Source of the DNA: Siphonodentalium dalli
Taxonomy: Eukaryota; Mollusca; Scaphopoda; Gadilida; Siphonodentaliidae
DNA: 64,000 nt
Assembly: GCA_032622095.1 (NCBI GenBank)
Contig: CP136063.1
Coordinates: 31,498,987-31,562,986, forward strand
Direction of reading: 5' to 3'
Shown here: positions 1 to 64,000 of the stretch, piece by piece
Position numbering within the stretch: the stretch's first letter is position 1
Layout: each line of letters begins with the position of its first letter
Program-made: the position numbers and the translations under genes
The notes under the pieces: model-generated
Databases searched by the model: none
Told to the model about the DNA's origin: nothing
Seen by the model: only the letters and a program-made list of their open reading frames with translations

Positions 1-775
1 AGTTATTAGAGGTTCATCTGTCTCAAAATATGTAAATCCTAGAAATGTACACCGGTATTCAAGTTAAATCATTATATATTGGTTTATCCGTACCTTGGAG
101 ATAACATCAGGTTGTGGGAACTTGTCTTTTAAAGATAAGTCTGCAAACCTATATTTGGTGACTAACTATACAAGATGAAGTTTCTGGATATTGATCCAGT
201 ATAACTCCTACGTCAGCTATCAATGAAAAGGTATCCTCATCTGCCGACGATTTGCCAACTGTAGTCTAAAACACACATGTTCAAATCTGTGAATCTTGTA
301 ATCGGGTGGTTACCTCAATGTCGACCATGATGACATTTACCACTTGCAGCACTCAACTCTCTCTGCTAGTTTACCCCATAACGGGACGATTGGATTATAA
401 TAAACCCATCAATGGCATTCGTTAAACCTCTCTGTTCCTATAATACACAGACGATCAGGAACCTTCATAATGGGTGAATAACTCACCTGGTTTTAACTGA
501 TGGTAAGTAGTCAGTCTGATTTGTCAAAGTAATTATAGTCTTTTAACTGATGTCATATACATAATCTGACATATATATTGGAAGCAATGTTCATATTTCA
601 ATAACTGAAATGCGAATCTCTATCGTAGAATGCCATCAGGAGTATTTCACCGTATATGATATGGTTCCGCTGCTGCTAGAAAGTTTACACGGAACTAACA
701 GTGTCTTTAAATATCTTCGACTTAGCTTTGACTCTTGGAAACTGAAAACCAGTGCTGAATCCAACTATGATGATG
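1..775. other. Stretch without recognised gene
   Basis: No coding region, RNA gene or clear repeat was recognised here. The longest open frame overlaps the end of the minus-strand coding frame that follows and looks like its shadow. The segment may hold 3' exons or the 3' untranslated region of that minus-strand gene. Confidence 0.4.
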
Positions 776-2113
776 TTAACAGCCCCATGTTCGTGGTAAC
801 CACACATGGACCTTTTTCGAACTGGAGAAATCAATGTATAAACCCGGCGTTCTTCTGTAAGGGGAGGAAACACATATATCACTTGCGTATATATGTACAC
901 ACTCTGTGCTCCCCAGATGTTTACTTTCAAATTTCCCGATGTCTGCTAATCTACCTCGATCAAATATTGCAGTTTCCACGCTTAAACCTTTAAATTGTGG
1001 ATTATTATCGCTCTTGAAATCAATCATAATCTGATGTTTCCGCCGATCGGGTGGGGAAACAATCACCGTTGAATGTTCCGAAACAACATTCGACCTGGTT
1101 TTCTCCCGGGATACCCCCAGTTTAGTTTCAGTAACTGAAATAAGAGAACTATGGTTGAGTTGCGTTGTGTCGTCGATTGTGACAACTGATCCATGATCAC
1201 TATGTCCAACTGAACTATTTGAACCTGTCTCAGTGACGATCATGTGACTAGCTGTCGGTGTTGTAGTATCGCACATGTACATTGCCCTATCGTAGCCGAA
1301 ATTTTCATCAGTACCATCCCTACTGGGCACGATGTTTGAAATATACCCTGTACCATTTATATCTGATGACAACGATAACCGTTGGATTTCTGTGGAACAC
1401 GATGTAACAGTTAAGTTTGCTTCAGCTGTACACACCGATGATGTTATCTGTGTTGACACATTCATTTGAGATGACGTAACCGTGACAACCGGAAACGCCA
1501 CATTCTGGCTGTTATTCAGTGAATACGTCTGTTGAGTATCACCAACAAGTGCTTCTGCTACGCTTTCGGTATCCGATATTGTAGCCCCTAATGCATTATT
1601 CCCGACCACTGACTGCGTTTTCAAGGCAACATGTGACTTGGTATCACTGTCTAACCGTGTGACCACAGACGCCCCTCTCTCATTTGCAGTATCAACAAAA
1701 TTCGATAAACAGGGCTGTTCTTCCCAGGTAATCTGGGTTCCTGGTACCGTGTTTGATGCAGGAAGGTCGTGTCTGTCATCGTCACTTAAATATGCCATGT
1801 CAATAGGCTCCTGTGTCATCTCTGCTTCACTGGTTCTCACACTGACATCATGTTCTTCCATGGTCACCTGGGGTCTCTTCCAGTTTATCACACTCTGCTG
1901 GGAGAACCTATTTGTATCAGATGAGAGCTGCGTATTGTCTCTGTCATGTATGCATGCCCCCTTAACCTCGTGGGAGGAGCTATTTTCACAATTGCTAGTA
2001 TGCGTAGCTTTGGCATCGACTTCAGAGCAATATTGTATCTGTGGTGGCTTGCAATCTAGTTGTATTTTGACGAGGCCATCTTCGCTTAATTCACCACATA
2101 TGATACCGAGTGA
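776..2113 (-). CDS. Ser/Thr-rich hypothetical protein, second part
   Basis: This minus-strand frame is open from just after a stop at 2114-2116 down to a stop at 776. It encodes about 445 residues rich in Ser, Thr, Val and Asp, without zinc fingers, membrane segments or a domain I recognise. Low-complexity Thr/Ser/Val tracts (for example near VTVTSSQMNVSTQITSS) resemble a disordered or mucin-like region. There is no good ATG at its 5' side. It overlaps by about 28 bp the end of another Ser/Thr-rich minus-strand frame at 2086-2736 with the same composition. The simplest reading is therefore one gene whose frame shifts near 2,100, through an indel, an assembly error or a short unrecognised intron. 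The product is unknown and the gene could be a recent pseudogene. Confidence 0.45.
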   Translation of the reverse strand, partial: SLGIICGELSEDGLVKIQLDCKPPQIQYCSEVDAKATHTSNCENSSSHEVKGACIHDRDNTQLSSDTNRFSQQSVINWKRPQVTMEEHDVSVRTSEAEMTQEPIDMAYLSDDDRHDLPASNTVPGTQITWEEQPCLSNFVDTANERGASVVTRLDSDTKSHVALKTQSVVGNNALGATISDTESVAEALVGDTQQTYSLNNSQNVAFPVVTVTSSQMNVSTQITSSVCTAEANLTVTSCSTEIQRLSLSSDINGTGYISNIVPSRDGTDENFGYDRAMYMCDTTTPTASHMIVTETGSNSSVGHSDHGSVVTIDDTTQLNHSSLISVTETKLGVSREKTRSNVVSEHSTVIVSPPDRRKHQIMIDFKSDNNPQFKGLSVETAIFDRGRLADIGKFESKHLGSTECVHIYASDICVSSPYRRTPGLYIDFSSSKKVHVWLPRTWGC

Positions 2114-2736
2114 TCAAGTTGGGAAACTACGGGTGCATCAGAACTATCTAGGAATTTCCTACATTTAAAATCGTCAATCACCGATCCATCTATAGGGTCG
2201 TCTTTGTACATGAGAAAGAAACTTGGGTATCGGTCAAGCTCTGTAGAAGTTTTACCAAAGTTAAATGTTGACTCGACCTGTGAATAACCTGGATTGGTCA
2301 ACATTGGATTTTCCGTCGACGTTATGTACCTGACCGGGGTGCTTGGATGAGCTGATTCAAATTTGTTCTGTGCCGGCGATAATCCCGGATTATCCAACAT
2401 TTGAGTCACCTTGGACGATACCTGAGGCTGTACAGTTCGCCAACTCAGTTGAGCTGATGGGATTTCTACTCCCATGCTCACCACAGCTGACGTAATGGCT
2501 TGTTCGAAATCCTCAGTGGCTTGCCACGTACTGTGGGTGGCCACTGTTGAAGATTGGACACTGTCGCCAAAACTGACTGGACCGGATGCACGCGTCACTT
2601 CTGTGGCAGCCCCAGTCATTTCTTTTGAACCTACTAGATGTCTATTCCCACTCGCTACAGTAACCGTATTTTGCATACTAAAGTCGATAACCGACCCTTG
2701 TTTTACCTTGGGAACAGAAAATTCTGCTCTGAACAT
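2086..2736 (-). CDS. Ser/Thr-rich hypothetical protein, first part
   Basis: This frame encodes 216 residues from an ATG at 2736, with an in-frame stop about 27 bp upstream, so this is the likely translation start. The composition (Ser, Thr, Val, Gln) matches the frame at 776-2113 on the same strand, and the two probably belong to one protein of about 650 residues. It contains repeated phrases such as NPGLSPAQNKFESAHPS and NPGYSQVESTFNFG, a weak internal repeat of the form MLxNPGxSxxxxxF. No known domain was recognised. A plausible splice acceptor and donor lie upstream (2785 and 3379), which would place a non-coding first exon near 3.4 kb. Confidence 0.45.
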   Translation of the reverse strand: MFRAEFSVPKVKQGSVIDFSMQNTVTVASGNRHLVGSKEMTGAATEVTRASGPVSFGDSVQSSTVATHSTWQATEDFEQAITSAVVSMGVEIPSAQLSWRTVQPQVSSKVTQMLDNPGLSPAQNKFESAHPSTPVRYITSTENPMLTNPGYSQVESTFNFGKTSTELDRYPSFFLMYKDDPIDGSVIDDFKCRKFLDSSDAPVVSQLDHSVSYVVN

Positions 2737-2784
2737 TTTATATTCATTCTCTTCCCCTTCTCACCAAATTGAACCTTGATGTTC

Positions 2785-3379
2785 CTGCAAATTAGAATGC
2801 TGCTGACTCGCCTGACTATCACTCTCCGTGTACGTGAATGTGAAAAGAATGTAAAAGTGTCAATAGTTTCAGAAACATGCCAATAACTGGCAAAGCAGAA
2901 TCATGACATTCTATTCATTACAAAAACACATTACTCCGAACAAAATTAGAGATGTAGGCGTGTAATATCCAGTAAACAAAACACACAATGGTTCTATACC
3001 ATAACTAAATAGAAAATTTCCCCAAAAAAAAAAAAAAAAAATTCGACTTGAAACTTCGTTGAAAAGTAGCTTTTCCTCAACAGCAGAATCTTTCTAATAT
3101 AATCTGTAAATACTAAATTCTAATGATTAATATCATCAACACACACTTTAATGCTATTTATTAACAATTCAAACAATTATATACGAAATACGAACAATAA
3201 ACGAAAAACTACCGCGTTCCCAACCGAGCACGTGGTAATGGAGGACAACAGAAAAACAATTGAGTTTTCCTCGCGAATAACGAAAATAAGTTTGCGACGA
3301 CGCCAATGTTGTGAAAATTGGTATACAACAAGTACAAGTTATATTAATACATGCACAAGATAATAAGGTTTATACTCAC
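2785..3379 (-). other. Possible 5' intron of the Ser/Thr-rich gene
   Basis: Read on the minus strand, a GTGAGT donor lies at 3379-3374 and an ATTTGCAG acceptor ends at 2785. Together they would define a 595-bp intron just upstream of the coding frame that starts at 2736. The enclosed sequence is AT-rich and contains an A-homopolymer near 3,025. This is inference from two splice-like motifs only. Sequence between 3380 and 3655 would then be promoter or first exon. Confidence 0.25.
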
Positions 3380-4061
3380 CAATATATATATGCAGAAACG
3401 TGAAGATTGTATCAGATAATAATGAAAATAGCAACAGCAATAAAATAACGATGTGTTCAATTTGGTTTCTCTTTTAGTTCTCCCTTCGATCTCGTCACTT
3501 CTTCTCGAGCCGAGAGTTCCGGTTCACTTTCCGGTACAAACTTATCGCCGCTCCAGCTCCGGTCACTTCTAATAGAATTATGTCCCATTGATTAGAAACC
3601 CAATTTCACAGCATAACTACAAACGTCTAGCAGCCAAGTACCGGATTTTCCCCTAACCCAAAATTCTCTGTTAAAGTTTTTTTTCTCGGCGGATAATTTA
3701 TTAGTAGTATCTCCGCAAATGTTTTCCGGTTGATGTGCTCTTGTAACCCTTGGGGAAAATTAAATATTCAATATTGCAACAACCTACCCAAAACGACATA
3801 TGGCCATATGGGTGTGATCATGTTTTATTCAGAAGCAGTAGTTGGAAATCACGTTAGAACGTTGGTTTATGTGCATATGTACACACCAGATCACAAAAAT
3901 GTTAACATCTTACTTTTATAGGATTATACAGAATGGCCGTCACACAATCTACATTTTTATGTTACGAAAATATACACTTTCGAAAAAAGACTCAATGGTG
4001 ACACCCAATATGATACGTGTTACATGTTCGCATGTGCATGTAGAACAAAAGTAGGTCAAAT

Positions 4062-6513
4062 ATGTCGAAATGCTTATTCAAATTTCGTTACAAAGAAGCT
4101 TGCAATAGCAACGAAAGGTGCACTGAAAATGCCGGTGTGGCCCTCCATCTAGACACCGTTGAAGAGATGATTCCTCTTTTCGTCGCAGCTGGATACACTC
4201 ATTATGTCAGATATGCACTATATTACCTGCGGTCAATGTAATCACTACCGGGTGATGTTCAGAAGCCATTCATGAAGGGTTAGCATACTATGAACCACAA
4301 CAGTGGCATTGTTAATGGCATTTGGAGTGATATGTTGATTGAGACCACCTCCATGCGGTATGGTCATGGACGCCCAGGTATAATCACCATCACACTGAAA
4401 CCAGAGAGTGTTCGCACATGGGAATACAGTTTGAATACATGCAATTGCCTGATATACGATTTGGATTGTATGCGAGAGAAGGGAGGCGAATGCACTCAGA
4501 CATGTCATAAAGAAGTATATCAAGTTCAAGAATAAAGGTTGACAAGGCTGATCGAGATTCACTAAAACATAAGCTGGAGCTGTGCATTGACCCACTTGAT
4601 CCGGGGCAGCATCCACAAGAGATCGCTAATGTGGAGTCCGGACAAGTCCTCCGTCAATGTAGATAATGCCATGGAACTTGGACGAGACCAGATGATAAAT
4701 TTCGAAAAAGGTTGGCCGTCCAGTTTCCATAAGACAATAATCCGGAACGTGAAAACAACTACAACAGCTAGTATTAGTAGGCATATAAACATTGGCAACG
4801 TACGCATTTTTGACACGGAAGTGATTTATGTGAGAGCAATGGGGTTAAAGAATAGTACGATGAGCTTGGATATTGATGAAATCCTTTCGTACGAGCTATC
4901 GCCCTATCCACCTTCAATGTTTGAGTCTAACGGATATAGGAAGGAAGCCTGAAGAATGCGCTGCGTGTTGCCATCATAGCTGACGTACCAAAAGGCAATG
5001 TCAGCCATGCAACCTTCCTAGACGGCTGTGAAATATTATGGACAGTACGATGGCCATCGCTTGGGGTAGTGCAAGATTTCCTTGATGAATTACGGCTTAT
5101 ATACTTGCAACACTGACATAGAAAACAGATGTATACTTGATATTCGATAGGTATAAACTCAGCATCAAAAAATCGACGCGATTAGCCCGAGATAAAGGGG
5201 CTAGCAGAGTCTTCACATCAAGCAAAATCAAGCAAAACACGAGGTTATCCTCACAAGAAGTTATCCTGACAGTGAGTGACAACAGAACACAGCTTATTGA
5301 CATGATTGTTAATGATCTCCAGGTGCAAAAGGAGGAATGTTTTGCCAATACAAATAAACGACTTAGTAACGCTGAAGGGGTCACTCTCACCAAAAAAGGG
5401 CTGAAGGGTACACATGATTTGAAAATGTGCTGAAGGGTACACATGATTTGAAATGTCATTCTAAATGACGTTTAGTTTTCGTATCTGCCATGATTTCTCT
5501 TAGAGAATAATTGTTTACGTTCCAATGAACATTAAAATGAACTGAAAACAAACTGCTAATGGGCGCCAGTCTTTCAGAAACACAGTTTAAGTAACGGTGT
5601 TAGTGGCGATCACAAACACTTCGTACCCTTCAGCACGTTTTCAAATCCTGTGTACCCTTCAGCACTTTTTTGGTGAGAGTGACCCTTTCAGCCTTAGTAA
5701 CGGGAAAGGATCCAATTCCTATAGAGATTAATAAGGGCATATGTATCAATAGGCGTGATCTCATATCGACCCATGAAGAAGGAGATACTCTTATTGTTTA
5801 GCATGTTGCGAGAGTAGCAACCCAAACATCGTTGGTTGTAGCAAATGACACCGACATATTTGTAATGCTACTCCATTTCCTTTATCACGGTGATTTATCC
5901 GGCCATGTACTGGTGGTAGCACCGGCAAAGGGGCGAACACAATAAACATCAATGAAACGCTCAAAGTTCTCATGAATATCGCTCGTGACCTTTAGCAATG
6001 CATGGACCCACATGATGTGACACTGTCGCGGCTCTACATGGTATAGGCAAATGTACAGCCTTTAACATTCTCAAAGTGGGAAGTTGCAATATAACATACA
6101 TTAGTGTGCCGTCCGTTTCAATTGAAGAGTTGTAGATGCGGCTACATTTTTGGGTCGCTATGGACAACCAAATTGCCAATCAAGCACAGATGCTCGACGG
6201 AAGCGCCAAAACTGAAATCTCTACCTCCAACCGACGATGCTGTAATATGGATAAATATTAAATGCACCCACTTACGAGTATGTGTATGGATACATGCGCT
6301 TGATGACACACCTGCTTACCTACATCCAACTGATTACGGCTGGTCGAGAGAGAACGGATCACTCGACCCAACCGTTGTTCCAACTCGGCAACCACTAGCT
6401 CCTAAGACTATACTAAAACTCATTAGATGTTGTTGTGCTTAAAATGTCTTTGCATGACCAAACGTTGTGGTTGTAGGCGTGCGGGTTTAACTTGCACGGC
6501 GTTCTGTTCGTGA
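4062..6513 (+). pseudogene. Transposon-borne FEN-like nuclease with C-terminal CXC motif, decayed
   Basis: Plus-strand coding is spread over all three frames with stops and frameshifts. The pieces in order are: EEMIPLFVAAGYTHYVRYAL (4.14-4.24 kb), GIWSDMLIETTSMRYGHG (4.32 kb), LELCIDPLDPGQHPQ (4.58 kb), VIYVRAMGLKNS and LSYELSPYPPSMF (4.83-4.92 kb), IFDRYKLSIKKSTRLARD (5.14 kb), ISTHEEGDTLIV (5.77 kb), VANDTDIFVMLLHF (5.84 kb), CDTVAALHGIGKCTAFNILK (6.02 kb), TEAPKLKSLPPT (6.21 kb), and a Cys-rich end CLCMTKRCGCRRAGLTC (6.44-6.51 kb). I recognise this order from a family of uncharacterised predicted proteins common in fish and marine invertebrates, often with a tesmin/TSO1-like CXC end. The acidic clusters plus the GCD...GIGK hairpin recall FEN/XPG nucleases; that function is inference. 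The copy is dead, and part of its N-terminus may be missing. Confidence 0.7.
5371..5692. mobile_element. 322-bp MITE with 9-bp target duplication
   Basis: The left end (GCTGAAGGGGTCACTCTCAC) is the inverted repeat of the right end (GTGAGAGTGACCCTTTCAGC), and the match extends about 55 bp inward. A subterminal motif GCTGAAGGGTACACATGATT is present twice near the left end, with an inverted pair near the right end. The 9-bp sequence CTTAGTAAC flanks both ends (5362-5370 and 5693-5701). Skipping the element with one copy of the duplication rejoins the conserved protein sequence on either side. The target length suits Mutator-like or related families. There is no coding capacity. Confidence 0.85.
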
Positions 6514-7080
6514 GAGGGGAACTGTCGGTGTATGAACGAGCTGACACATCGACATGACGAGGAAAATACTGGTGACATACACTGACTATTCTAGGTACAT
6601 TCTTTATGCAATACACCAATGCTGACGTACATATGTCATTATAATTATTTTGTTTCTGTCCCAATGACATGTTGTTACAAAATAAAGCGAAAATTATATA
6701 TGTTGGAAGCACTCTCTTGATACTCTTGCAACAGATATGATTTGAGCTATGAGAGCGGCCATTTCTTGAGTATTTAATTGTCGATTTTGTCCAGTTTATG
6801 TCATTTGTCACAGCATGTCAATGAATACATCGTATCGTATTTCTGCTGCCAAATATGATGTTATTGATACGGAATTGCCGCTGACATGGTCAAGGTATAC
6901 ACACTATTAAAGACTTTTGGGCACTCAGCGGCCATCTTGAATAAAAAAGGTCCCCAAAGGTTACACATCCACATCAACCGGAATATCAATAAAGACACCA
7001 CCGTGATACATTATCAACAGAGATAAAAACTTTAACAGAGAATTTTGGGTTAGACCTCAGTTCTGCTGGACTTTAGCCTC

Positions 7081-7343
7081 TTCACCCTTTCATGATGGGA
7101 GCTGCGCTGGTGCTGCATTAAAGATCCCGAGCCAGGACATTCTCTCATATATGCGAGTCTCCCATATGGAGCCTCGCATATATAAGAGAATGAACTGGCT
7201 AACAAGATGAAGATGAATATTGTTAGGCCAATGCATTATCTGATATATACGAGGCGCCCAGTTTTTGGCAAAAAATATCTGATATATACGAGGCGCCCAG
7301 TTTTGGCAAAAAATCAGGAAGCTCCAGTCATAGAACGGTTAAA
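7081..7343. repeat. Foldback MITE with ATTCTCTCATATATGCGAG hairpin
   Basis: The ends are inverted: CCTTTCATGATGGGAGCT on the left against GCTCCAGTCATAGAACGG on the right. It encloses a long hairpin at about 7139-7195 (ATTCTCTCATATATGCGAG and its complement around a short loop). Copy A carries a 38-bp tandem duplication (7241-7312) that copy B lacks. It is adjacent to a sister element at 7488-7730. No coding. Confidence 0.6.
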
Positions 7344-7487
7344 TATAACTTCCAGTTATGGATTGTTCATGGTGTTTGCTTTTTCAGTAATGATTTGACA
7401 TGTTCATGAAAGGGTTAAAGACAAGCAAACCATAAACAACCCTGAACTGGAAGCTAGAAAACATACCAATATAATTATATATGTATA

Positions 7488-7730
7488 TTTAACCCTACCA
7501 TGATTGGAGCTTCCTGAACTTTCACGAAAACATTGTGCCAATGCATTCTCCTATATATGTGAGTCTCCCATATGGCATATATAAGAGAATGCACTGACTT
7601 TCAAGATCAAGGTAAATATTGTATATATATAGGTATTCTCTCATATATGAGCGACTCACATATATAAGAGGATGCATTGGCACAGGGTATTCGCGAAAAT
7701 TAAGGAAGCTCCAGTCATGGAAGGATTAAT
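7488..7730. repeat. Second foldback MITE of the same family
   Basis: The left end (TTAACCCTACCATGATTGGA) and the right end (TCCAGTCATGGAAGGATTAA) are inverted repeats about 35 bp long. The interior holds two more hairpins related to the one at 7,139. A fragment of the same family is visible at about 38,430-38,500 (AACCCTTTCATGACTGGAGC). The copy B counterpart is at about 39,833-40,073. Confidence 0.6.
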
Positions 7731-7790
7731 TATAGCTTCCAGTTCAGGGTTTGCTTTTTCAGTATGGATTTGACATGTTGATAAATATAT

Positions 7791-8318
7791 TTAAAGGTGG
7801 ATTATCTCTTTGTAAATATGTATTATATAGTTACCGGGGTATAATATATTAGATTTGAATCGAAGACTCCTGTCCGGAAATGCTTCTATCGCTTAATATT
7901 AATTTTATTTCGAATATTTTCTGGTCCAAAAAGGTGTGTTTGTTCAGCTAACGAACAATAGTGGTTAATGTTAACAGAGACCAGAAATGTTATTTAACAA
8001 TTTTGTCACAAATAAACGTTAATTATACTTATTAACGCTTATATCTGTGGAACAAAACAGTACACACAACCAATCTGTGATATTTGACTTTCGTTGAGTA
8101 GCCACAGGAACAGCCCAGTGCTCTATATCGCAATACGTTGTCATCCGAATTGTCTGTTCTAAAAATAGTAACATGAACGGTCCCGATTTAATATTCGAAA
8201 TAAAATCAATATTAATTGATAGAAGCTTTTCCGGACAGGGGTCTTCAGTTCATATCTATTATTTTATACACACGCAACTATTTAAAATTTGTTATATAAA
8301 GAGATAATCCATCTTTAA
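7791..8318. mobile_element. 528-bp foldback MITE, family F1 (copy A)
   Basis: The left terminus (TTAAAGGTGGATTATCTCTT) pairs with the right terminus (AGAGATAATCCATCTTTAA). Imperfect inverted homology continues for 130-170 bp, including GAAGACTCCTGTCCGGAAAT against TTTTCCGGACAGGGGTCTTC. TATAT is found on both sides and may be the target duplication. Further members: 40135-40662 (inside copy B), 60971-61476 (inserted in a LINE), and two widely separated arms at 30479 and 34613. No protein frame is conserved. Confidence 0.75.
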
Positions 8319-8919
8319 TATATCTGAATATACAACTAAATAACTGGAGTCTTATAGTACATATGTTACACATTGTAACGTGTCCTGGAATTTTGTGAGT
8401 GATTGTTTTAGCAAACATTACATATGTCCACATTTTTATGCGACCAATGATATGCGTTGCATATATGAGTATTATATAGCCTACATGGCATTTATGTTGG
8501 TCAAACCCTGTACTGTGAACAGGTGAGGTCAAACTGATACATATATTTGTTCTCCAATTATGACCACAATGTCAGCTGAGTTTCTCATTAATATTATTCG
8601 GCGGTCCTGAAAATACCAGGTCATAATTTTATGGTACATCACAAAGTTGCCCGGAGGATCACATATGTGTGGTTGATAATTTGAAATTTTACAAGTGATA
8701 TTTCAACAGATTTTTTTTTTGTTTAAAAAAAAATTGAGCTTGTGTCAGACAATATGCAAAATCAGTGGGCCAGTCTTTAGTTTATCTCTTTATATAGTAT
8801 GAGCTCTATGTAAGATAATGTCAGGCAACCCCTAGCTGTGATATATGTGTGGTCAAAACTTTCACCAATACAACATCAATACTACATCATGCAACATGTA
8901 ATATAGAAACAAAAGCTGT

Positions 8920-9624
8920 ATTATCCAGGAACATAATAGAGTGCATGGGCTAGAAAGACCCACCATGTACGTCAACAATGTTTGCTTAGCAGCCATTTTG
9001 AAATTGAAGACATCTACCAAAAGTAAATAATCAAATATCATCATCATTCTAGTTGATTTCTTTGGACTCGAAAACATGGGTTTGGGGGTCAAAATGATGT
9101 TTCTCCGAGATTTTTTGATGAAAATATGGGTCAAAATTTGGATTTTGGTGGCCATCTTGGAAAATGGCGGAAAACCAGTTTCCGGTTGGTCGAATGCAAT
9201 TCCCATTAACTTTAATGGATTATATGACCCTGAAAACATTGGTATAGACACCAAAATTATGCGTCTAGGTGCATCAGAACCTGAGATATATGAAAAGGTA
9301 ATTTTTCGCGGCGGCCATTTTGAAAAATTGCGGGAAACCGGTGTCCATCCCTACATATTTCTTGGTAACATGACTAATCTTATTCAGGAAGGTCTAACGA
9401 ACAAAATGATACCACTTTCGGAGGATCTTGTGGGGTGCATGGGGGTGTTTCTAGCCCACGTACTAAAACATTTGTTTGCGTTCCACTTATTTGGCGCTAC
9501 GATACTGAAAGCACGATTGGCTGGGGTAGACCGTCCCGTGTTGTTGATGAGTCTGACATCTATGTCTGGGCAATCTCTCACAACTTCCCCGTCGAGGAAA
9601 TTGTGGGCTGAAGTTTGTTTATAA
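8920..9624. other. Repeat-like region with a 182-codon open frame
   Basis: A plus-strand frame from ATG 9076 to 9624 is open for 182 codons in both copies of the duplication. It reads through non-coding-looking repeats (GGCCATCTTGGAAAATGGCG and GCGGCCATTTTGAAAA). The segment is flanked by inverted sequences (CATGGGCTAGAAAGACCC near 8,945; its partner near 9,440). I recognise no protein family, and the minus strand is also open over part of it. The sequence is most likely an interspersed repeat; conservation between A and B says little because the duplication is recent. Confidence 0.3.
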
Positions 9625-9693
9625 TGTACCGCCAGGTATATTTCTTATAAACTTCTTGAAATGTGTCTATCTTTGGTGTGATTTTTTTGGTGT

Positions 9694-9736
9694 CCCGTTA
9701 TTTACTAAAGGTGATTTTCTTTTACTAAATAACGGG
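9694..9736. repeat. Short hairpin
   Basis: CCCGTTATTTACTAAA and TTTACTAAATAACGGG form a near-perfect stem of about 16 bp around an 11-bp loop. It is present unchanged in copy B at 42040-42082. Function unknown; probably the end or core of a small foldback element. Confidence 0.5.
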
Positions 9737-11095
9737 AATACTAAAGTTATATTTCTTTGAAAAACTCAAAACATTGGGCGACGACGGGGAAGTCGTATGG
9801 TATTGCCGTGAATGGTATTGAAAATGGTTAAAAGTTGCCAAAATAATCGTTTGACGTTTGAGCTGTGACGTATCTAAAGGTCCACCCCCTGATAACTAAC
9901 GTTGGTCAAGAACTGCTTGTAAATCCAACTTCGAATTCATGGAATAAATAAATCCGATAAGCAGGAATAATGCACAAACGAAAATGGCTCCTCTGAAGAA
10001 TTGCTATTATTTGTTATTCCAATATTAACGGAAATCAGTTTGGTCATCGGCCAGATCGTCATTTACCTCCCGCGCTTTGTGGTGTTTATTTCGCTTATAA
10101 AACGGACGCCATGCTTATAACATAAATAGAGGATATGAAATGAGTGTTTCTCTCATATGATATTTATGAAACGAGTCTAAGAAAGTTCAGTATTGAATAC
10201 TGAAAATTCGTGACGAGTTTCATAAATATCATATGAGAGAAACACGAATTACATATTGTATTTATCCTATGACACCTATAAATTGATTATGATGTCCAAA
10301 ACGCACACAAATCACTAAATAGCTATATGACATCGGCAGCAAAAGGTTAATGTGACGCCACGTAATTGCACCGGAAGCCCAATTACACCTGGTGAACTAG
10401 TAGAAATAATATGCACGCGAAGATATAGTGCGCTATTATGTTCTCAGTTTGTGACATTATATCGTATGTGTATTAGATAACTACGAATTACATATTCTAT
10501 TTACCGTATAACAATGTCCAAAACTATATATTTCAAGATTATAACTGCGAGAATTTCGGCATCGCGTTGATTGACGGGCACGGATTTGACCTGCATTTAG
10601 TTAGAGATGCTGCTCGGCCCCGGCTGCCAATCAGCCAATCAGAACACACTTTTGGTCAACAAACCAATCAAATTATCGGAAGGTGATATGAACTAGTAAT
10701 TGATATGAAATTGATTTATGACATACTTTCCAACGTAAATAATGATTGAGTCATATGATAAAACTATGTAATATCTATTTAGATAACGCCGACACAGAAA
10801 GTTTAGAAAATTACTTCAGTCGGAGACATTCAATGGGCACATGGACACGACAACTAGGTATTCGTTAATTAAAATAAAACTAATCGCCGACATAGACAAT
10901 ATCATGATTGTGGCTCGCGAAGGGGGTAAGAGAATATATATATATTATTTGTTCAAAGTTTATATATTACACTATCAAATAACCATGATTTGCTTCTTGC
11001 TGGTTTCTGACATTTTGAACCAGCAGACGGTCAGAAATGTTCTACAAAGGCAGACGTCTCGTTGATATTGGCCTTCCGGCCTTCGGTCATCCGGT
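9737..11095. other. Upstream region of zinc-finger gene A
   Basis: No convincing gene here apart from the hairpin at 10144-10245. A 74-codon frame at 10841-11065 is open in both duplicates but is not recognisable. The segment would contain promoter or upstream introns of the zinc-finger gene. Confidence 0.3.
10144..10245. repeat. Foldback with perfect 29-bp arms
   Basis: GTGTTTCTCTCATATGATAT and nine further bases are repeated perfectly in inverse orientation, and inner bases pair partly as well. In copy B (42490-42609) the loop is 18 bp longer and contains its own small palindrome (CTCGAGCCTCCGGCGAGAG). The arms themselves are identical between copies. Confidence 0.75.
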
Positions 11096-11099
11096 GTTG

Positions 11100-11400
11100 T
11101 TACTCCCGCATATATACAATACCAACGAGGTGTCTATCTGTAACATAGACTATGTAAATGATATTGTTCTATTCCGACCTCCGTTGTTTAAAACCACTTT
11201 TTGAAATGCCCTTTTCGGAGCTGACATATTTTTATTTTATATGACGCGTGTGTTCAGTACAGTAGCGTTTCTTTGGACACGAGTCTAACTGCGTCGTCTT
11301 TGTGATAAATTTAACTCTTGCATGAAATGTTCTGTAATATTTAATAAGGCAATTATATTAATACAACATACGGATCGATTGAGCCATCAACACTGGAGAC
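11100..11400 (+). promoter_or_regulatory. Conserved 5' block of the zinc-finger family (copy A)
   Basis: This upstream block aligns with those of the other zinc-finger genes at 34737-34960 (plus), 30030-30250 (minus) and 43460-43745 (plus). Shared landmarks in order are TTCTATTCCGCACC-like, TTAAAACCACTT, CACCCTTTTC-like, TTTTATTTT, and TTTAACTCTTGC/TTCGTGAGATTT. The order and spacing are kept in all four. It probably contains the promoter and first non-coding exon; that role is inferred. Confidence 0.4.
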
Positions 11401-11480
11401 TGGAGAAGAGAAAAACACACCGGAGAATACTTCTCAAACACAGATGGACTCGTTTACCTGACAATTGTACGAGCAAATAG

Positions 11481-12878
11481 ATGTTCATTCCTATCAGTGC
11501 TATCTATGCTGGAAATCATACATCACATCTAAAACTTTGCTGTCACATAAAAAAAATCCACGCGGGAGATCGCCCACATGAATGTGATGTGTGCAAGAAA
11601 TCATTTTCAAGGTCGAGATACCTGACGAAACATAAGAGGAATCACATGGATCGCACGTATCAATGTGATGTGTGCGAGAAATCATTTACTCGGTTGTCTA
11701 GCCTGACGACACATAAGAAGATCCACACGGGAGATCGCCCGTATCAATGTGATGTATGCGATAAATCATTTACTCGGTCGAGTGATTTGAAGAAACATAA
11801 CATGCTCCACACTGGAGATCGCCCGTATCAATGTGATGTGTGCGATAAATCATTTACTCGGTCGAGTGACCTGTCTTCACATAAGAGGATCCACGCGGGT
11901 GATCGCCCGTATCGATGTGATGTGTGCGATAAATCATTTACTGAATCGAGTCACCTGACGAGACATAAGAGGATCCATACCGGAGATCGCCCGTATCAAT
12001 GTGAAGTTTGCGAGAAATCATTTAATGACTCGAGTCATCTGGCTTCACATAAGAGGATCCACAGCGGGGATCGCCCGTATGAATGCGATGTGTGCGAGAA
12101 ATCATTTACTGAGTCGAGTCACCTGACGAGACATAAGAGGATCCATACCGGAGATCGCCCGTATCAATGTGAAGTGTGTGAGAAATCATTTAATGACTCG
12201 AGTAATCTGGCTTCACATAAGAGGATCCACACGGGGGATCGGCCGTATCACTGTGATGTGTGCGATAAATCATTTACTGAATCGAGTCACCTGGCGAGAC
12301 ATACGAGGATCCACGCGGGTGATCGCCCGTATCAATGTGATGTGTGTGAGAAATCATTTAATGACTCGAGTAATCTGGCTTCACATAAGAGGATCCACAC
12401 GGGGGATCGACCATATCAATGTGATGTGTGCGATAAATCATTTAATCAGTCGAGTAACCTGACTGCGCATAAGAGGATCCACACGGGAGATCGCCCGCAT
12501 CAATGTGACGTGTGCGTGAAATCATTTAATCAATTAGGTTGTCTGACGGAACATAAGAGAATCCACACGGGGGATCGCCCGTATCAATGTGATGTGTGCG
12601 AGAAATCGTTTACTCGGTCGAGTGACATGGCGACACATCAGAGGATCCACACAGGGGATCGTCCATATCAATGCGATGTGTGCGAGAAATCATTTACTTA
12701 TTCGAGTGATCTGACGAAACATAAGAGGATCCACACCGGCGATCGCCCGTATCAATGCGATATGTGCGAGAAATCATTTACCCAGTCGAGTCACTTGACG
12801 GAACACAAGAGGATACATTCCGGGGATCGCCCATATCAATGCGATGTGTGCGAGAAAAGCATTTACTTATTCGAGTGA
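11481..12878 (+). CDS. C2H2 zinc-finger protein, copy A (15 intact fingers)
   Basis: Fifteen consecutive C-X2-C-X12-H-X3-H fingers with linker TGDRPY, about 84 bp per unit, typical of DNA-binding poly-zinc-finger regulators in the nucleus. Fingers 6-11 are three repeats of a two-finger unit (TESSHL/NDSSHL). A leader related to the other family members (EPSTLETGEEKNTPENTS, near 11,380) precedes but is broken by an in-frame TGA just before the first finger. Relative to copy B one extra A in a poly-A run at about 11,550 shifts finger 1 out of frame. The array ends at 12878 by a frameshift (CGAGAAAAGCATTTAC) shared with copy B. Contact residues differ from copy B at helix position -1 of finger 4 (Arg, codon 11775) and finger 15 (Tyr, codon 12699). 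Whether this is still a working gene is uncertain. Confidence 0.75.
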   Translation: MFIPISAIYAGNHTSHLKLCCHIKKIHAGDRPHECDVCKKSFSRSRYLTKHKRNHMDRTYQCDVCEKSFTRLSSLTTHKKIHTGDRPYQCDVCDKSFTRSSDLKKHNMLHTGDRPYQCDVCDKSFTRSSDLSSHKRIHAGDRPYRCDVCDKSFTESSHLTRHKRIHTGDRPYQCEVCEKSFNDSSHLASHKRIHSGDRPYECDVCEKSFTESSHLTRHKRIHTGDRPYQCEVCEKSFNDSSNLASHKRIHTGDRPYHCDVCDKSFTESSHLARHTRIHAGDRPYQCDVCEKSFNDSSNLASHKRIHTGDRPYQCDVCDKSFNQSSNLTAHKRIHTGDRPHQCDVCVKSFNQLGCLTEHKRIHTGDRPYQCDVCEKSFTRSSDMATHQRIHTGDRPYQCDVCEKSFTYSSDLTKHKRIHTGDRPYQCDMCEKSFTQSSHLTEHKRIHSGDRPYQCDVCEKSIYLFE

Positions 12879-13945
<1,067 letters not shown>

Positions 13946-13949
13946 ACAT

Positions 13950-14575
13950 TTGCGCAGGGCAGTAGTCTTGTATCGTCTACTAGAGTTACATGGAAGGTGT
14001 TTGTAATTATGTACGTTTAATTTACTGGTACTGTACATTTAACCGCAGTGATTGAATTTACTTTACCAGTTAAAATATAAATCTTTTAATCTTCATCAAC
14101 ACTTGATGAGAGTCACTGCAATGATTATTGACATTCAAATTTGACAAGATTTTAATATGTTTTTCAATCATGGCTTACGTATTTAACTTGCAGTATATAC
14201 CAGTACACACAGAACAGTGATCTTAATATACACAGCCTATTCCAAAAAACATGTCCATATCCAATTGGCTCAGTACGACACATTACATTATATGTGACTA
14301 AACATTCTTTATATACAAGAACTTTGAAGAAATTTTCATTTCAAGTCAACTGACCAGTGTTTGCGTACTGACGTAACACGACCCACTATAACATATGAAA
14401 TGGTTCCCATCATGCGCATTTACATTTTTGTGTAAATACATTTTTGTTATTACATGAATTTACATCACACACAATTGTTTGTACTCGCACATTACAGTTC
14501 CACTGGCCGAAAGGACTCCCTGCCACATAAGTATTCTCCATATGACTCCTCATAAAACAAGCTTTTTCTCACTAT
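13950..14575. other. Gene-free 3' flank of zinc-finger gene A
   Basis: AT-rich sequence without recognised genes or strong repeats; an AATAAA-like context near 14,080 could serve polyadenylation. It is repeated in copy B at 46400-47035 with a 9-bp insertion near 46,540. Confidence 0.35.
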
Positions 14576-14581
14576 CCCCCA

Positions 14582-15382
14582 CCCATATAAAAATGTACCT
14601 GGGTAAATCCACCCAGGTTTTTAGGGCCGAAACCCAGGTATAAATCTATCTACCAAGACATCCACCAACATCAAGACCCCCTGAAACCTGGGTTTTACCA
14701 TGATTTACCCACCTGAAACAGGATAAAAAACCCTGGTATGGATAAACCTGGGTGTAATTACCCAGGTGACCACACCCAGGTGTACCCTACCTGGGTGTTT
14801 CCCACCCAGGTGTTTCCTACCTGGGTGTTTCCCCACCCAGGTGTACCATGGTGTTATTCACCCAGGTGTACCCTGATGTTTCCTACCTGGGTGTTTCCCA
14901 CCCAGGTTACCTTGGTTTTATTCACCCAGGTGTACCCTGGAGTTTCCTACCTGGGTGTTTCCCACGCAGGTGTACATAGGTGTTATTCACCCAGGTGTCC
15001 CCTGATGTTTCATGTTTCATACCTGGGTGTTTCCCACCAGGTGTACCTTGGTGTTATTCACCCAGGTGTACCATGATGTTTCCTACCTGGGTGTTCCCCA
15101 CCCAGGTGTACCTTGGTGTTTTCTTACGCCGGTGTACCTTGGTGTTTTCTTACCCAGGTGGATTTCCCATTGAGATGCCCCTGGGTTAGAAAACCCCAAG
15201 GTACACCCAGGTAAGGAAACACCAAGGTACACCTGGACAGGAAAACACCAAGGTACACCTGGGTAAGAAAACACCAAGGTACACCTGGGTAAGAAAACAC
15301 CAAGGTACAACTGGGTGGGAAACACCAAGGTACACATGGGTAGGAAACACCAAGGAACACCTGGGTGAATAACACCACTGAG
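14582..15382. repeat. CACCCAGGTG minisatellite that inverts at 15,175 (copy A)
   Basis: From about 14,740 to 15,170 a higher-order unit of about 65 bp recurs. Each unit is a 25-bp part (CAGGTGTACCTTGGTGTTAT and five more bases) plus a 40-bp part containing CTACCTGGGTGTTTCCCACC. After 15,175 the same 25-bp unit runs in reverse complement to 15,382, giving a foldback array. The left edge (CCCATATAAAAATGTACCTG) resembles the inverted right edge of the related repeat at 60,190-60,217. Long open frames on both strands (Pro/Trp/Val/Phe-rich) result from the repeat and are not genes. Confidence 0.85.
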
Positions 15383-15389
15383 TGGGGAT

Positions 15390-17340
15390 ACCAAAGTGCA
15401 GCAATACAAGTTTATTCAAGGACAACAAACTAACTAAAGATAAAATACATATATAGAAACACATGTAATATATAAATATATAAACTCATTAAACTGCATG
15501 GGTTAAAACTTACTGACAACAAGAGTTGGGTTAAAATTTTGATTAAAAAACACTTGCAAATTCCCTCTTCATACATGTATATGGTATGTTAGGCAAGTTA
15601 CATGTACATGTAGTTGCAATGTATACCGGTACATGACATACCGGTGGACACAAAAATCATTATTTTAGTTCCAATGTCATTTACCAGAATACATGTACAT
15701 GTTGTACCTTGCAACTACATCTACAGGGAGGTAGTTTTGTCTCATTGAAACTTTCTCCCTTTGAATGACATAAACTAATGTCAGTATACACATGAGCCAT
15801 GATGTGAAATACACACCAAAATTATTTCTTAGTCTGAGGGCATGTTTCCTGTCATTATCTTACTGCTTACAAATATAGATTTGTAATAGTGTGCTGTAAT
15901 GCTCCAGAAATAGTCATATTTTGTCCTGGTTCATAAGAACACATTATTTCTTAGTGTTAGAAGGACATGTTGCCTGTTATTATTTGACTCATAAACCCCC
16001 AAATGTACATGTAAACAGAACATTTGGGAAAGAGACACACCATCTTTTTTTTTATATCAGTAGCAATTGATCAGATAGCAAAATATGCTATAAAAAATAG
16101 ATTTCAGATGGTAGAGATTAAACAATCACATTAATTGCACCAACTCGAAACAGTTAACATACCCTGCAGAATCCAGACTATGATCAAGGAGGGTGTCACA
16201 CACACCCCCACCCGCTTTGGTATGCGATATTCAGGCCATTTTCAGGTGGTATGCTATATACATACCCAATGTTATCTGGTACCAGGATTTCACACAGTAA
16301 TATAACCGGCATTCATGATTCAGCAAAAAGGCTAGTATGCAGATATAATACCGGTAGCAGAAAATTATACAAATTTTGAGTATTTTCCAGCCTAAACAGT
16401 CCCAAGTGATATATTTTTATCTAATTCAGTCTAATACCTCTTGATATGTTGATGTTTTGGATACTATTTCAGCAAATGTGAGAAAACTGTGAACTTGTAT
16501 TCAGTATTCATGGGTGGTAGGGGGGTAACACCAGCATAAAGGCCACTCACAATTGAATACACCAGTATGGAAGGTGTCACCACCCCCACCCCCAATACCA
16601 GTTAATGTAAAAGGTTGAATCATGCGTACCAGTTACAAGTAAGAAAATATTGAATGAAAAGTAATATTACACTAATAATATAGTTTTCATATACATGTAC
16701 TAGTATTTGCTGAAGTTGTATCCATAACTTCTACATATACTATAGATAATAGACTGAATTACATCATAAATGTCATTTGGCTGGTAAATAGTAAAACAAA
16801 ATTAATTTTGTGCCAGAAAATCTGCGAACCGGCATTTTTGTTGAATCCTGAATACCGGTTAAACTGTGCAAATGAATCCCGACTACCAAATTAGCAGAGG
16901 GGTATGAATCATGCGTACCGCCTGAAAATTGTACTTAAATGTTTTCAATTTACTTCATTTACAAGTACATGTACCTGCACATGTAGCTGATTCACCTAAC
17001 AATGTTTTCATCTTTAAATATGTGAGATCCAACCGGAAATCATTTGAGTACTGTGCATAAGTCCGAGAGTCTGATAACCTGGGTATTTAATAGTCCCAAT
17101 GTTTGGTTATTATACAGTGTATATTGTCTCAAAATGTGTAATCTCAATGCCCAGTTTATAGCGAGGCAGTCAGGTCACAAAATATATTACCCAAAGCATC
17201 AGTACATGTATGCATAAACTATCAATTGCATAAATATTGCATTAATTTGTGTACATTTGTATGGGCAATACATGTTATGTCATGAGTAATTTATTTTGTA
17301 TGAGGGTAATACTATTACCATACTTGTACATTTGTATATA
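15390..17340. other. Gene-free repeat-rich interval
   Basis: No gene recognised. The sequence is AT-rich with many TACATGTA and ACCGGTA palindromic motifs, poly-A/T runs and short duplicated phrases (AATCATGCGTACC twice, near 16,620 and 16,908). The counterpart in copy B is 47845-49800. Confidence 0.4.
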
Positions 17341-18180
17341 ACTAAATTAATTCTTTCAAACCCGGGTACCATGAATTGAACCGTTGGACCATTTGAACCC
17401 TCAAACTATTGAACTTCCTGACAATCGAACTACTAGTAATGAACACTCTGACTAACGCACTGTACATGATTGAGTTAATGGTTATGTGACCTCAGGAATT
17501 GGTCCAAGTAATTTTTCTGATTTACTAGTAAATGTCATTCAAATTGTTCCAATTGTATCGACCTACCGATTTTTTGTTTTCATCCAAATTTCAATGAAGG
17601 ACTACACACGTGTACCAGTACACGTAAATGTACCAAGACGGTCCAAGAGGCCCCCATTTACAATGAGAGGCCGCAATAATAATAGTCTCCCAAGTTGTAA
17701 TCTTCAGGCTCAGTTTATAGCGACAGTTACATGTAGGTAACATACTAGTAGTAGACACCCAATTATACACAAAATATCTTCCCCAAAGCATCTATCAGTA
17801 CATCTACATGCCCAGGCCCCTGGGGAAAAAAAACTGAAATACCAATATAGACTATACCAGTCGCTGGTATAGTCTATATTGGTATTATTGTATTTTTCTC
17901 CAGGGGTTTGTGAAGTTGTGAGTAGATATATTCATAAAATATCAATTGGATAAAACATGCATTGTGTACATGCACATGTACATGTGTATATCGACAATAC
18001 ATGTTACATGTAAGTCTCAAGTAAATAACTTCTATATTTCTGCTTTAAATGTCAATCAAATTGTCCCCATTATATGGACTTATCGATTTTTGGTTTTCAT
18101 GAATTGCATTCAAAAAGCCAAATTACACTGAGGAACTATACACATGTAAATGTATTAAAAGCCCTCCATTTGCAACGAGA
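17150..18180. repeat. Old tandem duplication of about 0.6 kb
   Basis: Landmarks occur twice in order: CAGTTTATAGCGA (17,153 and 17,711), CCCAAAGCATC (17,190 and 17,783), ATAAACTATCAATTG/ATAAAATATCAATTGGAT (17,214 and 17,934), and CGATTTTTTGTTTTCAT / CGATTTTTGGTTTTCAT (17,568 and 18,083). In copy A the second unit lost about 225 bp at 18,027, which is retained in copy B at 50479-50703. No coding. Confidence 0.65.
17817..17906. repeat. 90-bp foldback with perfect 23-bp stem
   Basis: ACCAATATAGACTATACCAG (17841-17860) and its exact complement (17864-17883) flank a 3-base loop; the perfect stem extends to 23 bp. Outer arms CCCCTGGGGAAAAA and its partner continue the pairing with mismatches. It interrupts the second unit of the local tandem duplication and is conserved unchanged in copy B (50265-50354). 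It could be a tiny MITE or give rise to small RNA. Confidence 0.75.
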
Positions 18181-18794
18181 GGCTGCAAATGAGTAAGGCA
18201 GTGATGCAGTGTGCAACTGCACCAATTCTATAATCTACCCACAAAGTGACATATAATGGTCTATCCCTAAATAGAACATATGGTACATGTACGTCATGGT
18301 AAGTACTGTAAAAAATTATCTGGTGAAAGGCTGTCTTGAGAAAAATTAATGTGGTGTACCACGGTTGAAACACTGCAGTAATTCACTTGGTTACAGCCGT
18401 TAACAAAAATATTACTGCAGTAAGATTTAATACCAGCGGATACTGCATTAGTGTTTAAATGGCTTGGGTTGTTCATAGTTGAATAATCGACAATAAAAAA
18501 TCAAGTCGGAGTAGACTAATCGACCCATTTCCATGGAAAACTTCCAATTTGCTATGTGGTTATTGAGTTAAAATCAATGAGAGATAACTGTAGTTCCCAT
18601 TTTGTGTGGGACGTACTGATTCATTGTATTGGGATACACTGTGACTATCAATGATACACGTATCATATCATGTGTATTGTGATACAGGAAATCAAGTAAT
18701 ATTTTAAGATGGGAATGTGTTAACTTGAGCAAAACCTGTAATTTCCAAAGTTTAAATGCCTATTATGTGTATTAACTCATATAGCTAAATAATA

Positions 18795-19021
18795 ATGGTG
18801 CTCAATCAGATTTGAATGTCCCCATATAATCAGATTCCAACAACAACAACAACAACATTTAAAAAAATGCTGCTTCATTTATCAGAATCGATTAATTGCC
18901 CAAAAATAATGCTAACCACTGTCAACTACATGTATAGTATAAAATTGCCCGATACGTGATATTTATCAACATGTTGTTCGATGAAGTTTGGCCTTATTAT
19001 CAACACAAAGCCTCTTGATTT
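18795..19021. repeat. Left arm of a foldback element, truncated by the duplication limit
   Basis: This is the left arm of the foldback that is complete in copy B (about 51466-52325). In copy A it stops at CCTCTTGATTT, exactly where homology to copy B ends; the right arm is absent. It includes a (CAA)n run at 18,838. Confidence 0.8.
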
Positions 19022-20185
19022 ATACAGTTGCTATCGAAACATGCTACATGTGTGATATAAGGTCGTACTGAAAACACAATATGCATTACAACTATTAAAT
19101 ATTCAATAAAGTTCGCATATGACGTCATACGTTTATCCGTTGTGGCTCAGTTTCTAATGATAACTTTTCTTGAGACCAAATTCTTATATTCTGTGCGATG
19201 GTAGTTAAAGAGATGATAAACCACCTAGATTACTTTTGTTAAAATATTAACACAACATAATATATAAATTCTTTTTAATAGAGAATAAAAGAACAGGTTC
19301 AGTCGACGTTATCTCAGCATATTAGAGTCCACTAACCCCTCTTGTTGCGACCCTTCCCGAAAGTTCGAAAGTGGAAGGGAACGCCGAAAGGCCGTGGAGT
19401 CACGCACAGAGAAACCGATGACGGCTTTATATATGCGGTTCATACATGTATACACAAAACGTTTGAATTTCGTAGACTTGCACCATTTTGGACACGTGCA
19501 TCTGCAGTCAAGCTGGCTGTTACTGGTCATATATCAAAATATATTTCTAATCTTCTGTCCACCAGTAGCAATGCACAGCATGACTACAGTCACCTGTGTT
19601 AATAATATATTCATGTCATAGTTATTTCAGAATTTCAGAACACTGACCCTTTTGAGAATATTAACATGGAGTAATTATTTTTCTAGCGCGTGTAAATTAT
19701 GAAAATAATAATAGACCTATTTGCTATCTAAGCACGGCCTGTGTGTATTTTTAAGGCTTTTAAGGTTTTAAGGTCTCGTTCACAAGATTATTCATATATA
19801 TCCAATCATTGACCCTTTTGAAATGAGTAATATGCACCAATTCTTTATGATTTTTTTTCTGTTTGTTTGTTTTATTTTATTTATTTTTGTCCACGTGTAA
19901 GTAAGTACATAAGTAAAATTTAAATATAAATTCACTGATACATGTTATTTGTGATATATTAACATGATTACTTAGACTGTGTCTTGTAAATTGACATGTA
20001 AATGTAAGTTTAAAGTCGATGATTTATTCCAAAATCAATAGAACAATGACCAATTATGTACATGAATGTGAATGCAAAGCTTGAGCAATCACTTGTAAAG
20101 GAAAACGAAGACGAGAAAATAAAACGGCTGAACTACCCACAATAGGAATGCATGTATGGTCATGCTATAGTTTGATTGGTGGCAA
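19022..20185. other. Gene-free interval
   Basis: Unique AT-rich sequence after the end of copy A. A TATGACGTCATA palindrome (CRE-like) lies at about 19,119. No gene recognised. Confidence 0.3.
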
Positions 20186-20190
20186 TGCAC

Positions 20191-21408
20191 TCAGAAACCA
20201 CCACCGGTGTAGAGAACCCCAGAGACCCCGATTGACTCCTCAAGGTCATACAGTTGACCTAACGTTGTTATGCGTTGGACCTTTCCGTAGAATGGTTGAA
20301 CAAATATAACACTGTCATAGGTCCAAGTTTTCTCTATTTTCTTGTCCTTAACGTACTGGCGACATCTACCGGCCATAAAAGATCTCACTTTTGTCAGATG
20401 TTCGTTGACATAAACACCTCTGCGGGCTGGTTTCCCCTTTAACAGCACACGAGCTTTGTAAAATCGTCTCCTCGATCGATATGAAACGAATTTCACAAGA
20501 ATAGAACGATCCTTCCGTTTAGGGTGTTCACTGCTTGCTCCGCCTGGCTCCCCGGACATATTTACATTCTGGGATTCATGGACGATTTCATCCGAACGAT
20601 GGCTTCGATCTATTTCGATCTCTTCCACTCGAATTCCCATATCATCAGCGAGATCGCGAATTAACGAATCAGTGCTCTCCCTGTCATTCTCCGTAATGCC
20701 AGAAACACGCAAGGAATTTCGCATACTGTAAGACCTCAGGTCGTCCACGGAATCCTGCAGCTGCGTTATTTCTCGTTTTTGACTGTTGACAATGTCTTCC
20801 AATTTCGAAATTCTGTTCTCAAATGACAATGCAACTTTGTCAACTGTTTTTTTGACTTCAGTTTCAACATTTTCAGCGAAAACTGACTTCAGAGATTGTC
20901 GCACAGATGGGCTCTGCAATGCTGCTATTATTCCAGCAATAAGCTCACTTTCAGGGGGTGCTCTCTGGAAGATAGGCCACGAAGCATCAAATCCCGGGTA
21001 TGGTGGGACTGGTGACATATGACGAAAAGATGAGTTTCCAGGATATCGTGGCATCATAGAACCATTTTGCCAATGAGATGGCTGAGCCCCTTGAGTGTAA
21101 GCGTGTTGGATCATTGGTGAGCCTTGCTGATACCCCCCGGATGAATAGTCCGGTACCACCATTGTGCTGTTTGCATAAGGATATCCGAAAACAGAACCTG
21201 AATCATTTAGGGGTTCGTCCCTTTGCTTCTTCGTGTCGATCGATTCCAACACACTGTCATCCGACCCCCTATTTCGTTTTGGTGTAGTCACGTCTGTTAC
21301 ACTTGCTTGTTGTCCACCGCTCATTGTTTGCTCCGGTTTGCTTTGGGCAGAACTGTCAACACGTATATTGTCTGTTGTTGTGACTTGTGCAGTCCCGTTA
21401 CTCGACAT
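20191..21408 (-). CDS. LINE ORF1-type RNA-binding protein, intact
   Basis: A 405-residue frame is intact from ATG 21408 to 20191. Residues 1-180 are low-complexity (Ser/Thr/Gln/Gly/Pro). Residues about 183-228 form a coiled coil (ISKLEDIVNSQKREITQLQD), followed by an RRM-like region (MRNSLRVSGITEN at 229, IEIDRSHR at 265, RSILVKFVSYRSRRRFYKAR at 301-320) and a basic C-terminal domain (VYVNEHLTKVRSF). This is the ORF1 protein layout of L1/Tx1-like non-LTR retrotransposons of marine invertebrates, which coat LINE RNA. No ORF2 follows downstream on this strand: after 20191 only AT-rich sequence is seen. It is either an internally deleted LINE or a retained ORF1 gene. The absence of any stop contrasts with the other LINE pieces here. 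Confidence 0.75.
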   Translation of the reverse strand: MSSNGTAQVTTTDNIRVDSSAQSKPEQTMSGGQQASVTDVTTPKRNRGSDDSVLESIDTKKQRDEPLNDSGSVFGYPYANSTMVVPDYSSGGYQQGSPMIQHAYTQGAQPSHWQNGSMMPRYPGNSSFRHMSPVPPYPGFDASWPIFQRAPPESELIAGIIAALQSPSVRQSLKSVFAENVETEVKKTVDKVALSFENRISKLEDIVNSQKREITQLQDSVDDLRSYSMRNSLRVSGITENDRESTDSLIRDLADDMGIRVEEIEIDRSHRSDEIVHESQNVNMSGEPGGASSEHPKRKDRSILVKFVSYRSRRRFYKARVLLKGKPARRGVYVNEHLTKVRSFMAGRCRQYVKDKKIEKTWTYDSVIFVQPFYGKVQRITTLGQLYDLEESIGVSGVLYTGGGF

Positions 21409-21799
21409 GTTTACGCCTACAAGGCTGACTGGTCACCTTGTACAATTCAATTGTAATTTGTATGCATAAATCCACCAATTGTATACATTTGAAACAGTGA
21501 TTTGAAGACTATGCCGATAGAAATAGTGGGATAATTCGTTCATCGGTGGGAATCCTGCGGGCTAGGAGTACATACGATCAGACCGTTTTCAAACAAATAC
21601 ATACACTTTCAAATGTCAAAAAAAATAATCAGTTCATCTTGGCATGGGCATATTTCAAGGAATTGACAGAAATTATCAACTTGCCAGGCGAGAAAACACA
21701 TCCGAAATATCAATCCATAACATCCAGCCGACGAATAGCTATTTTTATTCCATTTTACATCATTTATTCACCGATTTTCCGGGAGGCGATTTAATTTAG

Positions 21800-22615
21800 T
21801 TGTCCACCATTACACCGGAAGTACTGATTGAGACATGGAAACACCGATTACTGATACCTATTGGTCGAATAACTGTAATAAAATCACTTATACTCCCAAA
21901 ATTAACACACCTTTTCATGTCACTTCCAAATCCAGATAAAACATTTATGAAAAAATTGGACACTATGCTTTATAATTTTCTATGGAATTCAAAACGTGAT
22001 CGAGTGAAACGCAAAGTTGTATGCCAAGATTACAAAAACGGTGGCTTGAAAATGGTTAATGTCAATAATTTTATGCTGTCAATGAAAATAACTTGGATGA
22101 GACGCCTCATAACAAAGAGCGCCAAGTGGATGCCCCTCACAGATATTCCATTGTGCGAAGACCCCATGTTCCTTACATATGAGCATGGCTATTTAGAGAA
22201 ACAGGCAAAGAAACTAACAAATCCATTCTGGCATGACGTTTTGTTATCATTTGTCAAATGTTTACAACAAAATGTGAACAATTGCAATATATCCACATGT
22301 ACGCTGTGGAATAATTCAAATATAAAACAATATGGAAACGTAATAAACTTCACTTCTTGGCGCGAAAGAGGGATTATGTATATAAATGATATGCTAGATA
22401 GTAAAGGTTTTTTTCTTTCACAAGAAGCCTTACATAAGACATTTAATGTACGCACAGACTTCATCAATATAAACACTATACAGCAGCAGATAAAATTAAC
22501 AGCAAAAAAGCTTGGCCAACAGATAACTCTAGTTTCTTATCCCATTCTACCCACTAACTTCAGCACTTTGCTTAAAAATTCGCGGGGAGGACAAGATTTT
22601 TACTTTGTCTGTTAA
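21800..22615 (+). pseudogene. L1/Tx1-like LINE, C-terminal part of the ORF2 reverse transcriptase protein
   Basis: An open frame of about 271 residues begins with WKHRLLIPIGRITVIKSLIL, followed by PKLTHLFMSLPNPDKTF, FLWNSKRDRVKR and NGGLKMVNVNNFMLSMKITW. This is the conserved region after the reverse transcriptase domain in L1/Tx1-type ORF2. Endonuclease and polymerase motifs are missing upstream, so the copy is 5'-truncated. Downstream of the stop at 22613 no typical CCHC end was found. It lies opposite to the ORF1 at 20191-21408 and belongs to another insertion. Confidence 0.75.
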
Positions 22616-22619
22616 TGTT

Positions 22620-23125
22620 TTCCCCAAAGAGTTGGCATAAAGATACGATTGCGAAAAATATACAGCACGATGTCAATCGAAACTTTCAGAATTCTTGAAA
22701 AACTGGTTCCTTATAGAAAAAGCTTTAAACAAACAGGCGACTTAATAAAAAATCGACAAAGTTACTTTAATTTTTAGACTCCTATCGATTATCACGCAGT
22801 CAGTTAAAACATATACTATCTACCACCATCTCCAGAATAGCCTCTATGTTGAGAGTTGAGTCCATCCGAAACATCCGACATATTTATAATACATTTACTA
22901 TATATACTATGCATATATTTATGTATTTTATAACTTTATACCACTGGTGTGCGAATGCTGTGAGCCAGGCGAGTGCGTGCAGTAAGAAAGAGATATGTGT
23001 GAACGCGAGGAATGCCATATATGTATACACATATCAATGCCATTGAACATTCTGTATTTGACATTCCTCAATGTGATTGTTTCTTCAATAAACATTTAAA
23101 AAAAAAGTATAATGTTCCACTATTC
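22620..23125. other. Gene-free interval
   Basis: AT-rich sequence, possibly the decayed 3' remainder of the LINE just upstream. Nothing else recognised. Confidence 0.3.
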
Positions 23126-23130
23126 GATTA

Positions 23131-24333
23131 TCTTCCAAGCGGAAATTCCCCGAAGGTTAAACGTTTTTTTTCCGTTTCAGTTCTGTGCCGAGTTCATAGA
23201 GCTGTTCCATTTGAGTTTTCGTCAGATCTAAATTAAAGTATATTTGCTCACTGTCCGTTGTTTTACTATCCTTTTTATTGTATCTGATAGCATCACGAAT
23301 CATTTTGTCTCGAGTTTTTCATTCTTCAGGACTATCTCGATCGGTCTTTTTTGTTTGGAGACACGTTACCAAGTCTGTAAAAGGACAAGACATCGTTGTC
23401 CTCTCTTGTAATTCTTTGCTTATAATGTGCCAGTCCTGTTCTCTTGAATATTCTTCTGTGTGTGGCAATTGGCAATTCAGGTATATTTGCTATCACGATG
23501 TTGTGGTTCTTTTATTATGAAATTCCAGTTGGTTTTTTATATGCGTTTATGGGTGTTTTAAGTTTTTCTTCTATGATACTTTCTAGCATAGTCTGTTTGT
23601 CTTGTATTTCTGTTCGCTGCTGTTCAAATAATCGTTTGTTTTTCTCTTCGAAATCTTTGATCAGCTTTTCTGATTTTCTTTTTGATTCCACTAATTGCGT
23701 GTATGTTTCTCCCTGTTCAGAGCTGGTTCAGTAGTTTTTCTTCACATATATTTACTCTTTTTTCTAGTTTCAACATATTTGACTCTATTTTCTGTAATCT
23801 CTTGTCCATTTCTGAACTGTGTTTTTCCAATTTAGCGCTATATTTCTTTTCGAAGTCATGAATACGCTGATCCACTTTAATTTTGATACACGCATCAAAT
23901 TTGTCCATATTTGCTATTACTTTTTCCAGCAACTTTTCGATGTGTAAATCCAAATACCCATATCCTCAGAGCTTAATTGTTCTCGCAGTTTTGATTGTCC
24001 TTTCCTGCTTACATGTTCCATATCTGGTATCGATTCCTCTTTTGTTTCCCAGTTATTCTGTTTAGTGTCATCGTTTGTTTCCTGGTCACTGTGGCATTTA
24101 TTCTGTTTATCGTTTTTGTTATCTCTACATTTCTTGCACGGCCACAACATACTACTTGATGTATTTAGTATATCTGTTGAGTCCTCTGCATCTACCCCTT
24201 GACATCTGCAATGATAATGCTGTTTACAAAAGTCACAAACAATCCTGTGTTTCTTTATCTTGAATGTTTCGTTACAGGAATAAATGTTTTCTTGTCCTGT
24301 ATTCTGCAAATGTTTTCTTGTCTCTGCCAACAT
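23131..24333 (-). pseudogene. LINE ORF1 with PHD finger, coiled coil and RRM-like end
   Basis: On the minus strand from ATG 24333 come a PHD-type finger (residues about 20-77: C...CDFCKQHYHCRC...WPCKKC), an acidic Lys/Glu/Asn stretch, then after a frameshift near 23,940 a coiled coil (IEKLLEKVIANMDKFDACIK; SEMDKRLQKIESNMLKLEKR). A second frameshift near 23,717 leads into more coiled coil. After 23,520 the RRM-like part follows (IVIANIPEL; FYRLGNVSPNKK; YFNLDLTKTQMEQLYELGTE), ending at 23131. This layout matches ORF1 of CR1/L2-type LINEs. Several frameshifts and stops mark it as a pseudogene, and no ORF2 follows. Confidence 0.7.
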
Positions 24334-24339
24334 ATTTCA

Positions 24340-26090
24340 CAAACTAATATGAAATTCGCCCTTGCTTAAGTTAGCCGTTGCTAGGCATCCACCATTGTTT
24401 CAGTCGCTGATTGAAATGTTCAACACCAGAAACTTAATATTCCGAGATCTTAACACAAAATACTTTCAAATTTCCAAAGATGTACTTTTTCATGTTCTTT
24501 TTTATCTTCGTGACTATAATGTCTTGATGTTATTCCATTGATTTTGTTTATTTTATGGTGTTTTTTACTTTATTTTCAAACAAGCTGGCTACTGTGATGT
24601 CAGTATTATTGACTATGGTCATGGGTTAACAAGTACAGACAACCAACCAATACAGGCAAGTATAGGCTAACACATACATGTAAGTAGGTTTCTGAAAAGG
24701 TAACACAGCTGTCCGCGTCAACGAAAATCACATCCATCCTTCCGAAATGACAATAACAAATACAAATGGAGCACCTTAAGGCCTTTATGTTTGTCAACAT
24801 AAGTATGGTGAAGTAAGTAATGGCTTACATCTTATCCATCATATAATTTTCCCATACAATGAAGAGGTACATAAATGTATGGATGTCAAGAGAAAGAGGA
24901 GAATGTCTGTTAAGCGGAATATTCGAGGCTAAATATATTGTCACCAAGGTCCCAATTTCTCGCAGACAAATTGATCCCCGTTCTAATGGCATGCATATTA
25001 AGGTGGAAGCTGGGACCTGGAACGTTTTAATGGAATTTTGAAAATAGTTTAAGAACGTATCACACAAAAACAAGATTTTACTTTATGCCAAAAGTAGAGT
25101 TTAGACATTTTTAGAAATTACTCCCAATGAGTTGACAAGATGACAAAATGTTTGGATAAGATCATCATCAGTTGCAGGTCGCTGACGCTATGATGTGGCC
25201 AATATGTTTATATGGAGTGGCAAATGTAATAATGGTGAGGTGAATTGGTATGCAAGAAGTGACTGTGATCACGAGTGTGGTTTATGAGTATACAGCGAGA
25301 GGCTGAATTGTCATGATGTCTATATGCACGTTTGGAGTGTATGAATTGACGTTTCCTGTCGCTATAATTCAAGGATATGTTAACCGATATAGAGATCATA
25401 TCAGAGTGTATCCACATTAATGGCAATTGGTATGAAATACGAAGGAAACGGTTTTCATGACAATTTATAGTTTATTGGTTAATATATGTTGATGCTAATG
25501 GGCCAGAGTAGCCACATAATATGATCACTCTTAGTTCCAGTTTCAACGTTCTGCCCATTTCCGTTCAAAAACATAGAGAGAATCCCAAAAGAAGTTTTCG
25601 GCAAAAATTCATACTCCATCCCTTAAAATGATTTGTCATGCCTCATAATGTACTGAGACAACAATAATATAACACTTAGTTGTTAGTTGATTGAGTAGCA
25701 TGTTTAATAACAAAGCGAGTCATAATTTGCAACCTTTTCGGAACAGCTTGGAATAATGTTCGGAATAAATGTGACAAATCTACTTTTTACCAAATTTGTT
25801 TGCCATTTTTCATGCCATATTGGGTAATTTGGTCTAACACAGCTCAGTGTCAAACATTTAAGATATATCAAAATAAAAAAACACATTTGATACCGAAGAT
25901 AGTTCCATTTTACTTGAAAAAATGGTGAACACCTGCAAAGTTATTTTTTTGACGATTTGATGCCAGGTTTGGGATTTAAACAAATCCCATAATTCTGCAA
26001 ATTTCAATGGGTAAAATAGAAAACAATTAATCAAGGTACATCAGAAATGGTACTGTTCAATGTGTATAAGACAGAACAGTCAAAAATATT
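24340..26090. other. Gene-free interval
   Basis: No gene recognised. The sequence is unique-looking and AT-rich; short open frames on either strand have no family resemblance. Confidence 0.35.
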
Positions 26091-26099
26091 TACCAACCA

Positions 26100-26690
26100 C
26101 TGTTGAACCACAACTTATAAGCAGTTGCACGGCACGCTGGTGCAATATTTACCAGTCTGGCAGCCATTTACAGCCAAAGTGACAATTTTGATACCATTGA
26201 GTCGGAATATCCATAAGAAATAGAATGCATCACTTACATTGTAGTCTTTTCAATTTATTGATGAAATATGACTATAATAATCCTAATGGTGATATTTTGT
26301 GTGAATGTTATACCGCGTAATGTAAACTCGATTTTTTGAATGACCGGAAGTGGAGGGGACCCACTAATGGCATATTTTATTTCCCCGATGGGTAGAGCTA
26401 AATACAAAATAAAGTGAAATATTTCAACCAGTTCCAAACAGCAGACACTTATCTTAAAGACATCAATACAAAAACGTTATATTTTCCACTTCCGGTCACC
26501 ATTTTGTGTGCTACCTTGGGCAGTGACTTTCAATTTTGGCATAAAAATGGGGCGTTATGTCTTAGCTTCACAGGAATGTAAACATATGTATACATATGAC
26601 AATATATTATCACTATAATTGCATCAAATTGCAACAAACGGACTTAGCGGAAAATGGCAGTCATATTGGACGCCATCTTGAATTACAAAA
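26100..26690. repeat. Solo arm of a 'GGCCATATTGGACGCCATCTTG' foldback family
   Basis: This block aligns, in the same orientation, with the right arm of the foldback at 58049-59640. Shared landmarks: GCAATATTT, CAAAGTGACAATTTTGAT, ATGGTGAT.TTT..GTGAA, GACCGGAAG, TGTATACATATGACAA. Its outer end (CATATTGGACGCCATCTTG) is the exact complement of the other arm's outer end at about 58,049. No second arm was found nearby. Confidence 0.6.
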
Positions 26691-26694
26691 AAAA

Positions 26695-27590
26695 TGCTCA
26701 AAGCGGATTTTAGCCGATTTTGGATATGTTATAGAGGATATCGTCCTCTTCAAAATGATATATAAACCAACTTAGTTCGATTTTATTCTAGGTTGGCCCT
26801 AAATTTTGGGTTTATCGACCAGACTATTACACGCTATAACATGTTTCCTCAGTTCTGGTTTCTGAGATGACCCAAGAAGAGTCATGTGGGTATATCATGG
26901 TTGTTTGGTTTTAACATTACTCTTCAAACTGGGATGAACAGTTGTATTTCGACATGTTTTCGATAAACAATTTGGTTCAAACAATATATCACATAGCAAA
27001 TATCAAATAATCTGAAATGTGTTCTACCATGTACTCTGTAGAATGCTCAAAGTGATTATGTGACTAGATCATGTTACTATATATTATGAAAATGAATGTT
27101 AATAAAAACTTTGGCACTCTGCCTATCCCTAGAAATGTGATTATGTTGACACATTTCTTGAATAATGACACTTATATGATAAATTCAAATAGTATCGTTA
27201 TCTTCACTGTGCACTTTTCTATTAAAATCTCGCGCAATAAACTATGACAGACGGTTCTCAGACAGTTGTCGCAAACTCAGTCCAACTCCTGTATTTTGAA
27301 TTGTTCTTATACAATATTGAACTTTTATGGCATGGCTCATATGTCGTTGTAATGTTCATTTGATGAATTCAACGATCAACCAAGTGTTGTTTTTTTAATT
27401 TTCTCAAATTTAGGGGGTGGGTGTCCAAAACTGACCGGAGAAAAATCCTGAAATGGAAAAAAAGGGTGGGTGCCCGAAATTACCTGGAAAACAGGCCGGA
27501 AACGGAAGAAATTGGGTGCTTGGTCCCCATAGGTCGGAAAAAAATTAAATGATCATACGTGCCTGGAAAGTTTTTTCTTATGTGTAGTCA
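26695..27590. other. Gene-free interval
   Basis: AT-rich, no gene recognised. Near 27,415-27,530 a local degenerate repeat (GGGTGGGTG..CCGAAA) occurs. Confidence 0.3.
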
Positions 27591-27594
27591 GGCG

Positions 27595-29172
27595 ATCAAA
27601 CTGAGCAAATGCTTTCTGGCAGATATCACATTAATATGGTCGATCATCTTATAAATGTGTACTCAGGCAAACAAACTAAGTGGCGGTAAATGCTATATGA
27701 CAGACATCACATTGATACGGGCTAACAATCGTGTGGATCATCTTATGTGTGGTCAGGCGAACAAACTAAGTAAATGCTTTATGACAGACATCACATTGAT
27801 ACGGGCGATCACCCATGTGGAACCTCACACGTTTCGTCATATAACTCACATTGAAATATGCCGCCTGTGTGAATCCCTCTATGCATATCCAGAGTACCCA
27901 ACTGCGTAAATGATTTCTCGCACACATCACATTGATACGGGAAATCCCCGGTGTGGATCATCTTATGTGTCATCAGGCTACTCGACTCAGTGTGGATCCT
28001 CTTATGTATAATCAGGTAACACGACCGAGTAAATGATTTCTCGCACACATCTCAATGATACGGACGATCCCCGGTGTGGATCCTCGTAGGGGAGACCCGG
28101 GCAAAGCGGATCACGTAAGGTTTTCTTGTACACAATGCAACCGGCAATCAGAAATATTAGCACTGTCAGTTTCTAACCATGATGGCATAACATTTGACGT
28201 ATGATGCATTCAGATGCATCTATTGGTTTGGTTGCTATGGTGATTTTTAATTTTGATCCGCTTTGCCCGACAGTCGGGCAAATCGGATCACCACATCGGG
28301 CAAAGCGGATCAGCAAACGAATCCTTCTGAAAATGCAATGCTACTCAACTAATCGTATACTTTTCAGTTTTATTTATGACAATTATACATATTTATTGCA
28401 AATAATTAAAATCGCGTTTTTTCAAACGTTCAAATTTTTCAATTATGGACATGCTCCGACAAGGCACGAGTTTTGTCGACCCGTCTTAATAAAATAGTCC
28501 AAATTCACATAATCTACGCATGTGTACCGGAAGTTAGTCATTATGAATGATCCGCTTTGCCCGATCTGCTTTGCCCACAGCACATCTTTTTACAGTCCGG
28601 GGCATTACGCGGGTGTCCTATCGAATTTAGCAAATTGAGATATTGTCTTATTCCACACATGTATTGCCTAAGACACCGACAACATTTATTCGGGTAGATG
28701 GTATGTGATCATCGACCTGCGCAATAGATATGCGCAACGCACAATAATTATAAATTTGGTAAAATCGTAAAATTTTCTACTGGGCTACAAAATTTTACTA
28801 TACCTTGTTCTCTGTGGACATGTATAAAAACTAACCCAACACGAAATTACTTTATTCTAAAATACGAATAGACAAGGAATAATTTGATAGTATTGAAATA
28901 ATAAAGGTGATCGGCTTTGCCCGGGCGATCCGCTTTGCCCGGGTCTCCCCTATGTCTCGTCAGGTGACTCGATCGAGTAAATGATTTCTCGCACACATCA
29001 CATTGGTATGGGCGTTCTCCAGTGTGTATCATATTATGTCTGGTCAGGTCACTCGACTCAGTAAATGATTTCTCGCACACATCACATTGATAAGGGCGAT
29101 CCCCCGTGTGGATCTTCATATATGTTGCTTCAGGTTACCCGACGGCGTAAATTATTTCTCGCACATATAACT
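27595..29172 (-). pseudogene. Degenerate 3' half of zinc-finger gene C, split by a transposon
   Basis: Finger units continue minus-strand downstream of the intact part. One unit has a stop (near 29,170). Two good fingers follow at 29119-28960 ([38 protein letters not shown]), then an 862-bp element (28089-28950) interrupts the next spacer. More fingers follow at 28,080-27,810 ([37 protein letters not shown]) and decay toward 27,595. The frame reads into the insertion. Confidence 0.8.
28089..28950. mobile_element. 862-bp TA-flanked TIR element inside a zinc-finger array
   Basis: A perfect 24-bp terminal inverted repeat (starting GGGGAGACCCGGGCAAAGCG) bounds the element. TA at 28087-28088 and 28951-28952 is the target duplication; removing the element restores the finger-coding order of this family. 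The motif GGGCAAAGCGGATC recurs at both ends and internally, in both orientations (28,256-28,312 and 28,547-28,578), like clustered transposase-binding sites. There is no transposase frame, so it is non-autonomous. The TA target suggests Tc1/mariner-like or another TA-specific family. Confidence 0.9.
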
Positions 29173-29976
29173 TTAATACGGCCGATCCCCGGTGTGTATC
29201 CTATTATGTCTCGTCAGGTGACTCGACTGAATAAATGATTTCTCGCACACATCACACTGATACGGGCGATCCCCGGTGTGGATCATCTTATGTCTCGCCC
29301 GGGTACTCGACTCAATAAATGATTTCTCGCAAACATCACACTGATACGGGCGGTCACCCGTGTGAATCCTCTTATGTTTCGTCAGGTGACTGGACCGAGT
29401 AAACGATTTCTCGCACACACCACATTGATGTGGGCGATCCCCTGTGTGGATCATCTTATGATTAGTCAGGTGACCCGACTGAGTAAATGATTTCTCGCAC
29501 ACATCACATTGAAACGGGCGATCCCCGGTGTGGATCCTCCTATGTATTGTCAGGTTACCCAGGTCACCAAATGCTTTCTCGCACACATCGCATTCATATA
29601 GGCGATCCCCAGCATGGACAATCGCCAGGTTACTCGACACAGTAAATGATTTCTCACATATATCACATTGATATGGACGATCTCCTGTATGGGTCCTATT
29701 GTGTCTCGCCAGGTCACCCGACTGAGTAAATGATTTATCGCACACATCACATTGATACGGGCGATCCCCCGCGTGGATCATCATATGTGTCGTCAGGGGA
29801 CCCAGCTGAGTAAATGATTTTTCGCACTCCCCACACTGATACGAACCCTTATGCTTTGTCTTACTGTGCAAACTGATTAACGGCTCTGAGTTCACGGCCA
29901 TCTGTGACGTATTTATCGGCGTGTGTTTATCATCTTCAGTCTTCGTTGTTGATGGATCCACCTCCCCATACATCAT
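29173..29976 (-). CDS. C2H2 zinc-finger protein C (minus strand)
   Basis: A 267-residue frame begins MMYGEVDPSTTKTEDDKHTP (ATG 29976). The N-terminal leader (about 45 residues) lacks KRAB, BTB or other known domains and is shared with the gene at 34979. Eight finger units follow (residues about 50-267), linker TGDRPY. Finger 3 is damaged: its histidine half is lost (SSNLAIVHAGDR), giving a short joint with finger 4. The frame stops at 29173 within the next linker, and degenerate fingers continue. It stands head-to-head with the plus-strand gene at 34979, with matching 5' blocks. Confidence 0.75.
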   Translation of the reverse strand: MMYGEVDPSTTKTEDDKHTPINTSQMAVNSEPLISLHSKTKHKGSYQCGECEKSFTQLGPLTTHMMIHAGDRPYQCDVCDKSFTQSGDLARHNRTHTGDRPYQCDICEKSFTVSSNLAIVHAGDRLYECDVCEKAFGDLGNLTIHRRIHTGDRPFQCDVCEKSFTQSGHLTNHKMIHTGDRPHQCGVCEKSFTRSSHLTKHKRIHTGDRPYQCDVCEKSFIESSTRARHKMIHTGDRPYQCDVCEKSFIQSSHLTRHNRIHTGDRPY

Positions 29977-30029
29977 GAGTTAACCTGTTAGACCTGTTAA
30001 CTGTATCTGTAAAGTTTATGTACGGAATA

Positions 30030-30250
30030 AAATGATCACTCGGCGTACATGAGATTACTCGACTAAAGCTAACATAAATCTCACGAAAGCGTTACATTTA
30101 TCGAACAGACAATCGATACAGTTAAGTTAAGACACCATCAGATGAAAATTAAAATATTTCTTTTCAGAAAAAAGGTGTTTGAATAAGCGGTCTTAAGCAG
30201 CGGGTGCGGAATAGAACAATGTCGCAATACATAGTTTAAAAAAGTACAGC
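30030..30250 (-). promoter_or_regulatory. Conserved 5' block of zinc-finger gene C
   Basis: Read on the minus strand, this block matches 34737-34960 closely: AAACTATGTATTGCGACAT, GTTCTATTCC, TTAAGACC.CTTAT, AACTGTATCGATTGTC, and CGTGAGATTT.TGTTAGCTTT. It thus probably holds the promoter and leader of the gene. Similarity also extends, more weakly, to copies A and B. Confidence 0.5.
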
Positions 30251-30739
30251 ACGTGACAAGCTTTCTCAGGATGGCGTGAGTTAAATCTATCGAAAAGTGT
30301 ACAGAATACAATGTCAGATTAAAATACCCCCATACTGCATGAGCATCCGCGTATATGATACTGAGCATTCATGCATGTTACTGATGATTCAGGGTGTTGA
30401 TAATTAAGTTTTAACATGGATTCATGGATGCTATTGAGCTTTCACGCATGCTATTGAGCATTTGGGTGTTTATAAGTCAAGATGGAGTATCTCTTTAAAT
30501 AACAAACATGAAAGAGTTGCGTGGGTATAAAATAATAAACATAAAATGAAGACCCCTGTCCTGGTAGGCTTCTATCAAATAATATTTGATTTCGAATATT
30601 TTATTGGGACTGTAGCTAATGTTACTCAAGGGGTATAAAGAAACTACAGTTTTGTTCCTTTTTTAATTGGAGGACCGTTAATCAAGAATAGGATGGGGTT
30701 CATTGTTACAATTGACGCGCTATGTGATGGAACACATCA

Positions 30740-33700
30740 CCAATCACCAACCACATGGCATGCCTCCTAACAGAGAATTCGTGAGTGTGAATATGACCTC
30801 TCCAGTTTTTCGGCCATAAGGTTTACATAATCCACGCCAAATTAATTGTGATTGTAGTGTCATGTTCACACTTGATAACCGCCAATCAATACAAAGTAAA
30901 AAATGTATGAATTTATACTGGTCACATGTCAAATATTTTGACCGCAATTCCGGTGCTCGACATGAGTCGCTACTCGCAACTAAAATTAGTGCTGAACCTT
31001 TCTGCCACCATGCGTTAGGAATACCACGAAGGCTCAGTATCATCCATGAATCCATGTTAAATTTTTAATTATAATGTTCAGTAACACGCGTGAATTTCCA
31101 GTAACATGCGTGAGTGCTCAGTATCATGAATGAACACATGTTGACATTTCAATTACAAATACCCCAGTCCTTGATGTGTTATTTCGTGTTATGCCTAAGT
31201 GTGTAGCACTGTTGGCTGATTGTAGTGGATTGTTGTTAAGGGTCCATGTGTGAGAAATATTGGAGCCGATACTAAGAATGTAGGATTTTTGTTCACTAAT
31301 GAGATATCTGTATCTATTAGCATAGTCTGCATTTCGTGGGGGGTCTGACGTGATGAGGGTTACGTCATTAGCAATTGTTCATGTACCACAGTAAATACCT
31401 CCGAGTGAAGACCCCAGTTGGTAATCTTCCATTGTTGCCGGCAGACCATTGACGAACACCTTGTAGGCAGCAGGAGAACATATAATGTCTCGGACATGGA
31501 ATTTATCCTAGTAAGGGAATTTTAGCAGACGGAATTGCAGTGGAGACAACTGGTAGCTGTCAGCGGTGAATTATTAATTGGTTTTCTCTACACAGAGATA
31601 GCTGTCCTATTTATAGAAAATCAACACTTTTCGGCTTCTCGCATTCTGATTGGTCAATGTCGAGTATAAAAGAGATATGTTTTTTGGAACTCTGGTTAGA
31701 AGTCTTCGGACTTCTCACCTGTCAAGACCAAGAGCTGAAATGAAGAGGCATCCCTAGGTGAATTGGTCATGGAGCACACGATCAGCCATTGGTAGCCCTT
31801 ACTATCTCCTAGCAGAAGATTGCCAAGTGGTCGCAGGTGTCTTTTGAAGAAAGACCAGTGGTAGCCTGGCGATATAGTGGGAATCACAGGTATTTGGTGA
31901 CCAATGTGTGCTTCTATGGCGTTTTCATTTGGGTCATGCAGATCGAAGATTCACAAGAATAGCTCAAGTCATTTTGCAAGAACATACAAAGCACAGAGAT
32001 AGGTGAGCATTCATTTCTCTACTAGACCTAGTAATTGGCGGCCAAATAGTGTGTGCCAAGTGAGCGATTCTCATTTTGGTATCCCCTTGATTGGTAATTT
32101 AAATTTGATTGGCGCTCTTTAATGGCGACCTCTCAGTTGGACTCCTTCATTCATTAGCGATTGTGGCTTGATAATTTTAATAGCTTTTTAAACTCCGATT
32201 GTCACTCCAACCTTGGACTGATGTGGGCAGCCGCCGAAGCAGACGATAGGGATGAGAAGAGGTATCCCTCAGATAATTCACGGTCAGCCAAATACATTGG
32301 TAGCCATAACTATCGATTGCGATATGTTGGCAATCCCAGGTATTTGATGACCAATGTGAACACCCGTTGGCGCATCTTAATGTGGCGTACCTTGAAACAT
32401 AAAAAGGATTCACTGAGATTGGTCATACTTGGATGGCCTCCCACTCGTTGGACAACCTCCACAACCAGAGAAGTACATGGGAAGACCAGAGAGTTCGTAA
32501 AGAATGATAAGGCGATGGACTGGTTGTGGTTGGTATGTCCTGTGTGCGAACCAATCTTGCATGCTCAATGTTCATTCTGTATGGGATGACGTTTGCATAG
32601 ATATCTAAGTGGATGGCTGCCCACAACTGCCCTGGTGGTTGGACGAACATTGGGTGTCAAGAAAGTTGGCATACCAGAGGCGCTGAAGTTGGGCGCCCTC
32701 ACAGTGACACCACATGGTTTAACACTGAGGGCTTCCCACGTCATTTAAACCGGCTACATTAATTGTAGAAGACTTTTTGGTGAAGTTGACATCCCTGATT
32801 CCGGGTTGGCATCTCAGATGGAGCTCTTGTTTGGGGTCGACTATCAGTGGCGGACCAGGCAGATATTTTTGGATGACCAGTAATGATGGTAACCAGAAAG
32901 GTATACCTCTTGATTTTTGGGACACCCTGCCTGATGGTCGACCACCCTGGGTTGAGTGACCGGACCGAATATCAGTCAAAGACTCAGTCGCAGATGGCAG
33001 GCACCCAACCCCGTGAGCAACTCATGATATGCTAACCCTCGGAATCGTATTCTTACCTGACATGTGCAGTGATATTAACGAAGACAATGCCGAATTATAC
33101 CACTTGGTTGACGGGCCATACCGGAGAATGGAGAAATGGAGAAATGGAGAAACTGCGGCATGGTAACGTCTCCAGATGTGTGCCTTTTGTTTGACAAAGA
33201 TGTGAAAGCGAATAATCATGCCGTAATGCCTCGGCCTTGTGGTTTTGATGGTGGGATCTGGAGCTAATAAATCTAGGGCCAAGTGGGAAAGCGGTTTCTC
33301 CCCTTAGAATGTGACAGAGCTGAGACTAGGGCCAAGACGGGAAATGTAGTTTCTCTCACTAGTGGTCCCACTGTCAAAACCTATGAGAATACAAATCTTT
33401 CGTCAAACAAACATTGGCGTCGCAGATTCCTTCCCTTGATGTACACACCTGGGTCTGATGGAAATTTACAAAGTCGAGGGTCCTAACCTATAGATCATGA
33501 TTTATCAATGATGGTATTCGTACTATACAACGCCATGGGCCACTTCAGGCTGGCGAATGCAGCAATTGTTGACTGACCTGACTGGGTTCTGCCCCTTAAA
33601 CTATCAGTAGACGGCACAGCCGCCCATCAAGATTGTTACGTTTTATTGCACATCATACTCAGTCATGGAACATAGCAGGTTGACGGAACATTTCTTTTTC

Positions 33701-33950
33701 CCGGAAGTTAACGTCAAAGGGGACGCCATTTCCGGTTTTGAAGGTCCAAATTGAGTTCTCGGGTGGCATGAAAATTGGCAGGGATCTCAGCAAAGAATAT
33801 GAGGGGGCTCCAAAGGATTAAATGTTCTTCGGCGTGCATGGGGAACCGAAGATACCTATTTTGAAGGCACACTACCATTTGTTAGAATAATTAGTTTTCG
33901 GCTCGTGACGTTGGACATGTAATGCAGTTGCGATGAATTTGGGGAATTGG
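30740..33950. other. Unrecognised interior of the long F1 interval
   Basis: No gene family was recognised. A weak internal repetition is visible: AGAGGCATCCCTAGG...GGAATCACAGGTATTTGGTGACCAATGTG (31,740-31,905) resembles AGAGGTATCCCTCAG...GGCAATCCCAGGTATTTGATGACCAATGTG (32,258-32,358). Composition is less AT-rich than the surroundings. It may be a worn, once-coding repeat. Confidence 0.3.
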
Positions 33951-33984
33951 TGGTTACGTGGTCCGTATTTGAACCCCCGTGCGC

Positions 33985-34436
33985 GTTACAATACCACACT
34001 GTCGGACGCCTTGTTTTTGTTTTGGAAAACGGAGGGATTCCTCCAGACACCATCTGACAGTAGATAATGTTTCGGTGTACCAGTTACGGAACAACATCCA
34101 GTTATCGCATCTGACCCATGTCTTTGCCAGCTCCCGAAAGAGTCCAGAATGCCATACTACGTCGAAGGCTTTCTTAGCATCCATAAAAATCAATGTAGAT
34201 CGGTTTCTTCGTTTATCGGGCTCCATTTATTAGTTCAGTTACCAGGCGTGCAGCAGTAGTTGGGGATTCTTTTTCAGTGAAGCCTTTTTGAAGAGGACGT
34301 TTGTATGCTTGTATGTTGTCCTGGTTTCTGTTGAGGTGTTTTTTCCACAATTTTTCCGATGATGCTTGTTATTGTTATCTTCCTGTACGAGTTGGGGTCG
34401 TTCTGCGGCTTGCGTCCCTTCTTGTAAATAGGGCAC
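33985..34436 (-). pseudogene. LINE reverse transcriptase fragment
   Basis: On the minus strand, with frameshifts, the order is PIYKKGRKPQNDPNSYRKIT and IIGKIVEK (34.4 kb; blocks before and at the start of RT), QKGFTEKESPTTAARLVTEL (34.28 kb), and LIFMDAKKAFDVVWHSGLFR (34.18 kb; the RT block holding the first catalytic Asp). The end is QGVRQCGIVT (34.02 kb). The YADD block is absent. The fragment is truncated at both ends and lies inside the long F1 interval. Confidence 0.8.
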
Positions 34437-34736
34437 ACGAGACTATTGTTCGTTAGCTAAACATCTACACCTTTTTAGACTAGAAAATATTCGAAATAAC
34501 ATTAACATTAATCGATAGAAGCATTTCTGGACAGGAGTCTTCGATTCAGGTCTAATATTTTATACCCCGGTAACTATATAAAACATGTTTACAAAGAGAT
34601 AATCCACATTTAACGTAACCCAGTAAAAGCTTGGCGAACAAATTGCCACGTGAATATTGTCGATTGTGTCAATTCTCTCATCATAAACCTGTTATTGTCA
34701 AGAAAACTGTGTACTCTAATCGTCTACTGGGCTGTA

Positions 34737-34960
34737 AATATTTCAAGTGCAATTACTTTTTGTTTGTAAACTATGTATTGCGACATCGTTCTATTCCCCA
34801 CCCCACTGGTTAAGACCACTTATTTAAACACCCTTTTCTGGACAGAAATATTTTTTCTTTTCATCTTAACTGTATCGATTGTCGGTTCGATAATTTTAAC
34901 TCTTTCGTGAGATTTCCTGTTAGCTTTTGTCAGGTAATCTCATGTAAGCATATATATGGG
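34737..34960 (+). promoter_or_regulatory. Conserved 5' block of zinc-finger gene D
   Basis: This is the mirror image of the block at 30030-30250 and related to those upstream of copies A and B. Landmarks include GTAAACTATGTATTGCGACA, TTAAGACCACTTATTTAAAC, AACTGTATCGATTGTCGGTT and CTTTCGTGAGATTTCC. A promoter/leader role is inferred from its conservation and position 20-240 bp before the start codon. Confidence 0.5.
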
Positions 34961-34978
34961 CAGGTGAAGCCATCAACA

Positions 34979-36034
34979 ATGAACACTGAAGATGATAAAC
35001 ACACGCCGATAAATACGTCACCGATGACTGTGGACTCGGAATCGTTGAGCAGTTTGCCCAGTAAGACAAAGCATAAGGGTTCATATCAGTGTGGGGTCTG
35101 CGAGAAATCATTTACTCGCTCGAGTCACTTGACGACACATATGATGATCCACACAGGAGATCGTCCGTACCAATGCGATGTGTGCGAGAAATCATTTACT
35201 CAGTTGAGTAATCTGAATATGCATAAGAAAATCCACACAGGAGATCGTCCGTACCAATGCGACGTGTGCAAGAAATCATTTACTCAGTTCAGCTACCTGA
35301 CGACACATAAGATTATGCACAATGGGGATCGCCCGTATCAATGTGATGTGTGCGAGAAATCATTTACCCAGTTGGGTAATCTGAACATTCATAAGATGGT
35401 ACACACAGGAGATCGTCCGTACCAATGCGATGTGTGTGAGAAATCATTTAGTCAGTTCGGTAATTTGAACATGCATAAGAAAATCCACGCGGGATATCGC
35501 CCGTATCAATGTGATGTGTGCGAGAAATCATTTGCTCAGTTGAGTTACCTGACGACACATAAGATGATGCACAATGGAGATCGCCCGTACCAATGTGATG
35601 TGTGCGAGAAATCATTTACTCAGTTGTGTAATTGGAAGATTCATAAGAGAATCCACGCGGGAGATCGCCCGTATCAATGTGATGTGTGCGATAAATCATT
35701 TACTCAGTGTGGTGCCCTGACGACGCATAAGAGGATCCACACCGGGGATCGCCCGTATCATTGTGATGTTTGCGGTAAATCATTTACTGTGTCGGGCCAT
35801 CTGACGAAACATAAGAGGATCCACACGGGGGATCGCCCATATCATTGTGATGTGTGCGGGAAATCATTTACTGAGTCGGGCCATCTGACTAAACATAAGA
35901 GGATCCACACGGGGGATCGCCCGTATCATTGTGATGTGTGCGATAAATCATTTACTGTGTCGGGCCATCTGACGAAACATAAGAGGATCCACACGGGGAA
36001 TCGTACGTATCATAGTGATGTGTGCGATAAATAA
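34979..36034 (+). CDS. C2H2 zinc-finger protein D (11 intact fingers)
   Basis: The first ATG in the frame is at 34979 (MNTEDDKHTPINTSPMTVDS), which also fits the leader shared with gene C. After about 35 leader residues come 11 intact C2H2 fingers with linkers TGDRPY, NGDRPY or AGDRPY. Fingers 1-8 carry QL/QF-type helices (FTQLSNLNMH, FTQFSYLTTH); fingers 9-11 form a recent tandem block (FTVSGHLTKH, FTESGHLTKH). The twelfth unit has Cys to Ser (YHSDVC) and a stop at 36032-36034. Presumably a nuclear DNA-binding protein. It is in mirror orientation to gene C. Confidence 0.8.
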   Translation: MNTEDDKHTPINTSPMTVDSESLSSLPSKTKHKGSYQCGVCEKSFTRSSHLTTHMMIHTGDRPYQCDVCEKSFTQLSNLNMHKKIHTGDRPYQCDVCKKSFTQFSYLTTHKIMHNGDRPYQCDVCEKSFTQLGNLNIHKMVHTGDRPYQCDVCEKSFSQFGNLNMHKKIHAGYRPYQCDVCEKSFAQLSYLTTHKMMHNGDRPYQCDVCEKSFTQLCNWKIHKRIHAGDRPYQCDVCDKSFTQCGALTTHKRIHTGDRPYHCDVCGKSFTVSGHLTKHKRIHTGDRPYHCDVCGKSFTESGHLTKHKRIHTGDRPYHCDVCDKSFTVSGHLTKHKRIHTGNRTYHSDVCDK

Positions 36035-36840
36035 TTTACTGTGTCGGGCCATCTGACGAAACACAAGAGGATACTCACGGGGGGATCGCCCGTATCATTG
36101 TGACGTCTGCGAGAAATCATTTACTGAGTCGGGCCATCTGACGAAACATAAGATGATCCACACGGGGGGTCGCCCGTATCACTGTAATGTGTGCGAGAAA
36201 TCATTTACTGAGTCGGGGCATCTGGCGAAACATAAGAGGATCCACACGGGGAATCGTACGTATCATAGTGATGTGTGCGATAAATAATTTACTGTGTCGG
36301 GCCATCTGACGAAACACAAGAGGATACTCACGGGGGGATCGCCCGTGTCACTGTGATGTGTGCGATAAATCATTTACCGCGTCGGGGCATCTGGCGAAAC
36401 ATAAGAGAATCCACACGGGGGATCGCCCGTATTACTGTAATGTGTGCGAGAAATCATTTACTGAGTCGGGGCATCTGGCGAAACATAAGAGGATCCACAC
36501 GGGGATCGCCCGTATCACTGTAATGTGTGCGATAAATAATTTACTGTGTCGGGGCATCTGGCGAGACATTAGGAGGATCCACACATGCGACATATAGTTA
36601 TACATGTGATGTGTGTGAAATCATTTACTTAGTTGGGTCACATGAATATGCATAAAAGGATCCACACAGGCGGCACGTATTTATCAATGTGATGTGTGTG
36701 AAATCATATACAGTGACATGACGAAACATACGCGTATCATGTCGACCGTAACAATGTGATGTGTTTGAAAGCATTTACTCAGTCGGGTGACCTCACGAAA
36801 CACAAGCGGTTCCACGCGGGTGATCTCCTTTATCAATGTG
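36035..36840 (+). pseudogene. Degenerate finger tail of gene D
   Basis: Seven to nine further units follow with alternating frames; the block with Cys to Ser and stop (CGTATCATAGTGATGTGTGC) is repeated at about 36,007 and 36,257, so a damaged multi-finger unit of about 250 bp was itself duplicated. A short open part at 36358-36510 has good fingers (CDKSFTASGHLAKHKRIH; CEKSFTESGHLAKHKRIH). It fades out at about 36,840. Confidence 0.85.
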
Positions 36841-36844
36841 ATAC

Positions 36845-37335
36845 TTTAAAATTTGCATGAAATTCTATATTGGCTGGAGTTAAAGGGTCACTCTTAAAAA
36901 TTTTATTTATAGAGTGATGAGTAAAGATATACAGTAGTGGATTCAACGAGTATAGGTACATTAGTTTAAAGGAGGGGAGGGGAGGGGCGCAAAAACGAAT
37001 TCTGGGCATATTATTAGGGAGGAACGCCATGTGATGAATGATATATTGGTCTTGGGTGAAGATGGTGGGTTTGTGGGTAGCAAGGATGATTCCACCACCA
37101 ACTTATTGTTACCAGGCATTGGCTTGAATGAGAGCATGTACATGTACCTGTATAGTGGGCAATATTCCAACTGGGTACCCCCATGCTGACTGATATTTAC
37201 ATGTATAATTAATATGTCCAATTACACTATATATATACTGGTATATATATGTGTGTGTATGTAAATTCAATGAAAGTGTCAATAGCTCAACTTGGAAAGG
37301 GAATAATTTCATGTGTTACAGTCAATTGAGTCATT
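36845..37335. other. Gene-free interval
   Basis: AT-rich, with a purine tract (GGAGGGGAGGGGAGGGG at about 36,971) and TATA repeats near 37,230. No gene recognised. Confidence 0.35.
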
Positions 37336-37339
37336 AGGA

Positions 37340-38290
37340 ATGTGGAAAGTTGAAGGCCTAAACGTAGTTATGCAAAGAGTAAAATCCAAGATGACCACTG
37401 GCAGCAATGTTTTTTTTCTGCTGAATGACCCCAAAATGACTCGTTCCCATCTACATGTCAATATTAACATCCATAACAAATTCCATGATGATCCGACAAA
37501 AGATACGACCTGTAGCCTGTCAAAGGATTTAGTCATACAAAGAGTAAAATCCAAGATGCCTAACAACGACCATGTTTTGTAGTCGAATGACAACAAAATG
37601 ACTCATTCCCATCTGCATGTCAGTGTCAACAGCCATGACAAATTTCATAATGATCTGACCAAAGGTACCGGTACGACCTGAAGCCGTGCCAAAGGATTTA
37701 GTCATACAAAGAGTAAAATCCAAGATGGCTGCTGGCGGCCATGTTTTATGGCCGAATGAGCATCCACAACAAATTTCATGATGAACCGATAAAAGATACG
37801 ACCGTTAGTCTTGTCAAAGGATTTATCGGTAGTCACACAAAGAGTAAAATCAAAGATGGTTACCGGCTGCCATGTTTTGGGGCCGAATGACCACAAAAAG
37901 ACTCGTTCCCATCTACATGTACATGTCTGTTTGTCAGTGTCAACAGCCGTGACAAATTTGATAATGATCCGACCAAAGGTGCGACCTGAAGACCGTGCCA
38001 AACGATTTACTCATGCAAAGATTAAAATCCAAGATGGCGGCTGGCGGCCATGTTTTTGGCTGAATGACCCCAAATTGACTGGTTTCCCATCTACATGATG
38101 ATCAGACAAAAGATACGACATGTAGCCTGTGTCAAAGGATTTCGTCATGTACAAAATTGCCGCAGGTGGGCATATTTTTTTGGCCGAATGATCCCAAGAT
38201 GAATCATTCCGGTCTAAAAGGTGATGCCAACAGCTATGACAAATTTCATAATGATACAACCGAAGGTACGACCTGTAGCCTGTATTGTTG
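37340..38290. repeat. Tandem array of about 170-bp units
   Basis: The anchor CAAAGAGTAAAATCCAAGAT recurs at about 37,373, 37,538, 37,707, 37,838 and 38,016, with a degenerate sixth at 38,151. Units contain in order GGCGGCCATGTTTT, CCGAATGACC, GACTCGTTCCCATCTACATG, ATGACAAATTTCATAATGAT and CGACCTGTAGCCTGT. Two units are shortened to about 130 bp. It looks like a small satellite; no coding. Confidence 0.85.
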
Positions 38291-38294
38291 ATGC

Positions 38295-39176
38295 ATCACA
38301 CGCACGCACACATCACACGGACAACATATACAAAGTCACGGCAATAGCTCAAACTTTACAAGTAAATTTGAGCTAACAATAAGTCTGGTATGCATATATC
38401 CCCAAATTCAATCTCACACCATCACTGGTTAACCCTTTCATGACTGGAGCTTCCTGAAAATTTGCGAAAACCCTCACATGTATTCTGAAGGGAACACATT
38501 GGCCTACATGTTGTACGTAACAATATTTACCTTGACCTTGTACATGTAAGCAGGTGCATTCTCTTATCAATACGGTGCTCCTGTGGGACATTCACATAAC
38601 ACCATAAGATAATATACTGTACATGTAATGATGTGTCTGTTTTCTTTTCGGTAATATACATGCCCGCATAAAATTGTAGTGCGATCTGGCCATTACCGGT
38701 ACTTCTCAAGAGACCGGTCTGTCAATGCAGATGATGTCAATGTCAAAATGCGACAATGGAAAGATCCAGACCATGTTGCACGAAGTGCAGAAATACATGT
38801 ATTTGGTATCCATGTCAAATTCCATCGCAGTCGGTGCAGACATTTGGACGACTATATGGAACATACAACTAAATGTACATATATAATCAAAGTAATTAAC
38901 TTGAAAAATGGGGTGATACCATGGTAATACCGTAGTATACGGTATTCACAGCAGTATCAAAATAGTCACTGTGGTGGGGTTACGGTACTGTTTGGTTATG
39001 ATAGCACGGTTTATTAGCGGGTCTTGTTAAAGATACGGGAAGCGTTGCCGTGGCTATTGCTGTTAAAATGGTCACATCCATGAAAACCACCATAAACAGA
39101 AATAATATTATATTATAGACAAACCTGGTTCTTATACCAATCATAAATATCGCGTAAATTGCGACATGTTAGCAGG
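38295..39176. other. Gene-free interval before copy B
   Basis: A fragment of the foldback family of 7,081-7,730 occurs at about 38,430-38,500. Otherwise no gene or strong repeat was recognised. Confidence 0.35.
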
Positions 39177-39433
39177 TTATGTCATTTGTCACAGCATGTC
39201 AATGCATACATCGTATCGTATTTCTTCTGCCATATATGATGGTATTGATACGGAATTGCCGCTGACATGGTCTATGTATACACAATATTTAAGACTTTTG
39301 GGCACTCAGTGGCCATCTTGAATAAAAAAAAGTTCCCCAAAGGTTACACATCCACATCAACCGGAATATCAATAAAGACACCCCCGTGATACATTATCAA
39401 CAGAGATAAAAACTTTAACAGAGAATTTTGGGT
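39177..39433. mobile_element. Right end of the 3.4-kb TIR transposon, truncated
   Basis: This matches 6796-7050, including the complete right inverted repeat and the following TA. The gene and left end are missing because the duplication starts inside the element. Unrelated sequence precedes it. Confidence 0.9.
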
Positions 39434-40134
39434 TAGACCTCAGTTCTGCTGGACTTTAGCCTCTTCACCCTTTCATGATGGGAGCTGCGCTGGTGCTGCA
39501 TTAAAGATCCCGAGCCAGGACATTCTCTTATATATGCGAGTCTCCCATATGGAGCCTCGCATATATAAGAGAATGAACTGGCTAACAAGATGAAGATGAA
39601 TATTGTTAGGCCAATGCATTATCTGATATATACGAGGCGCCCAGTTTTGGCAAAAAATCAGGAAGCTCCAGTCATAGAACGGTTAAATATAACTTCCAGT
39701 TATGGATTGTTTATGGTGTTTGCTTTTTCAGTAAGGATTTGACATGTTCATGAAAGGGTTAAAGACAAGCAAACCATAAACAACCCTGAACTGGAAGCTA
39801 GAAAACATACCAATATAATTATATATGTATATTTAACCCTACCATGATTGGAGCTTCCTGAACTTTCACGAAAACCTTGTGCCAATGCATTCTCCTATAT
39901 ATGTGAGTCTCCCATATGGCATATATAAGAGAATGCACTGACTTTCAAGATCAAGGTAAATATTGTATATATATAGGTATTCTCTCATATATGAGCGACT
40001 CACATATATAAGAGGATGCATTGGCACAGGGTATTCGCGAAAATTAAGGAAGCTCCAGTCATGGAAGGATTAATTATAGCTTCCAGTTCAGGGTTTGCTT
40101 TTTCAGTATGGATTTGACATGTTGATAAATATAT

Positions 40135-40662
40135 TTAAAGGTGGATTATCTCTTTGTAAATATGTATTATATAGTTACCGGGGTATAATATATTAGATTT
40201 GAATCGAAGACTCCTGTCCGGAAATGCTTCTATCGCTTAATATTAATTTTATTTCGAATATTTTCTGGTCCAAAAAGGTGTGTTTGTTCAGCTAACGAAC
40301 AATAGTGGTTAATGTTAACAGAGACCAGAAATGTTATTTAACAATTTTGTCACAAATAAACGTTAATTATACTTACTAACGCTTATATCTGTGGAACAAA
40401 ACAGTACACACAACCAATCTGTGATATTTGACTTTCGTTGAGTAGCCATAGGAACAGCCCAGTGCTCTATATCGCAATACGTTATCATCCGAATTGTCTG
40501 TTCTAAAAATAGTGACATGAACGGTCCCGATTTAATATTCGAAATAAAATCAATATTAATTGATAGAAGCTTTTCCGGACAGGGGTCTTCAGTTCATATC
40601 TATTATTTTATACACACGCAACTATTTAAAATTTGTTATATAAAGAGATAATCCATCTTTAA
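40135..40662. mobile_element. F1 foldback MITE (copy B)
   Basis: Duplicate of the element at 7791-8318, with the same termini and a few base changes. Confidence 0.75.
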
Positions 40663-41421
40663 TATATCTGAATATACAACTAAATAACTGGAGTCTTATA
40701 GTACATATGTTACACATTGTAACGTGTCCTGGAACTTTTGTGAGTGATTGTTTTAGCAAACATTACATATGTCCACATTTTTATGCGACCAATGATATGC
40801 GTTGCATATATGAGTATTATATAGCCTACATGGCATTTATGTTGGTCAAACCCTGTACTGTGAACAGGTGAGGTCAAACTGATACATATATTTGTTCTCC
40901 AATTATGACCACAATGTCAGCTGAGTTTCTCATTAATATTATTCGGCGGTCCTGAAAATACCAGGTCATAATTTTATGGTACATCACAAATTTGCCCGGA
41001 GGATCACATATGTGTGGTTGATAATTTGAAATTTTACAAGTGATATTTCAACAGATTTTTTTTTTTGTTTAAAAAACAATTGAGCTTGTGTCAGACAATA
41101 TGCAAAATCAGTGGGCCAGTCTTTAGTTTATCTCTTTATATAGTATGAGCTCTATGTAAGATAATGTCAGGCAACCCCTAGCTGTGATATATGTGTGGTC
41201 AAAACTTTCACCAATACAACATCAATACTACATCATGCAACATGTAATATAGAAACAAAAGCTGTATTATCCAGGAACATAATAGAGTGCATGGGCTAGA
41301 AAGACCCACCATGTACGTCAACAATGTTTGCTTAGCAGCCATTTTGAAATTGAAGACATCTACCAAAAGTAAATAATCAAATATCATCATCATTCTAGTT
41401 GATTTCTTTGGACTCGAAAAC

Positions 41422-41970
41422 ATGGGTTTGGGGGTCAAAATGATGTTTCTCCGAGATTTTTTGATGAAAATATGGGTCAAAATTTGGATTTTGGTGGCCA
41501 TCTTGGAAAATGGCGGAAAACCAGTTTCCGGTTGGTCGAATGCAATTCCCATTAACTTTAATGGATTATATGACCCTGAAAACATTGGTATAGACACCAA
41601 AATTATGCTTCTAGGTGCATCAGAACCTGAGATATATGAAAAGGTAATTTTTCGCGGCGGCCATTTTGAAAAATTGCGGGAAACCGGTGTCCATCCCTAC
41701 ATATTTCTTGGTAACATGTCTAATCTTATTCGGGAAGGTCTAACGAACAAAATGATACCACTTTCGGAGGATCTTGTGGGGTGCATGGGGGTGTTTCTAG
41801 CCCACGTACTAAAACATTTGTTTGCGTTCCACTTATTTGGCGCTACGATACTGAAAGCACGATTGGCTAGGGTAGACCGTCCCGTGTTGTTGATGAGTCT
41901 GACATCTATGTCTGGGCAATCTCTCACAACTTCCCCGTCGAGGAAATTGTGGGCTGAAGTTTGTTTATAA
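41422..41970 (+). other. 182-codon open frame, copy B
   Basis: Counterpart of 9076-9624 with several amino-acid changes (for example Arg to Leu, Thr to Ser, Gln to Arg, Gly to Arg) and no stop. It is not recognisable as a protein family and is probably repeat sequence rather than a gene. Confidence 0.25.
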
Positions 41971-42489
41971 TGTACCGCCAGGTATATTTCTTATAAACTT
42001 CTTGAAATGTGTCTATCTTTGGTGTGATTTTTTTGGTGTCCCGTTATTTACTAAAGGTGATTTTCTTTTACTAAATAACGGGAATACTAAAGTTATATTT
42101 CTTTGAAAAACTCAAAACATTGGGCGACGACGGGGAAGTCGTATGGTATTGCCGTGAATGGTATTGAAAATGGTTAAAAGTTGCCAAAATAATCGTTTGA
42201 CGTTTGAGCTGTGACGTATCTAAAGGTCCACCCCCTGATAACTAACGTTGGTCAAGAACTGCTTGTAAATCCAACTTCGAATTCATGGAATAAATAAATC
42301 CGATAAGCAGGAATAATGCACAAACGAAAATGGCTCCTCTGAAGAATTGCTATTATTTGTTATTCCAATATTAACGGAAATCAGTTTGGTCATCGGCCAG
42401 ATCGTCATTTACCTCCCGCGCTTTGTGGTGTTTATTTCGCTTATAAAACGGACGCCATGCTTATAACATAAATAGAGGATATGAAATGA

Positions 42490-42609
42490 GTGTTTCTCTC
42501 ATATGATATTTATGAAACGAGTCTAAGAAAGTTCAGTTTTCTCGAGCCTCCGGCGAGAGAATACTGAAAATTCGTGACGAGTTTCATAAATATCATATGA
42601 GAGAAACAC
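42490..42609. repeat. Foldback with longer loop (copy B)
   Basis: Same 29-bp perfect arms as 10144-10245 but the loop is 18 bp longer and holds the palindrome CTCGAGCCTCCGGCGAGAG. Either A lost or B gained the loop piece. Confidence 0.75.
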
Positions 42610-43459
42610 GAATTACATATTGTATTTATCCTATGACACCTATAAATTGATTATGATGTCCAAAACGCACACAAATCACTAAATAGCTATATGACATCGG
42701 CAGCAAAAGGTTAATGTGACGCCACGTAATTGCACCGGAAGCCCAATTACACCTGGTGAACTAGTAGAAATAATATGCACGCGAAGATATAGTGCGCTAT
42801 TATGTTCTCAGTTTGTGACATTATATCGTATGTGTATTAGATAACTACGAATTACATATTCTATTTACCGTATAACAATGTCCAAAACTATATATTTCAA
42901 GATTATAACTGCGAGAATTTCGGCATCGCGTTGATTGACGGGCACGGATTTGACCTGCATTTAGTTAGAGATACTGCTCGGCCCCGGCTGCCAATCAGCC
43001 AATCAGAACACACTTTTGGTCAACAAACCAATCAAATTATCGGAAGGTGATATGAACTAGTAATTGATATGAAATTGATTTATGACATACTTTCCAACGT
43101 AAATAATGATTGAGTCATATGATAAAACTATGTAATATCTATTTAGATAACGCCGACACAGAAAGTTTAGAAAATTACTTCAGTCGGAGACATTCAATGG
43201 GCACATGGACACGACAACTAGGTATTCGTTAATTAAAATAAAACTAATCGCCGACATAGACAATATCATGATTGTGGCTCGCGAAGGGGGTAAGAGAATA
43301 TATATATATTATTTGTTCAAAGTTTATATATTACACTATCAAATAACCATGATTTGCTTCTTGCTGGTTTCTGACATTTTGAACCAGCAGACGGTCAGAA
43401 ATGTTCTACAAAGGCAGACGTCTCGTTGATATTGGCCTTCCGGCCTTCGGTCATCCGGT

Positions 43460-43745
43460 GTTGTTACTCCCGCATATATACAATACCAACGAGGTGTCTA
43501 TCTGTAACATAGACTATGTAAATGATATTGTTCTATTCCGACCTCCGTTGTTTAAAACCACTTTTTGAAATGCCCTTTTCGGAGCTGACATATTTTTATT
43601 TTATATGACGCGTGTGTTCAGTACAGGAGCGTTTCTTTGGACACGAGTCTAACTGCGTCGTCTTTGTGATAAATTTAACTCTTGCATGAAATGTTCTGTA
43701 ATATTTAATAAGGCAATTATATTAATACAACATACGGAGCGATTG
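43460..43745 (+). promoter_or_regulatory. Conserved 5' block of the zinc-finger family (copy B)
   Basis: Counterpart of 11100-11400, with only a few base changes (for example ACAGGAGCG for ACAGTAGCG). Also related to the 5' blocks of genes C and D. Confidence 0.4.
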
Positions 43746-43828
43746 AGCCATCAACACTGGAGACTGGAGAAGAGAAAAACACACCGGAGAATACTTCTCA
43801 AACACAGATGGACTCGTTTACCTGACAA

Positions 43829-45241
43829 TTGTACGAGCAAATAGATGTTCATTCCTATCAGTGCTATCTATGCTGGAAATCATACATCACATCTAAAACT
43901 TTGCTGTCACATAAAAAAATCCACGCGGGAGATCGCCCACATGAATGTGATGTGTGCAAGAAATCATTTTCAAGGTCGAGATACCTGACGAAACATAAGA
44001 GGAATCACATGGATCGCACGTATCAATGTGATGTGTGCGAGAAATCATTTACTCGGTTGTCTAGCCTGACGACACATAAGAAGATCCACACGGGAGATCG
44101 CCCGTATCAATGTGATGTATGCGATAAATCATTTACTCTGTCGAGTGATTTGAAGAAACATAACATGCTCCACACTGGAGATCGCCCGTATCAATGTGAT
44201 GTGTGCGATAAATCATTTACTCGGTCGAGTGACCTGTCTTCACATAAGAGGATCCACGCGGGTGATCGCCCGTATCGATGTGATGTGTGCGATAAATCAT
44301 TTACTGAATCGAGTCACCTGACGAGACATAAGAGGATCCATACCGGAGATCGCCCGTATCAATGTGAAGTTTGCGAGAAATCATTTAATGACTCGAGTCA
44401 TCTGGCTTCACATAAGAGGATCCACAGCGGGGATCGCCCGTATCGATGTGATGTGTGCGATAAATCATTTACTGAGTCGAGTCACCTGACGAGACATAAG
44501 AGGATCCATACCGGAGATCGCCCGTATCAATGTGAAGTGTGTGAGAAATCATTTAATGACTCGAGTAATCTGGCTTCACATAAGAGGATCCACACGGGGG
44601 ATCGGCCGTATCACTGTGATGTGTGCGATAAATCATTTACTGAATCGAGTCACCTGGCGAGACATACGAGGATCCACGCGGGTGATCGCCCGTATCAATG
44701 TGATGTGTGTGAGAAATCATTTAATGACTCGAGTAATCTGGCTTCACATAAGAGGATCCACACGGGGGATCGACCGTATCAATGTGATGTGTGCGATAAA
44801 TCATTTAATCAGTCGAGTAACCTGACTGCGCATAAGAGGATCCACACGGGAGATCGCCCGCATCAATGTGACGTGTGCGTGAAATCATTTAATCAATTAG
44901 GTTGTCTGACGGAACATAAGAGAATCCACACGGGGGATCGCCCGTATCAATGTGATGTGTGCGAGAAATCGTTTACTCGGTCGAGTGACATGGCGACACA
45001 TCAGAGGATCCACACAGGGGATCGTCCATATCAATGCGATGTGTGCGAGAAATCATTTACTTCTTCGAGTGATCTGACGAAACATAAGAGGATCCACACC
45101 GGGGATCGCCCGTATCAATGCGATATGTGCGAGAAATCATTTACCCAGTCGAGTCACTTGACGGAACACAAGAGGATACATTCCGGGGATCGCCCATATC
45201 AATGCGATGTGTGCGAGAAAAGCATTTACTTATTCGAGTGA
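43829..45241 (+). CDS. C2H2 zinc-finger protein, copy B (16 intact fingers)
   Basis: Sixteen intact C2H2 fingers followed by a seventeenth cut by a frameshift at 45,220. Finger 1 (YQCYLCWKSYITSKTLLSHK) is in frame because the poly-A run has 7 A's, against 8 in copy A. The family leader (PSTLETGEEKNTPENTS) lies just upstream in the same frame but is separated by an in-frame TGA near 43,822, and no ATG lies between that stop and finger 1. Translation would need another start or a spliced 5' exon. Compared with copy A, finger 4 has Leu for Arg (codon 44138) and finger 15 Ser for Tyr (codon 45062), both at helix position -1; finger 8 is identical to finger 6 here but not in copy A. Presumed nuclear DNA-binding protein; activity uncertain. 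Confidence 0.75.
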   Translation: MYEQIDVHSYQCYLCWKSYITSKTLLSHKKIHAGDRPHECDVCKKSFSRSRYLTKHKRNHMDRTYQCDVCEKSFTRLSSLTTHKKIHTGDRPYQCDVCDKSFTLSSDLKKHNMLHTGDRPYQCDVCDKSFTRSSDLSSHKRIHAGDRPYRCDVCDKSFTESSHLTRHKRIHTGDRPYQCEVCEKSFNDSSHLASHKRIHSGDRPYRCDVCDKSFTESSHLTRHKRIHTGDRPYQCEVCEKSFNDSSNLASHKRIHTGDRPYHCDVCDKSFTESSHLARHTRIHAGDRPYQCDVCEKSFNDSSNLASHKRIHTGDRPYQCDVCDKSFNQSSNLTAHKRIHTGDRPHQCDVCVKSFNQLGCLTEHKRIHTGDRPYQCDVCEKSFTRSSDMATHQRIHTGDRPYQCDVCEKSFTSSSDLTKHKRIHTGDRPYQCDMCEKSFTQSSHLTEHKRIHSGDRPYQCDVCEKSIYLFE

Positions 45242-46398
<1,157 letters not shown>

Positions 46399-47040
46399 AC
46401 ATTTGCGCAGGGCAGTAGTCTTGTATCGTCTACTAGAGTTACATGGAAGGTGTTTGTAATTATGTACGTTTAATTTACTGGTACTGTACATTTAACCGCA
46501 GTGATTGAATTTACTTTACCAGTTAAAATATAAATCTTTTAATTTTAATCTTCATCAACACTTGATGAGAGTCACTGCAATGATTATTGACATTCAAATT
46601 TGACAAGATTTTAATATGTTTTTCAATCATGGCTTACGTATTTAACTTGCAGTATATACCAGTACACACAGAACAGTGATCTTAATATACACAGCCTATT
46701 CCAAAAAACATGTCCATATCCAATTGGCTCAGTACGACACATTACATTATATGTGACTAAACATTCTTTATATACAAGAACTTTGAAGAAATTTTCATTT
46801 CAAGTCAACTGACCAGTGTTTGCGTACTGACGTAACACGACCCACTATAACATATGAAATGGTTCCCATCATGCGCATTTACATTTTTGTGTAAATACAT
46901 TTTTGTTATTACATGAATTTACATCACACACAATTGTTTGTACTCGCACATTACAGTTCCACTGGCCGAAAGGACTCCCTGCCACATAAGTATTCTCCAT
47001 ATGACTCCTCATAAAACAAGCTTTTTCTCACTATCCCCCA
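46399..47040. other. Gene-free 3' flank of zinc-finger gene B
   Basis: Counterpart of 13950-14575, with the phrase TTTTAATTTTAATCTTCATC showing a 9-bp insertion relative to copy A. No gene recognised. Confidence 0.35.
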
Positions 47041-47841
47041 CCCATATAAAAATGTACCTGGGTAAATCCACCCAGGTTTTTAGGGCCGAAACCCAGGTAT
47101 AAATCTATCTACCAAGACATCCACCAACATCAAGACCCCCTGAAACCTGGGTTTTACCATGATTTACCCACCTGAAACAGGATAAAAAACCCTGGTATGG
47201 ATAAACCTGGGTGTAATTACCCAGGTGACCACACCCAGGTGTACCCTACCTGGGTGTTTCCCACCCAGGTGTTTCCTACCTGGGTGTTTCCCCACCCAGG
47301 TGTACCATGGTGTTATTCACCCAGGTGTACCCTGATGTTTCCTACCTGGGTGTTTCCCACCCAGGTTACCTTGGTGTTATTCACCCAGGTGTACCCTGGA
47401 GTTTCCTACCTGGGTGTTTCCCACGCAGGTGTACATAGGTGTTATTCACCCAGGTGTCCCCTGATGTTTCATGTTTCATACCTGGGTGTTTCCCACCAGG
47501 TGTACCTTGGTGTTATTCACCCAGGTGTACCATGATGTTTCCTACCTGGGTGTTCCCCACCCAGGTGTACCTTGATGTTTCCAACCCAGGTGTACCTTGG
47601 TGTTTTCTTACCCAGGTGGATTTCCCATTGAGATGCCCCTGGGTTAGAAAACCCCAAGGTACACCCAGATAAGGAAACACCAAGGTACACCTGGACAGGA
47701 AAACACCAAGGTACACCTGGGTAAGAAAACACCAAGGTACACCTGGGTAAGAAAACACCAAGGTACAACTGGGTGGGAAACACCAAGGTACACATGGGTA
47801 GGAAACACCAAGGAACACCTGGGTGAATAACACCACTGAGT
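47041..47841. repeat. CACCCAGGTG minisatellite (copy B)
   Basis: Counterpart of 14582-15382, with the same 25+40-bp higher-order units and inversion near 47,635. Differences are concentrated around 47,570-47,600, where one unit reads CTTGATGTTTCCAACCCAGG instead of the CTTGGTGTTTTCTTACGCCGG of copy A. Confidence 0.85.
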
Positions 47842-47849
47842 GGGGATAC

Positions 47850-49800
47850 CAAAGTGCAGCAATACAAGTTTATTCAAGGACAAGAAACTAACTAAAGATA
47901 AAATACATATATAGAAACACATGTAATATATAAATATATAAACTCATTAAACTGCATGGGTTAAAACTTACTGACAACAAGAGTTGGGTTAAAATTTTGA
48001 TTAAAAAACACTTGCAAATCCCTCTTCATACATGTATATGGTATGTTAGGCAAGTTACATGTACATGTAGTTGCAATGTATACCGGTACATGACATACCG
48101 GTGGACACAAAAATCATTATTTTAGTTCCAATGTCATTTACCAGAATACATGTACATGTTGTACCTTGCAACTACATCTACAGGGAGGTAGTTTTGTCTC
48201 ATTGAAACTTTCTCCCTTTGAATGACATAAACTAATGTCAGTATACACATGAGCCATGATGTGAAATACACACCAAAATTATTTCTTAGTCTGAGGGCAT
48301 GTTTCCTGTCATTATCTTACTGCTTACAAATATAGATTTGTAATAGTGTGCTGTAATGCTCCAGAAATAGTCATATTTTGTCCTGGTTCATAAGAACACA
48401 TTATTTCTTAGTGTTAGAAGGACATGTTGTCTGTTATTATTTGACTCATAAACCCCCAAATGTACATGTAAACAGAACATTTGGGAAAGAGACACACCAT
48501 CTTTTTTTTTATATCAGTAGCAATTGATCAGATAGCAAAATATGCTATAAAAAATAGATTTCAGATGGTAGAGATTAAACAATCACATTAATTGCACCAA
48601 CTCGAAACAGTTAACATACCCTGCAGAATCCAGACTATGATCAAGGAGGGTGTCACACACACCCCCACCCCGCTTTGGTATGCGATATTCAGGCCATTTT
48701 CAGGTGGTATGCTATATACATACCCAATGTTATCTGGTACCAGGATTTCACAGTAATATAACCGGCATTCATGATTCAGCAAAAAGGCTAGTATGCAGAT
48801 ATAATACCGGTAGCAGAAAATTATACAAATTTTGAGTATTTTCCAGCCTAAACAGACCCAAGTGATATATTTTTATCTAATTCAGTCTAATACCTCTTGA
48901 TATGTTGATGTTTTGGATACTATTTCAGCAAATGTGAGAAAACTGTGAACTTGTATTCAGTATTCATGGGTGGTAGGGGGGTAACACCCGCATAAAGGCC
49001 ACTCACAATTGAATACACCAGTATGGAAGGTGTCACCACCCCCAATACCAGTTAATGTAAAAGGTTGAATCATGCGTACCAGTTACAAGTAAGAAAATAT
49101 TGAATGAAAAGTAATATTACACTAATAATATAGTTTTCATATACATGTACTAGTATTTGCTGAAGTTGTATCCATAACTTCTACATATACTATAGATAAT
49201 AGACTGAATTACATCATAAATGTCATTTGGGCTGGTAAATAGTAAAACAAAATTAATTTTGTGCCAGAAAATCTGCGAACCGGCATTTTTGTTGAATCCT
49301 GAATACCGGTTAAACTGTGCAAATGAATCCCGACTACCAAATTAGCAGAGGGGTATGAATCATGCGTACCGCCTGAAAATTGTACTTAAATGTTTTCAAT
49401 TTACTTCATTTACAAGTACATGCACCTGCACATGTAGCTGATTCACCTAACAATGTTTTCATCTTTAAATATGTGAGATCCAACCGGAAATCATTTGAGT
49501 ACTGTGCATAAGTCCGAGAGTCTGATAACCTGGGTATTTAATAGTCCCAATGTTTGGTTATTATACAGTGTATATTGTCTCAAAATGTGTAATCTCAATG
49601 CCCAGTTTATAGCGAGGCAGTCAGGTCACAAAATATATTACCCAAAGCATCAGTACATGTATGCATAAACTATCAATTGCATAAATATTGCATTAATTTG
49701 TGTACATTTGTATGGGCAATACATGTTATGTCATGAGTAATTTATTTTGTATGAGGGTAATACTATTACCATACTTGTACATTTGTATATAACTAAATTA
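47850..49800. other. Gene-free repeat-rich interval (copy B)
   Basis: Counterpart of 15390-17340; AT-rich with TACATGTA and ACCGGTA motifs. No gene recognised. Confidence 0.4.
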
Positions 49801-50264
49801 ATTCTTTCAAACCCGGGTACCATGAATTGAACCGTTGGACCATTTGAACCCTCAAACTATTGAACTTCCTGACAATCGAACTACTAGTAATGAACACTCT
49901 GACTAACGCACTGTACATGATTGAGTTAATGGTTATGTGACCTCAGGAATTGGTCCAAGTAATTTTTCTGATTTACTAGTAAATGTCATTCAAATTGTTC
50001 CAATTGTATCGACCTACCGATTTTTTTTTTCATCCAAATTGCAATGAAGGACTACACACGTACCAGTACACGTAAATGTACCAAGACGGTCCAAGAGGCC
50101 CCCATTTACAATGAGAGGCCGCAATAATAATAGTCTCCCAAGTTGTAATCTTCAGGCCCAGTTTATAGCGACAGTTACATGTAGGTAACATACTAGTAGT
50201 AGACACCCAATTATACACAAAATATCTTCCCCAAAGCATCTATCAGTACATCTACATGCCCAGG

Positions 50265-50354
50265 CCCCTGGGGAAAAAAAACTGAAATACCAATATAGAC
50301 TATACCAGTCGCTGGTATAGTCTATATTGGTATTATTGTATTTTTCTCCAGGGG
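50265..50354. repeat. 90-bp foldback with perfect 23-bp stem (copy B)
   Basis: Same as 17817-17906; the stem is unchanged between the copies. Confidence 0.75.
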
Positions 50355-50478
50355 CTTGTGAAGTTGTGAGTAGATATATTCATAAAATATCAATTGGATA
50401 AAACATGCATTGTGTACATGCACATGTACATGTGTATATCGACAATACATGTTACATGTAAGTCTCAAGTAAATAACT

Positions 50479-50703
50479 TTGTACGACAGTAGTTGATACT
50501 CTCAACCCGGGTAACACTGAACCTTTGGACTATTGAACCCTCAAACTATTAAACTTCTTGACAATCGAACCCATCGGACTACTAGTAACGAACACTCGGA
50601 CTAACGCACTATCATTCAATCATCATAAATATGATTGAGGTACATGTAATAATGTACACGATTGAGGTAATGGTTCTGTGGCCCTATGAATTGGTCCAAG
50701 CTA
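50479..50703. repeat. 225-bp segment retained only in copy B
   Basis: This segment (CTCAACCCGGGTAACACTGA to GAATTGGTCCAAGC) is a diverged repeat of 49,805-49,970 and completes the second unit of the local tandem duplication. Copy A lacks it at 18,027, so the absence in A is best read as a deletion. Confidence 0.75.
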
Positions 50704-51465
50704 TATTTCTGCTTTAAATGTCAATCAAATTGTCCCCATTATATGGACTTATCGATTTTTGGTTTTCATGAATTGCATCCAAAAAGCCAAATTACACTGA
50801 GGAACTATACACATGTAAATGTATTAAAAGCCCTCCATTTGCAACGAGAGGCTGCAAATGAGTAAGGCAGTGATGCAGTGTGCAACTGCACCAATTCTAT
50901 AATCTACCCACAAAGTGACATATAATGGTCTATCCCTAAATAGAACATATGGTACATGTACGTCATGGTAAGTACTGTAAAAAATTATCTGGTGAAAGGC
51001 TGTCATGAGAAAAATTAATGTGGTGTACCACGGTTGAAACACTGCAGTAATTCACTTGGTTACAGCCGTTAACAAAAATATTATTGCAGTAAGATTTAAT
51101 ACCAGCGGATACTGCATTAGTGTTTAAATGGCTTGGGTTGTTCATAGTTGAATAATCGACAATAAAAAATCAAGTCGGAGTAGACTAATCGACCCATTTC
51201 CATGGAAAACTTCCAATTTGCTATGTGGTTATTGAGTTAAAATCAATGAGAGATAACTGTAGTTCCCATTTTGTGTGGGACGTACTGATTCATTGTATTG
51301 GGATACACTGTGACTATCAATGATACACGTATCATATCATGTGTATTGTGATACAGGAAATCAAGTAATATTTTAAGATGGGAATGTGTTAACTTGAGCA
51401 AAACCTGTAATTTCCAAAGTTTAAATGCCTATTATGTGTATTAACTCATATAGCTAAATAATAAT

Positions 51466-52325
51466 GGTGCTCAATCAGATTTGAATGTCCCCATATAATC
51501 AGATTCCAACAACAACAACAACAACATTTAAAAAAATGCTGCTTCATTTATCAGAATCGATTAATTGCCCAAAAATAATGCTAACCACTGTCAACTACAT
51601 GTATAGTATAAAATTGCCCGATACGTGATATTTATCAACATGTTGTTCGATGAAGTTTGGCCTTATTATCAACACAAAGCCTCTTGATTTTAGAGTTATC
51701 CATTTCATCCCCAATTTGGTCTGAGACTGTCGGCTCATGAAATTTTTCTGGGCCACTAATAAGTCTCGATTGTGAAAATTATTAAGATTTCAAAAATCAA
51801 TATCTAATAAATCTGAGCTTTGATACATGTAGGTGGGTTCATCGAATTGATTCAAATAATTTTTACCCCGGAATCCATATACATGTACATAGTAATTGAG
51901 GGGCATCTTTAAACTGTATTTTAATTTAAAGATGCATAATCCGATTAAGGGCCCCCTCAATTACTATTTATTTGGACTTGAAGGTTAAAAAATATCTGGT
52001 TCAAGTCGTGGAACCCACCTATCAAAACTCAGAGTTATGGATATCAATTTTTGAAATATACTATTTATACGATCAAGTATTATTAGTGGCCCAGAAAACA
52101 GTCGACGAGCCGACGGTCTCAGACCAAATTTCAGATGAAGATCGATAACTCTAAAATCAAGAGGCTTTCTGTTAATAAGGCCAATTTTTTTAGAACAACA
52201 TGTTGATAAATAGCACATGTTGGGCAATTTTATACTATAGTTGACAGTGGTCAGCATTTCTAAATATGTTGTTGTTGGAATCTGATTATATGGGGATCAT
52301 CGAACCAGATTTAGTACCTTTAAAA
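51466..52325. mobile_element. 0.86-kb foldback element, complete
   Basis: Two arms of about 0.4 kb are inverted copies: CCCCATATAATCAGATTCCA (51,490) against TGGAATCTGATTATATGGGG (52,278), and CCTCTTGATTTTAGAGTTAT (51,680) against ATAACTCTAAAATCAAGAGG (52,146). The centre (51,893-51,960) forms another hairpin with GAGGGGCATCTTTAAA and its partner. A shorter relative lies at 56265-56560. Only its left arm is in copy A. Confidence 0.85.
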
Positions 52326-52329
52326 TGAA

Positions 52330-55040
52330 CTGTATCCAGTTATAAACATGTTAAACCAGATAATTAATTAGAGCATGCAGTCCCTGTTGACATGCGGTAT
52401 CCGCTGGTAATCTTACCACAGTAATATTTGTTAACTGTGATAACCAAGTTAATTGTTTTTTACCACAAAAATTCTGAATTCTATCTAGACATTTTGAAAC
52501 AATAAAAAAATTCTCTGCTGTGGTTACAATGTCAACTTTAAAAAAAAATCATATAAACGTCGCATGAAAAATACAGCCTAACCGTAAATGTGAGGTGGAC
52601 CACGGTCTGTGGCGATATAACTGACTGCGGTTGATCGCATGAACACGCTTGAATACTGCGATAATACCCGGTGGTCAACCTTTAAAGGCGAGTTGATCAA
52701 TTAAAGCATAGCTGTAATTTTCATGTACGCTCTATGGACTTTGTTGGGAAAGAGAATATAGCTGTCCGACAATGGATGATATTTCCCCACCTCAGCAGGA
52801 GTCGATTACAGAAAAATATACCAAACATACTGGTAGTCCGTTAACCATGATAAGCTAAGTTAGAAATTTTCCAATCGAAACCTCATAATAAAAAAATATA
52901 AATTCAGTTCTCAATTTTCGAACACTTCTATGAAATTGTTCAAAATTATTGTTAAAAGATGCCCATTCGATTTGACACTGTAAATACACCCCTGTTCAAG
53001 TGGTCCTGCTAATGTGCTATGACGCGGTTGGGTCCTGCTGAATTGCTATGATGCTGTTCGGGCAAAGACTTGCCAAAGATGCTGTTAACAAAAAAGTACC
53101 GTTATATTTTTTTAATTTGTCCTAATTAAATTACCCCACCCCAGCAACAAGATTGACCACCGGTATTTGACTGTTCAACCACATTCAATTACAATGCCGC
53201 TGACCGCTGCAATGCCTCATAGTATTTACGGTATTTAGATTAATCGACAACACCGCTGTTACAAACAGTACTGTCTTACAGCGCCCATATTTTCTTCTTG
53301 AAAGTATATTGGCAGTTCAATAACATATCGACAAACAAAACTATTGAACATTTCCATGCAAACATGAATTTTAAATGTACATGTACTAGTACCAGCATAT
53401 ATTGTATACTAGTATCAACTAGGGCTGTAATGATCTTGAATGATGAATCCATGCATTGTATTGCTTTTTACACATGTACTATCAAACTATGGTATAAATG
53501 ACTGCGGTTGATCGATTTGTTATGGATTGCGGTACTAAATACTAGTTGTCAACCTCGATAAGGCGGGTCGATTAATTAGGGCACAGCTGATTCGTTTGGA
53601 AAGAGAACATAGCTGTCCGGCTAAATGGATAATATTGTCCCACCAAAGCAGGCCTCCATTACAGAGAAATACACCAAACAAACTGTTAGTCTGATCATAC
53701 TCTGATCAGTTACGTTAGAATGAATAAATTAAGTTTATTATATAAATTTTCGAATATTTCAAAGAGCCTGTAATTATAATTGCTTAAAGATTTCCCATTC
53801 AATTTGACACTGTAAATCTACTGTAATGGTTCAGGTTTTCCAAACCGAATATGGCGCCTCTCAAGCTAAGGTGATGTTTCATTTGAGAGAGTCCTATGTT
53901 TATATAGGATGGAACAATGAACAGAGATCCTGAGAGATGCAAGCCAAATAATGGATTTATGCCGTAATGTGGTTAAGGCCTGATGGCATATATGTACATG
54001 TAGTGTTGAAACAACTAGGGATTTCATAGTGTTTTAGAGAGAAGAGGGTAATCCAAGTGGTTATATCACTTGTCCTCCAATCCCTTTTGTCATAAATCAA
54101 TTTATGAACATATAAGTTACATGTATGTTTAAACCATAGTCAACATAAATGCTACATGTACTTTTATATGCTCATTTGGAATTTCATTTGGGTGTTATTT
54201 AATTATGTTTATCTTAGGTAACTATGATGGCTGCACTGCTAAATTTGGACACATTTGATGTCATTTATTGTCCATCACTCCATCTAAAAGCCGAACACAA
54301 CCAATAACAGATCACAAATACAACTACTAGTACATGTAATTGTCAGTGGGCTTCTAAAAGGTTGTACCTGCCATTTTGGAGCGAAACTTTTTATTGCATT
54401 CTCGGAATCTATGGTTACCGTTCCCGAGATAACTTGTCAAAATTTCAGGTATAAATGCCATTTTTCAATGTTTTTCAGGGAAATTTGTGTTGTAAAATAT
54501 GTACGGTACCTGGGTTCTCCATAAAAAATATTTGTCATTTATGAATGTTGTATATTTTATATTCGAAACCATTCCCGATAAGATAATTCTGATGAGATTG
54601 TTTTGTAGAAGAATGGCCTGAGGGCGTATCTTCCTTATCCTGGGTGACAGAGACTAACGAAGATGCGGCAATCATCAAAATTAATATGTTGTATACATGT
54701 ACATGTTGACAAGATTTTTTATTTTTTTTACTTTTAAAAGTGTCATATAACATCATAAAATCATGTTTTCTCATCAACTAGATGATAAGTGAAAATGAAA
54801 GTGTACATGTATCTAGTATAACGTTCTGTGTTATTATGCAAAGATATTGGCATTATACCAATCTATTTTCAGATATGATTAGTTTTTTGTTAATCCTGAA
54901 CAGTTTGATTTTCCTGAGGCAAAACCTTGTATAAGCCCACCAAGTTGGCACCAACCATATAAAAGTTGATTTGCATGAATACAGATACATTGTAGTTATG
55001 TTTAAGAATACAATGTAGCCTCTTGTGAAGTGTTGTGCAT
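52330..55040. other. Gene-free interval with an old direct duplication
   Basis: No gene recognised. About 52,610-52,850 and 53,500-53,720 are diverged direct repeats sharing ACTGCGGTTGATCG, AGAGAA.ATAGCTGTCCG, ATTACAGA.AAATA.ACCAAACA and, further on, TTTGACACTGTAAAT (52,970 and 53,808). The unit is thus about 0.85 kb. Confidence 0.5.
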
Positions 55041-55044
55041 TTTG

Positions 55045-55534
55045 GGTCACTAATAAGATCTTTATTCACATACAGTATACAGGTATAACCACCAACTTGC
55101 AATTTTTATAATTAATTAATTTATATTTAATAAATATAAATGATATATCCACTACTTGTTGTCGGTTTGGTAAAATAAATTGGCAATGCAGATGCAGGGC
55201 CCAAAATACTAGTAGAATTAATTTTGCAAGAATCGAATGACGAATCAAGTTAGTCATTAAGCACTGAAAATGGAAAAGTTTCGCGAGAATCATTACAAAA
55301 ATCGTTTCGGGCTTATATTTTGGCGAGAATCCAAATCTAGATTCCTGTAAATATTCTCGCAAATTACCCTGGATTCTCGTGAAAAAGTATGTATACATGT
55401 AGTTTCTCGCAAAATCAGATGAGATACCGGTATATGCTACAGATGCATATTGTGCACAATGTTGATCCAGGGAAGAAATTTGACATGCTTGTATTTGGAT
55501 ATACAAACATGCATTAAAGATCTTATTAGTGACC
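55045..55534. mobile_element. 490-bp TIR element
   Basis: The perfect 20-bp terminal inverted repeat GGTCACTAATAAGATCTTTA is found at both ends. The interior is AT-rich and contains TTCTCGC-rich phrases (55,270-55,420). A minus-strand open frame inside has no recognisable family. The target duplication is not obvious. Confidence 0.7.
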
Positions 55535-55616
55535 TTAAACTACATATAAACATGTTCACTGGACTTCACGTGGAACTAGTTAAACATGTGCGCATGTCTA
55601 AAAAAACATTTTCTTA

Positions 55617-56198
55617 AGGTCGATCCACACCGGATGCGAGCGCATGATTATAACGGCCATTTTCTGTCATCTGTAGCAGTTCAAACTTCAAAGCGCGCAA
55701 TTTTTATATTCACACTGCAAGCGACAGAATCGCTGATCATGATTCGATCACAGCAGTGATTTTATGCTTCGTTGATTTCTCGCTTTGTGGCAAACAAGCG
55801 GGATAATTAGGCCGCTGTCAATTAGGATATTTCATGCATGAAATACCTTCTAATTGAAGGCGACACATTGCATTTGTCATCGCGATAACAAAGATGGTGG
55901 GGGACTTTACTAGTAGCAACATGATGATAACTGAAGTGCAAGGATAAATGAGAAGAGAAAATTCATGGCAAGAGCTCGACGTAATAACAGGATCATCTGG
56001 TTAATTTTTTATCCCAATTTACATTTATTCCAAGCTCGTGAAGTCACTTTGCACACAATTTGCCCCCCTCCCCCGGAATTGTACCGGAATAGAATTAAAT
56101 TCAATTAAACGCAAATGCTATGATAATTTAATAAGCTGCTACGGACGACAGAAAACGGACATAAAAATCGCACGCTCGTGGCCGGTGTGGATTGACCC
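55617..56198. mobile_element. 582-bp PIF/Harbinger-like MITE
   Basis: The ends AGGTCGATCCACACCGGATG and, inverted, GGGTCAATCCACACCGGCCA agree over about 27 bp. TTA flanks both ends (55614-55616 and 56199-56201), the 3-bp target typical of PIF/Harbinger elements. The interior holds no transposase; the family assignment rests on the target only. Confidence 0.65.
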
Positions 56199-56264
56199 TT
56201 ACTTGAACTTGTCTTCGGTTGACCATTGTGTTTCACTTTTTCATACACCCATCATAAATGATAG

Positions 56265-56560
56265 AGCATCTTTAAAGGTACTCAATCCGATCAGACGCTC
56301 CTAAATTACTATTTATTTGGCTTCGGGGATATAAATATTTGATTCCGAGTCAAGGAACCCCCTTATAAAAAGCTCAGAGTGAACAGATATAGATTTATGA
56401 AATTTGTTAATTTCTCGAGATGTGGCCCGGCCAGAAAACATGTGGTCAAACAGACAAATTGCTCTAAAATCAAGTGGTTATTACAGTTACTACCACTTGA
56501 TTTTAGAGTTATCCATCTTCATCCGCAATCTGATTAGATTGAGTACCTTTAGATATAAAT
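56265..56560. mobile_element. Short foldback related to the one at 51.5-52.3 kb
   Basis: Outer inverted ends GCATCTTTAAAGGTACTCAATC and GATTGAGTACCTTTAGA frame the element; an inner hairpin (CTCTAAAATCAAGTGGT against ACCACTTGATTTTAGAG) lies at about 56,462-56,508. The left half matches 51,940-52,060 (AATTACTATTTATTTGG; GGAACCC.CCTAT.AAAA). Confidence 0.75.
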
Positions 56561-56564
56561 GTAA

Positions 56565-57985
56565 ATTACTAAATAACTTGTAAAAAAGACCAATTGGGTC
56601 CATCTTCAATTTGGAATGGAAGTGAAGTACACGCTAACAGTCAAACCATTATAACATGAAGTTTTAACTTCATTGTAAACTTCATTGTAATGTGCACAGC
56701 ATACATCATCCAGAGGATACAGTACATGTGGATCCTCTTTCCATTTTATGGAATCAAAGTGCTGTCAAAATCTTTGAACTTTCCATATGCTGTATGAATA
56801 TACATGTACATGTACTAGTAGTTTTATGTTGAGTCCAGCGTTCATCTGTCCCATTATTTTGAATGTTCAGTATCATAGGTTGGGGTGTTCCAACTTGATG
56901 CAATTGCGTAAGTACTGCTACATGTGGGCATACCTCTTGGCTTTCGGGTAAATGTGACGTCTCAGAATCTTGCCAACTGCATGCAGTAATACATACTATT
57001 CATTGACAATGTGTTTTAATTTGCAATTTTGACGACTACTTCAAGGCTAGAACTTGATATAATTTTGTTGTATTGTTGACATCTGTTGTCAACGGCCGGG
57101 AATATGTATATGGTTTCACTGCAGGATCCTGGCAGATGTAGTAGCACACATGATGTTGGGCCCTACCGATACGTTAGTGACATATCACTGCCAAATGATC
57201 TCAGTTAATGCACAGTACCAGTTGAACTGAATTTACATACATGTACCGTACAACATAACATTGTCACAATATTCTTCTTCTGTTCCAACCGCTGCAGCAA
57301 TTTGCGTAATGTCAAACCTCGATGCTGGGAGCCAAAAGTCTCTGCCATGAAGACAATATAATTTTAAAACAGTATACATATACTCTTCCAGACACTCTTA
57401 ATTCTTTGTTGTGGTGATGCGAAGGATCATCGCTTTAAAGTTTCCAACTTCCAAGTCGATTGGCTAATTAATACTAATTTATACACTAATACAGTACAGT
57501 TGTAGTCCTAGAGTACATGTACTAGTACTGATCTGAAGCCTGTAGATCAAACTTCTCAGTTGCATATCAGTAATGAATGACCCAGTGGTTTTCATTCGTG
57601 CCATAATAGCAATTGAGTACCGGTACTGCCACTGGTACTGTCATATTCAGTCCATTTCCTGGTCCTCAAATTGGAAATATAAATAATTTTGACAAGACTT
57701 TTCTTTCGATATTATGCGAACATCCATATGAATAAAATCGTTGAATCTTGTATTTAATTCACAATATATCCGATTTGTATCTAGTCGATCATTTTCTGTT
57801 GTCAATCCATGTTAATTTGCGACAAAATTACCATAAAATACACGCTAACTATTTTGCGCTCATTTCATGTTGGAAGAATATATTTAGTTTGCCGAACGAA
57901 ACGAAACGAAATCTTAAAGATTACAAACTGTAATTCTATGCCCTATTAATTTTCTGTTCATTTAGGGTCTAATATAATATAGCTC
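56565..57985. other. Gene-free interval
   Basis: AT-rich with many TACATGTA motifs; no gene recognised. Confidence 0.35.
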
Positions 57986-58048
57986 CCGACTGATTTTAAG
58001 TCACTCAACTTGTAAGCAATGTCAATGCGAAAAATTGTCCGTGTAGAC

Positions 58049-59640
58049 ACCAGGCAAGATGGCGTCCAATATGGCCGCCGTTTTTTTCCAGTCGAGTCCC
58101 TAAGTCAATTCGATGCATATTATAGTGAAAACATCTTGTCTTGTGTATACAAATGTATATAATTGTGTGAAGCTAAGATGTATTGCCACATTTAAAGGCA
58201 AAATTGCCGCCAAAATGGCTGCCGGAAATTTTGACGTTTTTACACTAATATCTTGTAGATTAGTTTCTGCTCTATGGAATTGGTTCTGAATAAGGACTTT
58301 ATTTTGTATTTTTCAAGTTAATGATCATCGAGCAATGAATCGTGCCATTCATTTGGGTCCCAGCCCCTTCAGAGCCCTCAAAAATTCGATTTTACAGAAC
58401 GCGGAAAGAAATTTGTCATTTTGTCTCAAAATGGCGGCCAATATATGGAAAACGGTGAATTTTTCCATAGCATGCCAATTAATCGCTTACGAGCTATGGC
58501 TGATGCATCTTAGTTAATTGTTATTAGTGTAACTACTGACATTACAAGAACAAATCTGATTTTTCTATCACAAGCTTGACATCGAAATCGTCAAAAATAA
58601 CAACCATGAGGTGAATATGTGGTCACGGGTAAGGTGCGGTAGAGGGGTAATGTCACAAGAGCTATACTCGACCATCACCACATAATTTGCAGTCACGTTA
58701 TATTCAACTAATTAACGGGTCTTTTTTCTGGTGGTTTATAGAATACCAAAATGGGTGGAACATCTTGATATATATGTCAAATTGCACATACGGGTGGAAT
58801 GGAGTCGATTTGAGATTATAGATGCGCGCCCTACGAGTATACCATTTATTAAGGTCAAGGGCGACATTACCCTGCTACCGTGAGGTGCATAGGTATGGAG
58901 GGAGTTACTCTATAGGCCTATGATAACACCATGAGCATATATAACAATTAGTAACTCACTGTATACATATTCACTTCATATTTGTCCGCATACAAATGTC
59001 AGTATTTAATATATGTAAGATCGAATAGTCCATATTATTACCTAATCACAACTTGTAAGCGATTACCTAGCATGATGTGGCAATATTTGCCTCTTTTAAA
59101 AAAAATTGTTGCCATTTTTGCAGCCAGTTTGGGACAAAGTGACAATTTTGATTAAATTGAGTTAAAATATTTATAGGTAATGGTATGCCTCAGTTACGTT
59201 GCACAGTTCTGTTCATTTCTTGTTGAACAATGAATAGAATCACAATGGTGATTTTTGGTGAAATTTTATACCACGTTCTGTAAACAATTTAATATTTGAG
59301 GGACCGGAAGGGCTGGTACCACAATAATGTCATATTTTATTGCTTCAATGATCAGTTAACATGAAAAATAACAATAATAATAATAATAATAGTCCCAACT
59401 ATGAACCAGTCACATACATAATTAACTTATCTAGAATATAGGTGGGAGAAAACATAAAATTTTCCACTTCCAGCTGCCATTTTGGCGGCCATTTTGGAAG
59501 GAGCAATTTTGCCCTAAAATGTGGTATTGTAACTTCACAAAAAATATATACATTTGTATACATATGACAACATGTTCTCACTTTAATTTGCATCAAACTG
59601 GCTCTAAGTGACTCGTAAGAAAAACGGTGGATCTACACCT
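58049..59640. mobile_element. 1.6-kb foldback element
   Basis: The left arm (about 58,049-58,450) and the right arm (about 59,060-59,640) are diverged inverted copies. Landmarks: GTGTATACAAATGTATATAA / ATATACATTTGTATACATATG, TGTGAAGCTAAGAT, GGCAAAATTGCCGCCAAAATGG. The middle, about 0.6 kb, is unrelated. A (TAA)n microsatellite lies in the right arm at about 59,371-59,391. A solo arm occurs at 26100-26690. Confidence 0.65.
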
Positions 59641-59717
59641 GGTATTAATTAATTAATTAATGTAATGATAATCCAAACTATACATGTGACATATGTTGTT
59701 GTAATTTAAGGTTTGAG

Positions 59718-60217
59718 CACCAAGGCTTGATCGAAAATACATATTCAAGTTCGCTCATGATGGTAACTTTTTCCCCATAATGGACAGTAAAACACCCCGG
59801 TATATCATCAGATGGATAAACACCTGGGTATACCATGAGATGGAGAAACACCTGGGTAAATCCCTACCAAATGGATAAGACACCCAAGGCTTGGTCGAAA
59901 ATACATATTCAAGTTCGCTCCTGTTGGTAACTTTTTCCCCATAATGGACAGTAAAACACCCCGGTATATCATCAGATGGATAAACACCTGGGTATATCAT
60001 GAGATGGAGAAACACCTGGGTAAATCCCTACCAACTGGATAAGACACCCGGGTAAATCTCGATATTGGTTTTATATACCTGGATTAACCCCGGTATAATG
60101 ACTTTTTAATTGGGGTTTACCTGGGTAGAATATTATTTTACCCTGTTTAACCGGGGTTTACCATGGATTAAACCGGATAAACCCCCAGTTTTACCCGGGT
60201 ACATTTTTATATGGGCA
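59718..60217. repeat. Two 163-bp tandem units plus CCGGGTA-type terminus
   Basis: CAAGGCTTG.TCGAAAATACAT recurs at about 59,722 and 59,885, each unit containing CACCCCGGTATATCATCAGA and AAACACCTGGGTAAATCCCT. The following part is rich in CCGGGTTTACC-type words and ends in ACCCGGGTACATTTTTATAT, the inverse of the left edge of the minisatellites at 14582 and 47041, so these belong to one family of CCTGGGTA elements. Confidence 0.75.
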
Positions 60218-60317
60218 CGATGGGCATAGTTTAGATCAATTTAGAGCAGTCATATATTTGTTTAATAGTGTGGCGCTCCAGAGGTCTAAGATAAGATAGT
60301 ATTCCAAGAATAATGGT

Positions 60318-60970
60318 ATCAGTATAAACATTCAGTTTGTCCTACTACTTTCACTGTTAGTCCTGTTAGCTGGCGACGTTCACCAAAATCCTGGGGTTGC
60401 CCAAGATCCTGGCTATATTTCTGTCTACCACAATAATATTAGGAGTATTAGGAATAAACTTTCCTCTATATCTGATAGCATAAGCTAATATGAGATAATT
60501 TGCTTCACTGAAACGCATCTCAGTGTCGACTTTCCATCATTCAAACTTTTAATACAGTCATTCTGTCCCCCGATCAGGAAATACAGAAATGAGCGAGGAT
60601 GTGGGATATGCATGTATGTTTCTCAAAACGTATCATACCTTCGGCGATACGAATTAGAGAGCGAAGACTCTATATGAGTAGAAATTATGTCCAATAAGAC
60701 TCGCTATGTTATTGGAGTGGCATATCGGTCAGAAGATTTTGCGGCGGCTAATTATTGGCAACAACTTACTAATTCTATCCGTTCAGCAGCACTCGATGTG
60801 ACAACAAACGTTGTACTTGTAGGAGATTTCAACTGTGATCTTATAAACCCCAACTCAACCCTCAACGGTATTATTCCACACTTTAACATGTGAAATCTTA
60901 TCTTTTGTCCTACCCGCGTGGCCCAATCATCACATACGTTTCTTGACCCTGTTATTGTCAGTGATACCGT
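60318..60970 (+). pseudogene. CR1/L2-like LINE ORF2: N-terminus with 2A-like motif and endonuclease domain
   Basis: The frame begins with a hydrophobic stretch (VLLLSLLVLLAGDVHQNPGV) whose end, at 60375-60398, resembles the 2A translational-recoding motif DxExNPGP but with His for Glu and Val for the last Pro. The APE-type endonuclease follows: VYHNNIRSIRNKLSSI, then after a TAA at 60,487 YEIICFTETHLSVDFP, further on VIGVAYRSEDF and VVLVGDFNCDL (the GDFN motif), then a stop at 60,892 and TFLDPVIVSDTV. At 60,971 an F1 foldback interrupts it. The reverse transcriptase domain proper is missing. Confidence 0.8.
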
Positions 60971-61476
60971 CCTTTGTAAACATGTATTATATAGTTACTG
61001 GGGTATAAAATATTAGATTTGAATCGAAGACTCCTGTCCGGAAATGCTTCTATCGATTAATATTAATTTTATTTCGAATATTTTCTGGTCTAAAAAGGTG
61101 TGTTTGTTCAGCTAACGAACAATAGTGGTTAACAGAGACCAGAAATTATATTGTGCAATTTTGTCAGAAATAAACGTTAATTATACTCATTATCGCTTAT
61201 ATCTGTGGAACAAAACAATACAAACAACCAATCTGTGACATTTGACATTCGTTGCGTAGCCGTAGGAACAGCCCAGTGCTCTATATCGCAATTTGGTCTC
61301 ATCCGAATGGTCGGTTCTAAAAATAGTAACATAAACGGGCCAGATATAATATTCGAAATAAAATCAATATTAATTGACACAAGCTTTTCCGGACATAGGT
61401 CTTCAGTTCATATCTATTATTTTATACCCACGCAACTATTTAAAATTTGTTATTTAAAGAGATAGTCCATCTTTAA
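60971..61476. mobile_element. F1 foldback MITE inserted in LINE sequence
   Basis: Same family as 7791-8318. The left terminus is worn (CTTTGTAAACATGTATTATA is the first clear match), the right terminus is AGAGATAGTCCATCTTTAA. It directly follows the LINE endonuclease sequence. Confidence 0.75.
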
Positions 61477-61649
61477 CAAAAGTAATGAAATGCTTACCAC
61501 TGCATGAGTATATGTCCTTATAACACGTTCACTGCTCACTACGAGTTATCTCTATTATCATACCTTTTGCATGTAATTGAATGGGCATTGGCAGAGAACA
61601 TGGTAAAACTTGACACAGTTTTCAGTCTTTACGTATTGTTTTTTCGACA

Positions 61650-61735
61650 ACGGCCCGGCACCAAAAATACGATAGTCGATACTGAGACGGCACTGTAATA
61701 AAATTTCTTGCCGGTTTCACACCGAATATCCGGTG
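61650..61735. repeat. Direct repeat flanking a LINE 3' fragment, left copy
   Basis: GGCACCAAAAATACGATAGT, GAGACGGCACTGTAATAAAA and TTGCCGGTTTCACACCGAAT recur with few changes at about 62,868-62,948, on the other side of the LINE fragment. Could be a long target-site duplication or part of a local GACGGCAC/CCGGTGACGG repeat. Confidence 0.6.
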
Positions 61736-62377
61736 ACGGATTGTGTTGGAAACAAAAGTGATGAAACATCCCTAAAATTTTTCGGAATTACAATCGATGA
61801 AAACCTCACGTTTAAAGACCATACCTCGGCGGTATGTTCTAAAATGGCAAGAGCCCTATATGGTATGATCAAGGTGAGGAAATTTTTCCCAGGAGATGCC
61901 CTTCGAACGCTATATTATGCCTTAATTCAAAGCCGTCTTGTCTATGGAATTCAAATTTGGGGGCACTCAGTATCATCCAATAAGGCCTTCCTACTACAAA
62001 AGAGAGCTATCAGAACAATACGCTATGCCAAATACAACAGCCACACTGAACCCTTATTCAAAAATAGAAATATTTTGAAATTCAGAGATTTGCATGCATG
62101 TCATGTTAGTCTGTTTATGTATGATTGGACACATGTTAACCTACCGGCATCATTTCTAACAGCATTTGACAACAAGATATCAATCACCAGACAATCTGGA
62201 TGCATTAGGGAAATTAAATCACGAACGACATTCTCAGAGGTTTTACCTAAACATTCATTCCCAAGATTATGGAATGAAACTGACAAAAAACTAAAATCAA
62301 TTGAAAGCCGACAAAACTTTAAATATCAAATGAAGGTCAATGTTATCAATGCTTATGATGCAAACTTTAAAATGTAA
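61733..62377 (+). pseudogene. CR1/L2-like LINE, C-terminal end of the reverse transcriptase protein
   Basis: A 214-residue frame without internal stops carries the region after the RT palm: LKFFGITIDENLTFKDHTSA, ALYGMIKVRKFFPGDALRTL, YYALIQSRLVYGIQIWG, LLQKRAIRTIRYAKYNSHTE and FKNRNILKFRDLHACHVSLF. These are typical of CR1/L2/Rex-type LINEs. It starts just after the direct repeat at 61650-61735, so it is a 5'-truncated insertion. A 3' untranslated part with a CCTGCTAACA/AAGCAGGGTCC hairpin and an end TGTGAATAAAACATC follows to about 62,855. It may or may not be the same insertion as the endonuclease piece at 60.3 kb. Confidence 0.75.
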
Positions 62378-62867
62378 AAACAAAACTTGCAGAGACTGTT
62401 TTCCTCCCAAAAGCTCATAATTAAACTACATATACTTAACTCCCGAGTAACAAGCCAGTCCCCTCCCCGGTCGTGAGTGCTGATTACCCTGAAAACTCGC
62501 CCTTATTGGACCCTGCTAACACGATTTAATTACCACATACGCATTATCATTGTTACTTAAGCAGGGTCCAACTTACTATTAGAAAGTGTTCTTTAAATTG
62601 CCGTGCACACGCCTACATAGCCATAACTATACGGTACAATGTACTTAATACAATATTTTGATATTATAAATTACAGTATTTTCTTATTAGCACATCAACT
62701 TGAGATTATGCCATTGATATATTAGTTATTATATTGACAACGGGGGTGACAGGAAGACAGCCAATCCTGGTTATGCCACTCCCACACAATAATTACACTT
62801 GATTTTTGATATATTATTGTTGATTTGTTGTAAACTAATTATTGTGTGAATAAAACATCTACGGTAC

Positions 62868-62948
62868 GGCACCGAAAATACGATACTGAGACGGCACTGT
62901 AATAAAATTGCTTGCCGGTTCCACACCGTATATCCGGTGACGGTACGG
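62868..62948. repeat. Direct repeat flanking a LINE 3' fragment, right copy
   Basis: Right counterpart of 61650-61735; the motif CCGGTGACGG.ACGGCA then continues with a further related unit to about 63,005. Confidence 0.6.
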
Positions 62949-62949
62949 C

Positions 62950-64000
62950 ATTGTACTTAGGCACCGGTTCGACTCCGAATATCCGGCGACAGAACGGCAC
63001 CGTCCTTATCATTATATTAAGATGGTATCACGACACCAATCATTCTGATTGACATGATAACCTCTGAATGGGAACACAGTATAGTTGTTAGCTGTTTATC
63101 AACTTCATGAAAACGTGTTTGTTGTGTGTAGCTCGAAATGGTGAAATTAGAAACTGTGTCCGTCTGAACTTCAACTTCAATTCAATATTTACCTGATCGA
63201 CTGCCTGCACGATGCCATGCTCAATAAGAACTTAATACATATTTAATTCATTCTGGTCCCGTTCTCTTTTATTAAGGGTTAACAAAATATTTTAATAACA
63301 TAACATCCTCAAAATTATTTGCGGGTGTATTCGATTGATTTTCGGAACGAAAGTACCTACCAACAGTATATCAAATGCCAGGCGTATATCATGCACTTGG
63401 GATGAGGGCGTATTTTGGTCAAACAGCGCAAAAATAAGTTGAAATATTGTTCTGATAATTATAATTACAATTGCGCTCCAAAATACATCTCAATATCCGC
63501 TTTTGAATTTTACCCGGTATCGATATAGGTCGATAAATAAATGAACTGCCTATCTTCTGTATGAGCATTATATGTCCCAGAGATATTTCGATACGCATTG
63601 AAGTAAAAAAAATACAACTTAATTTAACACGATATTTGTGTTCCAAACCAAAAAAAAAACAGCTAGCCATTTTAGTAACAGCATGGAACAGAAGAGCGTT
63701 CCGTGATAGGCCTATATATATAGTGTATTCCTAGTGTGGTAAAACTAAAGAACGTTAATTTTACTTCTGTGCGAACAATTTAAAACAGCTGGAAAATGGC
63801 TTACCACGGAAAATATTTTTGAGAGCACATATATTATTACTTATGTCAATTTGTTTGTATGTATTACATGTACATGTTCTGTTCGAAATTAAATATTGTT
63901 TACACCAATTGAGCGCGTTAAAATTCTAACTATACGGCGTGCATGGGTCACGTTTTAACGGAGAATAAATTAACTACGTAGCTTCCATAGCATTATAATA
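62950..64000. other. Gene-free interval to the window end
   Basis: After the last GACGGCACC repeat unit no gene or strong repeat was recognised; AT-rich sequence. Confidence 0.35.

Follow-up and report, generated by a model that had tools for sequence, protein, structure and literature searches.

Academ transposons form a superfamily of the DDD/E type (PMC9587614, PMC9004415, PMC10294476) and are described from bivalves and fishes; the curated autonomous consensus elements of bivalves have a mean length of 5565 bp (PMC10294476). The AcademX lineage (Kojima 2020, as cited in PMC10045372) is recorded as encoding a nuclease and making target duplications of 3-4 bp, and AcademH as encoding a helicase. 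Accessory nucleases alongside a DDD/E enzyme are also described (PMC9587614) for KolobokP, KolobokE and KolobokD. Among other superfamilies, TA duplications are described for mariner relatives, and none or ones of 1-4 bp for Harbinger/ISL2EU relatives. We take the AcademX nuclease to be of the XPG type, and the protein described below to be linked to AcademX.

The element occupies positions 3653-7053 (3.4 kb) of the 64-kb window, the window being the whole stretch of DNA that was analysed. It is bounded by imperfect terminal inverted repeats (TIRs) of about 105 bp, at 3653-3756 on the plus strand and 6951-7053 on the minus strand, with 77.6% identity over 107 columns when the two ends are compared by BLASTN; their outermost 29 nt (3653-3681 and 7025-7053) are 100% complementary. 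The gapped local alignment of the repeats has a score of 89, whereas none of 200 shuffles exceeded 29; the match thus lies beyond chance, and a fortuitous pairing is ruled out. The first-pass annotation had put the repeats at about 120 bp, somewhat too long for repeats that are themselves real, and had placed the element at 3656-7050, which is correct to the base if the TA is counted as flank.

A TA dinucleotide does stand directly outside both 3656 and 7050 (at 3654-3655 and 7051-7052), as had been reported. The exact inverted match continues through this TA and one base beyond it (CTAACCC / GGGTTAG); since TA is self-complementary and lies within the exact inverted match, its presence at both ends follows from the repeat itself. 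Among boundaries from 3650 to 3661, exact 2-bp direct duplications are found at two (TA at 3656 and CC at 3652), and there are three candidate duplications of 3 bp, each with one mismatch and all from this single insertion; no boundary in that range gives an exact target duplication of 3-5 bp. Being its own complement, inside the inverted match and seen at one insertion, the TA is weak evidence for a target duplication, and one insertion cannot establish it as such.

The right end recurs at 39173-39436, with 94.7% identity over 264 bases, and the match extends outward piecewise for about 12 kb (6792-19029 against 39173-51697). The pieces of this segmental duplication are 95-99.5% identical and include a zinc-finger array as well as the element's right end. 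We therefore reject the idea that 39173 marks another, independent insertion, the right end there being the edge of the duplicated segment. Long reading frames for C2H2 zinc-finger arrays were recognised by eye at 11481-12878, 29173-29979, 34814-36034 and 43826-45241, and frames at 21800-22615 and 61676-62377 resemble, again by eye, the ends of non-LTR retrotransposon reverse transcriptases. Together with the range of the protein family described below, the zinc-finger arrays suggest that the DNA comes from an animal. At 7130-7751, adjoining the element, direct and inverted repeats with ATATATGCGAGTCTCCCATATGG-like units are clustered.

Between its ends the element holds pieces of one plus-strand protein (approximately 4062-6546), lying in natural order but spread over three frames, which bears out the earlier description of a single decayed gene. 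By manual reading the frame changes about ten times, and the pieces contain five stops or more. The coding pieces that precede the nuclease region (4062-4952) were aligned to an approximate row of the protein family; they are followed by the decayed FEN-like region in two parts (4982-5361 and 5697-6096) and by a C-terminal part (6215-6546) that ends in a Cys-rich tail. The CXC label given to this tail is one made by eye, and Pfam gives it no match. The joined read-through protein matches no Pfam family, DDE or other, at E values up to 10, in agreement with the annotation of the element as lacking a DDE transposase. When the eight pieces were searched singly against Pfam, two families came up, EB (0.077) and PTB (0.059), both below threshold and neither of them credible.

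The two parts of the FEN-like region are separated by a MITE-like insert of 322 bp with inverted ends (GCTGAAGGGGTCACTC...), at 5371-5692. It interrupts the coding region and is flanked by a 9-bp target duplication, CTTAGTAAC, at 5362-5370 and 5693-5701; the length suggests a MuDR-like origin. The arms of the insert match nothing in the 64-kb window beyond themselves. Without the insert and one copy of the duplication, the element measures 3070 bp, compared with the 5565 bp mean given for autonomous bivalve Academ elements in PMC10294476.

The acidic clusters and the hairpin motif of the protein had been noted as resembling those of FEN/XPG-type nucleases, and the order and spacing of these residues support that observation. 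Aspartates at 5021 (FLDG) and 5146 (LIFDRYKLSIK), glutamates at 5775 and 5778 (HEEGD), aspartates at 5847 and 5853 (ANDTD) and at 6019 (CD), and the GIG of GIGK at 6040 parallel, in order, D27, D80, E152, E154, D173, D175, D236 and G244 of FEN1 (PDB ID: 1b43). The spacings, taken from DNA positions with the 322-bp insert left out, are 41.7/99.3/1/23/2/55.3/7 codons in the window, versus 53/72/2/19/2/61/8 in 1b43. Seven acidic positions in order are shared with FEN1/XPG and with T4 RNase H, a FEN-family nuclease, and the GIG hairpin lies 7-8 residues past the last aspartate as in FEN1. In contrast to FEN1/XPG, the window protein adds the Cys-rich tail and a long N-terminal part, and shows no significant sequence or profile match to these enzymes.

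Two residue patterns were used to gauge this likeness. The tighter pattern matches all five FEN1 chains, the joined protein of the window and 2 of 20000 shuffles; T4 RNase H fails it, as do two approximate rows of the protein family, one from fish and one cnidarian. The looser pattern, designed after sight of the window sequence and hence illustrative only, picks up the five FEN1 chains, the window protein and both family rows, as well as 23 of 20000 shuffles. It misses T4 RNase H, the reversed protein and the presumed N-terminal half of the family. A six-frame control of the tighter pattern (0 in 127,996 residues) is uninformative, because a gene broken up among frames has no chance of a match in such a control.

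Profile and structure comparisons, the checks suggested at the outset, gave nothing significant. Against FEN profiles, hhalign returned E values of 0.29 and 0.16 for the window protein alone, 0.81 and 0.82, and 0.16 and 0.59, for the family rows alone, and 0.15 and 0.21 for the window protein together with the two rows, with 0.36 for the reversed control. In its best alignment, itself not significant, the three-row profile nevertheless places CD..GIGK on the TDY..GIG hairpin of FEN1. A phmmer search of the PDB with the FEN-like region found five chains at E 0.17-1.8, none of them such a nuclease; hmmsearch with alignment A1 found one chain, FD15 (8ugc), with a whole-sequence E of 1.6e-4 and no single stretch passing. 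The AlphaFold model of one 84-residue piece is unusable (mean pLDDT 40.7). On the order and spacing of its residues, the protein is likely to be a FEN/XPG-like nuclease, with a putative fold of that type.

The protein was originally ascribed to a family of fish and marine invertebrates. Alignment to the two family rows agrees with this, at 39% identity over 717 columns for the fish row and 24% over 748 columns for the cnidarian row; the rows are approximate, however, and neither the ascription nor the alignment amounts to a database match. Neither row has a Pfam match. We presume that the family usually occurs as a large gene of its own, and that its full-length members extend several hundred residues further towards the N-terminus than the window protein does, in a part whose conserved motifs resemble a DDE core. 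Only about 300 bp (the 5' margin, 3757-4061 on the plus strand) lie upstream of the coding pieces, so there is no room for this N-terminal half; used as a query, this half finds nothing better than E 2.6 in 3641-4140 and, in the whole window at E up to 1, only an overlap at its own C-terminal end (E 0.11).

Scans of viral contigs, queried with the left end and with DNA patterns as well as with the protein and baits, and of prokaryote genome contigs found no relatives; the single-protein scans use a few 8-residue patterns and so reach close relatives only, in collections that are poor in animal DNA. A tblastn search of phages with a bait gave no match. Two contigs with pattern matches (L001 and L002) look by eye like ordinary phage-like DNA, and no XPG families were found in their records. 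A gene at 4640-5488 of the phage-like contig L001, which the motif pattern picked up by chance, matches T4 RNase H (PDB ID: 1tfr, E 3.8e-40).

Considered together with the described systems, the window element resembles AcademX in being a DNA transposon with a probable nuclease gene and differs from it in having no DDD/E transposase and at best exact 2-bp duplications where 3-4 bp are reported (PMC10045372). With the three Kolobok lineages it shares TIRs and, probably, an additional activity from a nuclease not of the DDE type; those lineages differ in that their nucleases are of the His-Me, PD-D/ExK or DEDDh type, their duplications are TTAA and a DDD/E transposase is present. We consider it moderately probable that the window holds a dead, internally deleted copy of an AcademX-like, TIR-bearing cut-and-paste transposon that was moved in trans, a reading that also accounts most simply for the locus. 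The full-length element would encode a DDD/E transposase, a nuclease of FEN/XPG-like type and a tail rich in Cys. Cutting and joining of the element ends would fall to its DDE part, the flap-type nuclease might trim 5' branched DNA arising in excision or gap repair, and the Cys-rich tail would bind DNA. The copy in the window would have lost the DDE half and kept both ends, remaining mobilisable in trans, with decay and the MITE insertion as later steps. The ends, the decay, the insert and the FEN-like residues are observed in the DNA; the DDE-like N-terminal half is presumed for the relatives, and we infer the deletion, the movement in trans and the task of the nuclease. Besides the mismatch in duplication length, the Pfam searches at E up to 10, which found no DDE remnant in the element, count against this reading, as do the non-significant hhalign comparisons with FEN and the unusable AlphaFold model. 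Since the DDE feature was looked for and is missing from the copy, we do not assign it to AcademX; a deletion derivative would lack the DDE part too.

The first-pass annotation had instead proposed a FEN-type enzyme acting in place of a DDE transposase, that is, a nuclease that excises and inserts the TIR element at TA as its sole enzyme. The copy in the window does have both ends and no other gene, and its FEN-like catalytic set is still recognisable. It is a single dead copy, however, in which TA is a candidate duplication, and the nuclease-bearing transposons described in PMC9587614 and PMC10045372 also carry DDD/E transposases. We regard the proposal as very improbable. Among the matches listed in the open-licence literature, no description of a transposon with only a FEN-type enzyme was found. 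The full-length relatives, as presumed above, have the extra DDE-like half. We also know of no flap nuclease that joins strands.

The ends might alternatively derive from another DDE superfamily with TA or very short duplications, Tc1/mariner-like or ISL2EU-like, whose transposase moves the element, with the FEN/CXC gene captured or accessory. The boundary originally chosen does give TA as an exact duplication, and the duplications given above for mariner and Harbinger/ISL2EU relatives would accommodate it; on the other hand, Pfam finds the DDE gene of neither kind in the element, and the ends of about 105 bp, together with the presumed habit of the family to form a large gene of its own, point away from capture, so that this origin is unlikely. 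A chance composite, in which the ends of one element happen to enclose a decayed gene that is host sequence or an insertion of other origin, draws on there being a single complete copy: the other right end belongs to the segmental duplication, and hence no second insertion links the ends with the gene. Such a composite is scarcely to be expected of gene pieces that keep one orientation and their natural order and leave short margins to both ends, around which no boundaries of a second element are seen. An internally deleted, AcademX-like copy moved in trans remains the reading that we prefer.

To our knowledge, the part played by a flap-type nuclease in the transposition of elements that combine it with a DDE enzyme has not been worked out. 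If the element is AcademX-like, it would be one more trace of transposons that unite a DDE enzyme and a flap-type nuclease; if elements with the nuclease alone were shown to jump, they would represent a new transposition chemistry.
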